A stretch of DNA of 64,000 nt, taken from NCBI RefSeq assembly GCF_000240165.1, contig NC_017585.1, positions 1,054,001 to 1,118,000 on the forward strand, written 5' to 3'. This document shows positions 1 to 64,000 of this stretch, piece after piece. The notes below the pieces were generated by a model. It saw nothing but the letters and a program-made list of their open reading frames with translations. It had not been told where the DNA came from and searched no databases. Numbering within the stretch: position 1 is the first letter of the stretch; each line of letters begins with the position of its first letter. The DNA comes from Streptantibioticus cattleyicolor NRRL 8057 = DSM 46488 (GTDB lineage: Bacteria > Actinomycetota > Actinomycetes > Streptomycetales > Streptomycetaceae). Made by a program: the position numbers and the translations under genes.

Positions 1-89
1 CGGCGGTGGTCGGAGCGGGGGTGGGGGCAGCCGCGTCGGTGCGGGCGGCCGTCGACGCGGCCTTCAACTGGAGAGTTGTTATCGAGTAG

Positions 90-599
90 GGGGGCAGTGT
101 CTGTGTCACCGACTACGAGTCGGCCAGGGCGTGCGGGGCCTATGTGCTGGTCCGCGCGGCCAACGGAGCCTCCGTCACGGTACGGATCGTCAACGAATGC
201 CCCTGGCCCTGCGCGCCAGGACAACTCGACCTCAGCCGACAGGCGTTCGCCAAGCTCGCCGACCTCTCGGTGGGCCGCCTCCCGATCTCCTGGTCGCTGC
301 TGAGCCCGGACCTGCCGGGCACGATCGCCATCCGGTACAAGACCGGGTCCACCACGTGGTGGTGCGGGATCCAGGTGATCGGCCACCGGAATCCGGTGGC
401 CGCGCTGTCGGTGCGGACCGCCGGCGGTTGGCGGCGGTTGCCCCGCACCGACTACAACTACTTCCTGTCCACCGATGGCACCGGCTGCGGCGGGACGCTC
501 AGGATCACCGACGTCTACGGGGAGCGACTGACCGTCGCAGGCATCGCCGTGCGGCCGGACGTCGCGCAGCCGACCGGCGTTCAGTTCGCCCGGCGTTGA
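90..599 (+). pseudogene. Expansin / RlpA-like secreted protein, 5' part broken
   Basis: The readable part matches the second half of a bacterial expansin (EXLX-like): the end of a double-psi beta-barrel with Cys-Gly-Ala-Tyr, a NECPWPC-type Cys pair and the LDLSRQAFAKLA segment, then a C-terminal beta domain ending in FARR before the stop at 597-599. Such proteins are exported and loosen or bind wall polysaccharides. The N-terminal GRATYY...GACG part and the signal peptide cannot be read through: this frame has a TAG at 87-89, and the AVSVSP segment expected just before the tyrosine lies in another frame near 97-114. I infer a frameshift or small deletion near position 113. The next ATG in frame (144) would lack half of the barrel. 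An alternative is that the gene begins left of the window and carries a single sequencing error. Confidence 0.55.
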
Positions 600-694
600 C
601 CAGCCCGCCGGACGGCCTCCACCGGCCCGCGACCGAGCACGAGCGCCGTTCGGATCCCGGGCCGGGCACTGTTAGGCTGCGCCCCGTTGTTAAC

Positions 695-722
695 GCGCAC
701 ATTGTTGTGCGCACATCATTGT
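695..722 (+). promoter_or_regulatory. Tandem 14-bp repeat before the sigma factor gene
   Basis: Two directly adjacent 14-bp units, GCGCACATTGTTGT and GCGCACATCATTGT, match at 12 of 14 positions. They end 20 bp before the sigma factor start and include the TGTGCGCACA palindrome at their junction. The stretch is less GC-rich than its surroundings, as expected for a promoter or regulator site. Binding by any particular protein is not shown. Confidence 0.35.
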
Positions 723-742
723 CAGGAGAAGGCGACCGAGGG

Positions 743-1273
743 ATGCTCCTCGACGACGCGTCCGCGGAGTTCCACGAATTCTTCGAACGCCACTATGCCG
801 AACTCGCCCGTCTGGCACACCTCCTGACCGGCGAGACCGACGCGGCGGACGATCTCGCCGCGGATGCCCTGGTCGCCCTTTGGCAGCGCTGGGACCGGTT
901 GCGGCAGGCGCACCACCCGCTCGCCTACGCCCGCGGCGTGGTGGCCAACCTGGCGCGCGGGCGGATCCGCAGCGCGGTGCGCGAGCGACGCCGGATCACG
1001 TTGTTCTGGTCCCGCAGCCCGCAGACGGCGGAGGGACCGGACGTGGCGGACGTGCTGGACGTCCGTGCGGCACTCGCCCGGCTGCCGTTCCGTAAGCGCG
1101 CCTGCGTGGTGCTGCGGCACGCCTTCGACCTGTCGGAGAAGGACACGGCGGTGGCGCTGGGCATCTCGGTCGGTACGGTGAAGAGCCAGACCTCGAAGGG
1201 AATGGCCGAGCTGGAAAGGATACTTGGCGCACGAGCGGTCGGGGACCTGGTGGCGGGGAGGAGGAACCGGTGA
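743..1273 (+). CDS. SigE-family ECF RNA polymerase sigma factor
   Basis: This 176-residue protein has the two-domain layout of a group 4 (ECF) sigma factor. Region 2 covers about residues 10-85 (FEEFFERHYAELARLAHLLTG-like helix, then DLAADALVALWQRWDRL) and would bind the -10 element. Region 4 covers about 110-165 (ALARLPFRKRACVVLRHAFDLSEKDTA, with the helix-turn-helix ALGISVGTVKSQTSKG) and would bind the -35 element. The sequence style matches the actinobacterial SigE family (SACE/Streptomyces type). The ATG at 743 was chosen because the sigma homology starts there and AGGAGA lies upstream at 723; longer versions upstream have no homology. The next gene overlaps it by 4 bp (GTGA), so the two are co-translated and the downstream membrane protein probably controls or serves this factor. 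The preceding tandem repeat may be its own promoter or operator. Confidence 0.87.
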   Translation: MLLDDASAEFHEFFERHYAELARLAHLLTGETDAADDLAADALVALWQRWDRLRQAHHPLAYARGVVANLARGRIRSAVRERRRITLFWSRSPQTAEGPDVADVLDVRAALARLPFRKRACVVLRHAFDLSEKDTAVALGISVGTVKSQTSKGMAELERILGARAVGDLVAGRRNR

Positions 1274-2073
1274 ACGAGGAGATCGCCCGTCGGCTGCGCG
1301 AGGCCGCCGACGCTCACCGGCCCGACCGCGCCAGGATGCTGGCCCGGGTGGAACGCGGCGTGGCCGGCCCCGCCGTCCGACACCGCGCGCGGCCGTTCGC
1401 GAGGTCCGGGACCTTCGCGAGGTCCGGGACCAGGGCCGCGTTCGCCGGGCTCGCCGCCGCCGTAACCCTGGTGACCGGCGGCTTCGCCGTGGCCGCCATC
1501 GTCGCGACCACGTCGCCGTCGCCCACCGTGAGCGCGCCTGCCGTCCCGTCCCCGACCGCCGGCTCCCCGCGACCGACGGCGACCCGCCTCACCCCTGTCG
1601 GGCCGGCCCCGGTCACCACCTCGGGCAGCTCGCGCCCGACTCCGGCGGCCACCAGTCCTTCGCCGGCCGCCGACGAGAGCCGGAACGGGGCACTGTGGTC
1701 GGCCGGCTCCGTCGACCCGCACAGCAACGTCTACTGGACGCAGAGCAACCTCGTCCTCCAGACGACCCAGCCGCTCACCTCGCTCGTGATCGAGATGCGG
1801 TTCGCGCAGACCGGCGGGGTGCGGAACACCGGTACCTGGCAGACCCTGCCGAGCGGTGACTTCACCGTCACCGTCGAGGAGGCCGGCGGCACGTCGGTCT
1901 ACCGCTGGGTCCTCAAGCCGGGCCTGACCGTGCCGACCGGGAGACACGAGTTCGCCGCCCAGTTCAACCACGCCACCGGCGTCCGCAGTGCCGCGGGCGA
2001 CGGTTACCGCGTCGACGCGCGGGGTACGGGCGGCTCCGCGTCGGTCAGGGGAGGGTTCGTTCCGACCCGGTGA
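1270..2073 (+). CDS. Single-pass membrane protein partnered with the sigma factor
   Basis: This 267-residue protein begins with a charged cytoplasmic segment (NEEIARRLREAADAHRPDRARMLARVERG) often seen in proteins encoded just after actinobacterial SigE-type factors. One membrane helix follows at about residues 57-80, then a Pro/Ser/Thr-rich linker (about 80-140) and a beta-rich extracellular domain of about 120 residues. There is no zinc-binding HxxxCxxC anti-sigma motif. I infer that it is a membrane-bound partner or regulator of the sigma factor, with the outer domain sensing or binding something at the wall. The GTG start overlaps the sigma stop by 4 bp. Residues 43-54 are a perfect six-residue duplication (FARSGT twice) just before the membrane helix. 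A strong hairpin follows the gene. Confidence 0.8.
   Translation: MNEEIARRLREAADAHRPDRARMLARVERGVAGPAVRHRARPFARSGTFARSGTRAAFAGLAAAVTLVTGGFAVAAIVATTSPSPTVSAPAVPSPTAGSPRPTATRLTPVGPAPVTTSGSSRPTPAATSPSPAADESRNGALWSAGSVDPHSNVYWTQSNLVLQTTQPLTSLVIEMRFAQTGGVRNTGTWQTLPSGDFTVTVEEAGGTSVYRWVLKPGLTVPTGRHEFAAQFNHATGVRSAAGDGYRVDARGTGGSASVRGGFVPTR
1396..1431 (+). repeat. Perfect 18-bp tandem duplication
   Basis: The unit TTCGCGAGGTCCGGGACC occurs twice head to tail (1396-1413 and 1414-1431), in frame, inside the sigma-partner membrane protein. Because no base differs between copies, the duplication is probably recent and may vary in copy number between strains. Confidence 0.9.
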
Positions 2074-2078
2074 ACGCC

Positions 2079-2116
2079 GCTGTGCGGTGCGGGGACTCAC
2101 CCCCGCACCGCACAGC
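2079..2116 (+). terminator. Hairpin terminator after the sigma operon
   Basis: A perfect 16-bp stem (GCTGTGCGGTGCGGGG with its complement) surrounds a 6-base loop, five bases after the stop of the membrane protein gene. It lacks a long T run, as is usual in Streptomyces. I see no gene between this hairpin and 2384. Confidence 0.75.
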
Positions 2117-2384
2117 TTCCCGGTGAGGCTTTTGCCTTGCCGTGTCGGTCCGAACGGCGTTGCCGCCACGGGCGCAAAGGTTGCCGCGATCGAGGAAGGG
2201 CTCGTCATGCCGTGGTCGCCTTCCCCGCTCAGTTCCATGGCGAGCTCCTTTCGGCCGTCGGACCCGAGCTCGGGCCGACACGGTGTGGTCAGGAGATCGA
2301 CGCCCGCAGTGCTCGATCGGCTCAGCTACGAGCCGATCTCACTGCAACGCACAACATGGCGTTCGTGGAGAACCATGGAGGCCG

Positions 2385-2894
2385 TCACTGACAGTCGGTG
2401 GCTGTCCATGGCTCCAGCTCCCGTCGGACCGGATCCCTCCCGGGAAGCAGAGCCTCGTCGGCGCGCGAGTTCGCGGGGGACAGGGCATCTGTGGCGTGGT
2501 GGAGGCAGAAGGCGAACGCCTTGGCCCCGTCCGCGAAATCCGCGGCAGGACGGGTGAGACCGGTCCCCGTGATCACGATCAGCCGCTTGGGCACGTCATC
2601 GCCGGCCGCCGCCGCGAGGCCGTTCAGCTTCTGGACGTCCGACGTCGTCAAGGCGTGCGGCCGCTGTGCCAAGCGATGTGGAACGAGTCCGACTCGATGG
2701 GGGTGTCCCTGCTTCCCTCCCGGACATCCGAGAAGCCGAGATCCGTCAGCTGCTCGAGGACCGCCTCCACGATCACCCACACGGCGGCAATGGCCGATGC
2801 GGGCGCGCACGAGCACGACTGATCGTCCGCCGGTCAGACGCACTGCGAGGAATGCACGTTCCCCGAGGTCGCCCAGCCGCATCCGGTCGGCCAT
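2385..2894 (-). pseudogene. Frameshifted remnant of a nuclease-like protein
   Basis: Three stretches of one protein are spread over reverse frames. The first starts at ATG 2894 (MADRMRLGDLGERAFLAVRL...). The second covers about 2785-2655 (AVWVIVEAVLEQLTDLGF, then RDTPIESDSFHIAWHSGRTP followed by TGA). The third covers about 2660-2388 (SDVQKLNGLAAAAGDDVPKR, then LIVITGTGLTRPAADFADGA). Inserting one base near 2655 joins the second and third parts, and another shift is needed near 2785. The third part recalls the core of Mrr-type nuclease domains (a 'LIVITgtGLTRPAADFA' strand and helix); this is inference by eye, and a conserved actinobacterial protein of unknown function is equally possible. 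It is clearly non-functional as it stands and marks decay at the left edge of the 3054-11602 unit. Confidence 0.6.
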
Positions 2895-2995
2895 CTTTCC
2901 CGTGCAGTTGAGTTGTCGATGTTCGTAATGATCGGCGTACACCGCGGTCAGCCATCGCAAACTGATGAAAGTGCCGCAGGAACCGTCTGAACGGG

Positions 2996-3018
2996 CATAG
3001 TCTGCGGGATTACCGCAG
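2996..3018 (+). promoter_or_regulatory. Putative -10 element and inverted repeat before the two-gene unit
   Basis: CATAGT at 2996-3001 resembles a -10 box. It is followed at once by the perfect inverted repeat CTGCGG-GATTA-CCGCAG (3002-3018), 35 bp before the chosen start at 3054. A repressor bound here would block the promoter; an RNA hairpin near the mRNA 5' end is the alternative. Confidence 0.35.
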
Positions 3019-3053
3019 GCGGGCCGGGGCGACCCGTGCGCGGCGGAGGTGTC

Positions 3054-5345
3054 ATGGGTGGGGAACCGTACGTGTCGGCAACGGCAGATGACGACAACGG
3101 CGCGGAGGTACCGGAGCCGTATGGTGACCGGGCTCTGCTGACGGTCGCCATGGTCAAGGGCTATGACGCCGTGCCCGACGAGGAACGGGACCGGCTGCGG
3201 TGCTACCTCGAAGCGGCTGTCGCGGCTCGCGCGGCCCCGGTCCACACCAACGTGGCCTTCAACGCCGTGTACTTCGGGTACGACCTGGTCGGCGACGGCT
3301 ACGGCGGCAGCCCGCTGGATCTTGACGACTTCCCCGTGATCACGTTCGGCGAATGCGCTCCCGTGCTCCCGGTCGGTGCCATGGTGTGCGTCGCCACCGG
3401 ATCGGATCCGCTCTACGCCGAGATCGTGTACCGGGAGGGCGCCCACCCGGAGGCGGGTGATCTCGGTGACGTGCCGGCCTGGCTGTCGGGGGCGCCCGCG
3501 GGTGCCGAGGGCCCAGGGAGGCCGGGGGGCGACGCCGCCCCCCGGCGAAGGGAACTGCTGGTTCCGGACCTGCACGCCTTCGGTCCGGCCCTGAGCCTGT
3601 CGCCGGCCCAACTTCATCGCTTACGCACGCGCCGTCGTTGGATCAATGAGGACGGGCATCTGATCGTCGACGTGTGCTACCCGTCCGCGGAAGCGGCCCG
3701 GTGCGACGAACTGAAGGCATACGCCCGGCATCTCCTGACGGCGGCGCGCGAGCAGCTGCTCAGTCCCGTCGTCCCCGTGTCCCTCGCCGCGCTGGTGGGC
3801 AGCGCATACGAGGACGACCTGCGCGCGGGTCTGGCCGGTCTTCTCGACACGGTACGAGGGGTCCTCCGCTCCAGCACCGCTCTGCGCACCTGGGGCCACT
3901 ACGCCATGACCCGGACGTCCCTGGCGGACTGCTGGCGGGACACCGGGCCCCTGGGCGGCGACGACCTGAGATCCCTCGCGGCGGCTGTGGAGCGCGCGGC
4001 CACCCCGGTCAGGCGACGCTACGGCCTCGCCGCACCCCAGACCGTCTACACAGCAGTGGGACCGCGGCTGCGCGCATTCCCCGGGGCGTCGGAACGACTG
4101 AGGGGCGTGGGGTATGCGGCCGCGGTGTGCAGGGCGAACGTGGCGCTCGCCGACGTCGTTCAAGGAGACAGCGAACAGGGCCTGTTCGAGAACGGCTCCC
4201 GGATCACCCTTGACGACGCGTTCGAAGGGGGAGGTGTGTGGCGGACCCACTATCCCGGCGACGCGGAGGCACCCGGAGACCCTCTGGTCCCGGCCGGACT
4301 TGGCTGGAAGTCCACCATGCCCGCGCCGTCGGAGCCTGCGCCGGAAGCGGAACTGGACCCGGTCGATCTCCCGCTGGCCGACGACGTCTCCCTCGGGACC
4401 GGTGAACTCCTGCGCGACGACGCGCTGGAGATCGTCTGGCGGACGTCCCTGCGGCTGGCCCACCTCATCAATGGCTGTTTCCCGTTGCATCCCTACGTCG
4501 TCAAGGACCTTCGCCGGTCTTACGGCGCGCGGCCCACGATACGCCTGGACCTCGACCACGCCGGAGAGTCGTTGGACGAGAAGGAGGCGACACAGCGCGT
4601 CACCGCCGAACTGGAGCAGGACTCCGGCCGGTTGGTGGGTATCGCCTGGCCTCGCGACTTCTTCCCCGGCCTTCTGCTCGAGCTGCGGCAGCGGCGCGGC
4701 ACCAAGGTGATCCGCCTGGCCACGACTCGGCTCACGGAGCGGATCCAGGTCGGCGACCGTGAGACCGGACACCGTTACGACCCTCGTGTGCTCACCAGGG
4801 AGGACGCTCCTGGCAGCGACCGTCACCGGGACAGCGCGGCCGGGCTCTCCCCCCGGCGGCTGGTGATGCGCACGGTGCGTCGGTGCGGCCTGCTCACTCT
4901 GGACGGCCACGCGTTGATGGACCGTTCAGCCCTGCCGAGTGCGGTCTACGGGGGCCGGCCGGCGCGGTCGCAGGCCGAAGCACTGCAATTGGCGGTCGCG
5001 GAACTGCTCGCCGAGCGGCTTCTGGAACCGGCCCTCGGCAGCCGGGACCCATGGGGGCAGCCCCACTTCCCGGCGCGCGACAGGGAGCCGACTATTCCGC
5101 TCATCGGCTACCGCCCGGCACGGCGACGGGTGATACGCCCCTGGGGCGCCACGGAAGCCGGCGGTGAAGGGCTGCTCGTCGTCCAGTTCGTTCCCGGCCA
5201 CCTACGCCGCCTGCGGCCGGGCTGGTCGCCGAGTGACATGCAGCGGGCGGCCTTTCGGGAGCACTGCCGCAGACTCGGCAAGGCGGACGGCTGGGAACTC
5301 CCCCACGGCTACACGTTCGTCACCGAGCACACGCGCGGCCGCTGA
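3054..5345 (+). CDS. Unknown 763-residue protein, first gene of a two-gene unit
   Basis: I do not recognise this protein and saw no catalytic motif I could trust. It appears to be soluble: there is no signal peptide or membrane helix, and charged helical stretches alternate with beta-rich parts. Features include an early segment with conserved-looking aromatic residues (FNAVYFGYDLVGDGYGG), a central Asp/Glu-rich helical part near residues 240-330, and a C-terminal part with RRLVMRTVRRCGLLTLDGHA and a basic RPARRRVIRPWG stretch. The ATG at 3054 is preceded by GGAGG at the right distance; a GTG 18 bp upstream is possible. It lies 140 bp before the giant ATPase gene, same strand, with no terminator between, so both are probably one operon. 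The neighbouring decayed nuclease-like and helicase-like genes suggest a defence or conflict setting; that is inference from context only. Confidence 0.75.
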   Translation: MGGEPYVSATADDDNGAEVPEPYGDRALLTVAMVKGYDAVPDEERDRLRCYLEAAVAARAAPVHTNVAFNAVYFGYDLVGDGYGGSPLDLDDFPVITFGECAPVLPVGAMVCVATGSDPLYAEIVYREGAHPEAGDLGDVPAWLSGAPAGAEGPGRPGGDAAPRRRELLVPDLHAFGPALSLSPAQLHRLRTRRRWINEDGHLIVDVCYPSAEAARCDELKAYARHLLTAAREQLLSPVVPVSLAALVGSAYEDDLRAGLAGLLDTVRGVLRSSTALRTWGHYAMTRTSLADCWRDTGPLGGDDLRSLAAAVERAATPVRRRYGLAAPQTVYTAVGPRLRAFPGASERLRGVGYAAAVCRANVALADVVQGDSEQGLFENGSRITLDDAFEGGGVWRTHYPGDAEAPGDPLVPAGLGWKSTMPAPSEPAPEAELDPVDLPLADDVSLGTGELLRDDALEIVWRTSLRLAHLINGCFPLHPYVVKDLRRSYGARPTIRLDLDHAGESLDEKEATQRVTAELEQDSGRLVGIAWPRDFFPGLLLELRQRRGTKVIRLATTRLTERIQVGDRETGHRYDPRVLTREDAPGSDRHRDSAAGLSPRRLVMRTVRRCGLLTLDGHALMDRSALPSAVYGGRPARSQAEALQLAVAELLAERLLEPALGSRDPWGQPHFPARDREPTIPLIGYRPARRRVIRPWGATEAGGEGLLVVQFVPGHLRRLRPGWSPSDMQRAAFREHCRRLGKADGWELPHGYTFVTEHTRGR

Positions 5346-5485
5346 TCGTTCGCCGCTCCCGGACCCCATCCTGCTCGTCACCCTTGGCTCCTCTTCTCCT
5401 CCGTCCCCCCTCAAGGCTCCTCGGTGTCGAGTGAGTTGATCCCCGCACACAAGTCAATCAGCCAGAGAAAACGGAGTACGCGTCC

Positions 5486-8400
5486 ATGCAAGACCGCTAC
5501 CGCGTCGTCACGGGGCCACCGTTGTCCCCGCCGAGCGCCTCGCCCGAGGACCTGGAAGATCTGGCCGCCGCGCTCAACGGCCTGGAACATCCGGCGGCCG
5601 CCGCGTTGCACGACCTCACGGCTGTGGTGGAGCTCGCCTTCAACGCCCTGGCGCCCAGGGACCGGCAGGAACTCCTCGGCAGTCTGGGCATCCGCATGGC
5701 GGCGCCGCGACGTGTCAGCCGCACCCTGTGCAGGGACGTTCTCGCCAGGCTCCGCCGTGAGTCGTGGCAGCACACCTGCACTTGCGGGACAAGGAGACTC
5801 ACGGTCGCCGTGATAAACCAGGTCGGCCGGTTCGTCTTCGCCCGTGACGGTAAGACGCTGCCCGACCCCGTCACCCGCTGGGGCGGGACTCTGGTCCGGG
5901 CCACCTTGTTCGCGTGGTGCGACGCCTCCGTGGCGGATGCCTACGTCCTCGCCTGGGCCGCGGATCAGGACTGGTTCGCGGCACCGGACGACGAGAAGTC
6001 AAGGGCACAGTTCGATGCCGTTGCAGTCGCGGCGCGGACCGTCGTGGAGAGGTATCCGGACTTCGCCGCCGGAGTTGCGGAAGACGAGGAGCCGCTGCTC
6101 GCCGGCGACAGGAAGCATGGGCGCCAGGGAGCCGATCGTCCGGTTATGGGTGCCTTTGCCCCGAAGACCGCGGAACGCGATTCCGACACCTCTCACGGCA
6201 TGACCGCTCCGGCGCCCGAAGGCATTGGTAACCAGCAGGAATCGGAACCGGAGGCTGCCTGCCGAGAGCTGGAGTCGGCCCTCGCACAAGCCCGGCACGC
6301 CTCGGAGAAGGTGACCGACGCGGTGGCGGACGGGCGCCCTCCGCAGGACGCGGACCTCGCAGCGCTGGCCGCGCTGGCCACTGCCTTCGACAACGCCGAC
6401 GCGGTGTTCAGCGCGGCGGGGATCGATGGCGTACCCCGACGTCTGGACGAGATGATGCGTGCGGCCCGCACACACCGGATGGAGTACGAACAGGCCTTGC
6501 AGGCACGGCAGCCGCTCCGAGAACTCCTGAACGTCATGTGCCCCCCGGAAAGCCCGGCCGCCGCTGCCGCCGAGGCGGTGCGAGACGTGGCCCGCCGTCT
6601 GCTGGACGCACCGGCCTGGGACCAGACGCAACGGGAGGAGAGCGCCGCGCTCGCCGCCCTGCTCCGGCTCATCGAGCTGAGGAGGCAGGCGGACGCAGCG
6701 GCCGAGATCCTGGCGTTGCAGGACCAGGTGGCGCGGGTTCTGCCGGCGTGTGCCACGGCGGCGTTCATGGCCCCCGAACTGACGTTGGCCCAGCCGGAGG
6801 ACACCAGCCGCCGACACCCGGAAGCCGGAGCGGACACCGATGGGCCCTCCGGCACCGAGGCGACCACGGAACGTGGCGACACACAGCCGACCGAGCGGAA
6901 GGGAGAGACCACCGGTCACCTCTTCCAGGAAGACGTCGGCCAGGCCACCGAAGTGCCCGTGGGCCAGGCCACAGAAAGCACAGCGCCCGAGCCGGCACCC
7001 GTACCTGAAGCCGCCGCGCCCGCCAGGCCGAGGGCCCAGGAGACGGTCGATGGCCCCGGCGCACAGACCGCGACACGGACCGACAGCGCGTCGGCGCCCC
7101 GACCGCAGCCGGTCGCCCCCGTCCCGGCGCCCACTCGCGCGGCACCGCAGGACCAGGACGAGCCGGTCCGGGACGAGGCCACGGGCGACCGCCCCGGCGA
7201 GTCCGCGGCCGAGCGAGCCCTGGCGCAGCTGGTGGTGGAACGTCGCTTCGGACTCGCCCATCATGTCGCCCGTGCCGCCGGCCACCCTGAGCCCCAGGTG
7301 GCGGCGCTCCGCCTGGCCGGTGCCGCCGCGCTGCTCACCTCCGGTGACAGCCAGGTCGCCCGGCTGACCGCAGACCTGCTCCAGGAGTACGGCGGGTACG
7401 CCGGCCGGGACACCGAGGGCTGCGAGCCCCTCCTGGTGCCCGCCCTGCTGCGCACCGCGCTGTTCACCGGTGACCACGCGGCGGGCGCTCAGCTCAAGGC
7501 GCTGCTGCCCCGGCTCCCGGACCGGCTCGGGGAAGTAGCGGCCGCCGTCGCCGACCGCGCCCTCAGCGGCGCCCTGATGACCGCCTCTCCGCTGGTCGCC
7601 GGGGTCTTTGACACAGAGGCCCGGTTGCGGGAGCTGGGCGAGCAGTGCCGTGCCCTGCTCGCGCCGCAGAAGCTGCGTTTCGCGCGGGCCACACAGATCG
7701 CCAAGCTGTGGCTCGCACCCGACGACGGAATGCTTGGAACGCTGCTCAAAACCGTGGTCCGCGACAACCGCGATGCGGTGCAGCGGACCCGGGAGCAGGC
7801 GGAACGGCTGTCGAAGCTGGCCGAGATCAACAATGAGATCGACCGTATGGACCGCAAGTACCGCTCACCCAGTGGCAAGCCACTCCAGGGAGCTGGACGG
7901 CAGGATCTGGTCCACCTGGTTGAGAGAGCCGTCGCTCCGGTGCGGGAGTGGTGCCTGGCCGTCGACGGGGCCCGCCGCGCCGACCGGTCCGACAGCAACC
8001 GCGCGGCCAAGGAGATCTCCGACCTGCGTCAGTCCCTGCTGGACGACAGGGAGGCGGTCCTGGCCGAACTACGGCAGCTCGCACGGCGCTCGGACGCCCT
8101 CTCGGCCGCTTCGGCCTGGGCCGCCCACACCTCGATGGAGGAGCTGTTCGCGATGCTGGCCGGAGAGACCGCGAGCGCCCGCATCGGCGGAGCGCTCGAC
8201 CCCGAACTGGTCCTGGACGCGGAACTGCTCAAGGTGCGCGACACCCGCGTAGAGCGGCCCACGCTCGACGAACTGCTGACCGCCGTAGACCGGACCTGGC
8301 GCGACGCCCTCGACGAGCGGCTCTCCCACGACGCCTTCACCGCGGCCCGCGACATCATCGAACTGACCGGACGGGGGCTGCTGCCCGCGGCCCGGGACGG

Positions 8401-11400
8401 GGAGTTCGAGCCGCCCGCGGTCGCCGAGATCGACGACCGGGAGACCTTCCGGCGCACGGCACTGCGGAAGGACCACGACGAACTCGTCGCCGAGCTCCAC
8501 CGTGCGCAGGCCGACGGCGCCGTGACGGACGACCAGGACCTGCGTCTTCAGGAGCTGCTGGCCGACGCCCATGAACGCCTCGAAGACACCGAACGGCGCG
8601 ACCTGCTGGCGGTCCGGCGGGCGCACGACACGGTACGGAGCGACCTGCCTGCCTTCCGTCGGCAGGCGGCCGACCGGATCCGCGCCCGGCTCGACGTCCT
8701 GGACCCCACCGCGGAGGAGCGCGCCCAGGTGCTGCGGCATCTGGACACCGGAGGTCTGGCCACCGCCGCCGACCTGGTCTACTTTCTGGAGATCGGTGAG
8801 CCGGTCCCGGAGATCGAGACCGGTGAGTCCCATCTGACCGAGTTCTTCCCGGCCGTGCCCGACGGCCTGCCAGGAGGCATCGACCGTGACCTCGTCGACC
8901 TGGTCCGGTCCGGTGGCAAACACCCGACGCTTCCTGTCCTGGACTACGGCGGTCTCTCGACCGACGAGGCGGCGTTGGCGGCCGACGTACTCGACGACTG
9001 GTGCGCACTGGCCGCCGCCGAGCGCAAGGACCGGCTCCAGGTGGCCCCGACACGGCAGGTCCCCCCGCTCCTCAAGCTCCTCGGCTACGACGCCAAGAGC
9101 GCCAGGCCGCTCGACGACCGGTCCCAGCACCGGCGCGAATACCGCCTCTTCGAGGCCACCGGGGTGAAGATCAACGGCAGGGCGAAGGCGCCCGCGTTCG
9201 GCTCGGAGATCAGGGAGCAGGGCGGCAACCTCCAGGTGATGGTGGTCTGGGGCAAGCCGCCCGCCAAGGTCGTCATGAGCTGGGCGGAGCGCGACACCAG
9301 TAAAGCGAGCCTCCTCGTCCTCTACTTCGGCACGCTCAGCCGAGAGGCCCGCGTCGAACTCGCTGTGGGATCAGGCAGGTTGCAGCCGCTGCTGGTGGTG
9401 GACGACGCCGCCCTCGCCTATCTCGCCGCCCGTGGAAACCGTCAGGTCAGCACCGCCACGCAGACACTGCTGCCCTTCTCCGGCGTCAACCCGTACATCA
9501 GGGAGAAGCGCGGCCGGATCGGCGGCGAGATGTTCTACGGACGTGACGCCGAGCGCAAGAGCATCCTCGACCCGCGCGGCACCCAGGTCATCTTCGGCGG
9601 CCGGGGCCTGGGCAAGTCGGCCCTGCTCGCCGACGCCGGGGAACAGTTCGCGGAGCAGCGCCCCGGCTACCAGCACGCGGTGTACGTCAACCTCGATCAG
9701 GAGAACATCGGCAAGGGCAGTTCCCTCGGGCCCGAAACACTGTGGAGCGTGCTGGGACGGGAACTGATCGAGGCACAGGTGCTCGACCGGCCCCAGGGGC
9801 GCAAGGCCAAAGGGGAGATCTCCGACCGGGTGCGCGCCGGCATCCGGACCTGGCTCGACGGGGACTCGCGCCGCCGTCTGCTGATCCTGCTCGACGAGTG
9901 CGACCAGTTCTTCGAGGCGGACGCCCCCCGCTTCGACCAGACCAAGAAGCTCAAGGGCCTGGGGTCCGACACCAAGGACCGCGCCAAGGTCGTCTTCGCC
10001 GGACTCCACTCCGTGCAGCGCTTCTCCAAGCTCGCGAGCAACGGCCCCTTCGGTCACCTCGCCCAGACCCCTAAGGTGATCGGCCCGCTGGCTCCGCAGT
10101 ACGCCGCCGAGCTGCTGGTCGAGCCGATGCGGGCGCTCGGCTTCGAGTTCCAGGACCTGGATCTCGTCAACCGGGTACTCGGATACTGCTCCTACCAGCC
10201 GTTCCTCCTGCAGATGTTCGGGCACCGGCTGGTCGAGCTGATGCACCGCAAGCGGACGCGGCGCGGCCTGGAGGGGCCCCCGTACCGGGTGGAGGTCGCC
10301 GACATCGAGGTGGTGGAGTCGGACGCCGTGCTCAGGGACGGCATCTCGGCCGCTTTCAAGGACACGCTCAGCCTCGACCACCGCTACGACGTGATCGCCA
10401 ATGTGCTGGCGTACCAGGCCCGCCACCGTGGACTGGAGGTACGGCTGAGCGACGCCGAACTGCGCGAGGAGTGCGAGACGTTCTGGCGCAAGGGCTTCGA
10501 GCAGCTCGACACCGAGGGCTTTCGCGCCTATCTCTCCGAAATGGTGGGCCTCGGCATCCTCGCCCCCAACCATGACGGCCAGGGCTGGCATCTGCGCGGC
10601 CCGAACGCCCTGCGCATGATCGGCACCTCGCACGAGGTGGACGCCCGCCTGCTCAGGGCCGAACAGGACTGCGAACTCCAGGAGAGCATCGTGCAGGAGG
10701 GCCGTCCCGAGCTGCCCGACGGCCGGCCCGCCCCGCTCACCATCACCCAGCTCGACGACCTCCTCGGTGAGCGGTCCAACCAGACGAGGGTCGTCCTCGG
10801 CACGACGGCCACCTGTGTGACCGACGTCGGCGACACCCTGCGTGCGGTCGCCGGGCGCATCGCCGACTGGAAGCTGCCGCCGGTCGGAAAGGTCGGTGTC
10901 TACCGGCAGGAGCTCACGGGCGGGGTGCCGCGTGAACGGAGGGTCGTCATCAGCGACTTCGCCCGCTACCCGGCGCGCCCGGAGGCATGCCGGGAGGCCG
11001 TCGAGCTCGCCGAGACACTACTGCCCGTCACCCCGGGCGTCACCCGTGCTGTCGTCCTCGTCACCGACCCCACCCAGTTGGCTCTCTGGCGCTCCCTGCT
11101 GACGGGGACGGAGCCCACCTCGGCGGCTCCGGTGGTGCTGCGCCGCCACGACCGCCGCAGCCTGCGCGGCTGGGCCCAGCGGGTCAACATGTTCCACACG
11201 GAGGACCGCCTGGACCGTCTTCACGACCTGACCGGCGGCTGGCCGCTCCTGGTCGGCCGTGCCCACCGCCTGCACGGCGAACTCGGCGACCCCGACGAGG
11301 TGTTGCGCCGCCTGGCCGGCCTGCGCACGGACCGGGCCGAGGCCCGGGCCTTCGCCCAGGCGACCGGCGTGTACACCAACCCGCTGCTCGTCAGCGGATA

Positions 11401-11602
11401 CCGGGCTCTGAAGGACGGGTTCCGGGACGGCCTGTTCGATCTGGAAGGCGCGGTGACCGCTGTGGCGCTCACGATCGAGGACGAGGACGAGGCGCGGTGG
11501 ATCGTCAGCTGTCTCGACGCCCTGCAGGTGTTCGACCGGACGGAAGAGGCCCAGCTGTGTCTTGAGCCGCTGCTGCGAGAGTGCATGTCGGCGACCATGT
11601 GA
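5486..11602 (+). CDS. Giant coiled-coil protein with P-loop ATPase core
   Basis: At 2038 residues this is the largest single-domain-chain protein outside the NRPSs. Roughly: residues 1-210 form an unknown N-terminal part with a CTC pair (HTCTCGTRR); 240-430 is helical; 430-570 is a Thr/Pro/Glu-rich linker; 570-1100 is mostly helix with coiled-coil character (QRTREQAERLSKLAEINNEI, RDLRQSLLDDREAVL-like). Then comes an ATPase module introduced by GVNPYI...MFYGRDAERKSIL. Its Walker A is GGRGLGKS (Lys1377) and its Walker B is LLILLDECD (Asp1470-Glu1471), with an AKVVFAGLHS sensor-like strand near 1510. About 500 further residues follow, including winged-helix-like segments. This order resembles STAND/AAA+ ATPases of bacterial conflict systems, but I cannot name a family. 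The ATG at 5486 follows GGAG at 5472. A 20-bp hairpin closes the unit. Confidence 0.85.
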   Translation: MQDRYRVVTGPPLSPPSASPEDLEDLAAALNGLEHPAAAALHDLTAVVELAFNALAPRDRQELLGSLGIRMAAPRRVSRTLCRDVLARLRRESWQHTCTCGTRRLTVAVINQVGRFVFARDGKTLPDPVTRWGGTLVRATLFAWCDASVADAYVLAWAADQDWFAAPDDEKSRAQFDAVAVAARTVVERYPDFAAGVAEDEEPLLAGDRKHGRQGADRPVMGAFAPKTAERDSDTSHGMTAPAPEGIGNQQESEPEAACRELESALAQARHASEKVTDAVADGRPPQDADLAALAALATAFDNADAVFSAAGIDGVPRRLDEMMRAARTHRMEYEQALQARQPLRELLNVMCPPESPAAAAAEAVRDVARRLLDAPAWDQTQREESAALAALLRLIELRRQADAAAEILALQDQVARVLPACATAAFMAPELTLAQPEDTSRRHPEAGADTDGPSGTEATTERGDTQPTERKGETTGHLFQEDVGQATEVPVGQATESTAPEPAPVPEAAAPARPRAQETVDGPGAQTATRTDSASAPRPQPVAPVPAPTRAAPQDQDEPVRDEATGDRPGESAAERALAQLVVERRFGLAHHVARAAGHPEPQVAALRLAGAAALLTSGDSQVARLTADLLQEYGGYAGRDTEGCEPLLVPALLRTALFTGDHAAGAQLKALLPRLPDRLGEVAAAVADRALSGALMTASPLVAGVFDTEARLRELGEQCRALLAPQKLRFARATQIAKLWLAPDDGMLGTLLKTVVRDNRDAVQRTREQAERLSKLAEINNEIDRMDRKYRSPSGKPLQGAGRQDLVHLVERAVAPVREWCLAVDGARRADRSDSNRAAKEISDLRQSLLDDREAVLAELRQLARRSDALSAASAWAAHTSMEELFAMLAGETASARIGGALDPELVLDAELLKVRDTRVERPTLDELLTAVDRTWRDALDERLSHDAFTAARDIIELTGRGLLPAARDGEFEPPAVAEIDDRETFRRTALRKDHDELVAELHRAQADGAVTDDQDLRLQELLADAHERLEDTERRDLLAVRRAHDTVRSDLPAFRRQAADRIRARLDVLDPTAEERAQVLRHLDTGGLATAADLVYFLEIGEPVPEIETGESHLTEFFPAVPDGLPGGIDRDLVDLVRSGGKHPTLPVLDYGGLSTDEAALAADVLDDWCALAAAERKDRLQVAPTRQVPPLLKLLGYDAKSARPLDDRSQHRREYRLFEATGVKINGRAKAPAFGSEIREQGGNLQVMVVWGKPPAKVVMSWAERDTSKASLLVLYFGTLSREARVELAVGSGRLQPLLVVDDAALAYLAARGNRQVSTATQTLLPFSGVNPYIREKRGRIGGEMFYGRDAERKSILDPRGTQVIFGGRGLGKSALLADAGEQFAEQRPGYQHAVYVNLDQENIGKGSSLGPETLWSVLGRELIEAQVLDRPQGRKAKGEISDRVRAGIRTWLDGDSRRRLLILLDECDQFFEADAPRFDQTKKLKGLGSDTKDRAKVVFAGLHSVQRFSKLASNGPFGHLAQTPKVIGPLAPQYAAELLVEPMRALGFEFQDLDLVNRVLGYCSYQPFLLQMFGHRLVELMHRKRTRRGLEGPPYRVEVADIEVVESDAVLRDGISAAFKDTLSLDHRYDVIANVLAYQARHRGLEVRLSDAELREECETFWRKGFEQLDTEGFRAYLSEMVGLGILAPNHDGQGWHLRGPNALRMIGTSHEVDARLLRAEQDCELQESIVQEGRPELPDGRPAPLTITQLDDLLGERSNQTRVVLGTTATCVTDVGDTLRAVAGRIADWKLPPVGKVGVYRQELTGGVPRERRVVISDFARYPARPEACREAVELAETLLPVTPGVTRAVVLVTDPTQLALWRSLLTGTEPTSAAPVVLRRHDRRSLRGWAQRVNMFHTEDRLDRLHDLTGGWPLLVGRAHRLHGELGDPDEVLRRLAGLRTDRAEARAFAQATGVYTNPLLVSGYRALKDGFRDGLFDLEGAVTAVALTIEDEDEARWIVSCLDALQVFDRTEEAQLCLEPLLRECMSATM

Positions 11603-11607
11603 CACGC

Positions 11608-11649
11608 TGACGCCCTTGCCCCGCCGGTTCCGGCGGGGCAAGGGCGTCA
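11608..11649. terminator. Very strong 20-bp inverted repeat terminator
   Basis: Positions 11608-11627 and 11630-11649 are perfect reverse complements of 20 bases with only TT between them. The repeat begins five bases after the stop of the giant ATPase gene. Symmetry would let it also stop transcription from the right. It overlaps the readable end of the helicase remnant. Confidence 0.8.
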
Positions 11650-12480
11650 CAGCGGCAGAACGGTCTGCACACCTGCTTGGGCGTGCAGGGCACGATGAGC
11701 GATCTCCCGATCGGCGAGGAAGTCCCGCACCGTCTCCAGACCACTGTCGCTGAGCGCGAGCGAGACGAGCCGACGGGTGCGGGGGACGGCGACGTGGAGG
11801 ACGCGCGGCGCCTCGGCGGTCTCCGGCGAGCAGTCCTGTGCCTCGTCGATGGCGATATCGGCGAATCTCGTCCGCAGCACCCGCGTGCTGCGGTCGGCGC
11901 GTGCTGTTGGTCAGCAGGGACAGGGCCATGTCGCGCAGCTGGTCGCCCGCCAGGTATCCCGCCCGCCACAGCTTCCGTATCGCCGTGCCTGCCCAGCCGG
12001 TCAGACGGCCCTCGGCGTCCGGATCGTCGCGGAGCCGGTACGGCAGGCCGCCGGGCCTGAGCCGGGGCTGTGCGATGCAGGCCTGAGCCGTGGGGTCGGA
12101 CGCGAACCGGAAGTCGTCCAGGGTCACCCCCTCGCGGCGGGCTTCGGGGTGGTCGCTCCAGGATTCCAGCCGGTGCCCGGTCTTCTCCGGGCTCGGACGC
12201 AGGTGGGGCCGGAAGAGGGCGCCGGACGAAGGTGTCGAAGGTGCCGATGTGGTGCGGGAAGCGCGCGAGCTCCGGGCGCCCGGCCTGGCACACCGCTGCC
12301 TGACCTCGGCACCGGCCACCATGGTGAACGACAGCACGGCCCGTCCCTGTCGTAGCGGCACGGGTTGGCTGAGATGGCCGCGTCTTGCCGGCACCCGGGC
12401 ACCCGTGCATGTTGATCAGGCGCCCCGCGGCTGGTCTCCAGGGTGACGAGGGCTCATGGGCGTCCGCAGCGCGTCGACGT
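11647..12480 (-). pseudogene. Remnant of a UvrD/Rep-type superfamily 1 helicase
   Basis: Reverse-strand fragments in three frames line up with the N-terminal half of an SF1 helicase. Near 12420-12375 is the Walker A segment LINMHGCPGAGKT; near 12355-12310 is AVLSFTMVAGAEVRQRC (motif Ia); near 12290-12240 is GRPELARFPHHIGTFDTFVRR; from about 12230 to 11900 runs LRPSPEKTGHRLESW and GTAIRKLWRAGYLAGDQLRD; and at 11870-11830 is FADIAIDEAQDCSPE (motif II, Walker B). Moving between them needs at least three frame changes, and motifs III-VI are missing after 11647, where the hairpin of the neighbouring gene begins. A functional helicase cannot be made. It may once have belonged to the same defence locus, or be an independent relic. 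Confidence 0.7.
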
Positions 12481-12509
12481 CCGGGTCGGTGCCCCCCGGA
12501 CGGGCTCAT

Positions 12510-12761
12510 CGGGCGGGCTCCTCGGTGATCCACTGCAGGGCGTTGCGAAGGTAGCCAGGAACGGCCAGGGGGCAGGGCGTCGTCCGGTTGCCCGACGGCT
12601 TCGGCGGGCAGCGCCTGAGCGAGATCACCCTTATCGACCCCGCCGATCGGAACCAGCGCAGTCCCGTGGCCTCGGGGGTCGAGGACCGTCGGCCGCCGCG
12701 GCCGTATCAGGGGTACGCCGTCACCGAAGCGCCAGGTCGAGCTCTCGCGGTCGTGATCCAC
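12510..12761 (-). pseudogene. Possible eroded small gene before the helicase remnant
   Basis: A reverse reading frame starts at 12761 (VDHDRESSTWRFGDGVPLIR, then LDPRGHGTALVPIGGVDKGD). It seems to continue after a one-base shift near 12555 as LAVPGYLRNALQWITEEPAR with a stop just before the helicase remnant. The composition looks coding, and the position fits a small gene once translated together with the helicase. I know no function. The 170 bases between here and panD show nothing beyond a likely panD promoter area. Confidence 0.35.
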
Positions 12762-12932
12762 CTGCGCCGGTGCAACCTGCCTGAGAACGCATCACCGAAG
12801 TCAGCAACGGGTCGGTGTGAGCCCTCAGACACCTGGCGACAGCTGACCGCGCGTCGCGAAACGAGGTAGCCTCCGACGACCGCCCTTGACCCGTGGAAGC
12901 GGGCAGGGAGCAGACGAATCGGGAGTTTCCTC

Positions 12933-13355
12933 ATGTTTCGCACCATGTTCAAGTCCAAGATCCACCGGGCGACGGTGACGCAGGCGGATCTGCACTATGT
13001 GGGGTCGGTCACCATTGACGCGGACCTGATGGATGCCGCGGATCTGCTCCCGGGTGAGTTGGTGCACATCGTGGACATCGACAACGGGGCGCGGCTGGAG
13101 ACGTATGTGATCGAGGGGGAGCGGGGCTCCGGGGTGATCGGGATCAACGGGGCGGCGGCGCATCTGGTGCATCCGGGGGATCTGGTGATCCTGATCAGTT
13201 ACGCGCAGGTGGACGACGCGGAGGCGCGGACGCTGCGGCCGAAGGTGGTGCACGTGGACGCGGACAACCGCGTCGTGGCGCTGGGCGGCGACCCCTCCGA
13301 GCCGGTTCCGGGGAGCGACACGGAGCGCCCCCCGGCGTCGGTGGCCCGCGCCTGA
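12933..13355 (+). CDS. panD: Aspartate 1-decarboxylase precursor
   Basis: This 140-residue cytoplasmic enzyme makes beta-alanine from L-aspartate for pantothenate and coenzyme A. The proenzyme cuts itself between Gly24 and Ser25 (YVGSV here), turning Ser25 into the pyruvoyl cofactor; Lys9 and Tyr22 (KSKIHRATV and HYVGS) and the later [23 protein letters not shown] segment are all present. Length and start ([20 protein letters not shown]) fit actinobacterial PanD, with GGGAG at 12921 as ribosome site. A C-terminal tail of about 20 residues beyond the core is usual in Streptomyces. It stands alone between decayed genes, with no panB or panC beside it. It is probably a normal housekeeping gene that survived rearrangement around it. 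Confidence 0.95.
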
Positions 13356-13389
13356 CGCCGTCCGCCCCGCCCCCGGGGCCCGGAGCCCG

Positions 13390-13685
13390 GGTCGACCGTG
13401 GTCACCGCCGGCACGGCGACCGCGCCGAGGCAGAGCAGGCCGCCGCTGACCAGGGCTGCCGCCGCGGAGGTGGCGTCGGCGACGAGCCCCGCGCGTGGGC
13501 TGCCGAGGCCGGGGCCGGCCTGGCCGACGACCTGCTCGGCGGCGCCGGCCACGACGAGGCAGGCCAGGTGAGCGGAAGGCCCCGGGCCGCGATCCGCCGA
13601 GCAAGGACGCGGCGACCCCGCCGGCGGTGATGGCGGTCAGGAAGAGGCCGAGGGTGCGCGGGTTTCCGCCGAACCGTTCCGCGTT
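13390..13685 (-). pseudogene. Remnant of an MFS transporter
   Basis: Two pieces in different reverse frames match parts of one MFS protein: NAERFGGNPRTLGLFLTAIT and GGVAASLLGG (about 13685-13595), typical of an internal loop and helix, and GLVADATSAAAALVSGGLLC with LGAVAVPAV (about 13480-13400), typical of the last membrane helix. The several hundred bases of transporter normally between them are gone. It is joined without a break to the MarR remnant, so a deletion fused the two. Confidence 0.55.
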
Positions 13686-14021
13686 GACCGGGCAGGGGAT
13701 CTCGGCCTCCAGGTCGGCGAGGGCCGCCCCGGTGGCCCGCCGCTCGGCCGCGAGGCGGTCGGCGACGCGCAGCGCCTTTGCGGTGAGCGCGGCCTCCTTC
13801 GTGCGGGCGTCGTCACCGGCGACGGTGCGAACCGAGCCCGCCATCCGCATCGCGGCGAGCTTCTGGCTGGGCGCCGAACGGCTGCGCCCCACCGAGGCGG
13901 CAAGCTCGGTGATGGCCGTCGGGCCGTGGGCGCGGAGCCGGGGCAACGCCATGACGACGCTCCGCCTGAGCCCGTCGCTCCGCCGCTCCGCGTAGATCCG
14001 CGGCGGGCCGCCGTGTCGCAT
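13686..14021 (-). pseudogene. Remnant of a MarR-family regulator
   Basis: The reverse frame from about 13960 to 13686 reads GPTAITELAASVGRSRSAPS, QKLAAMRMAGSVRTVAGDDA and ADRLAAERRATGAALADLEA. This is a winged helix-turn-helix and dimerisation helix of MarR type. The N-terminal helices are replaced by unrelated sequence, and the C-terminus runs straight into transporter sequence. A MarR gene next to the efflux pump it controls is a common arrangement, so both fragments probably come from one lost regulator-pump pair. Confidence 0.5.
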
Positions 14022-14195
14022 CGCGCGTCGAACGCGTCGGGACCGCCGCCCGCCGCCCGGCTGTACGAACGCGGCTCGGCCTGACGGGTGAGCGCGGTGG
14101 TGGTGGCCGGGCGGGCGGGGGAGGGTGGACGGGACGGCGGTGGGGGGCGTCGTGGCTCAGGGGTGGCTGTCTTCGTTGGGAAGGTCGTGTTCGTC

Positions 14196-14774
14196 GTGCC
14201 CGTATCGTGTGAGTCGTTCCCGAGCCGGTTCCGGCTGCGCCGTGGTGTCGTGGCCCTGTTGGTGTGTGTCGTGTTGCTGGGGGCGGGGGCGTGTTCCGGC
14301 AAGGGAGGGCACGGGGGCGGGAGTACGGCGGCCAATCCGTCGCCCAGCAGCAGTCAGAACCGGGTGAGGCTCGCCAAGACCCGGTTCGTGGCCAACGCGA
14401 GCCTGGCCGCGGGCGCCGCGTACCAGTGGATCTACAAGCCGTACCGTGCGGGCACCTTCCACAAGGGCGCCAAGGGACGTACCTCCGCGCTGGTCAAGGG
14501 CGGCCTGGCCGGGCTCTTCTCGTACCACCGGTTCAGGGCGGCGATCCGTGACGCCCAGGGCGACCCGACGCTGTCCAAGGCGGTGGCCCCGCTGACCGGT
14601 GGTGTCGACCGGCTCAAGGAGTTCTCCGCCAAGATCAGGAACGGCTCGGCCACCGACGCCGACTTCAAGCAGGTGCAGAACACGGTGAACGGGGTGAAGA
14701 GCGCCGGACACGACAACGGCGCGGACGTCACCGACAAGGTGCCCTCGCAGAAGCAGCTCACCTCCGGCGGCTGA
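14196..14774 (+). CDS. Small lipoprotein of unknown function
   Basis: With the GTG at 14196 this is a 192-residue protein. A positively charged start (RFRLRR) is followed by a hydrophobic stretch and the lipobox LGAGAC, so the Cys near residue 27 would be lipidated and the protein anchored outside the membrane. A Gly/Ser/Pro linker leads to a helical domain (ASLAAGAAYQWIYKPYRAGT, then LVKGGLAGLFSYHRFRAAIR) rich in Lys and without known motifs. The start is uncertain: GTG at 14187 or 14163 is also in frame, but GGGAAGG at 14178 fits 14196 best. It is not linked to its neighbours by spacing. It may bind wall or membrane components; nothing more can be said from sequence. Confidence 0.7.
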   Translation: MPVSCESFPSRFRLRRGVVALLVCVVLLGAGACSGKGGHGGGSTAANPSPSSSQNRVRLAKTRFVANASLAAGAAYQWIYKPYRAGTFHKGAKGRTSALVKGGLAGLFSYHRFRAAIRDAQGDPTLSKAVAPLTGGVDRLKEFSAKIRNGSATDADFKQVQNTVNGVKSAGHDNGADVTDKVPSQKQLTSGG

Positions 14775-14885
14775 GGCCGGCGTCCCGCCCCGCGTGAAGG
14801 GGGGACCGGCTCCGCGCGGCGTCCGGCCGGTCGGCTATCGTGCCCGGTGATCCACCGCCCGACCCGCAAGGAAAGCCCCACCCCG

Positions 14886-15797
14886 ATGGATTACCGGTCG
14901 ATACTCGCCGACGTGGCCTCCGAGGTGCAGCCCTACATCGGACGCGGACAGGCGGCGCAGTACATCCCGGCACTGGCCAACGCCGAGCTGGGCCGGTTCG
15001 GCATGGCCCTCGCGGACGTGGACGGCGACGTGGTGGGCGTCGGCGACTGGGAGGTGCCGTTCTCGGTGCAGAGCATCTCCAAGGCGTTCAGCCTGGCGTT
15101 GGTGCTGGCCCGGGACGGCGAGGGGATCTGGCGCCGGGTCGGCCGGGAGCCGTCCGGCAACCCGTTCAACTCCCTGGTGCAGTTGGAGCACGAGAACGGC
15201 ATCCCCCGCAACCCGTTCATCAACGCCGGGGCGCTCGTGGTCACCGACCGGCTCCAGTCGCTGACCGGCGACGCGGCCGGCGCGATGCTGGAATTCCTGC
15301 GCGCCGAGAGCGAGAACCCGCACCTGGCGATCGACCAGGCCGTGGTCGCCTCGGAGAGCGCGCACGGGGACCGCAACGCCGCGCTCGCCCACTTCATGGC
15401 GAGCTACGGCAACCTGGAGAACCCGGTGGCGGACGTGCTCCATCACTACTTCTCCCAGTGCTCGATCGAGATGAGCTGCCGTGATCTCGCCCTCGCCGGC
15501 CGCGTCATGGCGCGCTACGGGGTGCGGGCCGACGGCTCGCGGCTGATGTCGCGGCGCGAGATCAAACGCATCAACGCCGTGATGCTCACCTGCGGCACCT
15601 ACGACGCGGCCGGTGACTTCGCGTACCGGGTGGGGCTGCCCGGCAAGAGCGGGGTCGGCGGCGGCATCATCGCGGTGGTGCCCGGGCGGTGTTCGCTGTG
15701 CGTGTGGAGCCCTGGTCTGGACACCCGGGGCAACTCGGTGGCGGGGGTGGCGGCGCTCGACCTGTTCACCACGATCACCGGCTGGTCGGTGTTCTGA
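14886..15797 (+). CDS. glsA: Glutaminase A
   Basis: This 303-residue cytoplasmic serine-dependent glutaminase hydrolyses L-glutamine to glutamate and ammonia. The catalytic S-x-x-K motif of the beta-lactamase-like fold is at Ser63-Lys66 (VQSISKAF). The substrate-binding GNPFNSLVQLE, the ENGIPRNPFINAGALVV stretch, the CSIEMSCRDLALAGRVMARYGV helix and the late LPGKSGVGGGIIAVVP segment are all intact. Length fits the single-domain family; no STAS or ankyrin part is added. The ATG at 14886 has AAGGAAAG 13 bases upstream, while an earlier ATG at 14847 would add residues not in the family. It stands as its own transcription unit. Confidence 0.95.
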   Translation: MDYRSILADVASEVQPYIGRGQAAQYIPALANAELGRFGMALADVDGDVVGVGDWEVPFSVQSISKAFSLALVLARDGEGIWRRVGREPSGNPFNSLVQLEHENGIPRNPFINAGALVVTDRLQSLTGDAAGAMLEFLRAESENPHLAIDQAVVASESAHGDRNAALAHFMASYGNLENPVADVLHHYFSQCSIEMSCRDLALAGRVMARYGVRADGSRLMSRREIKRINAVMLTCGTYDAAGDFAYRVGLPGKSGVGGGIIAVVPGRCSLCVWSPGLDTRGNSVAGVAALDLFTTITGWSVF

Positions 15798-15961
15798 CGT
15801 CTCCGCCGCGGCCAGGCCGTTGCCCCGGACGGCCGGACCACGGCGCGGGTGCGGCGTGGCGGCGCCGGGCCCGGGGACGGCGGTTGCGAGGATGGCCGCC
15901 CTGGGCCGCCGTACCCCGTTCGCCGGCCCGCCGCGGGTCGCCGGACGCGGGAGAAGACCAC

Positions 15962-16756
15962 ATGCGCATCGACCTGACCGGGAGGACGGCGGTCGTCACC
16001 GGCTCCTCCCAGGGCATCGGGCTGGCCATCGCCACCGGACTGGCCCGCGCCGGGGCCCGCACGGTGCTCACCGCACGCGGCGCGGAACGCCTCCGGCAGG
16101 CCGCCGCCCACGTCACCGAAGCCGTCCCCGACGCCGACCTGGTCACCGTCGCCTGCGACCTCGGCCGGCCCGAGGGCGCCGGCCGATTGCTGGAGGCCGT
16201 CCCCGACGCCGACGTCCTCGTCAACAACCTCGGCATCTTCGGCCCGACCCCCGCGCTCGACGTCACCGACGCCCAGTGGCGGGAGTTCTTCGAGGTCAAC
16301 GTGGTCAGCGCGGTGTGGCTGATCCGCGCCTACCTGCCCGGGATGACGCGGTGCGGCTGGGGCCGGGTGCAGAACATCTGCAGCGACTCGGCGATCGTCA
16401 TCCCCGCCGCGATGATCCACTACGGGGTCTCCAAGACCGCCCTGCTGGCCGTCTCGCGCGGGTTCGCCAAGGAGGCCGCCGGCACCGGCGTCACCGTCAA
16501 CGCCGTCATCGCCGGCCCCACCCACACCCCCGGGGTCGAGGACTTCGTGCGTGAACTCGTCGGTGACGGAATGCCCTGGGACGAGGCGCAACGCGAGTTC
16601 ATGCGGGTGCACCGCCCGCAGTCACTGCTGCGCCGCCTCATCGAACCCGAGGAGATCGCCCACCTGGTGGTCTACCTCAGCTCCGGATACGCCTCGGCGA
16701 CCACCGGCGCCGCGGTACGGGTGGACGGCGGGTACGTCGACTCCATCGTGCCCTGA
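15962..16756 (+). CDS. Short-chain dehydrogenase/reductase
   Basis: This 264-residue classical SDR is an NAD(P)-dependent oxidoreductase of unknown substrate. The nucleotide-binding TGSSQGIG motif starts near residue 13, NNLG (a variant of NNAG) lies near 89, and the catalytic pair YGVSK follows a Ser in CSDSAIV. The C-terminal GAAVRVDGGYVDSIV is typical. A Thr-His-Thr-Pro-Gly stretch after the active site and the EFMRVHRPQSLLRRLIEPEE segment resemble SDRs related to 3-oxoacyl-ACP reductases. The ATG at 15962 is preceded by GGGAGAAG. It meets the next gene tail to tail across a short GC palindrome. No neighbour points to a pathway. Confidence 0.9.
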   Translation: MRIDLTGRTAVVTGSSQGIGLAIATGLARAGARTVLTARGAERLRQAAAHVTEAVPDADLVTVACDLGRPEGAGRLLEAVPDADVLVNNLGIFGPTPALDVTDAQWREFFEVNVVSAVWLIRAYLPGMTRCGWGRVQNICSDSAIVIPAAMIHYGVSKTALLAVSRGFAKEAAGTGVTVNAVIAGPTHTPGVEDFVRELVGDGMPWDEAQREFMRVHRPQSLLRRLIEPEEIAHLVVYLSSGYASATTGAAVRVDGGYVDSIVP

Positions 16757-16760
16757 ACCG

Positions 16761-16772
16761 GGGGCCGGCCCC
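16761..16772. terminator. Short GC palindrome between convergent genes
   Basis: GGGGCCGGCCCC is a perfect 12-base palindrome in the 17 bases between two convergent stops. It could act as a bidirectional transcription end, but the stem is short. Confidence 0.35.
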
Positions 16773-16773
16773 G

Positions 16774-18015
16774 TCACGGCGCGAGGCGTATCCGCAGGAA
16801 ACGCGGGCGGTAGATGCTCGCGTGGCGGATGACGTCCGACGGATCGAGGCTGTTGACGTTGTAGGAGACGACGAGTTCGGCGCCGCCGCGTTCCAACTCG
16901 GGGTGTTCGTGCGGGTTGTAGACGAATACGTTCCTGTCGTGGTAGCTGCCGGACGGCCCGGCCTCGGGGGCGGTGTAGACGGTGCGGGGGCGGTCGAAGG
17001 GACCGGTGGGGGAGGTGGCCCAGGAGAGTTGGAGGACGGGGCGGAACGGCTGGTCCTGCGGCTGGCTGAGCAGGGCGTAGCGGCCGGCGTGGCGCACCAC
17101 GCTCACCTCGGGCGGGACGTGCAGCGGGGTGCCGCCGGGGCCGTCGAGCGGGGCGGCCCGGGACTCCTCGGGCACCCAGGTGCCGTCCGCTGCCCGGAAG
17201 CGCCAGGGGGCGCGCAGGTCGGAGCCGGTGACCCGGGCCGCGTACAGCAGGTTGCCGCCGCCGTGCGGGGCCGCCCGGGTGCCGTAGACGTAGGTGCGGC
17301 CACCGTCCCGGGCCAGCCAGGCGCCCCAGGCGATGCCCGCCGCCGACGGCAGCGGGGTCACCGACTCGGGCCGGGAGAGGCGGCCGGGGCGGAACCGGGC
17401 GAGCACGTTGGCCCGCCACGCCACGTCCAGCGGACCGCGGCCGGTGGGCGCGTACCGTGCGTAGACCACCGCGACGTCCTGGCCGTCGAAGAGGCCGTCT
17501 CGGGCCCAGTACCACTGGTCGCGCTGGGCGGGGGAGACCAGCGAGGCGGGCCGGCCGGCGCGGTCGTGGCCGGTGACGGTGTGCGCCCCGGAGGCGTCGA
17601 GGCGGACGAAGCTGTTGTGCACCATGGGCGTGGTCCGCCCGGGGCCGGTGACGGGGGCGCGGGAACCGTCCCGTCGCACGGTGCCGAGGAAGGTGTCGGA
17701 GAAGATCCACAGCTCACCGCGGGGCGTGCGCACCGAGTACGTGCTGTCGCCGCCGGTCCAGTGGCCGGCGGCGGGACCGTGGTCGGCGTAGTCGGCGAAG
17801 GCCCGGTCGAGCGCCTGGTCGGGGCGGACCGAGACGATCCGGGGCGGGGCGGGCGGCGGTTGACGGGACTCCGGCGGCGCGCTCGCGCCCGGCAGCGCCA
17901 CGCAGGCCGCGGCGAGCAGCGCGGTGAGCCACCGTGAGGGACCGCGTCGGCGCACGGTGCCGTCGGACCGGTCCGGGCCGGGCCGGCGGCGGGGTGCGAA
18001 GGACGGGAACGGCAC
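16774..18015 (-). CDS. Secreted DUF4185/DUF5005-like protein (glycosidase-type beta propeller)
   Basis: Read from the GTG at 18015 (GAGAGGAGAG just upstream), this 413-residue protein has an Arg-rich start, a hydrophobic segment (WLTALLAAACVALPGASA) and an Ala-x-Ala-like cut, so it is exported. The mature part shows repeated short beta motifs: GGDSTYSVRTPRGELWIFSD, TPMVHNSFVRLD, QWYWARDGLFDGQDVAVVYA, GRTYVYGTRAAPHG and VSVVRHAGRYALLSQ. This pattern belongs to five-bladed propeller proteins annotated DUF4185/DUF5005, related to glycoside-acting enzymes. A longer version from 18123 has no support. Substrate is unknown; polysaccharide or glycan handling outside the cell is likely. Confidence 0.8.
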   Translation of the reverse strand: MPFPSFAPRRRPGPDRSDGTVRRRGPSRWLTALLAAACVALPGASAPPESRQPPPAPPRIVSVRPDQALDRAFADYADHGPAAGHWTGGDSTYSVRTPRGELWIFSDTFLGTVRRDGSRAPVTGPGRTTPMVHNSFVRLDASGAHTVTGHDRAGRPASLVSPAQRDQWYWARDGLFDGQDVAVVYARYAPTGRGPLDVAWRANVLARFRPGRLSRPESVTPLPSAAGIAWGAWLARDGGRTYVYGTRAAPHGGGNLLYAARVTGSDLRAPWRFRAADGTWVPEESRAAPLDGPGGTPLHVPPEVSVVRHAGRYALLSQPQDQPFRPVLQLSWATSPTGPFDRPRTVYTAPEAGPSGSYHDRNVFVYNPHEHPELERGGAELVVSYNVNSLDPSDVIRHASIYRPRFLRIRLAP

Positions 18016-18253
18016 CGCGGCTCTCCTCTCGTGGCGTTCGTCGGGCGGCTCTCCTGGGTGGTGCGGCTGTGCGGTGGCGGGGCGCGGCGGCGGACCCCCG
18101 CTACTGAATCTGTCCGCCGACACCGTGTTTCATCCGGATCACCCTGACGGATCACTCGAAGGACGGGCCGTCGCGCTGGACGGGTTTGAGCGGCCGGCCG
18201 TCAGTAAGGGCAGCGGCCCCAACGGCCGTGAGAAACGCGGCAGATGACGGCGA

Positions 18254-19663
18254 CTACGGCCGGGCCGGCGGGGCGGCCGCCGGGTCGTCCCAGCGTCCGC
18301 CGTTGCGCCAGTAGGCGCGGATCTCCTCCAGCGGACGGCCCTTGGTCTCCGGGGCCAGCCACGCGATGAAGACGAACGCGGCCAGCGCCAGCGCCGCGAA
18401 CCCGGCGAAGGTACGCGCCGGACCGGCGGTGGCCAGCAGCGCGGGGAAGAACTGGGCCACCAGCAGATTGGCCGTCAGGTCGGCCGTGAGCATCACCGAG
18501 GCGCCCAGCGAACGCAGTCGCGCTGGGAACGCCTCACTCGCGTACACCCAGATCAGCGAGCCGAAGCCGAAGTTGAACGCGGCGGTGAAGATCGTGACGG
18601 CAGCGAACCCGGCCCAACTGCCCGCCCCCGCGCCGTAGAGCAGCGCCAGCGCGACCAGCGTGGCCGTCATGGTGCCGATGCCGGTGAGCAGCACGTCTCG
18701 GCGGCCGGCCCGGTCCACCACGAAGAGCGCGGCGACGGTCGCGGCCAGCGAGACCAGTTCCACCAGGGACGGCAGGAAGAAGGTCTGGCCGGTTCCGGTG
18801 AAGCCGAGGGTGCGGAAGATCTCGGGACTGTAGTAGGTGACCGCGTTGACGCCGGTGATCTGGCAGAAGAACCCCATGCCCAGCACGAAGACGGTGGCCC
18901 GCCGGTAGGGGCGGCGCACCAGCCGTTCCAGGGCGCCGCCGCGTCCGGTGCGTTCGGCGGCGAGTTCGCGGGCGATGGCGGCGGTGCCGGCGACCGGGTC
19001 GACGTCCGGATCGGTGGCCGCCAGCACCTCGGCGGCCACGTCGAGGCGTCCGGTGAGGACGTACCAGCGCGGGCTGTCGGGCAGCCGCAGCAGCGGGGGG
19101 ACGACGAGGGCGGCCGGGAGCGCGGAGAGCCCCAGCATCACCCGCCAGTGACCGCCGCCGGCAAGCGCCCAGTCGAGGAAGTAGGTGAGGGTGATGCCGG
19201 CCACGCAGGCCACCTGGTAGGTGGCGACGGCGGCGCCGCGTACCCGGGCCGGGCTCGACTCGGCGATGAACAGCGGCGCGACCACGATGGACACCCCGAT
19301 GGCCACGCCGAGCAGGAAGCGCACCGCGTCCAGCACCACCACGTCGGGGGAGAGCGCGGAGAGCGCCGCGAAGACCGCGTACGCGGCGGCCACCGCGATC
19401 ATGGTCGTCCGCCGCCCCACCGCGTCCGCCAGCCGCCCGGCCACCAGCGCGCCGAGGACGGAACCGAGCACCAGCACGCTGTTGACCAGGCCGGCGGCGG
19501 CCGGACCGAGGTGGAACTCACGGGAGAGGAAGACCAGGGCGCCGGAGACGCTGCCGGTGTCGTACCCGTAGACGACACCGACGACGGCACCGGCGACCGC
19601 GATCGGACGGCCGGCGCGGCGGACGCCACGGTGTGGTGGGCGGGCGGCGATCCGGGTCGGCAT
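18254..19663 (-). CDS. MFS sugar/inositol-type transporter
   Basis: This 469-residue membrane protein has twelve predicted helices and the sugar porter signatures: VYGYDTGSVSGAL in helix 1, GRLADAVGRRTT after helix 2, RFLLGVAIGVSIVVAPLFIAE in helices 4-5, LPDSPRWYVLTGR at the end of the first half, QITGVNAVTYYSPEI in helix 7 and PETKGRPLEEI at the end. It should import a hexose, pentose or polyol with protons. The ATG at 19663 follows GAAGGA. The hydrolase gene ends 157 bp upstream on the same strand, so separate transcription is likely. No catabolic genes are adjacent, so the sugar cannot be told. Confidence 0.92.
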   Translation of the reverse strand: MPTRIAARPPHRGVRRAGRPIAVAGAVVGVVYGYDTGSVSGALVFLSREFHLGPAAAGLVNSVLVLGSVLGALVAGRLADAVGRRTTMIAVAAAYAVFAALSALSPDVVVLDAVRFLLGVAIGVSIVVAPLFIAESSPARVRGAAVATYQVACVAGITLTYFLDWALAGGGHWRVMLGLSALPAALVVPPLLRLPDSPRWYVLTGRLDVAAEVLAATDPDVDPVAGTAAIARELAAERTGRGGALERLVRRPYRRATVFVLGMGFFCQITGVNAVTYYSPEIFRTLGFTGTGQTFFLPSLVELVSLAATVAALFVVDRAGRRDVLLTGIGTMTATLVALALLYGAGAGSWAGFAAVTIFTAAFNFGFGSLIWVYASEAFPARLRSLGASVMLTADLTANLLVAQFFPALLATAGPARTFAGFAALALAAFVFIAWLAPETKGRPLEEIRAYWRNGGRWDDPAAAPPARP

Positions 19664-19820
19664 GCGCGGTCCTTCGTCGGGCCGGTCGGGGCGCGCCGGG
19701 CGGGAGTCGGACGGCGTGCCGACGCTACGGGCTTCCGAGAGGCTTCCCCGGGCGGGCGGGTGGCGACCACCGCCGTTCGGCCGATCAGGGGGAGGCGGCA
19801 CGACCCCCGCCCGCCCGTGG

Positions 19821-20702
19821 TTACCGGCGGGCGGCCAGGAAGGGGAGGATCACGTCGGCCATCTCGTCGGGGACCTCCTCGGCGAGGTCGTGGCCGGCGT
19901 CGAAGACGTGGCCGGTGACGTCGTGGGCCATCAGGCGCATCTGGGACGCGTTGCGCTCGCCGATGAAGGCGGAGCCGCCGAGGGCCAGGACGGGGATGTC
20001 CAGCTTCTTCCGCGCGGCCCGCCGGTTCTGTTCGGCGTCGACGAGCATGGCCCGGTAGATCGAGAGCATCGCGCGGATGCCGCCGGGCATGGAGTAGCAG
20101 CGCACGTATTCGTCGATCGCGTCGGGGGTGGCGCTGTCGGGGAGGCTGCGCTCGTTCTTGATCATGTAGGTGATCAGTTCGCGTTCGTGCCCGCTGATCA
20201 GCATCTCGGGGACGTCGGGCTGGAAGTAGAAGCCCAGGTGCCACAGGTGCATGCCGCCGTGGACGTTCTCGGGGGTGAGGGCGGTGTGGTCCTCGAAGCC
20301 GAATCCGGGGAAGAGGGCCTCGGCGAAGACCAGGGCGGTGACGTGGTCGCGGTGGCGGGCGGCGAGCTGGTAGCCGATGACCGCTCCCCAGTCCTCGCCC
20401 GCGACGGCGTAGGTGTGGTGGCCGAGGTGGTCCATGAGCGCGGCGATGTCGTCGCTCATGGTCGCGGAGTCGTAGCCGTCCGCGGGGCGGGCGGAGTCGC
20501 CGAGGCCGCGCAGGTCGGGGACGACGACGGTGTGGTGGGGGGTCAGCTTCGGCAGGAGGTGGCGCCAGTGGTAGCCGGTCTTGGGCACGCCGTGCAGGAG
20601 GACCACGGCGGGGCCGGATCCAGCGGTGCGGTAGTGCAGGCTCGTTCCGTTGACGGTGGCCCGGCCGGTGCGGACGGGCGTTCCTTCGTGGTCGAACATC
20701 AT
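19821..20702 (-). CDS. Alpha/beta hydrolase of epoxide hydrolase type
   Basis: This 293-residue cytoplasmic enzyme has the alpha/beta hydrolase order: oxyanion motif HGVPKT near residue 38, nucleophile elbow GEDWGA (Asp where esterases have Ser) near residue 102, and a late AGHDLAEE with the catalytic His. An aspartate nucleophile followed by Trp is characteristic of epoxide hydrolases and haloalkane dehalogenases. The lack of the dehalogenase halide pocket pattern makes an epoxide hydrolase or related detoxifying enzyme more likely. It lies 68 bp downstream of the TetR gene on the same strand, with the motif CTGGATCnnGCGTT in the gap, so it is probably the main target of that repressor. ATG at 20699 is an equal alternative start. 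Confidence 0.88.
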   Translation of the reverse strand: MMFDHEGTPVRTGRATVNGTSLHYRTAGSGPAVVLLHGVPKTGYHWRHLLPKLTPHHTVVVPDLRGLGDSARPADGYDSATMSDDIAALMDHLGHHTYAVAGEDWGAVIGYQLAARHRDHVTALVFAEALFPGFGFEDHTALTPENVHGGMHLWHLGFYFQPDVPEMLISGHERELITYMIKNERSLPDSATPDAIDEYVRCYSMPGGIRAMLSIYRAMLVDAEQNRRAARKKLDIPVLALGGSAFIGERNASQMRLMAHDVTGHVFDAGHDLAEEVPDEMADVILPFLAARR

Positions 20703-20734
20703 CGTCGTCAGCCTTCCGGTGATGATCAGTGATA

Positions 20735-20748
20735 CTGGATCGTGCGTT
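20735..20748. promoter_or_regulatory. Putative TetR operator before the hydrolase gene
   Basis: CTGGATCGTGCGTT shares 12 of 14 bases with the site at 21368-21381 upstream of the tetR gene. It lies 33 bp before the hydrolase start, between the two genes. A motif repeated at both targets is what an autoregulating TetR would need; binding is inferred. Confidence 0.45.
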
Positions 20749-20770
20749 ACAGTTTGCGGGCGTGAAAAAG

Positions 20771-21349
20771 TCAGCCGAGGGCGGCCAGGGCGACCTCCAC
20801 GAGGGGTTCCAGGGCGCGGGCCTCCGGGGTGATCTTGGCGGAGACCAGCAGCCCGTTGAGGAACGTGACGAGGAAGGCCGCCAGCGCGTACGGGTCGTGC
20901 CGCGCCGCGATCTCGCCCCGTTCCGCCGCCGCCCGCAGCACCTCGGCGAGCGCGTCCCGGGCGGCGTCCTGCATGTCCCGCACGACGCGCCGGACCGACG
21001 GGTCCTCCGGCAGGCGCTCGCAGACGGCGTTGACCGCCAGGCAGCCCCGGCCGCCGCCCTCCACGGCGATCCGGATCCGTCCGAGCAGCATCGCGCGGAT
21101 CGCGGACCGGGCGTCCGTGCCCTCCTCCAGGGCGCGCAGGCCCGACGCCGCGAGGGTGGTGCGGTAGTGCTCCAACGCGGCCCGGTACAGGCCCTCCTTG
21201 TCGCCGAAGGCCGCGTACAGCGACCCCTGGCCGATCCCCAGGTGGCGGGTGAGGTCACGTACCGACGTGGCCTCGTAGCCGCGCGTCCAGAACAGCTCCA
21301 TCGCGCGGCTCACCGCCGCCTCGGTGTCGAACTCCCGCGTCCTCGCCAT
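20771..21349 (-). CDS. TetR/AcrR-family transcriptional regulator
   Basis: This 192-residue DNA-binding repressor has an N-terminal helix-turn-helix at about residues 10-55 (AVSRAMELFWTRGYEATSVR, then HLGIGQGSLYAAFGDKEGLY), which is textbook TetR, and a helical ligand-binding C-terminus with one Cys (GRGCLAVNAVCERLPED), as in the AcrR/NemR-like group that often senses electrophiles or aromatic compounds. The hydrolase gene follows in the same direction. Shared 14-base motifs before both genes suggest that it represses itself and the hydrolase, and that a hydrolase substrate may be the inducer. Confidence 0.93.
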   Translation of the reverse strand: MARTREFDTEAAVSRAMELFWTRGYEATSVRDLTRHLGIGQGSLYAAFGDKEGLYRAALEHYRTTLAASGLRALEEGTDARSAIRAMLLGRIRIAVEGGGRGCLAVNAVCERLPEDPSVRRVVRDMQDAARDALAEVLRAAAERGEIAARHDPYALAAFLVTFLNGLLVSAKITPEARALEPLVEVALAALG

Positions 21350-21367
21350 GACGTCACCGTAGCTTAT

Positions 21368-21381
21368 CTGGATCTAGCGTT
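21368..21381. promoter_or_regulatory. Putative TetR operator in the tetR / phosphatase divergent region
   Basis: CTGGATCTAGCGTT, the second copy of the motif at 20735, lies 19 bp before the tetR start and 83 bp before the divergent phosphatase gene. It sits in an AT-richer stretch (TAGCTTATCTGG) fit for a promoter. Confidence 0.45.
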
Positions 21382-21463
21382 CAAGAAAGGAGAGGGTCCC
21401 CGCCACCCCGCTCTGGCGCGACCATGGAGACATGACCAGGCGCTCCGTCCCCGGGGGCGGCAG

Positions 21464-23473
21464 ATGAGCGACGCGTTCTGGACCGACGATCCGCGGCGGG
21501 CGCCGGCCGGCCCGTCACCGCCCGGCGCGCTGCTGGACGTGCTCGCGGTCGCCGCGGTGGTGCTGGACGAGGCCGGGCGCATCGTGCTGTGGAGCCCGCA
21601 GGCGGAGGAGCTGTTCGGTTACTCCGCCGAGGAGGCGCTCGGCGAGTACGCCGCCCGGCTGCTCGTCGACGAGCGCCACCTGGAGCTGGTGATCGATCTG
21701 TTCGCGCAGGTCATGGAGGGTGGCGGGCCGTGGGCCGGGGTCTTCCCGGTGCGCCGCCGGGACGGGTCGACGCGGCTCGCCGAGTTCCGCAACATGCGGC
21801 TGGAGGACCGTAACGGCGGCCACTTCGCGCTGGGCCTGGCCACCGACCGCTCCACGCTGCGCCGGGTGGAACGCGATCTCGCGGTGGCCGTCCGGCTGAT
21901 CGCGCAGACCCCGATGGGGGTGGGCGTGCTCGACACCGGGCTGCGCTTCGTCACCGTCAACCCGGCCCTGGAACGGCTCAACGGACTCCCCGCCGAGGCG
22001 CACGTCGGCCGCCACGTCCGTGACGTGCTGCCATTCCTCGACACCGAGGCGATCGAGGACACCATGCGCCAGGTGCTGGCCACCGGCCGCCCGGTGGTCG
22101 ACGAGTCCGTCACCGGCCGCACCCCCGCCGACCCCGGCACCGAACGCGCCTGGCGGGTGTCGTACCACTGCCTGGAGGACCCGGCCGGCAACGTGCTGGG
22201 GCTCGCCGTCGTGGTGGTGGACGTCACCGAGCAGCACCGCTCCGCCGCCCAGGCCGCCCGCGCCCGGCGCCAGCTCGCCCTCGTCGCCGACGCCTCCAAA
22301 CACATCGGCACCACCCTCGACGTGGAGACCACCGCCCGCGAACTCGCCGAGTTCTGCGTGCCCGAACTCGCCGACACCGCCACCGTCGACGTCCTCGACC
22401 AGGTCACCGGGGCCGCCCACCCGGCGGGCGGACGCCCGGACCGTCCGGCGTTCCACCCCGCCGCCACCGTCGGCGCGCCCTCCACCGCCGACGACACCCG
22501 GGCGGCAGCCGGCGCCCCCGACCCGCTGGTCGCCCGCTGCCTGACCACCGGCCGTCCGGTACGCGAGCCGCTGCCGCCGCGGCCCGGCGCCGGCGCCCGG
22601 CTCGTCGTACCGCTCACCGCCCGCGGCCACACCCTCGGCGCCCTCGACCTCGTCCGGTCACGCACCCCGCGCCCCTTCGACCGCGACGACCTCACCCTCG
22701 CCGAGGAACTCGCCTCCCGCGCCGCCGTCTGCCTGGACAACGCCCGCGGCTACCAGGACCAGCGCCACGCCGCCCTCGCCCTCCAGCGCCATCTGCTGCC
22801 GCACCGGCCGCCGCGCCGCACCGGACTGCGCATCGCCGCCCGCTACCGCCCCGCCCGGGCCGCCTGCGACGTGGGCGGCGACTGGTTCGACGTGATCCCC
22901 GCACCGCACGACCGCACCACCCTGGTCATCGGGGACGTGATGGGCAACGGCATCCCCGCCGCCGCCACCATGGGCCAACTGCGCACCGCCATCCGGATGC
23001 TGGCCGCCCTCGGGCTGGACCCGGCCCACGTCCTGCAACACGTCGACGAACACGCCACCGGGCTGGAACACGACATCGCCACCTGCGTACTGGCCGCCTA
23101 CGACCCCCACGAGACCACCTGCCACCTCGCCACCGCCGGCCACCTGCCGCCCGTACTGCTGCGCACCGGCGAACCCGCCCGGCTGCTCGACCTGCCCACC
23201 GGGGCGCCCCTGGGGGTCGGCGGCATCCGCTTCCACACCGTGCCGATCACCCTGCGCCCCGGGGACCGGCTGGTGCTCTACACCGACGGCCTGGTGGAGA
23301 CGCGCGACCAGCCCATCGACGCCCGCCTGCACGCGCTGCTGCGCACCCTGGACGACCCGCCGGCCGGCCCGGAGGACCTGTGCGACCTGCTCCTTCGGAC
23401 CCTGCACGGCGACGACCAGGACGACACCACGGTGCTCGTCGCCCGCGCCACCGCCCCGCACGGCCACCCGTGA
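21464..23473 (+). CDS. PAS-PAS-GAF-SpoIIE (PP2C-type) sensor phosphatase
   Basis: This 669-residue cytoplasmic signalling protein has two PAS domains (about 25-140, with VVLDEAGRIVLWSPQAEELFGYS, and 145-265, with GVLDTGLRFVTVNPALERLNG). A GAF-like domain covers about 270-440, and a C-terminal SpoIIE/RsbU-type Ser/Thr phosphatase covers about 450-669. Phosphatase metal-binding motifs are visible as CDVGGDWFDV, IGDVMGNGIPAA, ATAGHLPPVLL and GDRLVLYTDGLVETR. In Streptomyces such proteins dephosphorylate anti-sigma antagonists in SigB-like networks; the partner here is not encoded nearby. There are no membrane helices, so the sensed signal is internal. The ATG at 21464 starts just before the first PAS; upstream in-frame extension crosses the tetR gene and is not coding. 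Confidence 0.92.
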   Translation: MSDAFWTDDPRRAPAGPSPPGALLDVLAVAAVVLDEAGRIVLWSPQAEELFGYSAEEALGEYAARLLVDERHLELVIDLFAQVMEGGGPWAGVFPVRRRDGSTRLAEFRNMRLEDRNGGHFALGLATDRSTLRRVERDLAVAVRLIAQTPMGVGVLDTGLRFVTVNPALERLNGLPAEAHVGRHVRDVLPFLDTEAIEDTMRQVLATGRPVVDESVTGRTPADPGTERAWRVSYHCLEDPAGNVLGLAVVVVDVTEQHRSAAQAARARRQLALVADASKHIGTTLDVETTARELAEFCVPELADTATVDVLDQVTGAAHPAGGRPDRPAFHPAATVGAPSTADDTRAAAGAPDPLVARCLTTGRPVREPLPPRPGAGARLVVPLTARGHTLGALDLVRSRTPRPFDRDDLTLAEELASRAAVCLDNARGYQDQRHAALALQRHLLPHRPPRRTGLRIAARYRPARAACDVGGDWFDVIPAPHDRTTLVIGDVMGNGIPAAATMGQLRTAIRMLAALGLDPAHVLQHVDEHATGLEHDIATCVLAAYDPHETTCHLATAGHLPPVLLRTGEPARLLDLPTGAPLGVGGIRFHTVPITLRPGDRLVLYTDGLVETRDQPIDARLHALLRTLDDPPAGPEDLCDLLLRTLHGDDQDDTTVLVARATAPHGHP

Positions 23474-23589
23474 CCCCGGCCGCCGCCGCGATGCGTGACG
23501 GGGGCACCGCGCCTACGCTGGGATGCGGTGACGCGCCGCCTCGCGCCGGCGCCCCGCACCGGCCGTTCCAGCGGTGAGGGAAACTCGGC

Positions 23590-26500
23590 ATGGACAACCC
23601 AGCTCCGCCCCGGATGCACCACGTCTTCGAGCGGACCTGCGACCGCACCCCCTCGGCGACGGCGCTGGAGTGCGGCGAGGAACGGTTCAGCTACGCCCGG
23701 CTGGACGCCCGCGCCAACCGTCTCGCCCACTTCCTGCGCGGACTCGGCCTCGGCGAACAGCCCCGGGTCGCCGTGCTGCTGCCGCGCTCCCCCGACCTGT
23801 ACGCCGCGCTCCTGGCCGTCGGCAAGGCCGGGGCCGTGCTCGTCCCGGTCGACCCCGCCTCGCCACCGGACCGGGTCGCCCACCTCGTCGCGGACTGCGG
23901 CGCCGGGACGGTGCTGACCACCTCGGCCCTCGCCCCGCCCCCGGGCACGCTGCCGGCCCCGGTGACCGCCCTGGACGCGCACGCCGACGAGATCGCCGCG
24001 CAGCCGGCCACCCGCCCGCCCCCGCCCCCGTCCGGCGACGACGATCCGCTGGCGTACGTGATGTACACCTCCGGCTCCAGCGGCCGGCCCAAGGGCGTGG
24101 CGATCGCCCAGTCGAGCATCGTCAACTTCCTGGACGTGGTGCCCGGGGTGTACGGGGTGCGCCCCGACGACCGGGTGCACCAGGGCATGACCGTCTCCTT
24201 CGACTTCTCCGTCGAGGAGATCTGGCCCACCTGGGCGGTGGGCGCCACGCTCGTCGCGGGGGAGGACGGAGCGGCCCGGTTCGGCGCCGAGCTCGCCGAC
24301 TCCCTCACCGCGCGCCGGATCACCGTGCTCTACTGCGTACCCACGCTGCTGGCCACGATCCCCCGCGAACTGCCCGCCGTCCGCACCCTCGTGGTGGGCG
24401 GCGAGGCGTGCCCGCCCCGGCTGGTGGAACGGTGGAGCAGACCGGGCCGCCGCATCCTCAACACCTACGGGCCCACCGAGGCCACCGTCACCGCCACCTG
24501 CGCCGAACTGCGCCCCGGCCGCCCGGTGACCATCGGCCGCCCGCTGCCCACCTGCACCGTGGTGCTGCTGGACGAACGGCGCCGTCCGGTGGCCGACGGC
24601 GCGGTCGGCGAGATCTGCGTCGGCGGCCCCGGCGTCGCCCGCGGCTACCTCGGCCGCCCCGACCTCACGGCCGACCGCTTCATCCGCCACCCGGCCGCCC
24701 CCGGCGACGGACGCCTCTACCGCACCGGCGACCTCGGACGGACCACCCCGGACGGCGAGATCGAGTACCTGGGCCGCGCCGACGACGAGGTGAAGATCCG
24801 CGGCTACCGGGTCGACCTGGGCGAGATCGACGGCGTGCTGCGCGAGGACCACGAGGTGGCCGACGCCGTCACCACCGTGCGCCAACCGCCCGACGGGGAC
24901 GGCGGCGACCGGTTGTCCGCCTACGTCCGGCGCGCGCCGGGCGCCACCGCGGCCGACGAGGCGCTGGCGGCCCGGCTCCGCGCCCGGCTGCGGGACCGGC
25001 TGCCGCCGTACATGGTGCCCGCCTCCATCGACGTGCTCGACGCCTTCCCGACCATGCCCAGCGGCAAGGTGGACCGCCGCGCGCTGCCCGAACCCACCCG
25101 CCGCGGACCCTTCGGCACCGGACCCGTGGCCGCCGCCGAAGGCCCGCTGGAGACCCGGATCCGCGACGTGTGGGCCCAGATGCTCGGCGTACCGGGGGAG
25201 TCGCTCCCGGCCGACGCCGACTTCTTCACCGACCTCGGCGGCCACTCGCTGCTCGCCGCCCGTGCCGTCTCCGCGCTGCGCGAGGCGGGCGTCGGCGGCG
25301 GCCCCGCGCTGCGCGACCTGTACGCCCACCCGACGGTCCGCGCGCTCGCCGGCCACCTCGAAGGACGTGCCGGGGTCCCCGTGCGCCACCGGGAGGCGCG
25401 GCAACGCCCCGGCTCCGGGCGGGTCGCCGCCGCCGGAGCCGTCCAGGCCGGTGTCGTCTGGCTGCTGCTCGCGCTGTTGACGTGTCCGGTGGCGTGGGCC
25501 TACGGACGGTCCGGCGGCACGTTGGCGGCCGGGGAGGCGGTGGGGGTGACGGGCGCGGTGTTCGCCGGTTACCTCGGCGTGCGCTGGCTCGTTCCGCCGT
25601 TGCTGGTAAGGGCGTTGACGGCTGGTGTCGGCGCGGGACGGTACCCGTTGTGGGGCGCGGTCTACCTGCGGCTGTGGACGGCGGACCGACTGCTGGGAGT
25701 GGCCCCGCTGCCGGTGCTGAGCGGGTCGCCGATGATGGCGGGGTACCTGCGGCTGCTCGGCGCCCGGATCGGCCCGGGCACGCAGATCGCCTCGGGCGCG
25801 GTGACACTGCCGGCCATGCTGCGGATCGGGGCGGGTGCCTCGGTCGGCTACGGTGCCGTGCTGCGGCCGTGGCGGGTGGCGGACGGCCAGGTCGTCGTCG
25901 CCCCGATCGAGATCGGCGCCGGGGCCTACGTGGGCGCCGGCAGCGTCCTGGAACCCGGGGCACGGGTCGGGCCCGGCGGCGGCCTCGCCGAGCAGTCCGT
26001 CCTCGGACCCGGCGAGAGCGTACCCGCCGGGGCGCGCCGCGCCGGATCGCCACCGGTGCCGGTGGACGCCCTCGCCCCCGCGGTGGAGTCGATGCTGCGC
26101 GAACCGGCCCCGCCGGGATGGCGCCCGGGACCGGCGGCAGCGGCGCTGACCGCCCTGGTGCTGCTGGAGGCCGCCGCCCTGCTGACGATCGTGCCGAGCC
26201 TGGCGCTGTTCTGGTGGGCGGCGCTGACCTTGGGGGCCGGCCGGGCGCTGGTGGCCGCGGTGCCGGCCGGGCCGCTGTTCGTGCTGACCGTCTGCGGCGT
26301 GGTGGCGTCCGGCAGGCGGCTGGTGCTGCCCAGGTCGCCGGTGGGGGTGCACCCGGTGCGCTCGTACCTGGGGGTGCGCAAGTGGGTGTGCGACAAGCTG
26401 CTGGAGATGAGCCTGGCGTACACCAACCCGCTGTACGCGACGCTCTACACGGTGCCGTGGCTGCGGCTGCTCGGGGCCCGGGTCGGCCGCTGGGCCGAGG

Positions 26501-27543
26501 TGTCCACCGCGTCGCACCTCGATCCGGATCTGCTGACGCTGCGGGACGGCAGTTTCGTGGCGGACATGGCGAGCGTCGGGTGCGCCGCGTTCGCCGGCGG
26601 GCGGATGGCGTTCGGGCCCACCGAGGTCGGACGGCGGGCGTTCGTCGGCAACGCCGCGTACCTGCCGGCCGGCACCAGGACCGGGCCCGGCTCGCTGATC
26701 GGGGTGGGCACGGTGCCGCCGCCGGACGGGGTGGCGGCGGGCACCTCGTGGCTGGGGTCGCCGGCGATCCGGCTGCCGGTGCGGCAGGGCAGCGGCGCGT
26801 TCCCCGAGGAGCTGACGTTCCGGCCGTCGCGGTGGGCGGTGCTCCAGCGGCTGGCCGTCGAGTGGTGCCGGGTCACGCTGCCCGCGACGCTGCTGGCCGC
26901 CGCCGTCTACGGCACGCTGCTGGCGGTGGGGGCGACGGCCCGGGCGGCCGGGACGAGGGTCGCGGTCGTCGCCGCCCCGGTCGCGGCGATGGCGGCCGGG
27001 ACGCTCGTCATCGCCTGCTGCGCGCTGCTCAAGTGGCTGGTCGTCGGCGGCTACCGGGCCCGGGTCGAGCCGCTGTGGAGCTGGTTCGTACGGCGTACCG
27101 AGTTCGTCACCGGGCTGTACGAGGCCGCCGCGGTCCCGGCCGGGCTGGGGCTGCTGACCGGGACCCCGTTCCTGCCGGTGGCGCTGCGCGGGTTCGGGGC
27201 CCGGATCGGGCGGCGGGTGTGGCTGGGCACGACCTACCTGACCGAGTTCGACCTGGTGCGGGTGGGCGACGACGCGGCGGTGGGGTTCGCGGTCTCGCTC
27301 CAGACCCATCTGTTCGAGGACCGCGTCATGAAGATGTCCCAGGTCACCGTGGGCCCCGGGGCGAGCGTCGGCGCCCGCTCGGTGGTGCTGTACGACTCCG
27401 TGGTCGGCGCCGGCGTACGGCTGGGCGCGCTGTCGCTGGTGATGAAGGGCGAACACCTCACCCGGGACACCGACTGGCGGGGCATCCCGGCGGAGACCCA
27501 GGACACGGCGGAGCCGGACCGCACCGTGGCGCGCGGCGCGTAG
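23590..27543 (+). CDS. Pls-type single-module membrane NRPS (poly-amino-acid synthetase)
   Basis: The 1317 residues match the layout and length (about 1319) of epsilon-poly-L-lysine synthetase Pls. An adenylation domain covers 1-510 (YTSGSSGRPKGVA, NTYGPTEATV, YRTGDLGR, SGKVDR). A carrier domain covers about 520-600 (FFTDLGGHSLLAAR, the Ser taking phosphopantetheine). Then follow six membrane helices in three pairs, near 615-680, 850-915 and 1095-1160, alternating with three soluble blocks rich in hexapeptide repeats (GARIGPGTQIAS, GARVGRWAEVST, GARIGRRVWLGTT). In Pls these blocks join the amino acids without classical condensation motifs, and none is seen here. The pocket motif FDFSVEEIW places Glu after the key Asp, which suits a basic side chain (inference). 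The product would be an isopeptide homopolymer such as poly-lysine or poly-diaminobutyrate. GAGGGAAA precedes the ATG. Confidence 0.88.
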   Translation: MDNPAPPRMHHVFERTCDRTPSATALECGEERFSYARLDARANRLAHFLRGLGLGEQPRVAVLLPRSPDLYAALLAVGKAGAVLVPVDPASPPDRVAHLVADCGAGTVLTTSALAPPPGTLPAPVTALDAHADEIAAQPATRPPPPPSGDDDPLAYVMYTSGSSGRPKGVAIAQSSIVNFLDVVPGVYGVRPDDRVHQGMTVSFDFSVEEIWPTWAVGATLVAGEDGAARFGAELADSLTARRITVLYCVPTLLATIPRELPAVRTLVVGGEACPPRLVERWSRPGRRILNTYGPTEATVTATCAELRPGRPVTIGRPLPTCTVVLLDERRRPVADGAVGEICVGGPGVARGYLGRPDLTADRFIRHPAAPGDGRLYRTGDLGRTTPDGEIEYLGRADDEVKIRGYRVDLGEIDGVLREDHEVADAVTTVRQPPDGDGGDRLSAYVRRAPGATAADEALAARLRARLRDRLPPYMVPASIDVLDAFPTMPSGKVDRRALPEPTRRGPFGTGPVAAAEGPLETRIRDVWAQMLGVPGESLPADADFFTDLGGHSLLAARAVSALREAGVGGGPALRDLYAHPTVRALAGHLEGRAGVPVRHREARQRPGSGRVAAAGAVQAGVVWLLLALLTCPVAWAYGRSGGTLAAGEAVGVTGAVFAGYLGVRWLVPPLLVRALTAGVGAGRYPLWGAVYLRLWTADRLLGVAPLPVLSGSPMMAGYLRLLGARIGPGTQIASGAVTLPAMLRIGAGASVGYGAVLRPWRVADGQVVVAPIEIGAGAYVGAGSVLEPGARVGPGGGLAEQSVLGPGESVPAGARRAGSPPVPVDALAPAVESMLREPAPPGWRPGPAAAALTALVLLEAAALLTIVPSLALFWWAALTLGAGRALVAAVPAGPLFVLTVCGVVASGRRLVLPRSPVGVHPVRSYLGVRKWVCDKLLEMSLAYTNPLYATLYTVPWLRLLGARVGRWAEVSTASHLDPDLLTLRDGSFVADMASVGCAAFAGGRMAFGPTEVGRRAFVGNAAYLPAGTRTGPGSLIGVGTVPPPDGVAAGTSWLGSPAIRLPVRQGSGAFPEELTFRPSRWAVLQRLAVEWCRVTLPATLLAAAVYGTLLAVGATARAAGTRVAVVAAPVAAMAAGTLVIACCALLKWLVVGGYRARVEPLWSWFVRRTEFVTGLYEAAAVPAGLGLLTGTPFLPVALRGFGARIGRRVWLGTTYLTEFDLVRVGDDAAVGFAVSLQTHLFEDRVMKMSQVTVGPGASVGARSVVLYDSVVGAGVRLGALSLVMKGEHLTRDTDWRGIPAETQDTAEPDRTVARGA

Positions 27544-27561
27544 GCTCCGCCGGCCCCCGGG

Positions 27562-27735
27562 TCACGGGGTGCGCAGCGCGCGCGGCAGCGTGAGCAGCCC
27601 GCGTTCGAACTCGTCACCGCGGTCGTGCGTGGCGAGCAGCGGAGCGGTGGCCCGCGGCCGCGGGTAGCGGTCGGCGGGCAACCGGTGCAGCCCGAGCCGC
27701 AGCAGCGGATCGGGCTCGTCGGGGTTGTCGACCAT
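27562..27735 (-). CDS. Small hypothetical ORF, possibly a regulator fragment
   Basis: This is a 57-residue reverse frame with strongly G/C-ending codons, an ATG at 27735 and AAGG six bases before it, ending 18 bp from the stop of the Pls-type gene. The end (DEFERGLLTLPRALRTP) faintly recalls the last helix of TetR-type proteins, so it could be a small gene or the tail of a lost regulator. I cannot assign a function. Confidence 0.3.
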   Translation of the reverse strand: MVDNPDEPDPLLRLGLHRLPADRYPRPRATAPLLATHDRGDEFERGLLTLPRALRTP

Positions 27736-27850
27736 CTGGCCCTTGTCGACCAGCGGGGAAGCCGGCGTCCCCGGCGCCGTGGCCGTGGGGTATCCCGCCG
27801 CTTCCTGGGAAGGCGTCCGCACGGGTCCTCGTACGAAAGGGGTGGAGGTC

Positions 27851-28246
27851 ATGACGCCGGCGTGGGACACGTTCCTGGAGCGCGTGCGGGAGCGCGGCGA
27901 GTACGCGTCCGACCAGGAGGCGGAGCGCTGCGCCCGGGTGGTGCTGGCCCTGCTCGGCACCCATCTGGTGGGCTCGGAGCGCGCCGAGCTCGCCCAGCGG
28001 CTGCCGGACCCGATGGCACACGTCCTGCTCGACACGGCGCCCGCGGCCGAACCGCTCGCGCCGGACGCCTTCCTCTCGGCGGTCGCCGCCTGGATCGAGG
28101 GGGCCACCGCGCAGACCGCCCGGTGGGACGTGGGCGCCGTGCTCAGCGTGGTCGCCGACGCCGCCGGGCCGGAGCTGACGCGCCGGGTGCTCGTCCAGTT
28201 GCCGCCCGGGTACGACCTGCTCTTCGGGCGCCCGGAACCGGCCTGA
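27851..28246 (+). CDS. DUF2267-family protein
   Basis: This 131-residue soluble helical protein follows the DUF2267 pattern (about 30 to 120): WDTFLERVRERGEYASDQEA, then LLGTHLVGSERAELAQRLPD and FLSAVAAWIEGAT, with a typical LPPGYDLLFG end. The family is of unknown biochemical role and is common in actinobacteria and cyanobacteria, often near stress genes. The ATG at 27851 has GGTGGAGG directly upstream; a version starting at 27725 adds an uncharacteristic tail. It follows the Pls-type gene after 300 bp and is not obviously linked to it. Confidence 0.85.
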   Translation: MTPAWDTFLERVRERGEYASDQEAERCARVVLALLGTHLVGSERAELAQRLPDPMAHVLLDTAPAAEPLAPDAFLSAVAAWIEGATAQTARWDVGAVLSVVADAAGPELTRRVLVQLPPGYDLLFGRPEPA

Positions 28247-28379
28247 GCCGCCCGGGGCGGAGCGTGATCTTCCAGTCGCCTACGGCGACCGGGTTTCCCC
28301 GTTCCCCCTTCCCGTCCCGGTCTGACGCACTATCATCACCGCAGTGAAGAGCACCGGACCGGGGTGAAGGACACGGGGG

Positions 28380-30407
28380 ATGAGCGGCGCCAGGCTGTAC
28401 GGCCGCAGGCGGATCGTCGACTTCGTCGACCACGCGCTGCGCCGTGACGGCGGCCCGCGACGGCCGCTGCCCATTCTGCTGCTGACCGGCCCGCGCGGCA
28501 GCGGCGGCAGCGCGCTCCTGGCCGAGCTGTGGGAGGAGTTCTCCCTCCGCGCGCTCGGCGCCCGCCTGGACCTGTCCGCCGCGCAGGGCGTCGAGGACAT
28601 CGTGCTCGCCACCATGCAGGGCCTCGGCCGCCGGGTACCGGGGATCCGGCCGATCGACTTCCCGCGGCTGCGGATGGCGTTCAAGGCGCTGAGCTTCGTC
28701 GACGACGGCGGCGGACGGGTGGCCTTCGAGGCATACCTGCGCGCCGGACGCCGGGACGCGGCGGTGATGTCGGCGCTGTACGACTGGGCCGACCGGGCGG
28801 CCCCGCTGCTCAACTCGCCCGGCCGGCAACTGCTGATGACCGCCGCCGTGCGCGCGCTGGGCGGCCTGCTGTCCGGCATCCGGGGGCGCCGCGACGCGCG
28901 GATCCTGCGCTGGTACGCCGGCAACGGCATATCCAGCGGCGGCACCGAGTACGACCCGCTGTGGGAGCTGTACGGCTGGCACCACCAGCAACTGCCCGCC
29001 GCCGCCCGCAAGGTGGGCAAGACCCTGTGCGCCGCCTTCCTCGCCGACCTGCGCTCCGACTTCCACGACGTCACCGTGGTCCACGGCCGGCGCCCCGCCA
29101 ACTGCCTGCTGCTGCTCGACAACACCGGCGGCCGGGCGGGCGAGCTGTTCCTGGAACTCCTCGCCGAATGCCGCCGCGACGACCACCGCGCCCGCGCCCT
29201 GCCCGACCCCGCGGTGATCGTGGCCGTCCAGCGCGGCCGGGTACGCCGCCGTACCGGCGAGCCGGTCGCCGCCACCGACGAGCGGCTGGTCCTGCCCGCC
29301 CGCGACCCGGCCGGCCCCGACGACGACCACCCCACCTGGTGGTACCCGGTCCGCCTCACCGACCTCGGCGAACGCGACGTGGCGGAGGTGTGCCGCAGCA
29401 GCGTGCTCGGCAGCGGCTCCCGCGACGCCGACTTCCTCCACGCCCTCACCGGCGGCCACCCGGCGGCCACCGACCGGCTCGCCACCCTGCTGGCGATCTT
29501 CGGCCGGCAGCCCTTCGACCCCCGCCGCCTCCTCGACACCCCGTTACCCCCCGCCCACCAGCTCCCGGACCACTGGGCCGCCGACGACCCGGGCGACGAC
29601 GGCGACGGCGACGACGAGCCGACCGTCGAGGACCATCTGCTGGCCCGCACCCTCGGCGCCGACTTCGCCACCGCGCCGGAGGCCACCGCCGACGGCGAGG
29701 ACGACCCGCTGCTCGACACCATGGCCGTGCTGGCGGCCACCCCCGGGCTGCGCCCCGCCGCCTGCACCGCCACCCTGGCCTACCTCGGCTGGGACGCCGC
29801 GGACGCCACCGAGGCCCGGCAGCGGCTCGCCGCCGCGCTGTGGCTGGAGGAGGACCCGGGCGGTGCGGCCTCCCGCGTGCACCCGCTCGCCGCGCTGCTG
29901 CTGCGCCGCCGGCTCGCCCGGCGACCGCGGCTGTGGCGCGACGTCCACGAAGGCTACGCGGTCCACTACTCCCGCCACGGCGACACCGTCCTCCACCAGC
30001 ACCACACACTGGCCCGGGCGGAACCGTCCGACCCCACGGCGCTCGCCCAGGTCGTCGGACACCTGGCCAAGCGCTTCGACGACGAGGACACCGGCCGGGA
30101 GGAGTGGCTGGCGGTGCTCGACCGGATCACCGCCGCCCCCACCCGGCTGCGCACCACGAGGGATCCGCGCGGCTTCGTCACCACACTGGCCGGCGCCGCC
30201 GACCCCGGCGACCGCGAACGCATCCTCACCCGGCTCACCGTCGCGCGCTGGCTCCACCACGACCGGTGCTTCGACCCGTTCCACCGGCTCGCGCAGCTGA
30301 TCGCCAACGAGTACGACTACCTGGCCGCGCTGAGCGCCGACGACAGCGACGTGCTCTTCCGCCGGTCCGCCCAGCACCGCGCCCTGCAAAGCCTGTGGGA
30401 GGGGTGA
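28380..30407 (+). CDS. STAND-like P-loop protein with degenerate Walker A
   Basis: This 675-residue cytoplasmic protein opens with LYGRRRIVDFVDHAL, a usual lead-in to STAND/AAA NTPase modules, then LLLTGPRGSGGSALL. The Walker A lysine is replaced by Gly43. The Walker B-like strand is NCLLLLDNTGG with Asn after Asp, so ATP hydrolysis is doubtful though nucleotide binding may remain. A helical middle (about 60-230), an acidic linker (about 390-430) and an all-helical C-terminus (about 430-675, HPLAALLLRRRLARRPRLWR) complete it; the last part resembles effector-associated or repeat regions. The stop overlaps the start of the next gene by 4 bp, tying it to the membrane-anchored sensor protein. 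I infer a transmembrane signalling pair with a pseudo-ATPase; the output is unknown. Confidence 0.8.
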   Translation: MSGARLYGRRRIVDFVDHALRRDGGPRRPLPILLLTGPRGSGGSALLAELWEEFSLRALGARLDLSAAQGVEDIVLATMQGLGRRVPGIRPIDFPRLRMAFKALSFVDDGGGRVAFEAYLRAGRRDAAVMSALYDWADRAAPLLNSPGRQLLMTAAVRALGGLLSGIRGRRDARILRWYAGNGISSGGTEYDPLWELYGWHHQQLPAAARKVGKTLCAAFLADLRSDFHDVTVVHGRRPANCLLLLDNTGGRAGELFLELLAECRRDDHRARALPDPAVIVAVQRGRVRRRTGEPVAATDERLVLPARDPAGPDDDHPTWWYPVRLTDLGERDVAEVCRSSVLGSGSRDADFLHALTGGHPAATDRLATLLAIFGRQPFDPRRLLDTPLPPAHQLPDHWAADDPGDDGDGDDEPTVEDHLLARTLGADFATAPEATADGEDDPLLDTMAVLAATPGLRPAACTATLAYLGWDAADATEARQRLAAALWLEEDPGGAASRVHPLAALLLRRRLARRPRLWRDVHEGYAVHYSRHGDTVLHQHHTLARAEPSDPTALAQVVGHLAKRFDDEDTGREEWLAVLDRITAAPTRLRTTRDPRGFVTTLAGAADPGDRERILTRLTVARWLHHDRCFDPFHRLAQLIANEYDYLAALSADDSDVLFRRSAQHRALQSLWEG

Positions 30408-31987
30408 ACGTGCCGCCACGTCCGTTGGCCTTCGTCCGCCGATGGTTCGGCAATCTGCCGTCCCGGGCCAGGGCGACCGTGGTGCTGCTGTGCGTGCTCG
30501 CGCTCGGCGGGGCCTGCTACGGGCTGTACGGCCCGGTGACCGAGCTGCTGGATCCGCCGTGCATGCGGTCGGGGGCGACGGACGTCACCCACCGGGGGGC
30601 CGGCGGGGAGTGCATCGGGATCACGGACGGCGCCTTCGTCTTCGACTCCGCCCTCGGCGACGTCGAGCGGCGCATCCGCGAGGAGGACGAGCAGGTCGTC
30701 CGGGACCATCCGCACAACTACGCCAGCGTGGTGCTGCTGCTGCCGATCTCCTCCGACAAGGGCAGCATCATGTCGATGACCAACGCGGTCGAGCAGGTCA
30801 AGGGTGCCTTCACCGCGCAGTACTACACCAACCGGCACAGCGTCGAAGGCATCTCCCCCTACATCCGCCTGCTCATCGGCAGCGACGGCTACCAGGCCAA
30901 CGAGTCCGCGGCGGCGGCCGACGTCATCGAGCGCGCCGCGGCCCGCGAACACATCGCCGCCGTCTCCGGCCTCGGCCTGAGCCTGGACGGCACCCAGGAC
31001 ACCGTACGTCGTCTGACGGCACGTCAGATACCGGTGTTCGGCGCCACCGTCACCGCCGACACCTTCAACAACATCAGGAACTTCGTCCGGGTCTCCCCCG
31101 GCAACGCCGACAACACCCGTGCCGCGGTGGACTACGTGGCGGCGCAGTACCGGCGGGCCGTCCTGGTGGAGGACGAGAACGGCGGCGACAGTTACGACGC
31201 CACCATGGTCGACGGGTTCAACGGCCTCAGCAGGCACTCCTCGCTGAAGATCGTGCAGACCGAGACCTACGACACCACCGACCGCGACCGCCCCGGGCTC
31301 TCCGGCCAGGCCCGGCAGGAGGCGGAGGACGTGGTCAACACCCGCATCAGCCAGATGCCGGTGGACATCTGCGCCGCCCAGCCCGCGGTGGTGCTCTTCG
31401 GCGGGCGCGGCCAGGACCTCGGCACGCTGCTGCACGCGCTCTCCTCCGCCTGCCTGGACAAGCCGATCACCCTGATCAGCGGTGACGACGTGACCAACCT
31501 GCCGGACACCGCGCGGCTCAGGCAGGACCTCGCGGACGGCCGGCTCACCGTGGAGTACGCCGGCGTCGCCCACCCCGACGAGTGGAACGTGTCGCAGAAC
31601 TCGGCCGGACCCCAGGACGAGCAGGACGGCAAGCAGGGCTTCACCGTCTTCCACACCGCCTTCGAGGGCCTGTTCCGCGGCGATCCGCTCAGCGACGGCA
31701 ACACGATGATGGCTTACGACGCGACGCTGGCCGCGGTGTCGGCGATCCGGCTCACGGCGCTGCCCCAGCCGAAGCCGGAGGCGGTCGCCGCCGAACTCGG
31801 CGCGCTCCACGACGCCCACCGGGTGCTCGGCTCCACCGGGCCGCTCCGCTTCACCGCCGACTACCGGGGCAGCGACAACGGCAGCAACCCGGTGGACAAG
31901 GCCATCCCCATCCTGCGGCTGCGCCGGGACGGCAGCTCCGAGGTGCGCACCGTCGAATGGCCCCGGGAGCACCGCCCGGCACCGTGA
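30404..31987 (+). CDS. Membrane-anchored type 1 periplasmic-binding-protein-like sensor
   Basis: The 527 residues start with a basic segment, one membrane helix at about 22-45 (ATVVLLCVLALGGACYGLYG) and then a large extracytoplasmic domain. It reads like a Leu/Ile/Val-binding protein: YASVVLLLPISSDKGS, AAVSGLGLSLDGTQDTVRRL, IPVFGATVTADTF, FVRVSPGNADNTRAAVDYVA and LVEDENGGDSYDATMVDGF. No transporter genes are nearby and the protein keeps its membrane anchor, so it is more likely a ligand sensor than an importer component. It overlaps the P-loop protein gene (GTGA), and the pair is best viewed as one unit. A second GTG at 30410 is an alternative start. Confidence 0.83.
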   Translation: MNVPPRPLAFVRRWFGNLPSRARATVVLLCVLALGGACYGLYGPVTELLDPPCMRSGATDVTHRGAGGECIGITDGAFVFDSALGDVERRIREEDEQVVRDHPHNYASVVLLLPISSDKGSIMSMTNAVEQVKGAFTAQYYTNRHSVEGISPYIRLLIGSDGYQANESAAAADVIERAAAREHIAAVSGLGLSLDGTQDTVRRLTARQIPVFGATVTADTFNNIRNFVRVSPGNADNTRAAVDYVAAQYRRAVLVEDENGGDSYDATMVDGFNGLSRHSSLKIVQTETYDTTDRDRPGLSGQARQEAEDVVNTRISQMPVDICAAQPAVVLFGGRGQDLGTLLHALSSACLDKPITLISGDDVTNLPDTARLRQDLADGRLTVEYAGVAHPDEWNVSQNSAGPQDEQDGKQGFTVFHTAFEGLFRGDPLSDGNTMMAYDATLAAVSAIRLTALPQPKPEAVAAELGALHDAHRVLGSTGPLRFTADYRGSDNGSNPVDKAIPILRLRRDGSSEVRTVEWPREHRPAP

Positions 31988-31994
31988 GCCGGGC

Positions 31995-32435
31995 TCAGCC
32001 CCACAGCGGGTACACCACGTCACGGCCGGTGCCGGCCGGGTGGTTCGCCGGGTAGTGGACGGTCAGCCGGGTGAAGTGCCACCGGCCCGGGTGGCCGGGC
32101 CACGCCTTGGGGTGGTCGAGGCGCACGGTGGCGCGGTAGCCGTGGAAGTGGCCGGCGGCGCAGTACGGGCGGCAGTCGTTGACCTGGTCGCGTGCGGTGG
32201 CCACCGCGGAGCCGGGACTCCAGCCGGACCAGTGCAGCGACGTGAGGTAGTTGTTGCCGTCGCCGCAGGCGAGGAGGAAGGAGCCGGGGCGGACCCGGGC
32301 CTGGTCGGCGCAGTCGAGGACGACCGGGTGGGCGCCGGAGGGCGGCGCGGCCGAGGCCGGGGCCGAGGCCGTCACCGCGGCCATCGCGGCCCCGGCACCG
32401 ATCAGGACTGCTGCGTGCACCTTGCGAACTCGCAT
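31995..32435 (-). CDS. Small secreted protein of unknown function
   Basis: The ATG at 32435 (GGCGGTGG upstream) gives 146 residues with a clean signal peptide: MRVRKVHAAVLIGAGAAMAA then ASAPASAAP, cut near residue 29. The mature domain holds four cysteines (VLDCADQARV, LLACGDG, VNDCRPYCAAGHF), suggesting two disulfides, and aromatic residues (LTSLHWSGWSPGSAVATA). It resembles widespread streptomycete exported proteins of unknown role. It ends 7 bp from the convergent sensor gene. Confidence 0.78.
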   Translation of the reverse strand: MRVRKVHAAVLIGAGAAMAAVTASAPASAAPPSGAHPVVLDCADQARVRPGSFLLACGDGNNYLTSLHWSGWSPGSAVATARDQVNDCRPYCAAGHFHGYRATVRLDHPKAWPGHPGRWHFTRLTVHYPANHPAGTGRDVVYPLWG

Positions 32436-32638
32436 GTCGCCACCGCCTGGGGGCTTGCTGTGTCCGGTTGCGTCTCGTTCTCCCCGCCACGCTACGACCG
32501 GTCGCGGGGGACGATCCACCCTTTGGTGTCACAAACCGGCAACACCGGTGGGCACCGGGCGGGCGCGCGCCGGTTCGCGTGCCCCGTTACGGCGGACGTG
32601 CGGCGCGCAACGCCCCCGTACGGCAAGGGGGTTGGCGC

Positions 32639-33067
32639 TCAGCGCTCCAGCAGGTCGCCCAGGCGGTCGAGGAGCGGGAGCAGCGCGGCCCGTTCGGCGG
32701 GGGTGAGCGCCGTGAGAGCGGTGTGCAGCCGGTGCATGTCGGAGCGGAGCCGGTGGGCCAGCTCGCGGCCGGGGGCGGTGGGGGTCACCACCTTGCTGCG
32801 GCGGTCGTGCGGGGCGGTCTCCCGGCGTACCAGGCCACGGGCCTCCATGCGCGCGATGAGCCCGGTGGCGTTGGAGGCGTCGCAGACCAGGTGGTCGGCG
32901 AGGGCGCGCATGGACAGCGGTTGGTCGAGGGCGATCAGGGCCCGGGCCTGTGCCGTGGTGAGCCCGTGGCGCTGGGCGACCTCGGCCAGCTCGTCGTGGT
33001 AGGCGCGGACCGTGCGGGCCAGCGGTTCGACCAGGTCGGCGGGGGAGGGGTGGGTGGTGTCGGACAC
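32639..33067 (-). CDS. MarR-family transcriptional regulator
   Basis: This 142-residue dimeric winged-helix repressor has LSMRALADHLVCDASNATGL as the recognition helix-turn-helix, GLVRRETAPHDRRSKVVTPT as the wing, and flanking helices for dimerisation. One Cys (VCDAS) sits next to the recognition helix and could sense oxidants or electrophiles, as in some MarR proteins (inference). It is divergent from an aldehyde dehydrogenase gene across 80 bp containing a promoter and inverted repeats, so it probably represses that gene and itself. The stretch downstream to 32435 holds a weak GC hairpin (near 32610-32632) and no other gene. Confidence 0.92.
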   Translation of the reverse strand: MSDTTHPSPADLVEPLARTVRAYHDELAEVAQRHGLTTAQARALIALDQPLSMRALADHLVCDASNATGLIARMEARGLVRRETAPHDRRSKVVTPTAPGRELAHRLRSDMHRLHTALTALTPAERAALLPLLDRLGDLLER

Positions 33068-33089
33068 GGGGAGAGGTTACCGCGATCGC

Positions 33090-33121
33090 TTGACATCCTC
33101 AATGGTTGCTCTTTACATTGA
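33090..33121 (+). promoter_or_regulatory. Sigma70-type promoter with overlapping MarR-like inverted repeat
   Basis: TTGACA (33090-33095) is followed after 17 bases by TTACAT (33113-33118), a near-consensus vegetative promoter reading toward the aldehyde dehydrogenase. The inverted repeat TCAATG-N11-CATTGA (33099-33121) covers the spacer and -10, where a bound repressor would block polymerase. A second repeat, TTGATGATCTCAA, lies at about 33131-33143. Confidence 0.6.
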
Positions 33122-33147
33122 ACTTGTTACTTGATGATCTCAAGCGA

Positions 33148-34485
33148 ATGGTGTCAACCGTGAGCACGACCCCCGCCCCCGCCGAAACCCCCGCCGACGT
33201 GGTCGCCCGGCTGCGCGCCACCTTCCGTACCGGCCGCACCCGCCCGCTCGCCTGGCGCACCGAGCAGCTGCGCCGGCTGCGCCGGATGCTCACCGAGGAG
33301 GGGGCCGAGCTGATCGCCGCCCTCCACGCCGACCTCGGCAAGAGCGAGGCCGAGGCGCGCCGCACCGAGATCGACTTCACGGTCCGCGAGATCGACCACA
33401 CCCTGGACCACCTCGACCAGTGGCTGGCGCCGCGGCCGGCCCCGGTGCCCGCCTTCCTCGGCGACGCCACCGCCTGGACGGTCCTCGACCCGCTGGGCGT
33501 CGTCCTCGTGATCGCCCCGTGGAACTACCCGGCGCAACTGCTGCTCGCCCCTGTGGTCGGCGCCCTCGCCTCCGGCAACTGCGTGGTCGCCAAGCCCAGC
33601 GAGCTGGCCCCGGCCACCTCCGCCGCCCTCGCCCGGCTGCTCCCGCGCCATCTGGACACCGACGCCGTCGCCGTGGTCGAGGGCGGGGTGCCGGAGACCA
33701 CGGCGCTGCTGGAGCAGCGGTTCGACCACATCCTGTACACCGGCAACGCCACCGTCGGACGCGTCGTGATGACGGCCGCCGCCCGCCACCTGACCCCGGT
33801 CACCCTCGAACTCGGCGGCAAGTCACCGGCGTTCGTCGACGCCGGCACCGACCCCGCCGTCGTGGCGGCCCGGCTCGCGGCCGGCAAGTTCCTCAACGCC
33901 GGGCAGACCTGCGTCGCCCCCGACTACGTCCTCACCGACCCCGGCACCGCACGCGCCCTCGAAGCCGCGCTCGCCGACGCGGTCCGCGGCCTGTACGGAC
34001 CGGACCCGGCCGCCTCGCCGGAGTACGGGCGCATCGTCAACGAACGCCACTTCGACCGGCTGACCGCGCTGCTCGGCTCCGGCCGTACCGTCGTCGGCGG
34101 TGAGCACGACCGGGCCACCCGGTACATCGCGCCCACCGTGCTCGCCGAGGTGCCCGCCGACGCCCCGGTGATGCGGGAGGAGATCTTCGGCCCCATCCTG
34201 CCGATCGTCGAGGTGGCCGGGGTGGACGAGGCGATCGCGTTCATCAACGGGCGGGAGAAGCCGCTGGCGCTCTACGCGTTCACCGACTCCGCCGAGGTGC
34301 GGCGGCGGCTGACGGCCGAAACCTCCTCCGGCGGCCTCGGGTTCGGGCTGCCGGTCGCCCATCTGACCGTCCCCGACCTGCCGTTCGGCGGCGTCGGCGA
34401 GAGCGGCATGGGCCGCTACCACGGCCACTGGTCGATCGAGACGTTCAGCCACCGCAAGGCGGTGCTCGGCAAGCCCCTCGGCTGA
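33148..34485 (+). CDS. NAD(P)-dependent aldehyde dehydrogenase
   Basis: The 445 residues match the shorter class 3-like aldehyde dehydrogenases that oxidise medium- or long-chain aliphatic aldehydes to acids. Visible motifs are [20 protein letters not shown] (cofactor region), [32 protein letters not shown] with the catalytic Glu, GQTCVAPDY with the nucleophilic Cys, and [11 protein letters not shown]. There is no membrane tail. The ATG at 33148 is immediately followed by a GTG, which may be the real start; an ATG-like start further up would sit inside the promoter. Expression is probably controlled by the divergent MarR protein. Confidence 0.93.
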
Positions 34486-34710
34486 CCGGCTTCGGCAACG
34501 GTCGTTCACAGCGTCCGTGACTGCATTTACGCCCCAACCGGGCGCTCCCCTCGGCGCGGACCTGTGTGATGACCCGAAAGAACGCACCTGCCGCGGAACG
34601 GCAGACCATCGGGGCCGCCGACCCTAACCTGCTTAAGGCCCCAACGCGGCACGTGAGCGGTGAGGGTGCCCACCTGGCGCGACGCCCACGATGAAGGGAA
34701 GTGCAGGCCG

Positions 34711-35394
34711 ATGGGGAGGAAGAACACGCAGACCGCCATCAAGGACCTCATCGGAGATGTGACCGACAGCGTCAAGAAGGCCATCGACGAGGTGCTGGAC
34801 CGGGACGAGTACGACCCCTGGCGGGACGACTGGTCCCGGCCGCCGGCCGCCGGCCCGTTGCAGGGCGTGGCGCAGGCGGTGTCGGGGATCCGCCAGGCGC
34901 TGGTCGAGGTGCTGCCGGGCAGCCCGGCGGCGGCGCTGATCAACACCGCCAATCTGCTGACCGCGCTCGGCCTCGCCGGTGCCGCCGGGGTGCCGCCGGT
35001 GGTGCTCGGGCAGGCGACCCCGGTGGTCACCGTGCCCGGTCCGCCCCCGCCGGCCCCGCCGCCTCCGCCGCCGTCCGGCGCCCCGGAGGAGACCGCGGCG
35101 CTCACCCGGCAGGTCGCCCAGTTGTCGGACCGCATCGGTTCGCTGCTGAACGCCCTGGAGGGCTCCGGCTCCGGCGCCGCGCGGACCGACGGGGCCGCGC
35201 GCCCGGCCGCGTCCGTGGCCGCCGAGACCCCGGAACGCGCCCGTTCCGAACCGGCGCGTCCGGCTCCGCCCAAGTCCGGACCGGCCGGGCGACCCGGCCC
35301 CGTCTCCCGGCCGCCGGTGCGGCAGCAGCCCGTGCGCCGGCTCGCCGCGCTGGCGCCGGGCCGGCTCGCGGACCGGCTGCGGGCCGGGAACTGA
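34711..35394 (+). CDS. Hypothetical protein with proline-rich linker
   Basis: This 227-residue protein has no recognised family. A charged N-terminus (KNTQTAIKDLIGDVTDSVKK, then AIDEVLDRDEYDPW) is followed by a moderately hydrophobic helix pair (AALINTANLLTALGLAGAAG), a run of prolines near residues 108-120 (PPPPAPPPPPPSG), a short helix (QVAQLSDRIGSLLNALE) and a basic, low-complexity Pro/Arg/Ala tail. This layout suggests a peripheral membrane or scaffold protein. The ATG at 34711 follows GAAGGGAAG; an upstream GTG at 34660 would add an atypical start. Confidence 0.65.
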   Translation: MGRKNTQTAIKDLIGDVTDSVKKAIDEVLDRDEYDPWRDDWSRPPAAGPLQGVAQAVSGIRQALVEVLPGSPAAALINTANLLTALGLAGAAGVPPVVLGQATPVVTVPGPPPPAPPPPPPSGAPEETAALTRQVAQLSDRIGSLLNALEGSGSGAARTDGAARPAASVAAETPERARSEPARPAPPKSGPAGRPGPVSRPPVRQQPVRRLAALAPGRLADRLRAGN

Positions 35395-35553
35395 GGGCGG
35401 GTGACGCGTGGTGCGGGGCCGGTCGGACCGGCGGGCGCCGGGTGCAAAGACGATCAGCGACTGGACGGCGGCGCCCCCGTGGCGAGGGCGTACCGGGACA
35501 GAAGGCTGACGGACCGGCCCCGCGGACAACATGCTGGAGCTTCGAACTGGTAA

Positions 35554-35570
35554 TTGCAAGTCATGCGCAA
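35554..35570. promoter_or_regulatory. Nur-like box upstream of superoxide dismutase
   Basis: TTGCAA-GTCAT-GCGCAA fits the published Nur consensus tTGCaa-N5-ttGCAA from Streptomyces, where the Ni-responsive regulator Nur represses the Fe-type superoxide dismutase gene sodF when nickel is present. It lies 55 bp before the sodF start. The consensus match is seen directly; nickel control is inferred from the known system. Confidence 0.65.
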
Positions 35571-35624
35571 TAGTGTGGGCGATCAGGGCCTGACCGTTTG
35601 TCTCGTTGAAAGGGTTGTGACCTG

Positions 35625-36242
35625 ATGGGCACGTACTCGCTTCCTGATCTCCCCTACGACTACGCGGCGTTGGAGCCGGCGATCACGGGTCAGATCCTGG
35701 AGCTGCACCACGCCAAGCACCACGCCGCCTACGTCAAGGGCGCCAACGACACCCTGGAGCAGATCGCCGAGGCCCGCGACAAGGACCGGATCACCCCGAC
35801 GGGCCTGGTCGGGCTGGAGAAGACCTTCGCGTTCAACCTCTCCGGCCACGTGCTGCACTCCATCTTCTGGCAGAACCTCTCGCCGGACGGCGGCGACCAC
35901 CCCGACGGCGCCCTCGCCGACGCCATCGACGAACACCTCGGCGGCTTCGAGGCGTTCAAGAAGCAGCTCACCGTCGCCACCAGCTCCGTGCAGGGCTCCG
36001 GCTGGGGCGTGCTCGCCTGGGAGCCGCTGGGCAAGCGCCTGATCGTGGAGCAGGTCTACGACCACCACGGCAACGTCGGCCAGGGCAGCACCCCGCTGCT
36101 GGTCTTCGACGCCTGGGAGCACGCCTACTACCTCCAGTACAAGAACGTGCGCCCCGACTACGTCACCAAGCTGTGGGACCTGGTCAACTGGAACGACGTC
36201 GCCGCCCGGTTCGCCAAGGCCACGGCGGACGGCAACGGCTGA
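35625..36242 (+). CDS. sodF: Superoxide dismutase, Fe/Mn type
   Basis: This 205-residue cytoplasmic enzyme turns superoxide into oxygen and hydrogen peroxide. The four metal ligands are visible: His28 in LELHHAKHH, His in [10 protein letters not shown] (about residue 80), and Asp and His in DAWEHAYYL (about 165-169). Length and ends match the family (start [20 protein letters not shown]). The Nur-like box upstream supports the iron-type sodF identity over a manganese enzyme and predicts a nickel superoxide dismutase elsewhere in the genome. The ATG at 35625 has AAAGGGTTG before it. A hairpin lies between it and the convergent regulator gene. Confidence 0.95.
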
Positions 36243-36264
36243 CGCCGAAGGACCTCCCCGCGCC

Positions 36265-36297
36265 CGGCCGTGGTCCCCGTCACGGGGGCCGCGGCCG
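36265..36297. terminator. Bidirectional hairpin between sodF and the response regulator gene
   Basis: CGGCCG and its exact copy CGGCCG (self-complementary) frame a GC stem of about 14 pairs with two G-T pairs and a small loop near 36279. It occupies the gap between convergent stops. Confidence 0.6.
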
Positions 36298-36305
36298 GTC
36301 CGCGA

Positions 36306-37415
36306 TCAGGCGGGGTCCGGGTGGCGCAGCCGCCGTTCCAGGTAGATGCCGGTGAAGACGGCGACCTTGGCCCGCAGCACCCAGGGGTCGAACGGCTTGC
36401 CGATGTAGTCGACGGCACCGGCCGCGTAACCACGGGCGGAGTGCTCGGGGTCGGCGCCCATCGCGGTGAGGAAGATGATGGGGACGTCGCGGTCACGGCT
36501 GCGGCGCTTGATGTGCGCGGCGGTCTCGTAGCCGTCCATGTCGGGCATCTGGACGTCCATGATGATCACCGCGAAGTCGTCGTGGTCGAGCAGCGCCTTG
36601 AGCGCGTCGCGGCCGGAGGGGACGGCCACGAGTTCCTGGTCGAGGGTGGAGAGCACCGCGGTCATGGCGAGCAGGTTGTCCGGCTGGTCGTCGACGACGA
36701 GCACCTTGGGCATCCGCTGCGCCGGTCCCGGGGCCCGGGGCGTCGGCAGCGCGGCGGTGTGCTGCGCCCGCTCGACGGTCTCCAACTGCCGTTCCAGCAA
36801 CTGGCAGCGCTCCTCCGCCGCGTCGCGCTGGTCGCGCGCGGCGAGCAGTTCGGCGGCGAGCCGGGCCACCTCGGCCTGGAGGGTGTCGCGTTCGCGCAGC
36901 AGGCCGGAGACGTCGGGGCGGGCGGCGGCGAGGCGGTCGGCGCGTTCGCGTTCCGCGGCCCATTCCGCCTCCAGCTGGTTGAGGCGGACCTCCAGGTCGG
37001 CGATGCGGTGCTTGCGGTCGAGCAGGGCGTCGCCGAGCGCGTCGCCACGGGCGGTGGAGCGCCGCGAGAGCCGGTCGGCGTCGGCGAGTTGCTGCTCCAG
37101 CACCTCCATGGCGTGCTTGGGGGAGGCGTTGGTGGCCACCGCCGCGCGGTGCAGCCCGCGCAGCAGGTCGATGGCCTCCGGGGTGGCCGCGGTTCCCCGG
37201 TGCTCGGCGAGGTCGGTGAAGAGGTCCATGACCACCTCCCACGGCGGGACCCGGGTGCCGTTGAGGTATCGGGAGAAGGTCCCGGCGTCCCGCACCCGGC
37301 GTGCCGCGTACCGGCGCACCGACACGTCGAGCCCGTCGAACAGCTCCCGCAGCGCCTGCGCCAGCGCCCGGGACTCCTGCGTCAAGTCCTGGCCGAGCGG
37401 CCGAAGTTCAGCCAC
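36306..37415 (-). CDS. Response regulator with N-terminal HTH-like and coiled-coil parts
   Basis: The 369 residues from the GTG at 37415 begin with a helical segment (LAQALRELFDGLDVSVRRYA, then AGTFSRYLNGTRVPPWEVVM) recalling cryptic Xre-type DNA-binding modules in streptomycetes. A long coiled coil (about 110-240, RIADLEVRLNQLEAEWAAER) and a C-terminal receiver domain (about 245-369) follow. The receiver shows VLVVDDQPDN, the phosphoacceptor Asp in IIMDVQMPDMDG, and the Lys in IGKPFDP. Having the receiver at the end is unusual: the phosphorylation signal would act back on the coiled coil or HTH part. No histidine kinase is beside it. It overlaps the small membrane protein gene by 8 bp, so the pair is co-transcribed. 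Confidence 0.85.
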   Translation of the reverse strand: MAELRPLGQDLTQESRALAQALRELFDGLDVSVRRYAARRVRDAGTFSRYLNGTRVPPWEVVMDLFTDLAEHRGTAATPEAIDLLRGLHRAAVATNASPKHAMEVLEQQLADADRLSRRSTARGDALGDALLDRKHRIADLEVRLNQLEAEWAAERERADRLAAARPDVSGLLRERDTLQAEVARLAAELLAARDQRDAAEERCQLLERQLETVERAQHTAALPTPRAPGPAQRMPKVLVVDDQPDNLLAMTAVLSTLDQELVAVPSGRDALKALLDHDDFAVIIMDVQMPDMDGYETAAHIKRRSRDRDVPIIFLTAMGADPEHSARGYAAGAVDYIGKPFDPWVLRAKVAVFTGIYLERRLRHPDPA

Positions 37416-37626
37416 GCCGCCGCCCGCCGTCCCGGTCCGCCCGGTCGTCGGCGGCCACCAGCGTGTTGAAGAACGGCACCGCGGGGCCGACGGCCGCCAG
37501 GCCGCACAGCACGCAGCGGGCCGCGCCGTCACCCGCGAGGGCGGCCAGCACACCGGCCCCCACCCCCGCCGCGACGGCCAGTGACAACACCAGCGCGGCC
37601 CTCGTCGACAGCAGTGAACGGTCCAT
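37408..37626 (-). CDS. Small two-helix membrane protein
   Basis: The 72 residues from ATG 37626 (GAGAGGGATG upstream) comprise two hydrophobic segments, about residues 9-30 (AALVLSLAVAAGVGAGVLAA) and 38-55 (CVLCGLAAVGPAVPFFNTLV), with a CVLC pair at the second helix and a charged tail. It overlaps the next gene (response regulator) by 8 bp, so it may localise or modulate it. No family is recognised. Confidence 0.7.
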   Translation of the reverse strand: MDRSLLSTRAALVLSLAVAAGVGAGVLAALAGDGAARCVLCGLAAVGPAVPFFNTLVAADDRADRDGGRRRG

Positions 37627-37776
37627 CGCATCCCTCTCGTCACCCCGCCACATCACCGGCGGGGATCGCACCGCCCCCTGACGGGCGCCAGGGGGACGGT
37701 GACAGCATGCTGTGTGAGCGAGGCGTTGCGCTGCGCGACCGGCGAACCGGCAACGGACCGCGGAAAACCGGCAACG

Positions 37777-37805
37777 GGGCGGGTGTTGCCCGGCAACACC
37801 CGCCC
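37777..37805 (-). terminator. Hairpin terminator after the secreted-protein gene
   Basis: A perfect 13-bp stem (GGGCGGGTGTTGC with its complement) with a 3-base loop lies six bases beyond the stop of the gene at 37811-38878. Just beyond it, AACCGGCAACGG occurs twice about 20 bp apart. Confidence 0.75.
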
Positions 37806-37810
37806 GGTCG

Positions 37811-38878
37811 TCACTTGGTGCGGATCGGGAACCGCAGCATCTGGAAGTAGAACGAGTGGTCCGAAGTGCCCACCGAGATCCCCGCCTCCACGTCGGCCGC
37901 CGGGGCGGTCCGGGCGATCGCCAGCCGCAGCCGGTAGACGGCGGTGGCACCGGGCGCCAGCGGGCCGCGGTTGACCGGCGCGAGCGCGGCCGACATGCCC
38001 GGGTCGCAGCCGTCCGGCACCATGGCGACCCGCTTCCAGCCGTGGCCGGGCAGGTACTCCTGGAGCACCACGTCCTTGGGCAGCAGGGCGTGCCCGCCCG
38101 CCGCACCGTAGGCGAAGTACCCGGCGGTCAGCCCCGGGTAGGCCCGCTTGGTGGTGTTGCGCACGGTGATGGAGAACTCCTTGGCCGCGCCGCCGCGGAC
38201 CAGCGCCGTGCCGCGCGGCCAGCCGCCGACGGTCGTGGTGGGACGGTCCACCACGGCGGTCCGGGCCGGAGCGCGGTAGGTGTGGCCGTGGCCGTCGGCG
38301 ACCGACGCGGCCACCGTCAGCTTGCCGGGACGGTCGAGGTCCTGGACCCGCAGCGCCACCGTGGCGGGGTGGGCCGCGCTCGCCGCCGCCGTCACCGGGA
38401 AGGTGAAGACGCCCTTGTCCCGGTGGTTGCCGCTGGACGGCTTGGTGTTCAGATCGACCCAGCGGTGGCTGGTGGGCACGTAGCGCTGGATCACCAGCGA
38501 GTCGGAGTCGAACCCGCGCGTGGTGACGTCCAGGCGCACCGTGCCCTTGGCGACCGGGGTGCGCAGCGTGACGCCCGAGGACGACCACAGGCCCAGCGGC
38601 GCCTCCGCGGCGAGGGCGTAGGAAATCCGGTCGGCGGCCTTGCCGGTGGCCGCGGCGACCGTGGCGGCCGGGGCCTCGGTGGTCGTCGCAGCCGTTCGGA
38701 CGGTACCGGCCGGCGCCGTCGTCCGGGCGGCGGCACCGCAGGCCGGGGCGGCCTTCGCGGCGCCGGTCAGCGGCGCGGCCTGCCCCGCGCCGGCGGCCCC
38801 CACCACCAGCGCCAGACCGGCGGCCGTCGCCGCGGCCGAACCCAGCACCGCGCGCCGTCCGCGTGTCGTACGTGTCAT
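37811..38878 (-). CDS. Secreted protein with probable Tat signal
   Basis: The 355 residues from ATG 38878 start TRTTRGRRAVLGSAAATAAG, a twin-arginine-type signal peptide with an Ala-x-Ala cut near residue 37. The mature part is beta-rich and repetitive (TVRLDVTTRGFDSDSLVIQR, HRWVDLNTKPSSGNHRDKGV, REFSITVRNTTKRAYPGLTA-like) and appears to consist of immunoglobulin- or fibronectin-like domains without catalytic motifs. It resembles streptomycete exported proteins of unknown role, perhaps involved in adhesion or signalling at the surface. It is divergent from the penicillin acylase gene, 178 bp apart. A strong hairpin follows. Confidence 0.78.
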   Translation of the reverse strand: MTRTTRGRRAVLGSAAATAAGLALVVGAAGAGQAAPLTGAAKAAPACGAAARTTAPAGTVRTAATTTEAPAATVAAATGKAADRISYALAAEAPLGLWSSSGVTLRTPVAKGTVRLDVTTRGFDSDSLVIQRYVPTSHRWVDLNTKPSSGNHRDKGVFTFPVTAAASAAHPATVALRVQDLDRPGKLTVAASVADGHGHTYRAPARTAVVDRPTTTVGGWPRGTALVRGGAAKEFSITVRNTTKRAYPGLTAGYFAYGAAGGHALLPKDVVLQEYLPGHGWKRVAMVPDGCDPGMSAALAPVNRGPLAPGATAVYRLRLAIARTAPAADVEAGISVGTSDHSFYFQMLRFPIRTK

Positions 38879-39056
38879 CGTGTAGTCCCCCACAATGGAC
38901 CGGGCGCACCCCGTGTGCGCCTCCGCACCCCAGGACACGGCCACGGCACCGGTCGGTTCCCGCCGGACCGCACCAATGTCCGGGTGGCGTACGGGAATCC
39001 GGTGTCCGGGGATCTCCCGACTCCCCGCACGTCACGCCGGGCCGCACCATCGGTGC

Positions 39057-41672
39057 GTGGCGGCAACCGACGAGGAGAGCGCTCCGGCGCGGGACGGTGG
39101 TACGGCGGACGGCGGTTCCCCCGGCGGACGGCGGCGCCGGCGGTGGCGGTGGCTGCGGATCACCGTGCTCGTCGTCGTGGTGGTGCTGGTGGCCGGCGCG
39201 TGCGCGGGGGCGCTGTACGTCCGGTGGACGGTCGGCCGGTCGCTGCCGGTCACCTCCGGCCGCCTCGGCGTACCCGGGCTGCACCACCCGGTGGACGTGG
39301 GCCGGGACGCCTCCGGCATCCCGCAGATCCTCGCCGACGACCCGGAGGACCTCTTCCTCGCCCAAGGCTACGTCGAGGCCCAGGACCGCTTCTGGCAGAT
39401 GGACACCGAACGCAACATCGCCGAGGGGCGCCTCGCCGAGATGTTCGGCGCCGGCCAGGTCGACGACGACAAACTGGTGCGCACCCTCGGCTGGTACCGG
39501 GTGGCACGGCAGGAGGCCGACGCGGCGTCTCCGCGCACCCGCGCCTTCCTCCAGGCGTTCTCGGCCGGGGTCAACGCCTACCTCAAGGACCACACCGGCG
39601 CCCGGCTCAGCGTGGAGTACGCCGTCCTCTCCCTCGCCGACGGCTCCTACCGGCCCCGCCCGTGGACCCCGGTGGACTCGGTGGTCTGGCTCAAGGCGGT
39701 CGCCTGGCAGCTCAACTCCACCACCAGCGACCAGATGATCCGCGCCGTGCTCGCCGCGAAGTTCCCCGTCCACGACGTCGACCGGATCTTCCCGCCGTAC
39801 GACTTCAGCCGCTGGGACCCGGTCACCGGCCCCGCCACCGCCCGCTCCGCCCCGCCCTCCGCCGCCCGCACCACCACCGCCGTACCGGCCGCCGCCACCG
39901 GCGCGCTGACCGCCGTGTCGGACGTACGCCGCCGGCTCACCGCGCTGCTCGGCCCGTCCGGCACCGGCATCGGCTCCAACGCCTGGGTGGTGGCGGGCAG
40001 CCGGAGCGCCACCGGTGCGCCGCTGCTCGCCAACGACCCGCACCTGGCGCCGACGCTGCCCGGCGTCTGGTACCAGATCGGGCTGCACTGCCGCACCGTC
40101 ACCGCGGCCTGCCCCTACGACGTCACCGGCTTCACCTTCCCCGGCATGCCCGGCGTGCTCATCGGCCACAACCAGCGGATCGCCTGGGGGTTCACCGCGC
40201 TGGGCGCCGCCGACTCCGACCTGTACCTGGAGAAGATCACCGGCGACGACTACACGTACCAGGGCCGCCAACTGCCGTTGACCACCCGGCGCGAGACCAT
40301 CGCGGTGGCCGGCGGCTCCCCGGTCACCTTCACCGTACGGGCCACCCGGCACGGGCCGGTCATCTCCGACGCCGACCGGACGGCGGCGCGCACCGGCGCC
40401 GTCGGACGGGTCCCGGACGCGCCCCGGGCGGCCGGCGGATACGCGGTCGCGCTGCGCTGGGCCGGGCTCGTCCCGTCGCACACCATCGACGCCGTGTTCG
40501 CCATGGACGCGGCCACCGACTGGACCGGCTTCCGCGCCGCCGCGGCGCTCCTGGTGGCCCCCGCGCAGAACATGGTCTACGCCGACGTACGCGGGAACAT
40601 CGGCTACCAGATGCCCGGCCTGCTGCCCATCCGGGCGCGCGGCGACGGCAGTTACCCGGTACCCGGCTGGACCGGCGACCACGAATGGCGCGGCTACGTC
40701 CCCTTCGACAGGCTGCCGCACGAACTCAACCCCACCCGGGGCTACATCGTCACCGCCAACAACGCGGTCACCGGACCGGACTACCCGTACCCCATCACCC
40801 CGTACTGGGGCACCGGCTACCGCAGCCGGCGGATCGCCGACCTGATCACCGGCGGCGGGAAGCTGACCGTGGCCGACATGGGGCGCATCGAGGGCGACAC
40901 GCTCAACCCCAACGCGCGGCAGCTCGTGCCGTACCTGCTGAAGGCACCGGTGGCGCCCGGCACCGCCGCCGCGGTGGACCTGCTGCGCGGCTGGGACCTC
41001 ACCCAGCCCCCCGACTCTGCCGCCGCCGCCTACTTCAACGCCGTCTGGTCGCACCTGCTGGACCTGGTCTTCACCTCCCGGCTGCGCACGGCCGGGGACG
41101 TGGAGACGTTCGGCGCGGGCGGCGGGGGCCGCTGGTTCGACGTGGTCCGTACGATGCTCGGCACGCCGGACGACCCGTGGTGGAGCAGTCCGCAACAGCC
41201 CGCGCTGCACGGCCGGGACGCGGTGCTGGGCGCCGCGCTCGACGCGGCGGCCCGGGACCTGGACAAGCGGCTCGGCGGTGACCCCAAGCACTGGCGGTGG
41301 GGCGCGCTGCACACCCTCGAACTGCGCAACCAGACGCTGGGCACCGGCGCTCCGGCCCCGGTGCGGTGGCTGCTCAACCGCGGCCCCTACCAACTGGGCG
41401 GCGGCACCGACCTGGTGGACGCCACCGGCTGGTTCCCGCCCGACGGCTACGGCGTCGACTGGGTGCCCTCGATGCGGATGGTGGTCGACCTCGGACGGCT
41501 CGACGACTCCCGCTGGATCAACCTCACCGGCGCCTCCGGCCACACCGCCTCCCCGCACTACACCGACCAGACCGCCCTGTGGCGCGCGGGCCGCACCCTC
41601 CCGTGGCCCAGCAGCCCCGCGGCGGTACGGGCGTCGGTCAAGGAGTGGCTGCGCCTCACCCCCGCGCGCTGA
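39057..41672 (+). CDS. Penicillin acylase-family amidohydrolase
   Basis: The 871 residues from the GTG at 39057 form a membrane-anchored or exported N-terminal nucleophile hydrolase. A basic stretch (RRRRRWRWLR) precedes a hydrophobic helix at about 31-52. The alpha chain begins with DVGRDASGIPQILADDPEDL and includes YVEAQDRFWQMDTERNIAEG. A spacer ends at GTGIGSNAWVVAG, where Ser (about residue 305) becomes the N-terminal nucleophile of the beta chain after self-cleavage. Asn in LLANDPHL and ITANNAV-type residues follow. The family removes acyl groups from penicillins, acyl-homoserine lactones or lipopeptides. Its position beside a lipo-initiating NRPS cluster makes deacylation of that product, or of signals, an attractive guess. 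It meets the NRPS gene tail to tail, 15 bp apart. Confidence 0.9.
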   Translation: MAATDEESAPARDGGTADGGSPGGRRRRRWRWLRITVLVVVVVLVAGACAGALYVRWTVGRSLPVTSGRLGVPGLHHPVDVGRDASGIPQILADDPEDLFLAQGYVEAQDRFWQMDTERNIAEGRLAEMFGAGQVDDDKLVRTLGWYRVARQEADAASPRTRAFLQAFSAGVNAYLKDHTGARLSVEYAVLSLADGSYRPRPWTPVDSVVWLKAVAWQLNSTTSDQMIRAVLAAKFPVHDVDRIFPPYDFSRWDPVTGPATARSAPPSAARTTTAVPAAATGALTAVSDVRRRLTALLGPSGTGIGSNAWVVAGSRSATGAPLLANDPHLAPTLPGVWYQIGLHCRTVTAACPYDVTGFTFPGMPGVLIGHNQRIAWGFTALGAADSDLYLEKITGDDYTYQGRQLPLTTRRETIAVAGGSPVTFTVRATRHGPVISDADRTAARTGAVGRVPDAPRAAGGYAVALRWAGLVPSHTIDAVFAMDAATDWTGFRAAAALLVAPAQNMVYADVRGNIGYQMPGLLPIRARGDGSYPVPGWTGDHEWRGYVPFDRLPHELNPTRGYIVTANNAVTGPDYPYPITPYWGTGYRSRRIADLITGGGKLTVADMGRIEGDTLNPNARQLVPYLLKAPVAPGTAAAVDLLRGWDLTQPPDSAAAAYFNAVWSHLLDLVFTSRLRTAGDVETFGAGGGGRWFDVVRTMLGTPDDPWWSSPQQPALHGRDAVLGAALDAAARDLDKRLGGDPKHWRWGALHTLELRNQTLGTGAPAPVRWLLNRGPYQLGGGTDLVDATGWFPPDGYGVDWVPSMRMVVDLGRLDDSRWINLTGASGHTASPHYTDQTALWRAGRTLPWPSSPAAVRASVKEWLRLTPAR

Positions 41673-41687
41673 GGCGGGCCCGGGGGC

Positions 41688-44600
41688 TCAGGGGGCCGGC
41701 GGGGTGTCGGGGTCGCCGAGGAGGGCGCGGGACTGGGCGGGGGACAGGGCGCGGACGGCTTCGAGGGCTTCGCGCAGTTCGGCCGCGCTGGTCCGGGCGA
41801 GGCGGCGCTGTTCGACGGCGCGGGCCAGGGCGGCGACGGTCAGGTCGTGGTGGAGCAGGTCGGCGATGGTCAGGTCGACGCCGAAGGTGTCGCGCAGGCG
41901 GACGGCGATGCGGGTGGCGAGCAGGGAGTGGCCGCCGAGGTCGAAGAAGTCGTCGTGGCGGCCGATGTGTTCGACGCCGAGCACGTCGGTCCAGATGGCG
42001 GCGACCAGGCGTTCCACCGGGGTGCGGGGGGCGGCGTCGGGTGAGGTGTCCGGACGGGCGGCGGGCGGGGCGGGCAGCGCGGCCAGGTCGGTCTTGCCGT
42101 TGGCCCCGAGGGGGAGCGCCGGCAGGGCGACGAAGACCTCCGGCACCATGTGGCGCGGCAGCCGCTGCCGCAGGTGGCCGCGGAGGAGGTCGGCCGGGAC
42201 CGCGGCGGGGCCGGGCGGTTCCGGTACCACGTGGGCGACGAGCCGGGGCGGACCGCCGCCGTCGGTGGTGACGGTCACGGCCGCCGCGGAGACGGCGGGG
42301 TGGCCCCGCAGGACGGCCTCGATCTCGCCGGGGTCGACCCGCTGGCCGCGGATCTTGGTCTCCCGGTCGAGGCGGCCCAGGATCTCCAGGCGTCCGTCCG
42401 GGCGCCAGCGACCGCGGTCCCCGGTGCGGTAGAGCCGGCCGCCGGGGACCGCCGGATCGGGGACGAACCGTTCCGCGGTGGCCGCCGGACGGCCCAGGTA
42501 GCCCCGGCTCACCTGGACGCCGCCGACGCAGACCTCACCGGCCACCCCGACCGGCACCGGCCGTCCGCCCGCGTCCAGCACGTACAGCCGGGCCCCGGCG
42601 ACCGGGCGGCCGACGGGCACCTTGCCGCCGGGATCGACGCCCGGGTCGACGGCTCCGACGGTGACCTCGATGGTGGCCTCGGCCGGGCCGTAGACGTTGT
42701 ACAGCCGGGCGCCGGGCAGCAGCCGGTGCACCGAGGCGGCGAGCTGCGGGGTCAACTCCTCACCGGCGCACTGGAGTTGGCGTACCCCGGCGAGGTGTCC
42801 GGCGGCGCCGGGCACGGCGAGGAGTTCCCGCAGCACCGACGGGACGAAGTAGCAGGCGGTGACGTGGTGTTCGGCGCAGAGCGCGGCCATCCGCTCCAGG
42901 TCGGCCGGACAGGCCCCGTCCGGGGTGACCAGGCAGGCGCCGGTGACCAGTGGCCACAGCATCTCGGAGACGGAGATGTCGAAGCCGCACGCGGTGTGCA
43001 GCAGCACCCGGTCGTCCGGGCCGAGGGGTTGCGCGGACCGCTTGGCCGCCAGTTGGTTGGCGAGTCCGGCCCGGGTCACCATCACGCCCTTGGGGGTGCC
43101 GGTGGAGCCGGAGGTGTAGATGAGGAAGGCGAGGTCGTCCGGGCGCGCGGGACGGGCGGGCGGCGCGGCGGCGGCGTCCGGGGTGCCGTCGGGCTCCGCC
43201 GAGGGGTCCAGCAGCAAGGTGGCGGTGCCGTCCGGGGCGAGGGACGCGCTGTCCAGGGCGGCGCAGCCGAGCAGGACGGCGGGGCGGGCGTCCTCGGCCA
43301 CCAGGCGCAGCCGGGCGGCCGGATACTCCGCGTCCAGCGGCAGGTAGCAGGCGTCCGCCTCGAGGATCGCCAGCAACGCGGTCACCAGCCCGGCGCCGTA
43401 CGGCAGATGGACGCCGACCACGGTGCCGGGGCCGGCGCCGAGCGCCCGCAGCCGGTCCGCGAGCCGGCCGGACCGGCGGGCCAGTTCCCGGTAGGTGAGC
43501 GGCGGGCCGCCGGTGGCGGGGAGCACGGCGGGCGCGGACGGGGTGGCGGCCACCTGGCGTGCGAAGAGCTTCGCGGCGGGCAGGTCGCCGGGCGGGGGCA
43601 CCGAGGCGCCGCTGAACTCCTCCAGCAGCCGCCGCCGTTCCTCCGGCGCGATCAGGTCGTGGGCGTCCAGGGCCTCGTCCGGGCGGGCCACGGCACGGTC
43701 GAGCAGCCGGCCGAAGGCGTCCGCCACGCGGGCCGCGGAACCGGCGTCGAACAGGTCGGTGGCGTACGCCAGCCGCCCCTCGCAGCCGCCGTCCGGGGTC
43801 GCCGTCAGATGCAGCGACAGGTCGAACTGGGCGGCGGGCAACGGCACTTCGAAGGCCTCGGCGACCGGTCCCGGCGCCCGCCACGGCGGCAGCGGCACCC
43901 CGAGCACGAACGCGGCCCTGGCCAGGTCGGCCCCGGGCGGTCCGCCCGCCGCCGACACCTCGCGGGCGATGACGTCGAGGGGGGTGTCGCGGTGGCGGTC
44001 GGCGTCCCGCCAGGCGGCGGCGGTCGCCCGCACCAGGTCGCGGAAGGTGGCGGCGGCGCCGACGGGGACGCGTACCGGGAGGGTGAGCGTGGTGAAGCCG
44101 ACGACGCCCTCGGCGCCCGGCGGCCGGCCGGCCGCGGTGGGCACCGCGACCACCACGTCCGGCTGTCCGCTCCAGCGCGCGAGCACGGCGGCGTACCCGG
44201 CCAGCAGCACGGTGAACGCGGTGGTGCCCTCGGCCCGGGCGAACGCGGCCAGCGCGGCGGATCCGGCGGGGGAGACCGCCACCGGGTGCAGGCCGCCACG
44301 GTGGCTCGGCCGCACCGGGCGCGGCCGGTCGGCGGGGAGCTCCAACGGCACCGTCCCGGCGAGCGCACGGCGCCAGTGGGCGGCGTCCTCGGCGGCCGAC
44401 GCCTCGGTCACCTCACGCCGCCAGGCGGCCAGATCACGGTACCGGGGCGCCTCGGGCAGCCGTGGTTCCCCGTCGGGGCCGGCCGCGCAGACCGCCTCGG
44501 CCTCGCGCAGCAGCACCGCCAGCGAGGCGCCGTCCACCGCGATGTGATGCACCGTCAGCACCAGTGCGTGGTCGTCGTCGCCGAGCCGGAGCAGGGCGGC

Positions 44601-46961
44601 CCGCAGCGGTGTCTCCCGCGCCAGGTCGAACGGTTCGGCCAACTGGTCCCGGGCCCACCGCTGCACGGCGGTACGGGCACCGTGGCGCCGGGCGTCCACC
44701 GTGAGGTCCACGTGGCGCAGCGGTGGCGGGGTCCAGGCACGTACCGTCTGGACGAGGGTGCCGTCCGGCTGGAAGTGGTACGTGGTGCGCAGCGCCTCGT
44801 GGCGGCGGGTGACGGCGGTCAGCGCCGCGGTGAGCAGTTCGGGGGCGCGGCGGCCGGGCAGCCGCAGGGCGGCGGTGACCAGGTAGGCCGGGCCCGCCCC
44901 GGCCTGGTCCAGCAGCCACAGCCGGTGCTGGTCGGAGGTGGCCGTCGAGGTGGCCGGCGCGGCCCCCGGCCGCCAGGGCACGGCGTCCCGTGGTGCCCGC
45001 ACCATCCGCGCGGCCAACTCCCGCAACGGGACCGGCTCCAGGAACTCACGCACCGCCACCCGCGTCCCGGTGGCCCCCTCCACCGCGGCGGCGAGCCGGG
45101 CCGCCGCCAGCGAGTCCAGCCCCTGCGCCACCAACGGCAGATCGTCCCGCAACACGTCGGCGGGGACCTCCAGCGCCTCGGCGGCGAGCGCCCTCAACCC
45201 GGCACCGGCGGACGGCAGTTCGCCATCGCCCCCGCCCGACCGCGCGTCCCCGTCCAGCCGCGACCGGTCCAGCTCCCCCGCCAGGTACGCCTGCCGGCAC
45301 GCCGACCGGCGGACCTTGCCGCTGGAGGTGCGCGGGACGGAGCCGGGGCGTACCAGGGCGACGTCGGCGAGGCGCAGTCCGTGCGCGGTGGCCACGGCGG
45401 CGCGTACCGCGGTGGCGGCGTCGCCGAGGGCGGCCGGGTCGTGGCCGCGGACGACCTCGTGCACCAGGACGACCCGTGGTGTCGCGCCGTCGTCCAGGGC
45501 GAAGAGCGCGCCACGGCCGGGCATCAGCAGCGGGTGGGCGCGTTCCGCGGTCTGTTCGACGTCCTGGGGGTGGTGGTTGCGGCCCCGGACCACGACCACG
45601 TCCTTGGCGCGTCCGGTCAGGTACAGGTGGCCGTCGAGCACGGCGCCGAGGTCGCCGGTGCGCAGCCAGTCGGCCTGGTCGCCGTCGGAGCGCCGGGCGC
45701 GGAACGTCTCCTCGGTCGCGCCGTCGTCGCCGAAGTAGCCGGCCGCGACGGTGGGACCGCTGATCCACACCTCGCCGATGTCCCCGTCCGGCAGCTCGCG
45801 CGCGGTGGCCGGATCGACCACGGCCACCCGGTCCGGGGTGCGGGCGGCGCCGCAGGCCACCAGCACGGGGTGACCGTCGCCGTCGGCCGGGACCAGCCTG
45901 CCGTCCCCGAGGCCGTCGCGGTCCACGGTGAGCGCGGTCGGCCCGGCGCCCGCCGTGCCGCCGGTGACGAACAACGTGGCCTCGGCCAGCCCGTAGCAGG
46001 GGTAGAACGCGGACCGGCGGAACCCCCGCGCGGCGAAGGCGCCGGCGAACGCGTCCAACGTGGCCGCGCGCACCGGCTCGGCCCCCACCAACGCGTGGCG
46101 CCAGCCGCTCAGGTCGAGCCCGGTCCGTTCCGCCGCGCCGACCCGGCGCACGCACTCGGCGTACCCGAAGTCCGGGGCGGCGCTGATGGTCGCCCGGTGC
46201 CGGGAGATCAGCTCCAGCCAGCGCCCGGGGTGGCGGACGAAGGCGGACGGCGGCAGCAGCACGCACGGGAAGCCGCTGAAGACCGGTTGCAGGATGCCGC
46301 CGATGAGCCCCATGTCGTGGTAGGGCGGCAGCCAGCTCACCCCGGAGTCCTCCGGGCCCACCGACAACGCCCCGGCGAGCGCGGCGGCGTTGTGCAGCAG
46401 ATGGCCGTGGTGGAGCACCACGCCCTTGGGCCGGGCGGTGGAACCGGAGGTGTACTGGAGGAACGCCACCGTGTCCGGGCCGGTGCGGGGCGGCTGCCAG
46501 GCGTCGGCCGGGACGTCGGGGGCGGACTCGGTGGAGCACAGCCGTACCCCGCGCAGCCCGGGGTGGCCGTTCCACCGCTCGCCGAACGCGGCCAGGCTCG
46601 CGGTGTCGGTCAGCGCCAGGGCCGCACCGCAGTCGGCCGCCACGTCCAGCACCCGCTCGATCCGCCGCCCGCCGCCCGGCGGATACGCCGGCACCGCGGT
46701 GATCCCCGCGTACAGGCAGGCCCAGAAGCCGATGACGTACTCCCGCCCCGGCGGATACAGCAGCAACGCCCGCTCGGCCGGCGGGCCCTCCCGCAGCCCG
46801 GCCGCCACCTGGCGCACCCGGCGGTCGAGTTCGGCGTAGCCGACCGGGTGTTCACCGGCGTCGTCCACGAAGACGTACGCCGTGGCCTCGGGGGTGGTGG
46901 CGGCCCGGTAGCGCAGCAGCTGCACCAGGTCACGGAAGGCGGGGTGCTCGTCGGCCGGCAT
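41688..46961 (-). CDS. NRPS: FAAL-ACP-C-A-PCP with C-terminal tail
   Basis: The 1757 residues read in order as follows. A fatty acyl-AMP ligase covers about 10-590 (FLQYTSGSTARPKGVVLHHG, WLPPYHDMGLIGGILQPVFS). A carrier has Ser near 616 (AQGLDSLAA). A condensation domain covers about 690-1100 (HHIAVDG, residue 805). An adenylation domain covers about 1110-1620 (YTSGSTGTPKGVMV, VYGPAEATIEVT, YRTGDRGRWRPDG; pocket start CGFDISVSE). A PCP has Ser near 1677 (DLGGHSLLAT). A helical tail of about 50 residues (ELREALEAVRALSPAQSRAL) may be a docking segment. It activates a fatty or related acid without CoA, loads it and joins one amino acid, giving an acyl-aminoacyl chain. There is no thioesterase or terminal domain. 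The gene follows the thioesterase gene by 15 bp (AAGGAGA) and is last in the operon with the peptide and radical SAM genes. Confidence 0.95.
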   Translation of the reverse strand: MPADEHPAFRDLVQLLRYRAATTPEATAYVFVDDAGEHPVGYAELDRRVRQVAAGLREGPPAERALLLYPPGREYVIGFWACLYAGITAVPAYPPGGGRRIERVLDVAADCGAALALTDTASLAAFGERWNGHPGLRGVRLCSTESAPDVPADAWQPPRTGPDTVAFLQYTSGSTARPKGVVLHHGHLLHNAAALAGALSVGPEDSGVSWLPPYHDMGLIGGILQPVFSGFPCVLLPPSAFVRHPGRWLELISRHRATISAAPDFGYAECVRRVGAAERTGLDLSGWRHALVGAEPVRAATLDAFAGAFAARGFRRSAFYPCYGLAEATLFVTGGTAGAGPTALTVDRDGLGDGRLVPADGDGHPVLVACGAARTPDRVAVVDPATARELPDGDIGEVWISGPTVAAGYFGDDGATEETFRARRSDGDQADWLRTGDLGAVLDGHLYLTGRAKDVVVVRGRNHHPQDVEQTAERAHPLLMPGRGALFALDDGATPRVVLVHEVVRGHDPAALGDAATAVRAAVATAHGLRLADVALVRPGSVPRTSSGKVRRSACRQAYLAGELDRSRLDGDARSGGGDGELPSAGAGLRALAAEALEVPADVLRDDLPLVAQGLDSLAAARLAAAVEGATGTRVAVREFLEPVPLRELAARMVRAPRDAVPWRPGAAPATSTATSDQHRLWLLDQAGAGPAYLVTAALRLPGRRAPELLTAALTAVTRRHEALRTTYHFQPDGTLVQTVRAWTPPPLRHVDLTVDARRHGARTAVQRWARDQLAEPFDLARETPLRAALLRLGDDDHALVLTVHHIAVDGASLAVLLREAEAVCAAGPDGEPRLPEAPRYRDLAAWRREVTEASAAEDAAHWRRALAGTVPLELPADRPRPVRPSHRGGLHPVAVSPAGSAALAAFARAEGTTAFTVLLAGYAAVLARWSGQPDVVVAVPTAAGRPPGAEGVVGFTTLTLPVRVPVGAAATFRDLVRATAAAWRDADRHRDTPLDVIAREVSAAGGPPGADLARAAFVLGVPLPPWRAPGPVAEAFEVPLPAAQFDLSLHLTATPDGGCEGRLAYATDLFDAGSAARVADAFGRLLDRAVARPDEALDAHDLIAPEERRRLLEEFSGASVPPPGDLPAAKLFARQVAATPSAPAVLPATGGPPLTYRELARRSGRLADRLRALGAGPGTVVGVHLPYGAGLVTALLAILEADACYLPLDAEYPAARLRLVAEDARPAVLLGCAALDSASLAPDGTATLLLDPSAEPDGTPDAAAAPPARPARPDDLAFLIYTSGSTGTPKGVMVTRAGLANQLAAKRSAQPLGPDDRVLLHTACGFDISVSEMLWPLVTGACLVTPDGACPADLERMAALCAEHHVTACYFVPSVLRELLAVPGAAGHLAGVRQLQCAGEELTPQLAASVHRLLPGARLYNVYGPAEATIEVTVGAVDPGVDPGGKVPVGRPVAGARLYVLDAGGRPVPVGVAGEVCVGGVQVSRGYLGRPAATAERFVPDPAVPGGRLYRTGDRGRWRPDGRLEILGRLDRETKIRGQRVDPGEIEAVLRGHPAVSAAAVTVTTDGGGPPRLVAHVVPEPPGPAAVPADLLRGHLRQRLPRHMVPEVFVALPALPLGANGKTDLAALPAPPAARPDTSPDAAPRTPVERLVAAIWTDVLGVEHIGRHDDFFDLGGHSLLATRIAVRLRDTFGVDLTIADLLHHDLTVAALARAVEQRRLARTSAAELREALEAVRALSPAQSRALLGDPDTPPAP

Positions 46962-46976
46962 GCGCGGGGGTCTCCT

Positions 46977-47756
46977 TCAGCCGCGGGGGGTGGTTGCGCG
47001 CGGGTGCGGTGCGGCGCACCCGGTGATGTCGGCCGCCAGCCGGGCGACCACCTCGTCCTCGGCCTGCTGCACGAAGAAGTGGCCGCCGTCGAAGGTGTGC
47101 CGGGCGAAGTCACCGTCGCCGTACGCCTGCCACCCGGCGGTGTCGGCCACGGTCACCGAGGTGTCGCCGGCCCCGAGGTAGACCCGCACCGGACAGCCGG
47201 GGACGGGCCCGGACGCCCGGCCCGCGGCGGCGGCGAGCGCGAGGTCGGCGCGGACCGCGGGGATCAGCAGCGCCCGGTACTCGGGGTCGGCCAGCAGCTC
47301 GGCCGGGGTGCCGCCGTGCTCCCGCAGGAACTCCAGCACCTCCTCGTCGCCGAGTCCGGCGGCGGGCAGTTGCAGCCGAACCGAGTCGGGGGCCTCGCTG
47401 GCGGCGGCCACGAAGAGGGCGGGGCGCCAGCCCGGGTCGCGTTCCCGCAGCCGGGCACAGAGCGCCCGTCCCACCAGCGCGCCCATGCTGTGCCCGAAGA
47501 CCACCAGCGGCACGTCGAGCAGCGCCTCGACCTCGCGGCCCAGCGAGTCGGGCCCCGACACCACCGCGTCCAGGTCGTGCACCGGCGGCTCCCGCAGCCG
47601 TGAACCGCGGCCGGGCGGCTCGACGGCCAACACCCCGATGTGGTCGGGGAGTTTGCGCGCCCAGCGGCGGAACAGATGGGCCGCCCCGCCGGCCGGCGGC
47701 AGACACAACAGCCGCACCGCCACGTCCGGGCGGCGCGACCAGTCACGGAGCCACAC
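46977..47756 (-). CDS. Type II thioesterase
   Basis: The GTG at 47756 (GGGAGGGAAG upstream) gives 259 residues matching discrete thioesterases of NRPS and PKS clusters: LLCLPPAGGAAHLFRRWARK, the nucleophile motif GHSMGALVGRAL, an acid residue in VYLGAGDTSVT, and the catalytic His in FDGGHFFVQQAEDE. Such enzymes release wrong or stalled acyl groups from carrier domains or release the product. A longer frame back to 47999 is an artefact: it reads through the peptide gene repeats in another frame, giving an Arg/Ser/Pro-rich false N-terminus. It lies between the peptide gene (104 bp upstream, with a large hairpin in the gap) and the NRPS gene, 15 bp downstream. Confidence 0.9.
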   Translation of the reverse strand: MWLRDWSRRPDVAVRLLCLPPAGGAAHLFRRWARKLPDHIGVLAVEPPGRGSRLREPPVHDLDAVVSGPDSLGREVEALLDVPLVVFGHSMGALVGRALCARLRERDPGWRPALFVAAASEAPDSVRLQLPAAGLGDEEVLEFLREHGGTPAELLADPEYRALLIPAVRADLALAAAAGRASGPVPGCPVRVYLGAGDTSVTVADTAGWQAYGDGDFARHTFDGGHFFVQQAEDEVVARLAADITGCAAPHPRATTPRG

Positions 47757-47802
47757 GTACGCTTCCCTCCCGTCACCGGCCGGTGGGGCCGTGAGCCGAA
47801 GC

Positions 47803-47835
47803 GGCCGGGGACGGCCCGCGGGCACGTCCCCGGCC
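47803..47835 (-). terminator. GC hairpin between the repeat-peptide and thioesterase genes
   Basis: An 11-bp perfect stem (GGCCGGGGACG with its complement) has an 11-base loop that can itself pair (GCCCGCGGGC). It lies 25 bp after the peptide stop and 47 bp before the thioesterase start, in one operon. Placed after a precursor gene, it could act as a partial terminator or mRNA stabiliser, giving more precursor transcript than enzyme transcript. Confidence 0.55.
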
Positions 47836-47859
47836 ACCGGAACGCAGGCGCTAGGAAAC

Positions 47860-48036
47860 CTAGGCGAGACGTTCGTGGGCGATGCCCTCCTGCGCGAAGC
47901 GCTCGTGGGCGATGCCCTCCTGGGCGACGCGCTCGTGCGCGATGCCTTCCTGGGCGAGCCGCTCGTGGGCGATGCCCTCCTGGGCAAGGCGGACGACAAC
48001 CGGACGGCCGGCGCCGACTGCGGTGAGCTTGGCCAT
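47860..48036 (-). CDS. Repeat peptide, candidate RiPP precursor
   Basis: The reverse strand encodes a 58-residue peptide: a 16-residue leader-like start (MAKLTAVGAGRPVVVR), four consecutive copies of a 10-residue unit (LAQEGIAHER twice, then VAQEGIAHER and FAQEGIAHER), and a final Leu-Ala before TAG. Only the first residue of the unit varies (Leu, Leu, Val, Phe). Codons within the units differ at silent positions, so the protein is what is conserved. The ATG is 3 bases after the stop of the radical SAM gene, and GGAGGTG inside that gene's end is its ribosome site, so translation is coupled. The pattern of leader plus tandem cores next to a radical SAM enzyme fits a ribosomally made, modified peptide (RiPP) precursor. 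The unit holds modifiable Gln, Glu, His and Arg but no Cys, Ser or Thr. No known family is recognised. Confidence 0.8.
   Translation of the reverse strand: MAKLTAVGAGRPVVVRLAQEGIAHERLAQEGIAHERVAQEGIAHERFAQEGIAHERLA
47869..47988 (-). repeat. Four tandem 30-bp coding repeats
   Basis: The units occupy 47959-47988, 47929-47958, 47899-47928 and 47869-47898 and encode the four 10-residue peptide copies. They have no spacers and differ mainly at third codon positions, so they are neither a CRISPR array nor a recent slippage product. Confidence 0.95.
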
Positions 48037-48039
48037 GAC

Positions 48040-49944
48040 CTACACCTCCTTCACGGGGTCGAGTACGCCTGCGGCGGTCAGCTCGGCGAGGACGTCGGGG
48101 TCCAACGTCACCGGTCCGGAACCGGCGGCGGTGCCGCGGATCCGTTCCAACTGCGCCAGCAACGAGGGGTCTGCCGCGAAGTATTCGAGCTGACCCGCCT
48201 TCCGGAGGACCAGGTAGTCCCCCGGGCTCTCCACCGGCTCCGCCCGATGATCGCGCGACAGATCGGCGAGAGGCTCCTGCAACCGGACCACTTCGTGCGG
48301 TCGCGGCTGGAACCAGCGCTGCCCGGTCCCGTCCGACACCTCGACGGCCGGACCGCCGGGCGCCAGGCTCACCCGCAGCTCGGCGCACTCCAGGGCGAAG
48401 GCGTCCCGGGTGCTGGCCGACAGCCGGCGGGCGGCGAAGAGGTCCTGGAACCGTTCCCGTTCCACCGCCCGGCGCCGCCGCGGCTCCACCGCCAGCAGGT
48501 CGAGTCCGCCGACCACCGCCTCCAGCAGCTCCCACAGCGACCCCTCGTCCACCAGGACGTACTGGAGCAGGGTGCGCGGGAAGGCGGAGAAGAGCGTGTA
48601 GGCGGCGTGCATCGCCGACACGAAGCGGGTGTAGGCGGGCAGCGGCAGGAAGGTGCTGTGGAACGGGAAGAGCCCGGGGGCCCGCCGGGCGTACGGGTTG
48701 TCCTGCACCACGGGCGGGGTGTCCAGCAGCAGCCGTGGCTTGAGGTCGGTGTAGCTGCGCGGCAGACCGGCGAACTCGGTGGCCGTGGCGGTGGCGTTGT
48801 AGACCGTCAGCGTGTTGAGGCGGATGCCGCAGCCGAGGTTGCGGGTGAGCAGCGCGGTGGTCAGCGCCAGGTCGGTGCTGCGGTGGTCGTCGCCCTCCGG
48901 GATGTCGATCATGAAGGCGCAGGTGGGGATGATGCCCCGGTCCAGGCAGTCCCGCAGCCGCTGCTTGAGCGGCTCCCAGCCCTTGAAGAAGTGCTTGGCG
49001 AACGAGCGCTGCGCCTCCTCCGAGATGGCGTCCACCCCGACGAACAGCTCCGTGCACCCCGCCGCCGCCAGCCGGTCGAGCAGGTCCGGGGTGAGCCGCT
49101 GCATGGTGGCGTAGGCGTTCCAGGTGATCCCGGTGCCCGACCCGGTCAGCGCGGCGCACAACTCCTGGGTCGCCTTCACCGAGTTGACCAGGTTGTCCTG
49201 GACGAAGAACAGGTGACGGGCGCCCATCGCGTGCATCCGCGCCACCTGCTCGGCCACCGCCGACGCGCTCTTCGTCTGCTCGCCCTGGCCCCAGTGACCG
49301 GGGCTGTAGCAGAACGAACAGCGGAACATGCAGCCCCGGGCGTGGTCGACGTTGAGCAGCCGGAGCGGGTTGAGCGCGAAGTAGTCGTCCAGCTCCACCA
49401 GGTCGTACGCCGGGAACGGCAGCTCGTCGAGGGACGTCATGCCCTTCAGCGCGCGGCGCAGCGCCACCTCGCCGCCGGACCGGTGGGCCACGTTGACCAG
49501 TTCGCCCGGGGCGCCGCCCAGCACGCGCAGCAGCGAGATCAGCGCCTGCTCGCCCTCGCCGGTGACCACGTAGTCGATCCAGTCGAAGGCGTCCAGCGCC
49601 TCCCGGGCGATCGAGGAGAAGTGCGGCCCGCCCAGCACCGTCAGCAGCCGCGGATCCGCCGCCTTGAGCAGCCGCGCCAGCTCCAGGCAGACGTGCGACT
49701 CCACCGCCATCGAGGTGAAACCCACCAGATCCGGCTGGGTTTCGGCGATGGCACGCACGGCACGGGGGTAGAAGTCCGCCCCGTGCAGCGACGGATCGCC
49801 CATGCCCATCAGGTTGAAGTCCACCAGCGACACCTCGGCGCCGTGCTCGCGGGCCACGGCGGCCAGCGTGAGCAGTCCGAGCGGTGGCGCCAGATCGTAA
49901 CGGTCGACGAAGCCGTTCGGCGGCTGCACCAGAGTCAGACGCAT
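48040..49944 (-). CDS. B12-binding radical SAM enzyme
   Basis: The 634 residues contain an N-terminal cobalamin-binding Rossmann-like domain (about 1-160; LTLVQPPNGF, VSLVDFNLMGMGD, VLGGPHFSS) and a radical SAM barrel (about 195-420) with the cluster motif CMFRCSFC and GHWGQG. Family members transfer methyl groups or remodel carbon skeletons by radical chemistry. The last part (about 530-634; LRKAGQLEYFAADPSLLAQL, then DPDVLAELTAAGVLDPV) looks like a small winged-helix module similar to PqqD-type peptide recognition elements; that is a judgement by eye. The gene ends 3 bp before the repeat peptide, which is the obvious substrate. AAGGGACG precedes the ATG. The shared promoter region with the divergent P450 carries a palindromic box. 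Acting on an NRPS-bound intermediate instead is possible. Confidence 0.9.
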   Translation of the reverse strand: MRLTLVQPPNGFVDRYDLAPPLGLLTLAAVAREHGAEVSLVDFNLMGMGDPSLHGADFYPRAVRAIAETQPDLVGFTSMAVESHVCLELARLLKAADPRLLTVLGGPHFSSIAREALDAFDWIDYVVTGEGEQALISLLRVLGGAPGELVNVAHRSGGEVALRRALKGMTSLDELPFPAYDLVELDDYFALNPLRLLNVDHARGCMFRCSFCYSPGHWGQGEQTKSASAVAEQVARMHAMGARHLFFVQDNLVNSVKATQELCAALTGSGTGITWNAYATMQRLTPDLLDRLAAAGCTELFVGVDAISEEAQRSFAKHFFKGWEPLKQRLRDCLDRGIIPTCAFMIDIPEGDDHRSTDLALTTALLTRNLGCGIRLNTLTVYNATATATEFAGLPRSYTDLKPRLLLDTPPVVQDNPYARRAPGLFPFHSTFLPLPAYTRFVSAMHAAYTLFSAFPRTLLQYVLVDEGSLWELLEAVVGGLDLLAVEPRRRRAVERERFQDLFAARRLSASTRDAFALECAELRVSLAPGGPAVEVSDGTGQRWFQPRPHEVVRLQEPLADLSRDHRAEPVESPGDYLVLRKAGQLEYFAADPSLLAQLERIRGTAAGSGPVTLDPDVLAELTAAGVLDPVKEV

Positions 49945-50004
49945 GACGTCCCTTGGTCGGTCTTCGAGGTGCCACCAATCTGGCGCCGTGGCCGGTGACC
50001 AGCC

Positions 50005-50020
50005 AGTCGGGGAAAGCCCC
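50005..50020. promoter_or_regulatory. Cluster box A (radical SAM / P450 divergent region)
   Basis: AGTCGGGGAAAGCCCC contains the inverted repeat GGGG-AAAG-CCCC and is followed by TACAG. It lies in the 175-bp gap between the divergent operons and closely matches boxes at 55132 and 61041. It is a candidate binding site of the cluster regulator at 57288-58202. Confidence 0.5.
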
Positions 50021-50119
50021 TACAGCCCCCGCGCGGCCCCGGTACGCGACCTTGACCGGCCGGTCGGCGCCTCCGTACCGTCACCCCGACGGCGCGCAGC
50101 CGAGCCGGGAGGCCCGCAC

Positions 50120-51319
50120 GTGGACAACGAGATCGTCCTGACCCGCTACGCCGACGCACTCGACGCCTACCGCAGGAAGGAACTGGGCCAGGCCCAGTAC
50201 GACGAGGGCCACGTCCTGATGGCCGGGGTGCTGGTCAACCTGCACGGCACCGAACACCGCGACCGCCGGCGGGTGGAGAACCAGCTCTTCCGCCGGGAGA
50301 CCTTCCTGCACTACGAGAAGGAGGTCTTCCCCGACGTCACCGCCGCGGTCCTCGCCCCGCACGCCCGGCGCGGCGCCACCGAACTCGTCGCGCTCGGCCA
50401 CGAACTCATGCTCCACCTCGCCGTCCTCGTCGCCGGGGTGGACCGCCCCGAGGGCACCGAGGCGGAGACCCGGCGGCTGGCCGGGCAGCTCAAGGTCTTC
50501 ATCGAGGCGCTCACCCTGGCCCAGTCCACCCTGGACAAGGACGAACGGCGGGCCGCGATCGCCGATGCCTTCACCGACTGGCGGCGGGAGTTCCTCACCC
50601 CCTCCGCCCGCCGCCGGCGCGCCCTGCTGGCCGGCCTCGCCGACGGCACCGTCCCCGAGCGGCAGCTCCCCCGGGACGTGCTCACCCTGCTGCTGCGCCA
50701 CCAGGACCGGCTGGGCCTGTCCGACGAACTGATCGCCCGGGAGACCGCGTTCTTCCTGCTGGTGGCGGCGCACACCAGCGCCACCGCCTTCGTGCGCGCG
50801 GTCCACCACCTCCTGGAGTGGACCGCGCGCCACCCCGAGGACGCCCGACGGGCCGCCGACGACCCGCGGTTCGCGCAGCGGTGCGTGCACGAGACGATCC
50901 GGCTCAACCCCTCCAGCACGGTGGGGATGCGCCGGGCGCTCGCCCCGGTCACGCTGGAGTCCGGCATCACCGTCCCCGAGGGCGCCCGGGTCGTCATCGA
51001 CCTGCGCACCGTCAACCGCGACCCGGCCGCCTACGGCCCGGACGCCGCCGAGTTCGACCCGCACCGCGAGATCGCCCCCGGCGTCATGCCGTTCGGGCTG
51101 AGCTTCGCGGCCGGCATGCACGTGTGCATCGGGCAGGACCTGGCGGCCGGGGTCCTCCAGAGCGGCAGCGGCCCGGACGCGTCGCTGTACGGGCTGGTGG
51201 CCACGGCGGTACGGGAGCTGTTCGCGCTCGGGGTGCGCCGCGACCCGGCCGCGCCGCCGGTGCGGGACACCACGACCACCCGGGAGTACTGGGCGCGTTA
51301 CCCGGTGCTGCTGGGCTGA
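50120..51319 (+). CDS. Cytochrome P450
   Basis: The 399-residue soluble monooxygenase has the K-helix ETIR (Glu-x-x-Arg), a PERF-like region (DAAEFDPHREIAPG) and the haem loop FGLSFAAGMHVCIGQDLA with the Cys ligand. The I-helix reads VAAHTSATAF, lacking the usual AGxxT acid-threonine order, which may alter oxygen handling. The GTG at 50120 has GGGAGG upstream; earlier starts lack P450 sequence. A 3Fe-4S ferredoxin gene follows after 25 bp and presumably supplies electrons. Being divergent from the radical SAM gene, it should act on the cluster product (hydroxylation, crosslink or oxidation); the substrate is unknown. Confidence 0.93.
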   Translation: MDNEIVLTRYADALDAYRRKELGQAQYDEGHVLMAGVLVNLHGTEHRDRRRVENQLFRRETFLHYEKEVFPDVTAAVLAPHARRGATELVALGHELMLHLAVLVAGVDRPEGTEAETRRLAGQLKVFIEALTLAQSTLDKDERRAAIADAFTDWRREFLTPSARRRRALLAGLADGTVPERQLPRDVLTLLLRHQDRLGLSDELIARETAFFLLVAAHTSATAFVRAVHHLLEWTARHPEDARRAADDPRFAQRCVHETIRLNPSSTVGMRRALAPVTLESGITVPEGARVVIDLRTVNRDPAAYGPDAAEFDPHREIAPGVMPFGLSFAAGMHVCIGQDLAAGVLQSGSGPDASLYGLVATAVRELFALGVRRDPAAPPVRDTTTTREYWARYPVLLG

Positions 51320-51344
51320 CCACACCGAAGGCAGGAGGCGGGCG

Positions 51345-51551
51345 ATGGGGCTGCGGGTGGAGATCGACCGGGAGGCGTGTCTGAGCTCCGGGCGGTGCGT
51401 GGAGGCGGAGCCGGCGGCTTTCCGCTTCGACGGCGAGGAGCTGGCCGAGGCGGCGGCGGGGGCGGACCGGGTGCCGCGGGAACGCCTCGCCGTGGTGGCG
51501 AGGGGCTGTCCCGCGGCGGCGATCCGGCTGGTGGACGACGACAGGACCTAG
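51345..51551 (+). CDS. 3Fe-4S ferredoxin
   Basis: This is a 68-residue acidic electron carrier. Cluster ligands are Cys12 and Cys18 (CLSSGRC; the middle ligand of a 4Fe-4S site is missing) and a late Cys-Pro (RGCPAAAIRL), the pattern of the small 3Fe-4S ferredoxins that serve streptomycete P450s. It lies directly after the P450 gene, with AGGAGG before the ATG, and ends 3 bp before the stop of the convergent NRPS gene. Confidence 0.93.
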   Translation: MGLRVEIDREACLSSGRCVEAEPAAFRFDGEELAEAAAGADRVPRERLAVVARGCPAAAIRLVDDDRT

Positions 51552-51554
51552 GGC

Positions 51555-54983
<3,429 letters not shown>

Positions 54984-55131
54984 GGGACTCCCTGCTGTGG
55001 CCGGACCGCACGCGGGTCGCTGGACGCTGGAAGGGCGGAGGCGCCGGTTCCGCGTCGTGGGCCCTGCGGCTTCGACGCGGCGGTCCGCGCGCACCGCGGC
55101 AACAGCCTGGCAGCACGGCGGCGCCCGCTTA

Positions 55132-55146
55132 AGTCGGGGAAACCCC
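55132..55146. promoter_or_regulatory. Cluster box B (NRPS / DUF885 divergent region)
   Basis: AGTCGGGGAAACCCC carries GGGG-AAA-CCCC and matches box A (50005) over its whole length with one base less in the centre. It lies 148 bp before the C-A-PCP NRPS and 42 bp before the DUF885 gene. A possible -10 (TACAGT) is at 55175. Confidence 0.5.
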
Positions 55147-55188
55147 GGACCGCCCCGCCCGTGTGCCGCACCCCTACAGTGGGCCGCC

Positions 55189-56727
55189 ATGGATGCCCGC
55201 CTGCGTGCCGTGTGCGATCTGCTGGTGCCGACCGTACGCGAGGAGGCGGGGCGCCACGAATACGACGGCGCGGTGCAGGACCTCTCCCCGGACGGGGTCC
55301 GCGCCGCGCTGGCCCGGCTGGACGCCGCCGCGGCCGGCCCCGCCCCGGACGACCCGCACGACGCCGCCCACCTCGCCGTCTTCGAGGAGGCGCTGCGGGT
55401 ACGCCACCGGCGGCTGGAACTCCACCGCCGCGACCCCTATCCGCACCTGGCCAACCTCGAACTCGCCTGCTACGAGCGGCCGTACGCCCCGGCCGAGCAG
55501 CGCGCCGCGGCCCGCCGACGGCACCTCGCGCGGTGGCCCGACGCGATCGACGCCGCGCTGGAGAGCCTCGACGCGGTGACCGCCCCGGTCGCCCGGGCGC
55601 TGCTCGGCACCGCCCGCGGACTCGCCGCCGACGTCCGCCCCGACGACGGCGACCTCGGCGAACGGGCCCTGCGCGCCCACGCCGCGCTCGTGGCCCACCT
55701 CGAACACGCCGCCCTGCACGGCCCGCCCCGGGCGGCGCTCGGCGGCCCCGCGCTGGCCGCGCTGATGGGGTCGGCCGAAGGCGTCACCGTCGACCTCGGC
55801 CGGCTCGCCGAACGCGCCGACGCCGAACGCCGCAGACTCACCGAACTGCTGCGGGACGCCTGCGCCCGCGTCGAACCCGGTACCGCGCCCGCCGCGCTGC
55901 TGCCCAGGCTCTTCGCCGACCACCCGGAACCCGGCGCGGTGCTCGCCGAGGCCCGCTCGCTGGCCCGCGAGTCGATCGCCTTCACCCGCGAGCGGCACCT
56001 CGTACCGTACGTGGACGGCGAGTGCGAGGTCGTCCTGCCGCCGCCGTCGCGCCGCTGGGTGACGGCGATGATGGTGTGGAACCCGCCCGGCGAACCCGAC
56101 GCCCCCTCCCGCTACCTGGTCACCCCGCCCGACCCCGGCTGGGAACCCGCCCGCGCCGAGGAGTGGCTGACCCGCTACAGCCGCACCACGCTGCCCGCGA
56201 TCACCGTGCACGAGGTGGCCCCCGGGCACTTCGCGCACGGCCGGACGCTGCGCCGCCTGACCTCACCGGTGCGGCGGACGCTGCACTCGCTGACCTTCAT
56301 GGAGGGGTGGGCGCACTACGCCGAGGAGGTGTGCCTGGAGGAGGGGTTCCGCTCCGGCGACCCCCGGTTCGCGGTCGGCGTCGCGGTGGAGGCCCTGGTC
56401 CGGGTCACCCGGCTGGCCTGTGCCATCGGGCTGCACACCGGGGCGATGGACGTCGAGGAGGCCACCGCGCGGTTCATGTCGGACGCCCATCTGGCCCGGG
56501 AGGCCGCCGCCGCGGAGGCCCGTCGCGGCACCTTCGACGCCACCTACGGCCGGTACACCTGGGGCAAGTTCGCCCTGCTCGACCTGCGCGAGCGGGCCCG
56601 CAGGGAACCGGGCTCCACCCTGCCGGCCTTCCACGCGACCGTGCTTGCGCTGGGCTGCCCCCCGATCGGCCTGCTGGACCGGGTGCTGGACACCCCACGC
56701 CGGCCGGCCGGAACGAGGGGACACTGA
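55189..56727 (+). CDS. DUF885-family zinc metallopeptidase-like protein
   Basis: This 512-residue soluble, mostly helical protein has the metal motif HEVAPGH near residue 345 (TVHEVAPGHFAHG) and a second Glu in FMEGWAHYAEE, which together make the gluzincin-like site of DUF885 proteins. These are predicted peptidases or carboxypeptidases related to the M32/M3 fold; several occur in natural product clusters with hydrolytic or dehydrating roles. The ATG at 55189 follows a promoter-like region with cluster box B. Its place beside NRPS genes and a candidate RiPP precursor makes it a candidate protease for cutting the repeats apart (inference). It ends directly at the DinB gene stop. Confidence 0.85.
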   Translation: MDARLRAVCDLLVPTVREEAGRHEYDGAVQDLSPDGVRAALARLDAAAAGPAPDDPHDAAHLAVFEEALRVRHRRLELHRRDPYPHLANLELACYERPYAPAEQRAAARRRHLARWPDAIDAALESLDAVTAPVARALLGTARGLAADVRPDDGDLGERALRAHAALVAHLEHAALHGPPRAALGGPALAALMGSAEGVTVDLGRLAERADAERRRLTELLRDACARVEPGTAPAALLPRLFADHPEPGAVLAEARSLARESIAFTRERHLVPYVDGECEVVLPPPSRRWVTAMMVWNPPGEPDAPSRYLVTPPDPGWEPARAEEWLTRYSRTTLPAITVHEVAPGHFAHGRTLRRLTSPVRRTLHSLTFMEGWAHYAEEVCLEEGFRSGDPRFAVGVAVEALVRVTRLACAIGLHTGAMDVEEATARFMSDAHLAREAAAAEARRGTFDATYGRYTWGKFALLDLRERARREPGSTLPAFHATVLALGCPPIGLLDRVLDTPRRPAGTRGH

Positions 56728-57258
56728 CTACTCGCCGACCACCCCGTCCGCCAACTCGCGGGCCACGTCCAGGTGTCCGGCGTGCCGGGCGTACTCCTGG
56801 AGCATGTGGGCCATGATCCAGGCCAGCGTGGGCGGCTCCTCGTCGGCCTCGAAGCCCTCGCCGAGACGGGCCCGGTCGGTGTACCGGGCCGCCGCGGTGA
56901 TCCGGCGCGAGCAGGCCACCTCGTGCCGGAAGAACTCCCGCACCGACGCCGGGGTGTCGTGCGGTTCCAGCACCCAGTCGGCGTCCCCGTCCCGGCCCTC
57001 CGGGTCGGCGTACGCCCGCACCTTCTCGGCCGCGAACCCCCAGCGGAACCACCGCCGCTCCACGTAGGCCAGGTGCTTGAGGAGACCCAGCGGCGTCCAG
57101 CCGGACGGCAGCCGGCTGGTACGCAACTCCTCGTCGCTGAGCCCGTCCAGCTTGCGCAGCACGGTGTCGCGGTAGTGGTCGAGGAAGGCGGGCAGCAGCT
57201 CGTCGGGTTCGGCGAGGCCGACCGGCGGCTCCGGCGGGGGCGGGGTAGGCGTGGTCAC
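56728..57258 (-). CDS. DinB/DUF664-family protein
   Basis: The 176-residue protein has a four-helix bundle of DinB type: LLPAFLDHYRDTVLRKLDGL, then SGWTPLGLLKHLAYVERRWF (the His-x3-Glu-like metal ligand pair) and AWIMAHMLQEYARHAGHLDV with two further His. Actinobacterial members include mycothiol-dependent transferases and detoxifying enzymes. It starts with GTG at 57258. It sits inside the cluster but may serve self-protection or be unrelated. A substrate cannot be read from sequence. Confidence 0.85.
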   Translation of the reverse strand: MTTPTPPPPEPPVGLAEPDELLPAFLDHYRDTVLRKLDGLSDEELRTSRLPSGWTPLGLLKHLAYVERRWFRWGFAAEKVRAYADPEGRDGDADWVLEPHDTPASVREFFRHEVACSRRITAAARYTDRARLGEGFEADEEPPTLAWIMAHMLQEYARHAGHLDVARELADGVVGE

Positions 57259-57287
57259 CGGCCCACCCTACGGGCAACGGGCGCCGC

Positions 57288-58202
57288 TCACCCGGCCAAC
57301 GGACGGGAGTCGGCGAGCGCGTCGAGCCGGCCCAGGCAGTAGGCGACCTGGGTGCGGGAGCAGACGGCGAGTTTCTTGAAGATGCGGGCCATGTAGGTCT
57401 CCACCGTCTTCTGGCTGAGCCCCAGCCGGCTGGCGATCTGCTGGTTGGTGCACCCCATGGAGACGAACCGGGCCACCTGCGTCTCGCGTTTGCTCAGCGC
57501 CTCCAGCTCCGGCTCCTCGCCGCCCTCCGGCTCCGGATCGCAGACCACCTCCCCGACCGCGGGGAGTTCGGCCGCGGGGGCGCGCAGCTCCCACGCCTGG
57601 AACGACGCCCCGGCCGCGGCCTGCCGCAACTCGTCGGCGACCTGGCACGCCTGGGCCGAGCGGCGCACCACGGTGACCACCAGCACCGGACCGTCCGGCG
57701 GGCGGCGCACCAGATGACGCAGGAGCGCCATCGTCTCCGGCCCGGCCAGATGGGCGTCGTCCAGCGCCAGCAACAGCCCGCGCGGCCGGGCCAGATGGCC
57801 GAGCAGCACCCGCAGCGCCCCGTACGGCTGGGCCTGAGCGGTGCCGCACGCGGCCGGCCGGGTGGTGGTCAGCCGGGTCGCCGCGGCCGGCAGGACGGCG
57901 GCCAGCGCGCTCAGTTCGGCGGCGGCGAGCTGGTCCCACAGCGTCTGCGGGGCCCGCCGCAGACAGGCGTCCACGGCGTCGGCGACCCCGCCGAACGGTT
58001 CCGTGGTGCGCTCCGCCCGGCCGGCGGCGACGGTCCAGCCGCGCCGCCGGGCACCGGCGCAGAACTCGGCCAGCAGCCGGGTCTTGCCGATCGACGCCTC
58101 CCCGGTGAGCTGGAGCAGCCGGGCGGATGCGCCGGCCCGGTCGAGGTCGAGCAGGTTGTCGAACAGCGTGAGTTCCCGCGTCCAGCCCGTGATTGCGGGC
58201 AC
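57288..58202 (-). CDS. LuxR-family regulator with P-loop domain
   Basis: The 304 residues from the GTG at 58202 contain an N-terminal ATPase-like part with Walker A GEASIGKT and Walker B LLLALDDAHL. It is shorter than the roughly 900-residue LAL regulators because the central part is missing. A C-terminal LuxR helix-turn-helix (about 235-295) reads LSKRETQVARFVSMGCTNQQ, then SRLGLSQKTVETYMARIFKK. It is the only pathway-type regulator in the cluster and is likely the activator acting on the shared boxes at 50005, 55132 and 61041 (inference). It lies just downstream of mbtH on the same strand. Confidence 0.9.
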   Translation of the reverse strand: MPAITGWTRELTLFDNLLDLDRAGASARLLQLTGEASIGKTRLLAEFCAGARRRGWTVAAGRAERTTEPFGGVADAVDACLRRAPQTLWDQLAAAELSALAAVLPAAATRLTTTRPAACGTAQAQPYGALRVLLGHLARPRGLLLALDDAHLAGPETMALLRHLVRRPPDGPVLVVTVVRRSAQACQVADELRQAAAGASFQAWELRAPAAELPAVGEVVCDPEPEGGEEPELEALSKRETQVARFVSMGCTNQQIASRLGLSQKTVETYMARIFKKLAVCSRTQVAYCLGRLDALADSRPLAG

Positions 58203-58273
58203 GGCTGAGCCCCCCGTCGTCTGCGGAAATGCGGTGGTCGGACAAGCGGTGGTGCCGGTGGTGCCCGCCGTGG

Positions 58274-58486
58274 TCAGCGGTGGTCGCCGTCCAGGGCACG
58301 GCGCACGCTGAGCGGGCGCATGTCGGTCCAGGTCTCCTCGATGTGGCGCAGGCACTCCTCCTTGGAGCCCAGCGGACCCTCGGGCCGCCAGCCCGCCGGG
58401 ATCTCCTGGTCGGCGGGCCAGATGGAGTACTGCTCCTCGTCGTTGACGACGACGTGGAAGCGGGAGAGGGGGGATTGATTCGGCAC
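58274..58486 (-). CDS. MbtH-like protein
   Basis: This 70-residue activator binds NRPS adenylation domains and is often needed for their activity. The family signature is complete: [20 protein letters not shown], then [20 protein letters not shown] and [13 protein letters not shown], including the invariant Ser, Leu and Trp residues that contact the adenylation domain. The GTG at 58486 has GGAGG seven bases before. It should support the two amino-acid-activating NRPSs here. The gene lies between the exporter and regulator genes. Confidence 0.97.
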
Positions 58487-58575
58487 AGCGAACCTCCGAG
58501 TGGGATCAGACACGGTCGAACAACGAGCCGCGCTACCGCACGGGCCCGATACTACGAGGGGTGACCCGGTCGTGA

Positions 58576-59868
58576 CTACGGTTCGGCAGGCTCGCCGGAC
58601 GTCATCGCCAAGTCGGCGCGCCGGGCCAGGGCGGCGGCGACGTCCCGCTCGGTCAGCCGTAGCACCCCCCACACCCAGCCCACCGCGAGCAGAGCGCCGC
58701 CGACCAGGAACGGGGTGCGCAGCCCCAGCCGTTCCGCCAGCGCCCCGCCGGCCAGCGCGCCCAGCGGCGCCATGCCCAACGCCACGAAACGGTAGGCGGA
58801 GTTGACCCGGCCCATCAGCTCCGGCGGCACCAGCAACTGCCGCAGCGAGACCCCGACGACGTTGGTCACCCCGACCGAGGCGCCCACCCCGGTGAAGGCC
58901 AGCGCGGCGAGGAGCGGACCGGTGGCCGTGGCGGTGACGAAGAACGCGGCCGGGGCCAGCGCCATCGCCCCGTGCAGGGTCCGGGCCCGGCCCAGCACGG
59001 CGCTCGCGGCGGGCGCCAGCAGCGTGCCGGCCAGCCCGCCGACCGCGATCACCGCCAGCAGCACCGCGTACTCGCCCCGCCCCACGTGCAGCACCTCGAA
59101 GGCGTAGAGCACCGCGATGGCCACCACCGAGGTCACCGCGAAGCTGGAGACCCCGGTCAGCAGGCACAGCGTCCGCAGCACCCGGTGGCGCAGCAGCCAG
59201 CGCAGCCCGTCGGCGGCGTCGGCGAGCACCGTGCCCCGCACCCTGGCCTCCGGCGGCGCGGGAACCACCGGGGAACGGGCCCGGACCAACCCGAGCACCA
59301 GCACCGCGGCACCGGCGAACGAGGCCGCGTCCACCACGAACGGCAGCCCGGCCGGCAGCGCGAACAACGCCACCCCCACCGGCGGCCCCAGCACCTCCAC
59401 GAAGAGCAACTCGGTCGCCTGCGTGCGGCTGTTGGCCCGTTCCAGCAACCGGGGCGGCACCAGTGACTGCACCACCCCCAGCAGCGCGTTGTCGCGCAGC
59501 GTCTGCGCCGAGGCCAGCAGGAAGTTGAAGGCGATCAGCAGGGCGACGGTGGCCCCGCCGGTGGCCACCACGGCGGCGAAGGCACCGGCCAGCACGGCCC
59601 GCGCCAGATCGGTGGACCACAGCACGCGGCGCCGCTCCCAGCGGTCGGCGAGCACCCCGGTGACCGGGCTGACCACCAGCCACGGCACGGTGCCCGCCAC
59701 GGTGACCGCGGCCACCAGCTGCGGCTGCCGGGTGAGCGCCGCCGCCAGCAACGGCAACGCGCCCTGCCGGATGCCGTCCCCCGCGGCGGAGACCGCGGAG
59801 GCGCCCCACAGCCCGCGGAAGGCGGCGCCCAGCCGGGGTCCGCCGTCTTCGGAGGATGCCCGCCTCAC
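58576..59868 (-). CDS. MFS exporter
   Basis: The 430-residue membrane protein has about twelve helices and the MFS_3/enterobactin exporter-like pattern: [40 protein letters not shown] (the loop after helix 2), [24 protein letters not shown], and [24 protein letters not shown] helices. These pumps export siderophores, peptides or antibiotics, so it is the likely product exporter and self-resistance pump. Its GTG overlaps the stop of the oxygenase gene by 4 bp, placing both in one operon, 89 bp ahead of mbtH. Confidence 0.93.
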
Positions 59869-60950
59869 ACCACCGCCCGGCCCGCGTCCCCGACCCGCCG
59901 GCCCTCCGACGAGCGCAGGTCGGCGGTGATGTTGATGCGCCGCAGCCACCGGTCGGTGCCGTCGTAGCGGGCGGTGAAGGGCCGACGCCCGTGCACCGCG
60001 CGCTTGTTGTCGATCAGGAAGAGGTCGCCGGTGTCCAGCACCACGTCGAGCAGCCGGCGGTCGACCGCGTCGATCACCGCGGCCAGGGTGCGTTCGGCCG
60101 GCGGGTCGTCCAGGTCGCGGCGCATGAACGCCGGGTCCAGCCGGACGAACGGGGCGCGCGGGTCGCCGCTGAGGATCGGGATGCGCCGAGGCCGCTCGGC
60201 CATCGCGGCGATGCGCTCGAACGCCTGGTGGAAGCGGTCGTCGCTCTCGATGCCGTTGGTGGCCGAGTTGAACTGGGCGGTGTGCGACTCGTCGGGGAGG
60301 ATGACGAACCGCTCCTCGAACAGCAGCGCCCGGTCCCGCGCGGTCAGGTCGAGGTCGTGCACCGGGGCGAAGAGCGTCGGCACCCGGTCCTGGTTGCGCA
60401 CGCACAGCAGCGCGATCCAGTCGGCGCGGTGCTCGTGGAAGGCGTCCTCGTTGTGCCATTCGAGCAACTGCGTGGAGCTGGAGCCGAGTTGGGAGTCCTC
60501 GTGGCCGCGCACCGGGAAGACGTCGAGCACCAGCCGGCCGCGCTGCTGGGTGGCGAACGAGAACGGGTCGCCGAGCAGCGACCCGATCAGCAGCAGCACC
60601 ACCTCGGCGCGCAGCACCTCGGTGCCCCGCGGTTCGGCGGTGTAGTCGGTCGGGGTGGGGCCGGCCGCCTCCGGGTCCACCGGGAGCCCGGCGATCACCA
60701 GACCGCCGTAGGGGCGCCCGGTGATGCGGAACTCGGTGAGCACCGTGCGCAGCCGGACCGGGAGCTGGTGGGCGAGGACGGCGAGCCGGGGCAGCCGTCG
60801 GCTCGGCGGGACGTGCGGCTCCTCGGCGAGCGCCGCGTCGGCCACGTCGAGCACCGCGGTGCGCTCGGCCGCCGTGAGCCGCAGCCGGGGGGCGTCACCG
60901 GGTGCCCGGCAGACGCCGTGGGGTCCGTCGCTGACAGCGCTGTGCGACAC
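59865..60950 (-). CDS. Fe(II)/2-oxoglutarate oxygenase of the TauD/clavaminate synthase type
   Basis: The 361 residues from the GTG at 60950 (GGAGGAGG upstream) show the facial triad as His-x-Glu in [15 protein letters not shown] (about residue 164) and a distal His in [19 protein letters not shown] (about 318), with Arg residues after it for 2-oxoglutarate. Using Glu rather than Asp together with a WHNEDAF context is characteristic of amino acid beta-hydroxylases such as VioC, AsnO and related Arg or Asn hydroxylases. I infer that it makes a hydroxylated amino acid for the NRPS, or modifies a bound or peptide residue. It is first in the operon with the exporter and faces the hotdog gene across box C. 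Confidence 0.9.
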
Positions 60951-61040
60951 GCCGTTACCTCCTCCGGGGTGACCGGGCCCGCGGGCGCGACCGGCCGCAC
61001 GGCTCCACGCCGAGCCTGGCGCACCCCACCGGCACCGGGT

Positions 61041-61056
61041 AGTCGGGAGGACCACC
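61041..61056. promoter_or_regulatory. Cluster box C (oxygenase / hotdog divergent region)
   Basis: AGTCGGGAGGACCACC is a weaker match to boxes A and B (identical AGTCGGG, then purines and CC). Like them it lies in a divergent intergenic gap, 49 bp before the forward gene. Confidence 0.35.
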
Positions 61057-61105
61057 GACACCGCGGGCGCACCCGCACCGCGCCGCCGGAGCCCACAATG
61101 GCCCC

Positions 61106-61804
61106 ATGCCCGACCCCGTGTCGTACCGGATCGTGGTGCCGGGGCGGTTCAACGGACCGCCCGACGCGGCCAACGGCGGTTACGCCTGCGGGCTGCTGGC
61201 CGCCCGCTGCGGCGTCGCACGGCCGGCGGTGACCCTGCACGCCCCGGTGCCCCTCGACCGGCCGGTGGAGCTGCGCCCCGCCGGGCCGCGGTGGCACGCC
61301 TGGGCCGACGGTGAAGTGGTGGCCACGGTGGCACCGTCCGGACTGACCCCGCAGGGGCCGCCGTTCGTGCCCCCCGAGGTGGCCGCCCGGGCGCAGGACG
61401 GCTTCCCGGGACGCTCCGGCCACCCCTTCCCGGGGTGTTTCGCGTGCGGCCCGGACCACCCCGACGGTCTGCGGCTCTCGCCCGGTCCGGTGCCGGGGCG
61501 GGCGGGCACCGTCGCCTGCCTGTGGACCCCGGGCGGTTCCGGCGAGGCCGACGTGCCGGTGGTGTGGAGCGTGCTGGACTGCCCCGGCGGCTGGAGCTGC
61601 GACCTGGTGGACCGGCCGAGGGTGCTGGCCCGGATGACCGCCGTCGTCACCACGCCGCCGGAACCCGGGCGCGGTTGTGTGGTCGTCGGCCGGCTCGACG
61701 CGCTGCACGCGCCGCTGGCCACCGTCTCCACCGCGCTGTACGGCACCGACGGCACGCTGCTGGCCGCCGCCACGGCCGGCTGGCTGCCCCCGGGCGCGCC
61801 GTGA
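61106..61804 (+). CDS. Hotdog-fold thioesterase-like protein
   Basis: The 232 residues include the CFACGPDHPDGLRL motif that introduces the hotdog domain in PaaI-like and related actinobacterial proteins, after an N-terminal half that looks like a degenerate first hotdog (GRFNGPPDAANGGYACGLLA). The later segment (ALHAPLATVSTALYGTDGTL, LLAAATAGWLPP) completes a double-hotdog arrangement. Such proteins hydrolyse or bind acyl thioesters, which may relate to acyl supply for the FAAL NRPS; activity is not proven. The next gene overlaps its stop by 4 bp. Confidence 0.8.
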   Translation: MPDPVSYRIVVPGRFNGPPDAANGGYACGLLAARCGVARPAVTLHAPVPLDRPVELRPAGPRWHAWADGEVVATVAPSGLTPQGPPFVPPEVAARAQDGFPGRSGHPFPGCFACGPDHPDGLRLSPGPVPGRAGTVACLWTPGGSGEADVPVVWSVLDCPGGWSCDLVDRPRVLARMTAVVTTPPEPGRGCVVVGRLDALHAPLATVSTALYGTDGTLLAAATAGWLPPGAP

Positions 61805-62160
61805 CCGCCGCCGCGCCGCAACGGCTGCGGGTGCTCCCCGGCGGCTGGACGGTACGCCACCTGCCGTCGGGCACACCCGTGCCCGACGAGGCGTGGCTGG
61901 CCGTGGTGCGCGCCCCGGAGGGGCTGACCGTGGTGGCCCCGGGCGGCCCGGACGGGTGGCGCGCGCTGTACGCCGGGGAGAGCGCGCACGGCGTGGACGC
62001 GCCGGGGATGCTGGCGGCGCTGACCGGCCCGCTGGCGGCGGCCGGGGTGCCGGTGTTCGTGGTCTCCACCTACCACGCCGACCTGGTGCTGGTGCCCGGC
62101 GACCGGCTGGCCGTGGCGTGCGCCGCGCTGCGGGCCGCCGGACACACCGTCCGTACCTGA
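61801..62160 (+). CDS. ACT domain-containing protein
   Basis: This 119-residue soluble protein starts at GTG 61801, overlapping the hotdog gene stop. Its order (LRVLPGGWTVRHLPSGTPVP, then EGLTVVAP and LAAAGVPVFVVSTYHADLVL) matches the small double-ACT proteins related to the CASTOR amino-acid-binding fold. Such proteins bind an amino acid as a sensor or chaperone. In this cluster it could report or hold a building block; this is inference. It ends 7 bp from the convergent thioesterase gene. Confidence 0.8.
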   Translation: MTAAAPQRLRVLPGGWTVRHLPSGTPVPDEAWLAVVRAPEGLTVVAPGGPDGWRALYAGESAHGVDAPGMLAALTGPLAAAGVPVFVVSTYHADLVLVPGDRLAVACAALRAAGHTVRT

Positions 62161-62167
62161 TGTCGTC

Positions 62168-62890
62168 TCAGGTGACCTTCATGTCCTCCACGAAGGCCGC
62201 CAGCAACTCCTCGGGGGCGTCCAGGAATCCGTAGTGCGGGCCGTCCAGGAGGCGCTTGGTGACCTCGCCGCACTCCGCCCAGCCGTCCATCAGCCGGTGG
62301 TCCACCTCGTGGTCCTCGGTCCACCCCAACGTGGTCACCGGGCACGGCAGCCGGCGCGGACGGGGCGGCCGGTAGCGCTTGTTGGCCTCCACGTCGGCCC
62401 GCAGCACCGTCAGGCTCAGCTCGATCAGATCCGGCCGCGGCGAACCGCCGAGCCGCACCACCAGGTCGCGCAGCTCCACCGCCAGCTCCTCGTCGCTCAT
62501 CCGCAGGAACCGCCCGTGCGGCCCCTGGTGCGGTGCCACCTGCGAGGAGACGAAGAGCCGCACCGGCACCGGATGGCCCCGCTCGGCCAGCCGCAACGCC
62601 GTCTCGTACCCCGGCAGCGCCGAGGCACAGTGGCCGAAGAAGGCGAACGGCCGGTCCAGGTAGGGCAGCAGCGCCTCGGCCAGATCGTCGGCCATCGCCT
62701 CGTACGTCGGGTACGGCTCCTCCCGGAACCGGTTCTCCCGGCCCGGCGGCTGGACGGCGCACACCTCCACCCCGCCCACCCGGCGCGGCCAGCGCCGGTA
62801 CATCGAGGCACCGCAGCCGGAGTAGGGGAGGCAGAACAACCGCGCCGCCGCCTCCGCGGACGGCTCGTGCAACAGCCACTTGGTGGTCAA
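62168..62890 (-). CDS. Type II thioesterase with Cys nucleophile
   Basis: The 240 residues fit discrete NRPS thioesterases (LFCLPYSGCGASMYRRWPRR, VCAVQPPGRENRFREEPYPT, CPVTTLGWTEDHEV with the acid, PHYGFLDAPEEL with the catalytic His). The elbow reads GHCASA instead of GHSMGA: the nucleophile is Cys and the closing Gly is Ser. Cys thioesterases are known to favour unusual release reactions, so this may be more than an editing enzyme. The start is a TTG at 62890 with GAGGAG upstream. A P450 gene ends 30 bp before it on the same strand, so both are co-transcribed. Confidence 0.9.
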   Translation of the reverse strand: MTTKWLLHEPSAEAAARLFCLPYSGCGASMYRRWPRRVGGVEVCAVQPPGRENRFREEPYPTYEAMADDLAEALLPYLDRPFAFFGHCASALPGYETALRLAERGHPVPVRLFVSSQVAPHQGPHGRFLRMSDEELAVELRDLVVRLGGSPRPDLIELSLTVLRADVEANKRYRPPRPRRLPCPVTTLGWTEDHEVDHRLMDGWAECGEVTKRLLDGPHYGFLDAPEELLAAFVEDMKVT

Positions 62891-62920
62891 CGCGACAGCT
62901 CCTCGGAACGTCGGATGGGG

Positions 62921-64000
62921 TCAGGACGCGGCGGCCACGGCGAACACCCGCTCCTGCCCGGCCCGCACCCGGGCGGTGACCGGCAGGTGTTTGATCCCGG
63001 CCACGAAGTTGGAACACAGATGCTCCGCGGGGCCGGCCTGCTCGAACCCCTCGAACCGGCCGATCAGTTCCTCGAACAGCACCCGCAGACTGACCCGGGC
63101 CACGGTGTGCCCCACGCAGTAGTGCGGGCCGGCGCCGAACGCGATGTGCCGGTTGGGGCGGCGCCGGATGTCGAAGCGGAACGGGTCGGCGAAGGCCCGT
63201 TCGTCCCGGTTGGCCGACCCCAGCCACACCACCACCGCGTCCCCGGCCGGGATCTCCACCCCGTGCACGGTGACGTCCTTGACGGCGTAGCGCATGAAGT
63301 GGTTGGCCGGCGAGGACCAGCGCAGAGCCTCCTCGACCCCGGACTGCACCAGTTCGGGGTGGCCCAGCCAGTCCGCGGCGAGCGCCGGGTCGGCCACCAT
63401 GCGTTCCATCGCCGCGCTGGGCACGTACGGGGTGGTGACGTTGGCGCCGAGCAGCAGGCTGTAGCAGTTGGAGAGCACCTCGCCGGCGCCGAGCGGCCGG
63501 CCGTCGATCTCCATGGTGAGCAGGGTGCTCAGCAGGTCGTCGCCGAGGTCGCGGCGGCGTTCGCCGACCACGTCCTGGAAGTAGGCGAACAGCCCCCGGT
63601 GGGCCGCCTCCAGGGTCGCCCGGGGGCCGCCGTCGGTCATGTACTCCGGGTCGTCCGGCGCGATCGACATCAGGGTCAGCCGGGTCAGCTCGGCCCAGTC
63701 CCGTTGCGGCAGCCCCATGATGGTGCCGGTGACCGCCATCGGCAGCGCGGTCATCTCCCCGGCGAAGTCGTACGGTTCACCGGTGACCGCCGGGGCGAGG
63801 ATGCGCCGTACCTCGTGGCGGATGCGTTCCCGGTAGCGTTCGACCGCCTTGTTGGTGAGCGAGCGTTGCAGCGGTTCGCGCATCCGGGTGTGCTTGGGCG
63901 GGTCGGTGGCCGCCATCTGCCGTCCGCCCGCCGGGTCGTCGGTGCCCAGCAGGTTGAGCAGGGTGCCGCGTTGCGAGGTGAAGCAGGTGTGGTCGCGCAT
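62921..64000 (-). CDS. Cytochrome P450, 5' end beyond the window
   Basis: The visible 359 residues lack the N-terminus, since the reading frame is still open at the right edge; the Met at 64000 lies inside the usual RDHTCFTSQ region. They contain a DPPKHTRMREPLQRSLTNKA segment (C helix, haem propionate contacts), an I-helix GANVTTPYV, the K-helix EEALRW, and the haem loop FGAGPHYCVGHTVAR with the Cys ligand. The I-helix Ala-Asn-x-Thr-Thr resembles P450s acting on carrier-bound amino acids in NRPS pathways, so beta-hydroxylation of a PCP-bound residue is likely (inference). It leads the operon with the Cys thioesterase. Confidence 0.93.
   Translation of the reverse strand: MRDHTCFTSQRGTLLNLLGTDDPAGGRQMAATDPPKHTRMREPLQRSLTNKAVERYRERIRHEVRRILAPAVTGEPYDFAGEMTALPMAVTGTIMGLPQRDWAELTRLTLMSIAPDDPEYMTDGGPRATLEAAHRGLFAYFQDVVGERRRDLGDDLLSTLLTMEIDGRPLGAGEVLSNCYSLLLGANVTTPYVPSAAMERMVADPALAADWLGHPELVQSGVEEALRWSSPANHFMRYAVKDVTVHGVEIPAGDAVVVWLGSANRDERAFADPFRFDIRRRPNRHIAFGAGPHYCVGHTVARVSLRVLFEELIGRFEGFEQAGPAEHLCSNFVAGIKHLPVTARVRAGQERVFAVAAAS

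What the first reader, a model, noticed from the sequence alone, without database searches (positions are those of the whole stretch)
47860..48036. Hidden 58-residue repeat peptide with four 10-residue cores: candidate new RiPP precursor
The reverse strand between the radical SAM and thioesterase genes encodes a leader-like start followed by four perfect tandem units (xAQEGIAHER; x is Leu, Leu, Val, Phe) and a terminal Leu-Ala. It has an ideal ribosome site (GGAGGTG), a start 3 bp after the radical SAM stop, and silent differences among units, all signs of selection on the peptide. Tandem cores beside a B12 radical SAM enzyme are typical of multi-core RiPPs, but the unit lacks Cys, Ser and Thr and I know no described family with it. 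Arg at each unit end offers a cut site. His-Glu-Arg recalls aromatic-x-x three-residue motifs used by cyclophane-forming radical SAM enzymes, though this enzyme is of the B12 type.
Basis: partly seen in the sequence, partly recalled or inferred. Interest (0 to 1): 0.95.

Follow-up and report, generated by a model that had tools for sequence, protein, structure and literature searches.

The report
Tandem-core peptide for B12 radical enzyme
A predicted lipopeptide gene cluster of an actinomycete holds a small gene, not found in the protein collection searched, that encodes four ten-residue units with nine positions identical in two distant relatives; it is likely the raw material that the neighbouring vitamin-B12 radical enzyme would turn into a new kind of modified peptide.

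Summary
Window 47860-48036 (-) encodes MAKLTAVGAGRPVVVR, four units xAQEGIAHER (x = L, L, V, F) and LA, on plasmid pSCAT of Streptantibioticus cattleyicolor. Both further relatives of the radical SAM enzyme whose downstream DNA I read (64% identity) have the ORF: Nonomuraea guangzhouensis, 5 units, and a genome inferred to be Actinophytocola oryzae, 3 units. Over 12 units, 9 of 10 residues are invariant and all differences in their codons are silent, while the enzyme has diverged to 63-66% identity. Five neighbouring genes are conserved. The enzyme's last ~200 residues are predicted to have the fold of MNIO partner proteins (NGO1945, TglI), a peptide-recognition module. Best reading: a tandem-core RiPP-like precursor of a B12-radical SAM enzyme inside a lipopeptide NRPS cluster. 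Substrate status, chemistry and cleavage are inferred, not shown. Whether the units feed the NRPS is open.

The parts
47860..48036 (-). 58-residue repeat peptide ORF (ATG start, TAG stop)
   Evidence: orthologues
47989..48036 (-). leader-like segment MAKLTAVGAGRPVVVR; the three orthologues share A(G/R)RPxxVR directly before unit 1
   Evidence: sequences
47959..47988 (-). unit 1 LAQEGIAHER
47929..47958 (-). unit 2 LAQEGIAHER
47899..47928 (-). unit 3 VAQEGIAHER
47869..47898 (-). unit 4 FAQEGIAHER
47860..47868 (-). C-terminal LA and stop (LR and LAAR in the orthologues)
48043..48049 (-). Shine-Dalgarno-like GGAGGTG inside the last codons of the radical SAM gene (Lys-Glu-Val-stop)
   Evidence: K/E-E-V near the C-terminus in 11 of 120 listed homologues (the window's own included)
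48040..49944 (-). B12-binding radical SAM enzyme, 634 aa
   Evidence: Pfam PF02310 residues 19-137 and PF04055 residues 201-354; C204, C208, C211 invariant in 40 aligned sequences
48043..48657 (-). C-terminal module of the enzyme, predicted fold of MNIO partner proteins (DUF2063 plus RRE type)
46977..47756 (-). stand-alone thioesterase TE1 (GTG start inferred by comparison with Nonomuraea)
   Evidence: PF00975; 48-54% in the relatives
41688..46961 (-). NRPS2: fatty acyl-AMP-ligase-like domain, carrier, condensation, adenylation, carrier
   Evidence: 44-45% in both relatives
51555..55190 (-). NRPS1: condensation, adenylation, carrier
   Evidence: 60-62% in both relatives
49943..51319 (+). cytochrome P450 A (start uncertain)
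   Evidence: PF00067; 58-59% in both relatives
38895..41672 (+). penicillin-amidase-type acylase
   Evidence: PF01804; 33% relative in the Actinophytocola locus, none in the Nonomuraea stretch searched

Best explanation
The ORF encodes a conserved tandem-unit peptide that is likely the precursor substrate of the adjacent B12-dependent radical SAM enzyme, which would modify each ten-residue unit before predicted cleavage after its arginine. Shown by sequence: three orthologues with 3, 4 and 5 units, a short start segment ending in A(G/R)RPxxVR, a unit fixed at 9 of 10 positions, and a Shine-Dalgarno-like sequence inside the end of the enzyme gene. Inferred: the two products are made together; the enzyme's C-terminal DUF2063/RRE-like module holds the leader; the radical SAM/B12 core acts on the same residue of every unit, most likely an sp3 C-methylation, with a C-C cross-link using the invariant His as second choice; a protease cuts after the Arg that ends the leader and each unit, giving 3-5 modified decapeptides per chain. 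P450 A, TE1 and the lipopeptide NRPS are genetic partners whose link to the peptide is not known.
Confidence: 0.72

Rival explanations
1. The peptide is a ribosomal source of a building block: the enzyme would modify a residue in each unit, proteolysis would free that residue or a fragment, and NRPS1 would activate it for the lipopeptide.
For: NRPS1, the enzyme, the peptide, TE1 and P450 A occur together in all three loci. The adenylation specificity residues of NRPS1, read by eye, are the same in the window and the Actinophytocola locus and differ at one place in Nonomuraea, while those of NRPS2 differ between the window and Actinophytocola; the Nonomuraea NRPS2 could not be read this way. 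Many identical units would raise yield.
Against: One paper search for such a route brought nothing of the kind in its listing. Harvesting one residue does not obviously require nine fixed residues. The NRPS1 substrate is unknown.
Confidence: 0.18
2. The peptide is an unmodified small partner protein, for example a scaffold or activator that binds the NRPS or the enzyme through repeated contacts.
For: Unit number varies (3-5) with fixed sequence, as docking repeats might; gene neighbours are NRPS.
Against: The close link to an enzyme with a predicted peptide-recognition fold, a leader-like start and Arg at each boundary fit a substrate better.
Confidence: 0.1
3. The array acts as DNA or RNA (binding sites or attenuator), not as peptide.
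For: A 30-bp tandem array between genes.
Against: All variable sites within the nine fixed codons fall on third positions in the peptide frame; start, stop and Shine-Dalgarno-like sequence are present in three genera; no Rfam family reaches its gathering score in the window.
Confidence: 0.02
4. The repeat is a read-through tail of the radical SAM enzyme.
For: In the window and Nonomuraea the ORF is in frame with the enzyme after stop plus one codon.
Against: In the Actinophytocola locus it is in another frame.
Confidence: 0.02

Closest known systems
TVG pathway (TvgA/TvgB, Halomonas; PMC9062424, abstract and passages)
   Same: Precursor made of a short repeating motif, one radical SAM enzyme modifying the same residue in several repeats; the same paper mentions another precursor with a His-Asn-Arg repeat.
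   Different: SPASM-type enzyme; TVGG repeat turned into cyclopropylglycine; five-gene cluster without NRPS genes in the passages seen.
Aminopyruvatide enzyme ApyD (PMC10635010, abstract and passages)
   Same: B12-radical SAM RiPP enzyme described as RRE-containing; nearest NCBIfam model.
   Different: Makes beta-methyltyrosine in a cluster with an MNIO; here no Tyr in the peptide, no MNIO in the cluster region examined, and the model matches only residues 5-355.
Biphenomycin enzyme BipD (PMC12707348, abstract, passages and section 10)
   Same: B12-radical SAM enzyme acting on a ribosomal precursor.
   Different: Biaryl cross-link of ortho-tyrosines; cluster has an MNIO and an arginase; here the only aromatic residue other than His is one Phe at an x position.
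MNIO partner proteins NGO1945 (3dee) and TglI (8hi7, 8hci); PMC12452194, abstract and passages
   Same: Predicted fold of the enzyme's C-terminal module.
   Different: There a separate protein serving an MNIO; here fused to a B12-radical SAM enzyme, 11-13% identity in the alignments.
Ranthipeptide PapA/PapB (PMC9413430, abstract and passages)
   Same: One radical SAM enzyme installs several like changes along one precursor.
   Different: Cys-Asp thioethers; the unit here lacks Cys.

Membership tests
RiPP (general) | short gene-encoded precursor with leader and core, next to a modifying enzyme | tested here: met
   as anatomy only; leader and core are inferred from pattern
RiPP (general) | the peptide is post-translationally modified | not testable with these tools
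   needs expression and mass spectrometry
RiPP (general) | precursor-recognition domain in the enzyme | tested here: inconclusive
   predicted fold of DUF2063-RRE proteins, no Pfam match; binding untested
RiPP (general) | dedicated protease or exporter | tested here: inconclusive
   MFS proteins in the window and Nonomuraea, M28 peptidase in Nonomuraea; link to the peptide unknown
[quoted passage not shown]
   Cys 204, 208, 211
ApyD (NF050148) | curated cut-off 750 bits | tested here: not met
   161.1 bits, residues 5-355 only
Aminopyruvatide cluster | MNIO encoded in the cluster | tested here: not met
   the own genome's one MNIO is on the other contig, Nonomuraea's two are on other contigs; the Actinophytocola genome was not searched for it
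RiPP maturation C-methyltransferase (TIGR03975) | curated cut-off 281.85 bits | tested here: not met
   110.9 bits
Cyclophane-forming (triceptide) system | SPASM-type enzyme and aromatic-x-x core motif (definition recalled) | tested here: inconclusive
   enzyme is B12 type with no further Pfam domain; His-Glu-Arg present but no reaction seen
MNIO partner (DUF2063-RRE) fold | same fold over both subdomains | tested here: met
MNIO partner (DUF2063-RRE) fold | Pfam DUF2063 sequence match | tested here: not met
   no DUF2063 match at E up to 10 in the C-terminal fragments of the three enzymes

The most novel reading that the evidence does not exclude
A ribosomally made, radical-SAM-modified tandem peptide feeds a nonribosomal lipopeptide assembly line: each AQEGIAHER unit is a genetically encoded dose of an unusual building block (or whole decapeptide) that NRPS1 takes up, joining ribosomal and nonribosomal biosynthesis in one product.
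Probability: 0.18. Interest if true: 0.95.

Novelty: new variant of a known kind. Interest (0 to 1): 0.77.

Why it matters
It would add a RiPP-like class whose precursor was not found in the protein collection searched, with a fixed core lacking Cys, Ser and Tyr and a B12-radical SAM enzyme that appears to carry its own MNIO-partner-type peptide binder. The masses and the gene pair are defined, so the chemistry is directly testable in a cultured, sequenced strain. If the units also serve the NRPS, it would link the two peptide-making routes.

Tried and rejected
Protein homologue search with the peptide: no candidate. DNA pattern in viral contigs: two loci with one match each, no array; not read further. 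Genome sampling with the enzyme at E <= 1e-60: own genus 1 of 1 (itself), own family 1 of 394 (itself), genus of G394 1 of 54 (Nonomuraea itself), class 1 of 394 (itself), order of G450 0 of 397 (no positive control in that set), family of G675 1 of 390 (the inferred A. oryzae), family of G394 1 of 61 (itself); these sets overlap and only the best candidates per genome were scored. Pattern: phylum 1 of 296 (itself), genus of G1458 1 of 6 (itself). Plasmids: 9 records match the enzyme, only the window's own over at least 80% of it; the other 8, all under 31% identity, were not read for repeats. With the Actinophytocola peptide, 26 plasmid records match: the window's own and 25 below 60% identity; the 19 of these that were listed lie at E 0.5-0.8 and are named pentapeptide-repeat proteins. 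NRPS1 protein search was swamped by multi-domain synthetases and told nothing. One adenylation-domain query was given in a wrong frame and found nothing, then repeated rightly. Read-through fusion rejected. DNA-element reading rejected. The string AQEGIAHER is in 0 papers of the library; other paper searches listed no such system, judged from titles and starts of abstracts except for the papers cited.

The tail count (11 of 120) was defined after seeing the alignment, and only the 120 listed of 286 hits were examined. The A-domain readings were made by eye. A-PCP/P450/TE as a beta-hydroxylation triad, and the pyoverdine analogy for FAAL plus acylase, are recalled.

Full report
What is there. 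The reverse strand at 47860-48036 encodes MAKLTAVGAGRPVVVR-LAQEGIAHER-LAQEGIAHER-VAQEGIAHER-FAQEGIAHER-LA. A Shine-Dalgarno-like GGAGGTG (48043-48049) sits in the last codons of the upstream radical SAM gene, whose TAG is followed by GTC and the ATG. The enzyme of the window matches the pSCAT record of Streptantibioticus cattleyicolor NRRL 8057 at 100%. By the scan this is the only such tandem peptide array in the window's six frames, and 10 codon shuffles gave none.

Orthologues. The one relative that the scan of named genomes returned is Nonomuraea guangzhouensis. Directly after its enzyme stands (GTG)ALITKLEARRPVTVR with five xAQEGIAHER units (M, L, L, L, L) and LR, 3 bp after the enzyme's stop. 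A second relative, genome G1458, has MIEEIGARRPAPVR with three units (I, T, T) and LAAR, ATG 2 bp after the stop, in another frame. Its contig length equals that of P0006, so I infer Actinophytocola oryzae. Thus 3 of 3 loci that I read, the window included, carry the ORF; distant enzyme relatives on plasmids were not read.

Selection. Over 12 units the nine fixed codons show variation only at third positions (6 of 9; 0 of 18 elsewhere), at least 9 changes, all silent; if changes fell evenly the chance is about 1e-6 to 1e-5. This is a rough figure, because units can copy each other. The x position, by contrast, holds six residues. The enzymes differ at 34-37% of residues and at 29-33% of third positions of identical residues.

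Coupling. The Shine-Dalgarno-like sequence gives the enzyme a C-terminal K/E-E-V. Among 120 listed homologues 11 have it in the last nine residues, the window's own included; on a tree built without the last 20 residues they form one group (support 90), with P0008, which lacks it, as the next row. So the coupled peptide probably exists in this clade, including Kitasatospora brasiliensis (P0003), Actinophytocola sediminis (P0004) and Kibdelosporangium (P0005), whose DNA I could not read.

Cluster. Conserved with both relatives: NRPS1 60-62%, enzyme 64%, P450 A 58-59%, TE1 48-54%, NRPS2 (FAAL-like, PCP, C, A, PCP) 44-45%. NRPS1, enzyme, peptide and TE1 keep their order in all three; in Nonomuraea another NRPS stands before NRPS2 and P450 A lies farther off. 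An acylase accompanies two of three in the stretches searched. P450 B and TE2 are close (72% and 65%) to genes of Nonomuraea only. The NRPS1 specificity residues read by eye are D-M-Y-S-V-V-L-Y-C in the window and Actinophytocola, with one change in Nonomuraea; NRPS2 differs between the window and Actinophytocola. This constant group around a varying lipopeptide part is what keeps the building-block rival alive.

Mechanism. The majority of B12-radical SAM enzymes of RiPPs are described as methyltransferases, with other reactions known (PMC12707348, section 10). ApyD makes beta-methyltyrosine (PMC10635010, passages), BipD a biaryl bond. I commit to C-methylation of one residue per unit as most likely, then a C-C cross-link through His. 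Cleavage after Arg is inferred from Arg ending the leader and every unit in all three orthologues.

Known or new. The nearest published relative in design is the TVG pathway with its repeating precursor (PMC9062424, abstract and passages). No paper in the library holds the string AQEGIAHER, and the other searches listed under Tried and rejected brought no B12-radical SAM enzyme with tandem cores inside an NRPS cluster. The parts are of known kinds; the precursor family, the fused binder and the setting are new as far as these searches go.

Noticed in passing
window 62168-64000 (-), L015 766-4990 (+): P450 B and thioesterase TE2 conserved with Nonomuraea (72%, 65%), there preceded by an A-PCP protein: the layout recalled for beta-hydroxy amino acid supply.
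   Followed up: partly
L019 7667-12283 (-), beyond the window's right end: NRPS with condensation, adenylation, methyltransferase and carrier domains; the same domain set as Nonomuraea L002 12975-17408, so the cluster probably runs past 64000.
   Followed up: partly
window 41688-46961 (-) and 38895-41672 (+): FAAL-like start of an NRPS together with a penicillin-amidase-type acylase (weak PvdQ match, 50 bits, far below cut-off): may be an acylated-prodrug scheme as recalled for pyoverdine.
   Followed up: no
window 58274-58672 (-): MbtH-like protein, near a LuxR-type regulator (57288-58355) and an MFS protein (58576-60459).
   Followed up: no
window 23590-27543 (+): AMP-binding, carrier and hexapeptide-transferase domains in one protein.
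   Followed up: no
enzyme homologues P0013 and below: More distant homologues of the enzyme, some named as Eremiobacteraeota, Hyphomicrobiales or Dehalococcoidia; the 29 in alignment A1 align over the same C-terminal region, but of those listed only P0052 has the K/E-E-V tail; their substrates are unknown and could be other peptides.
   Followed up: partly
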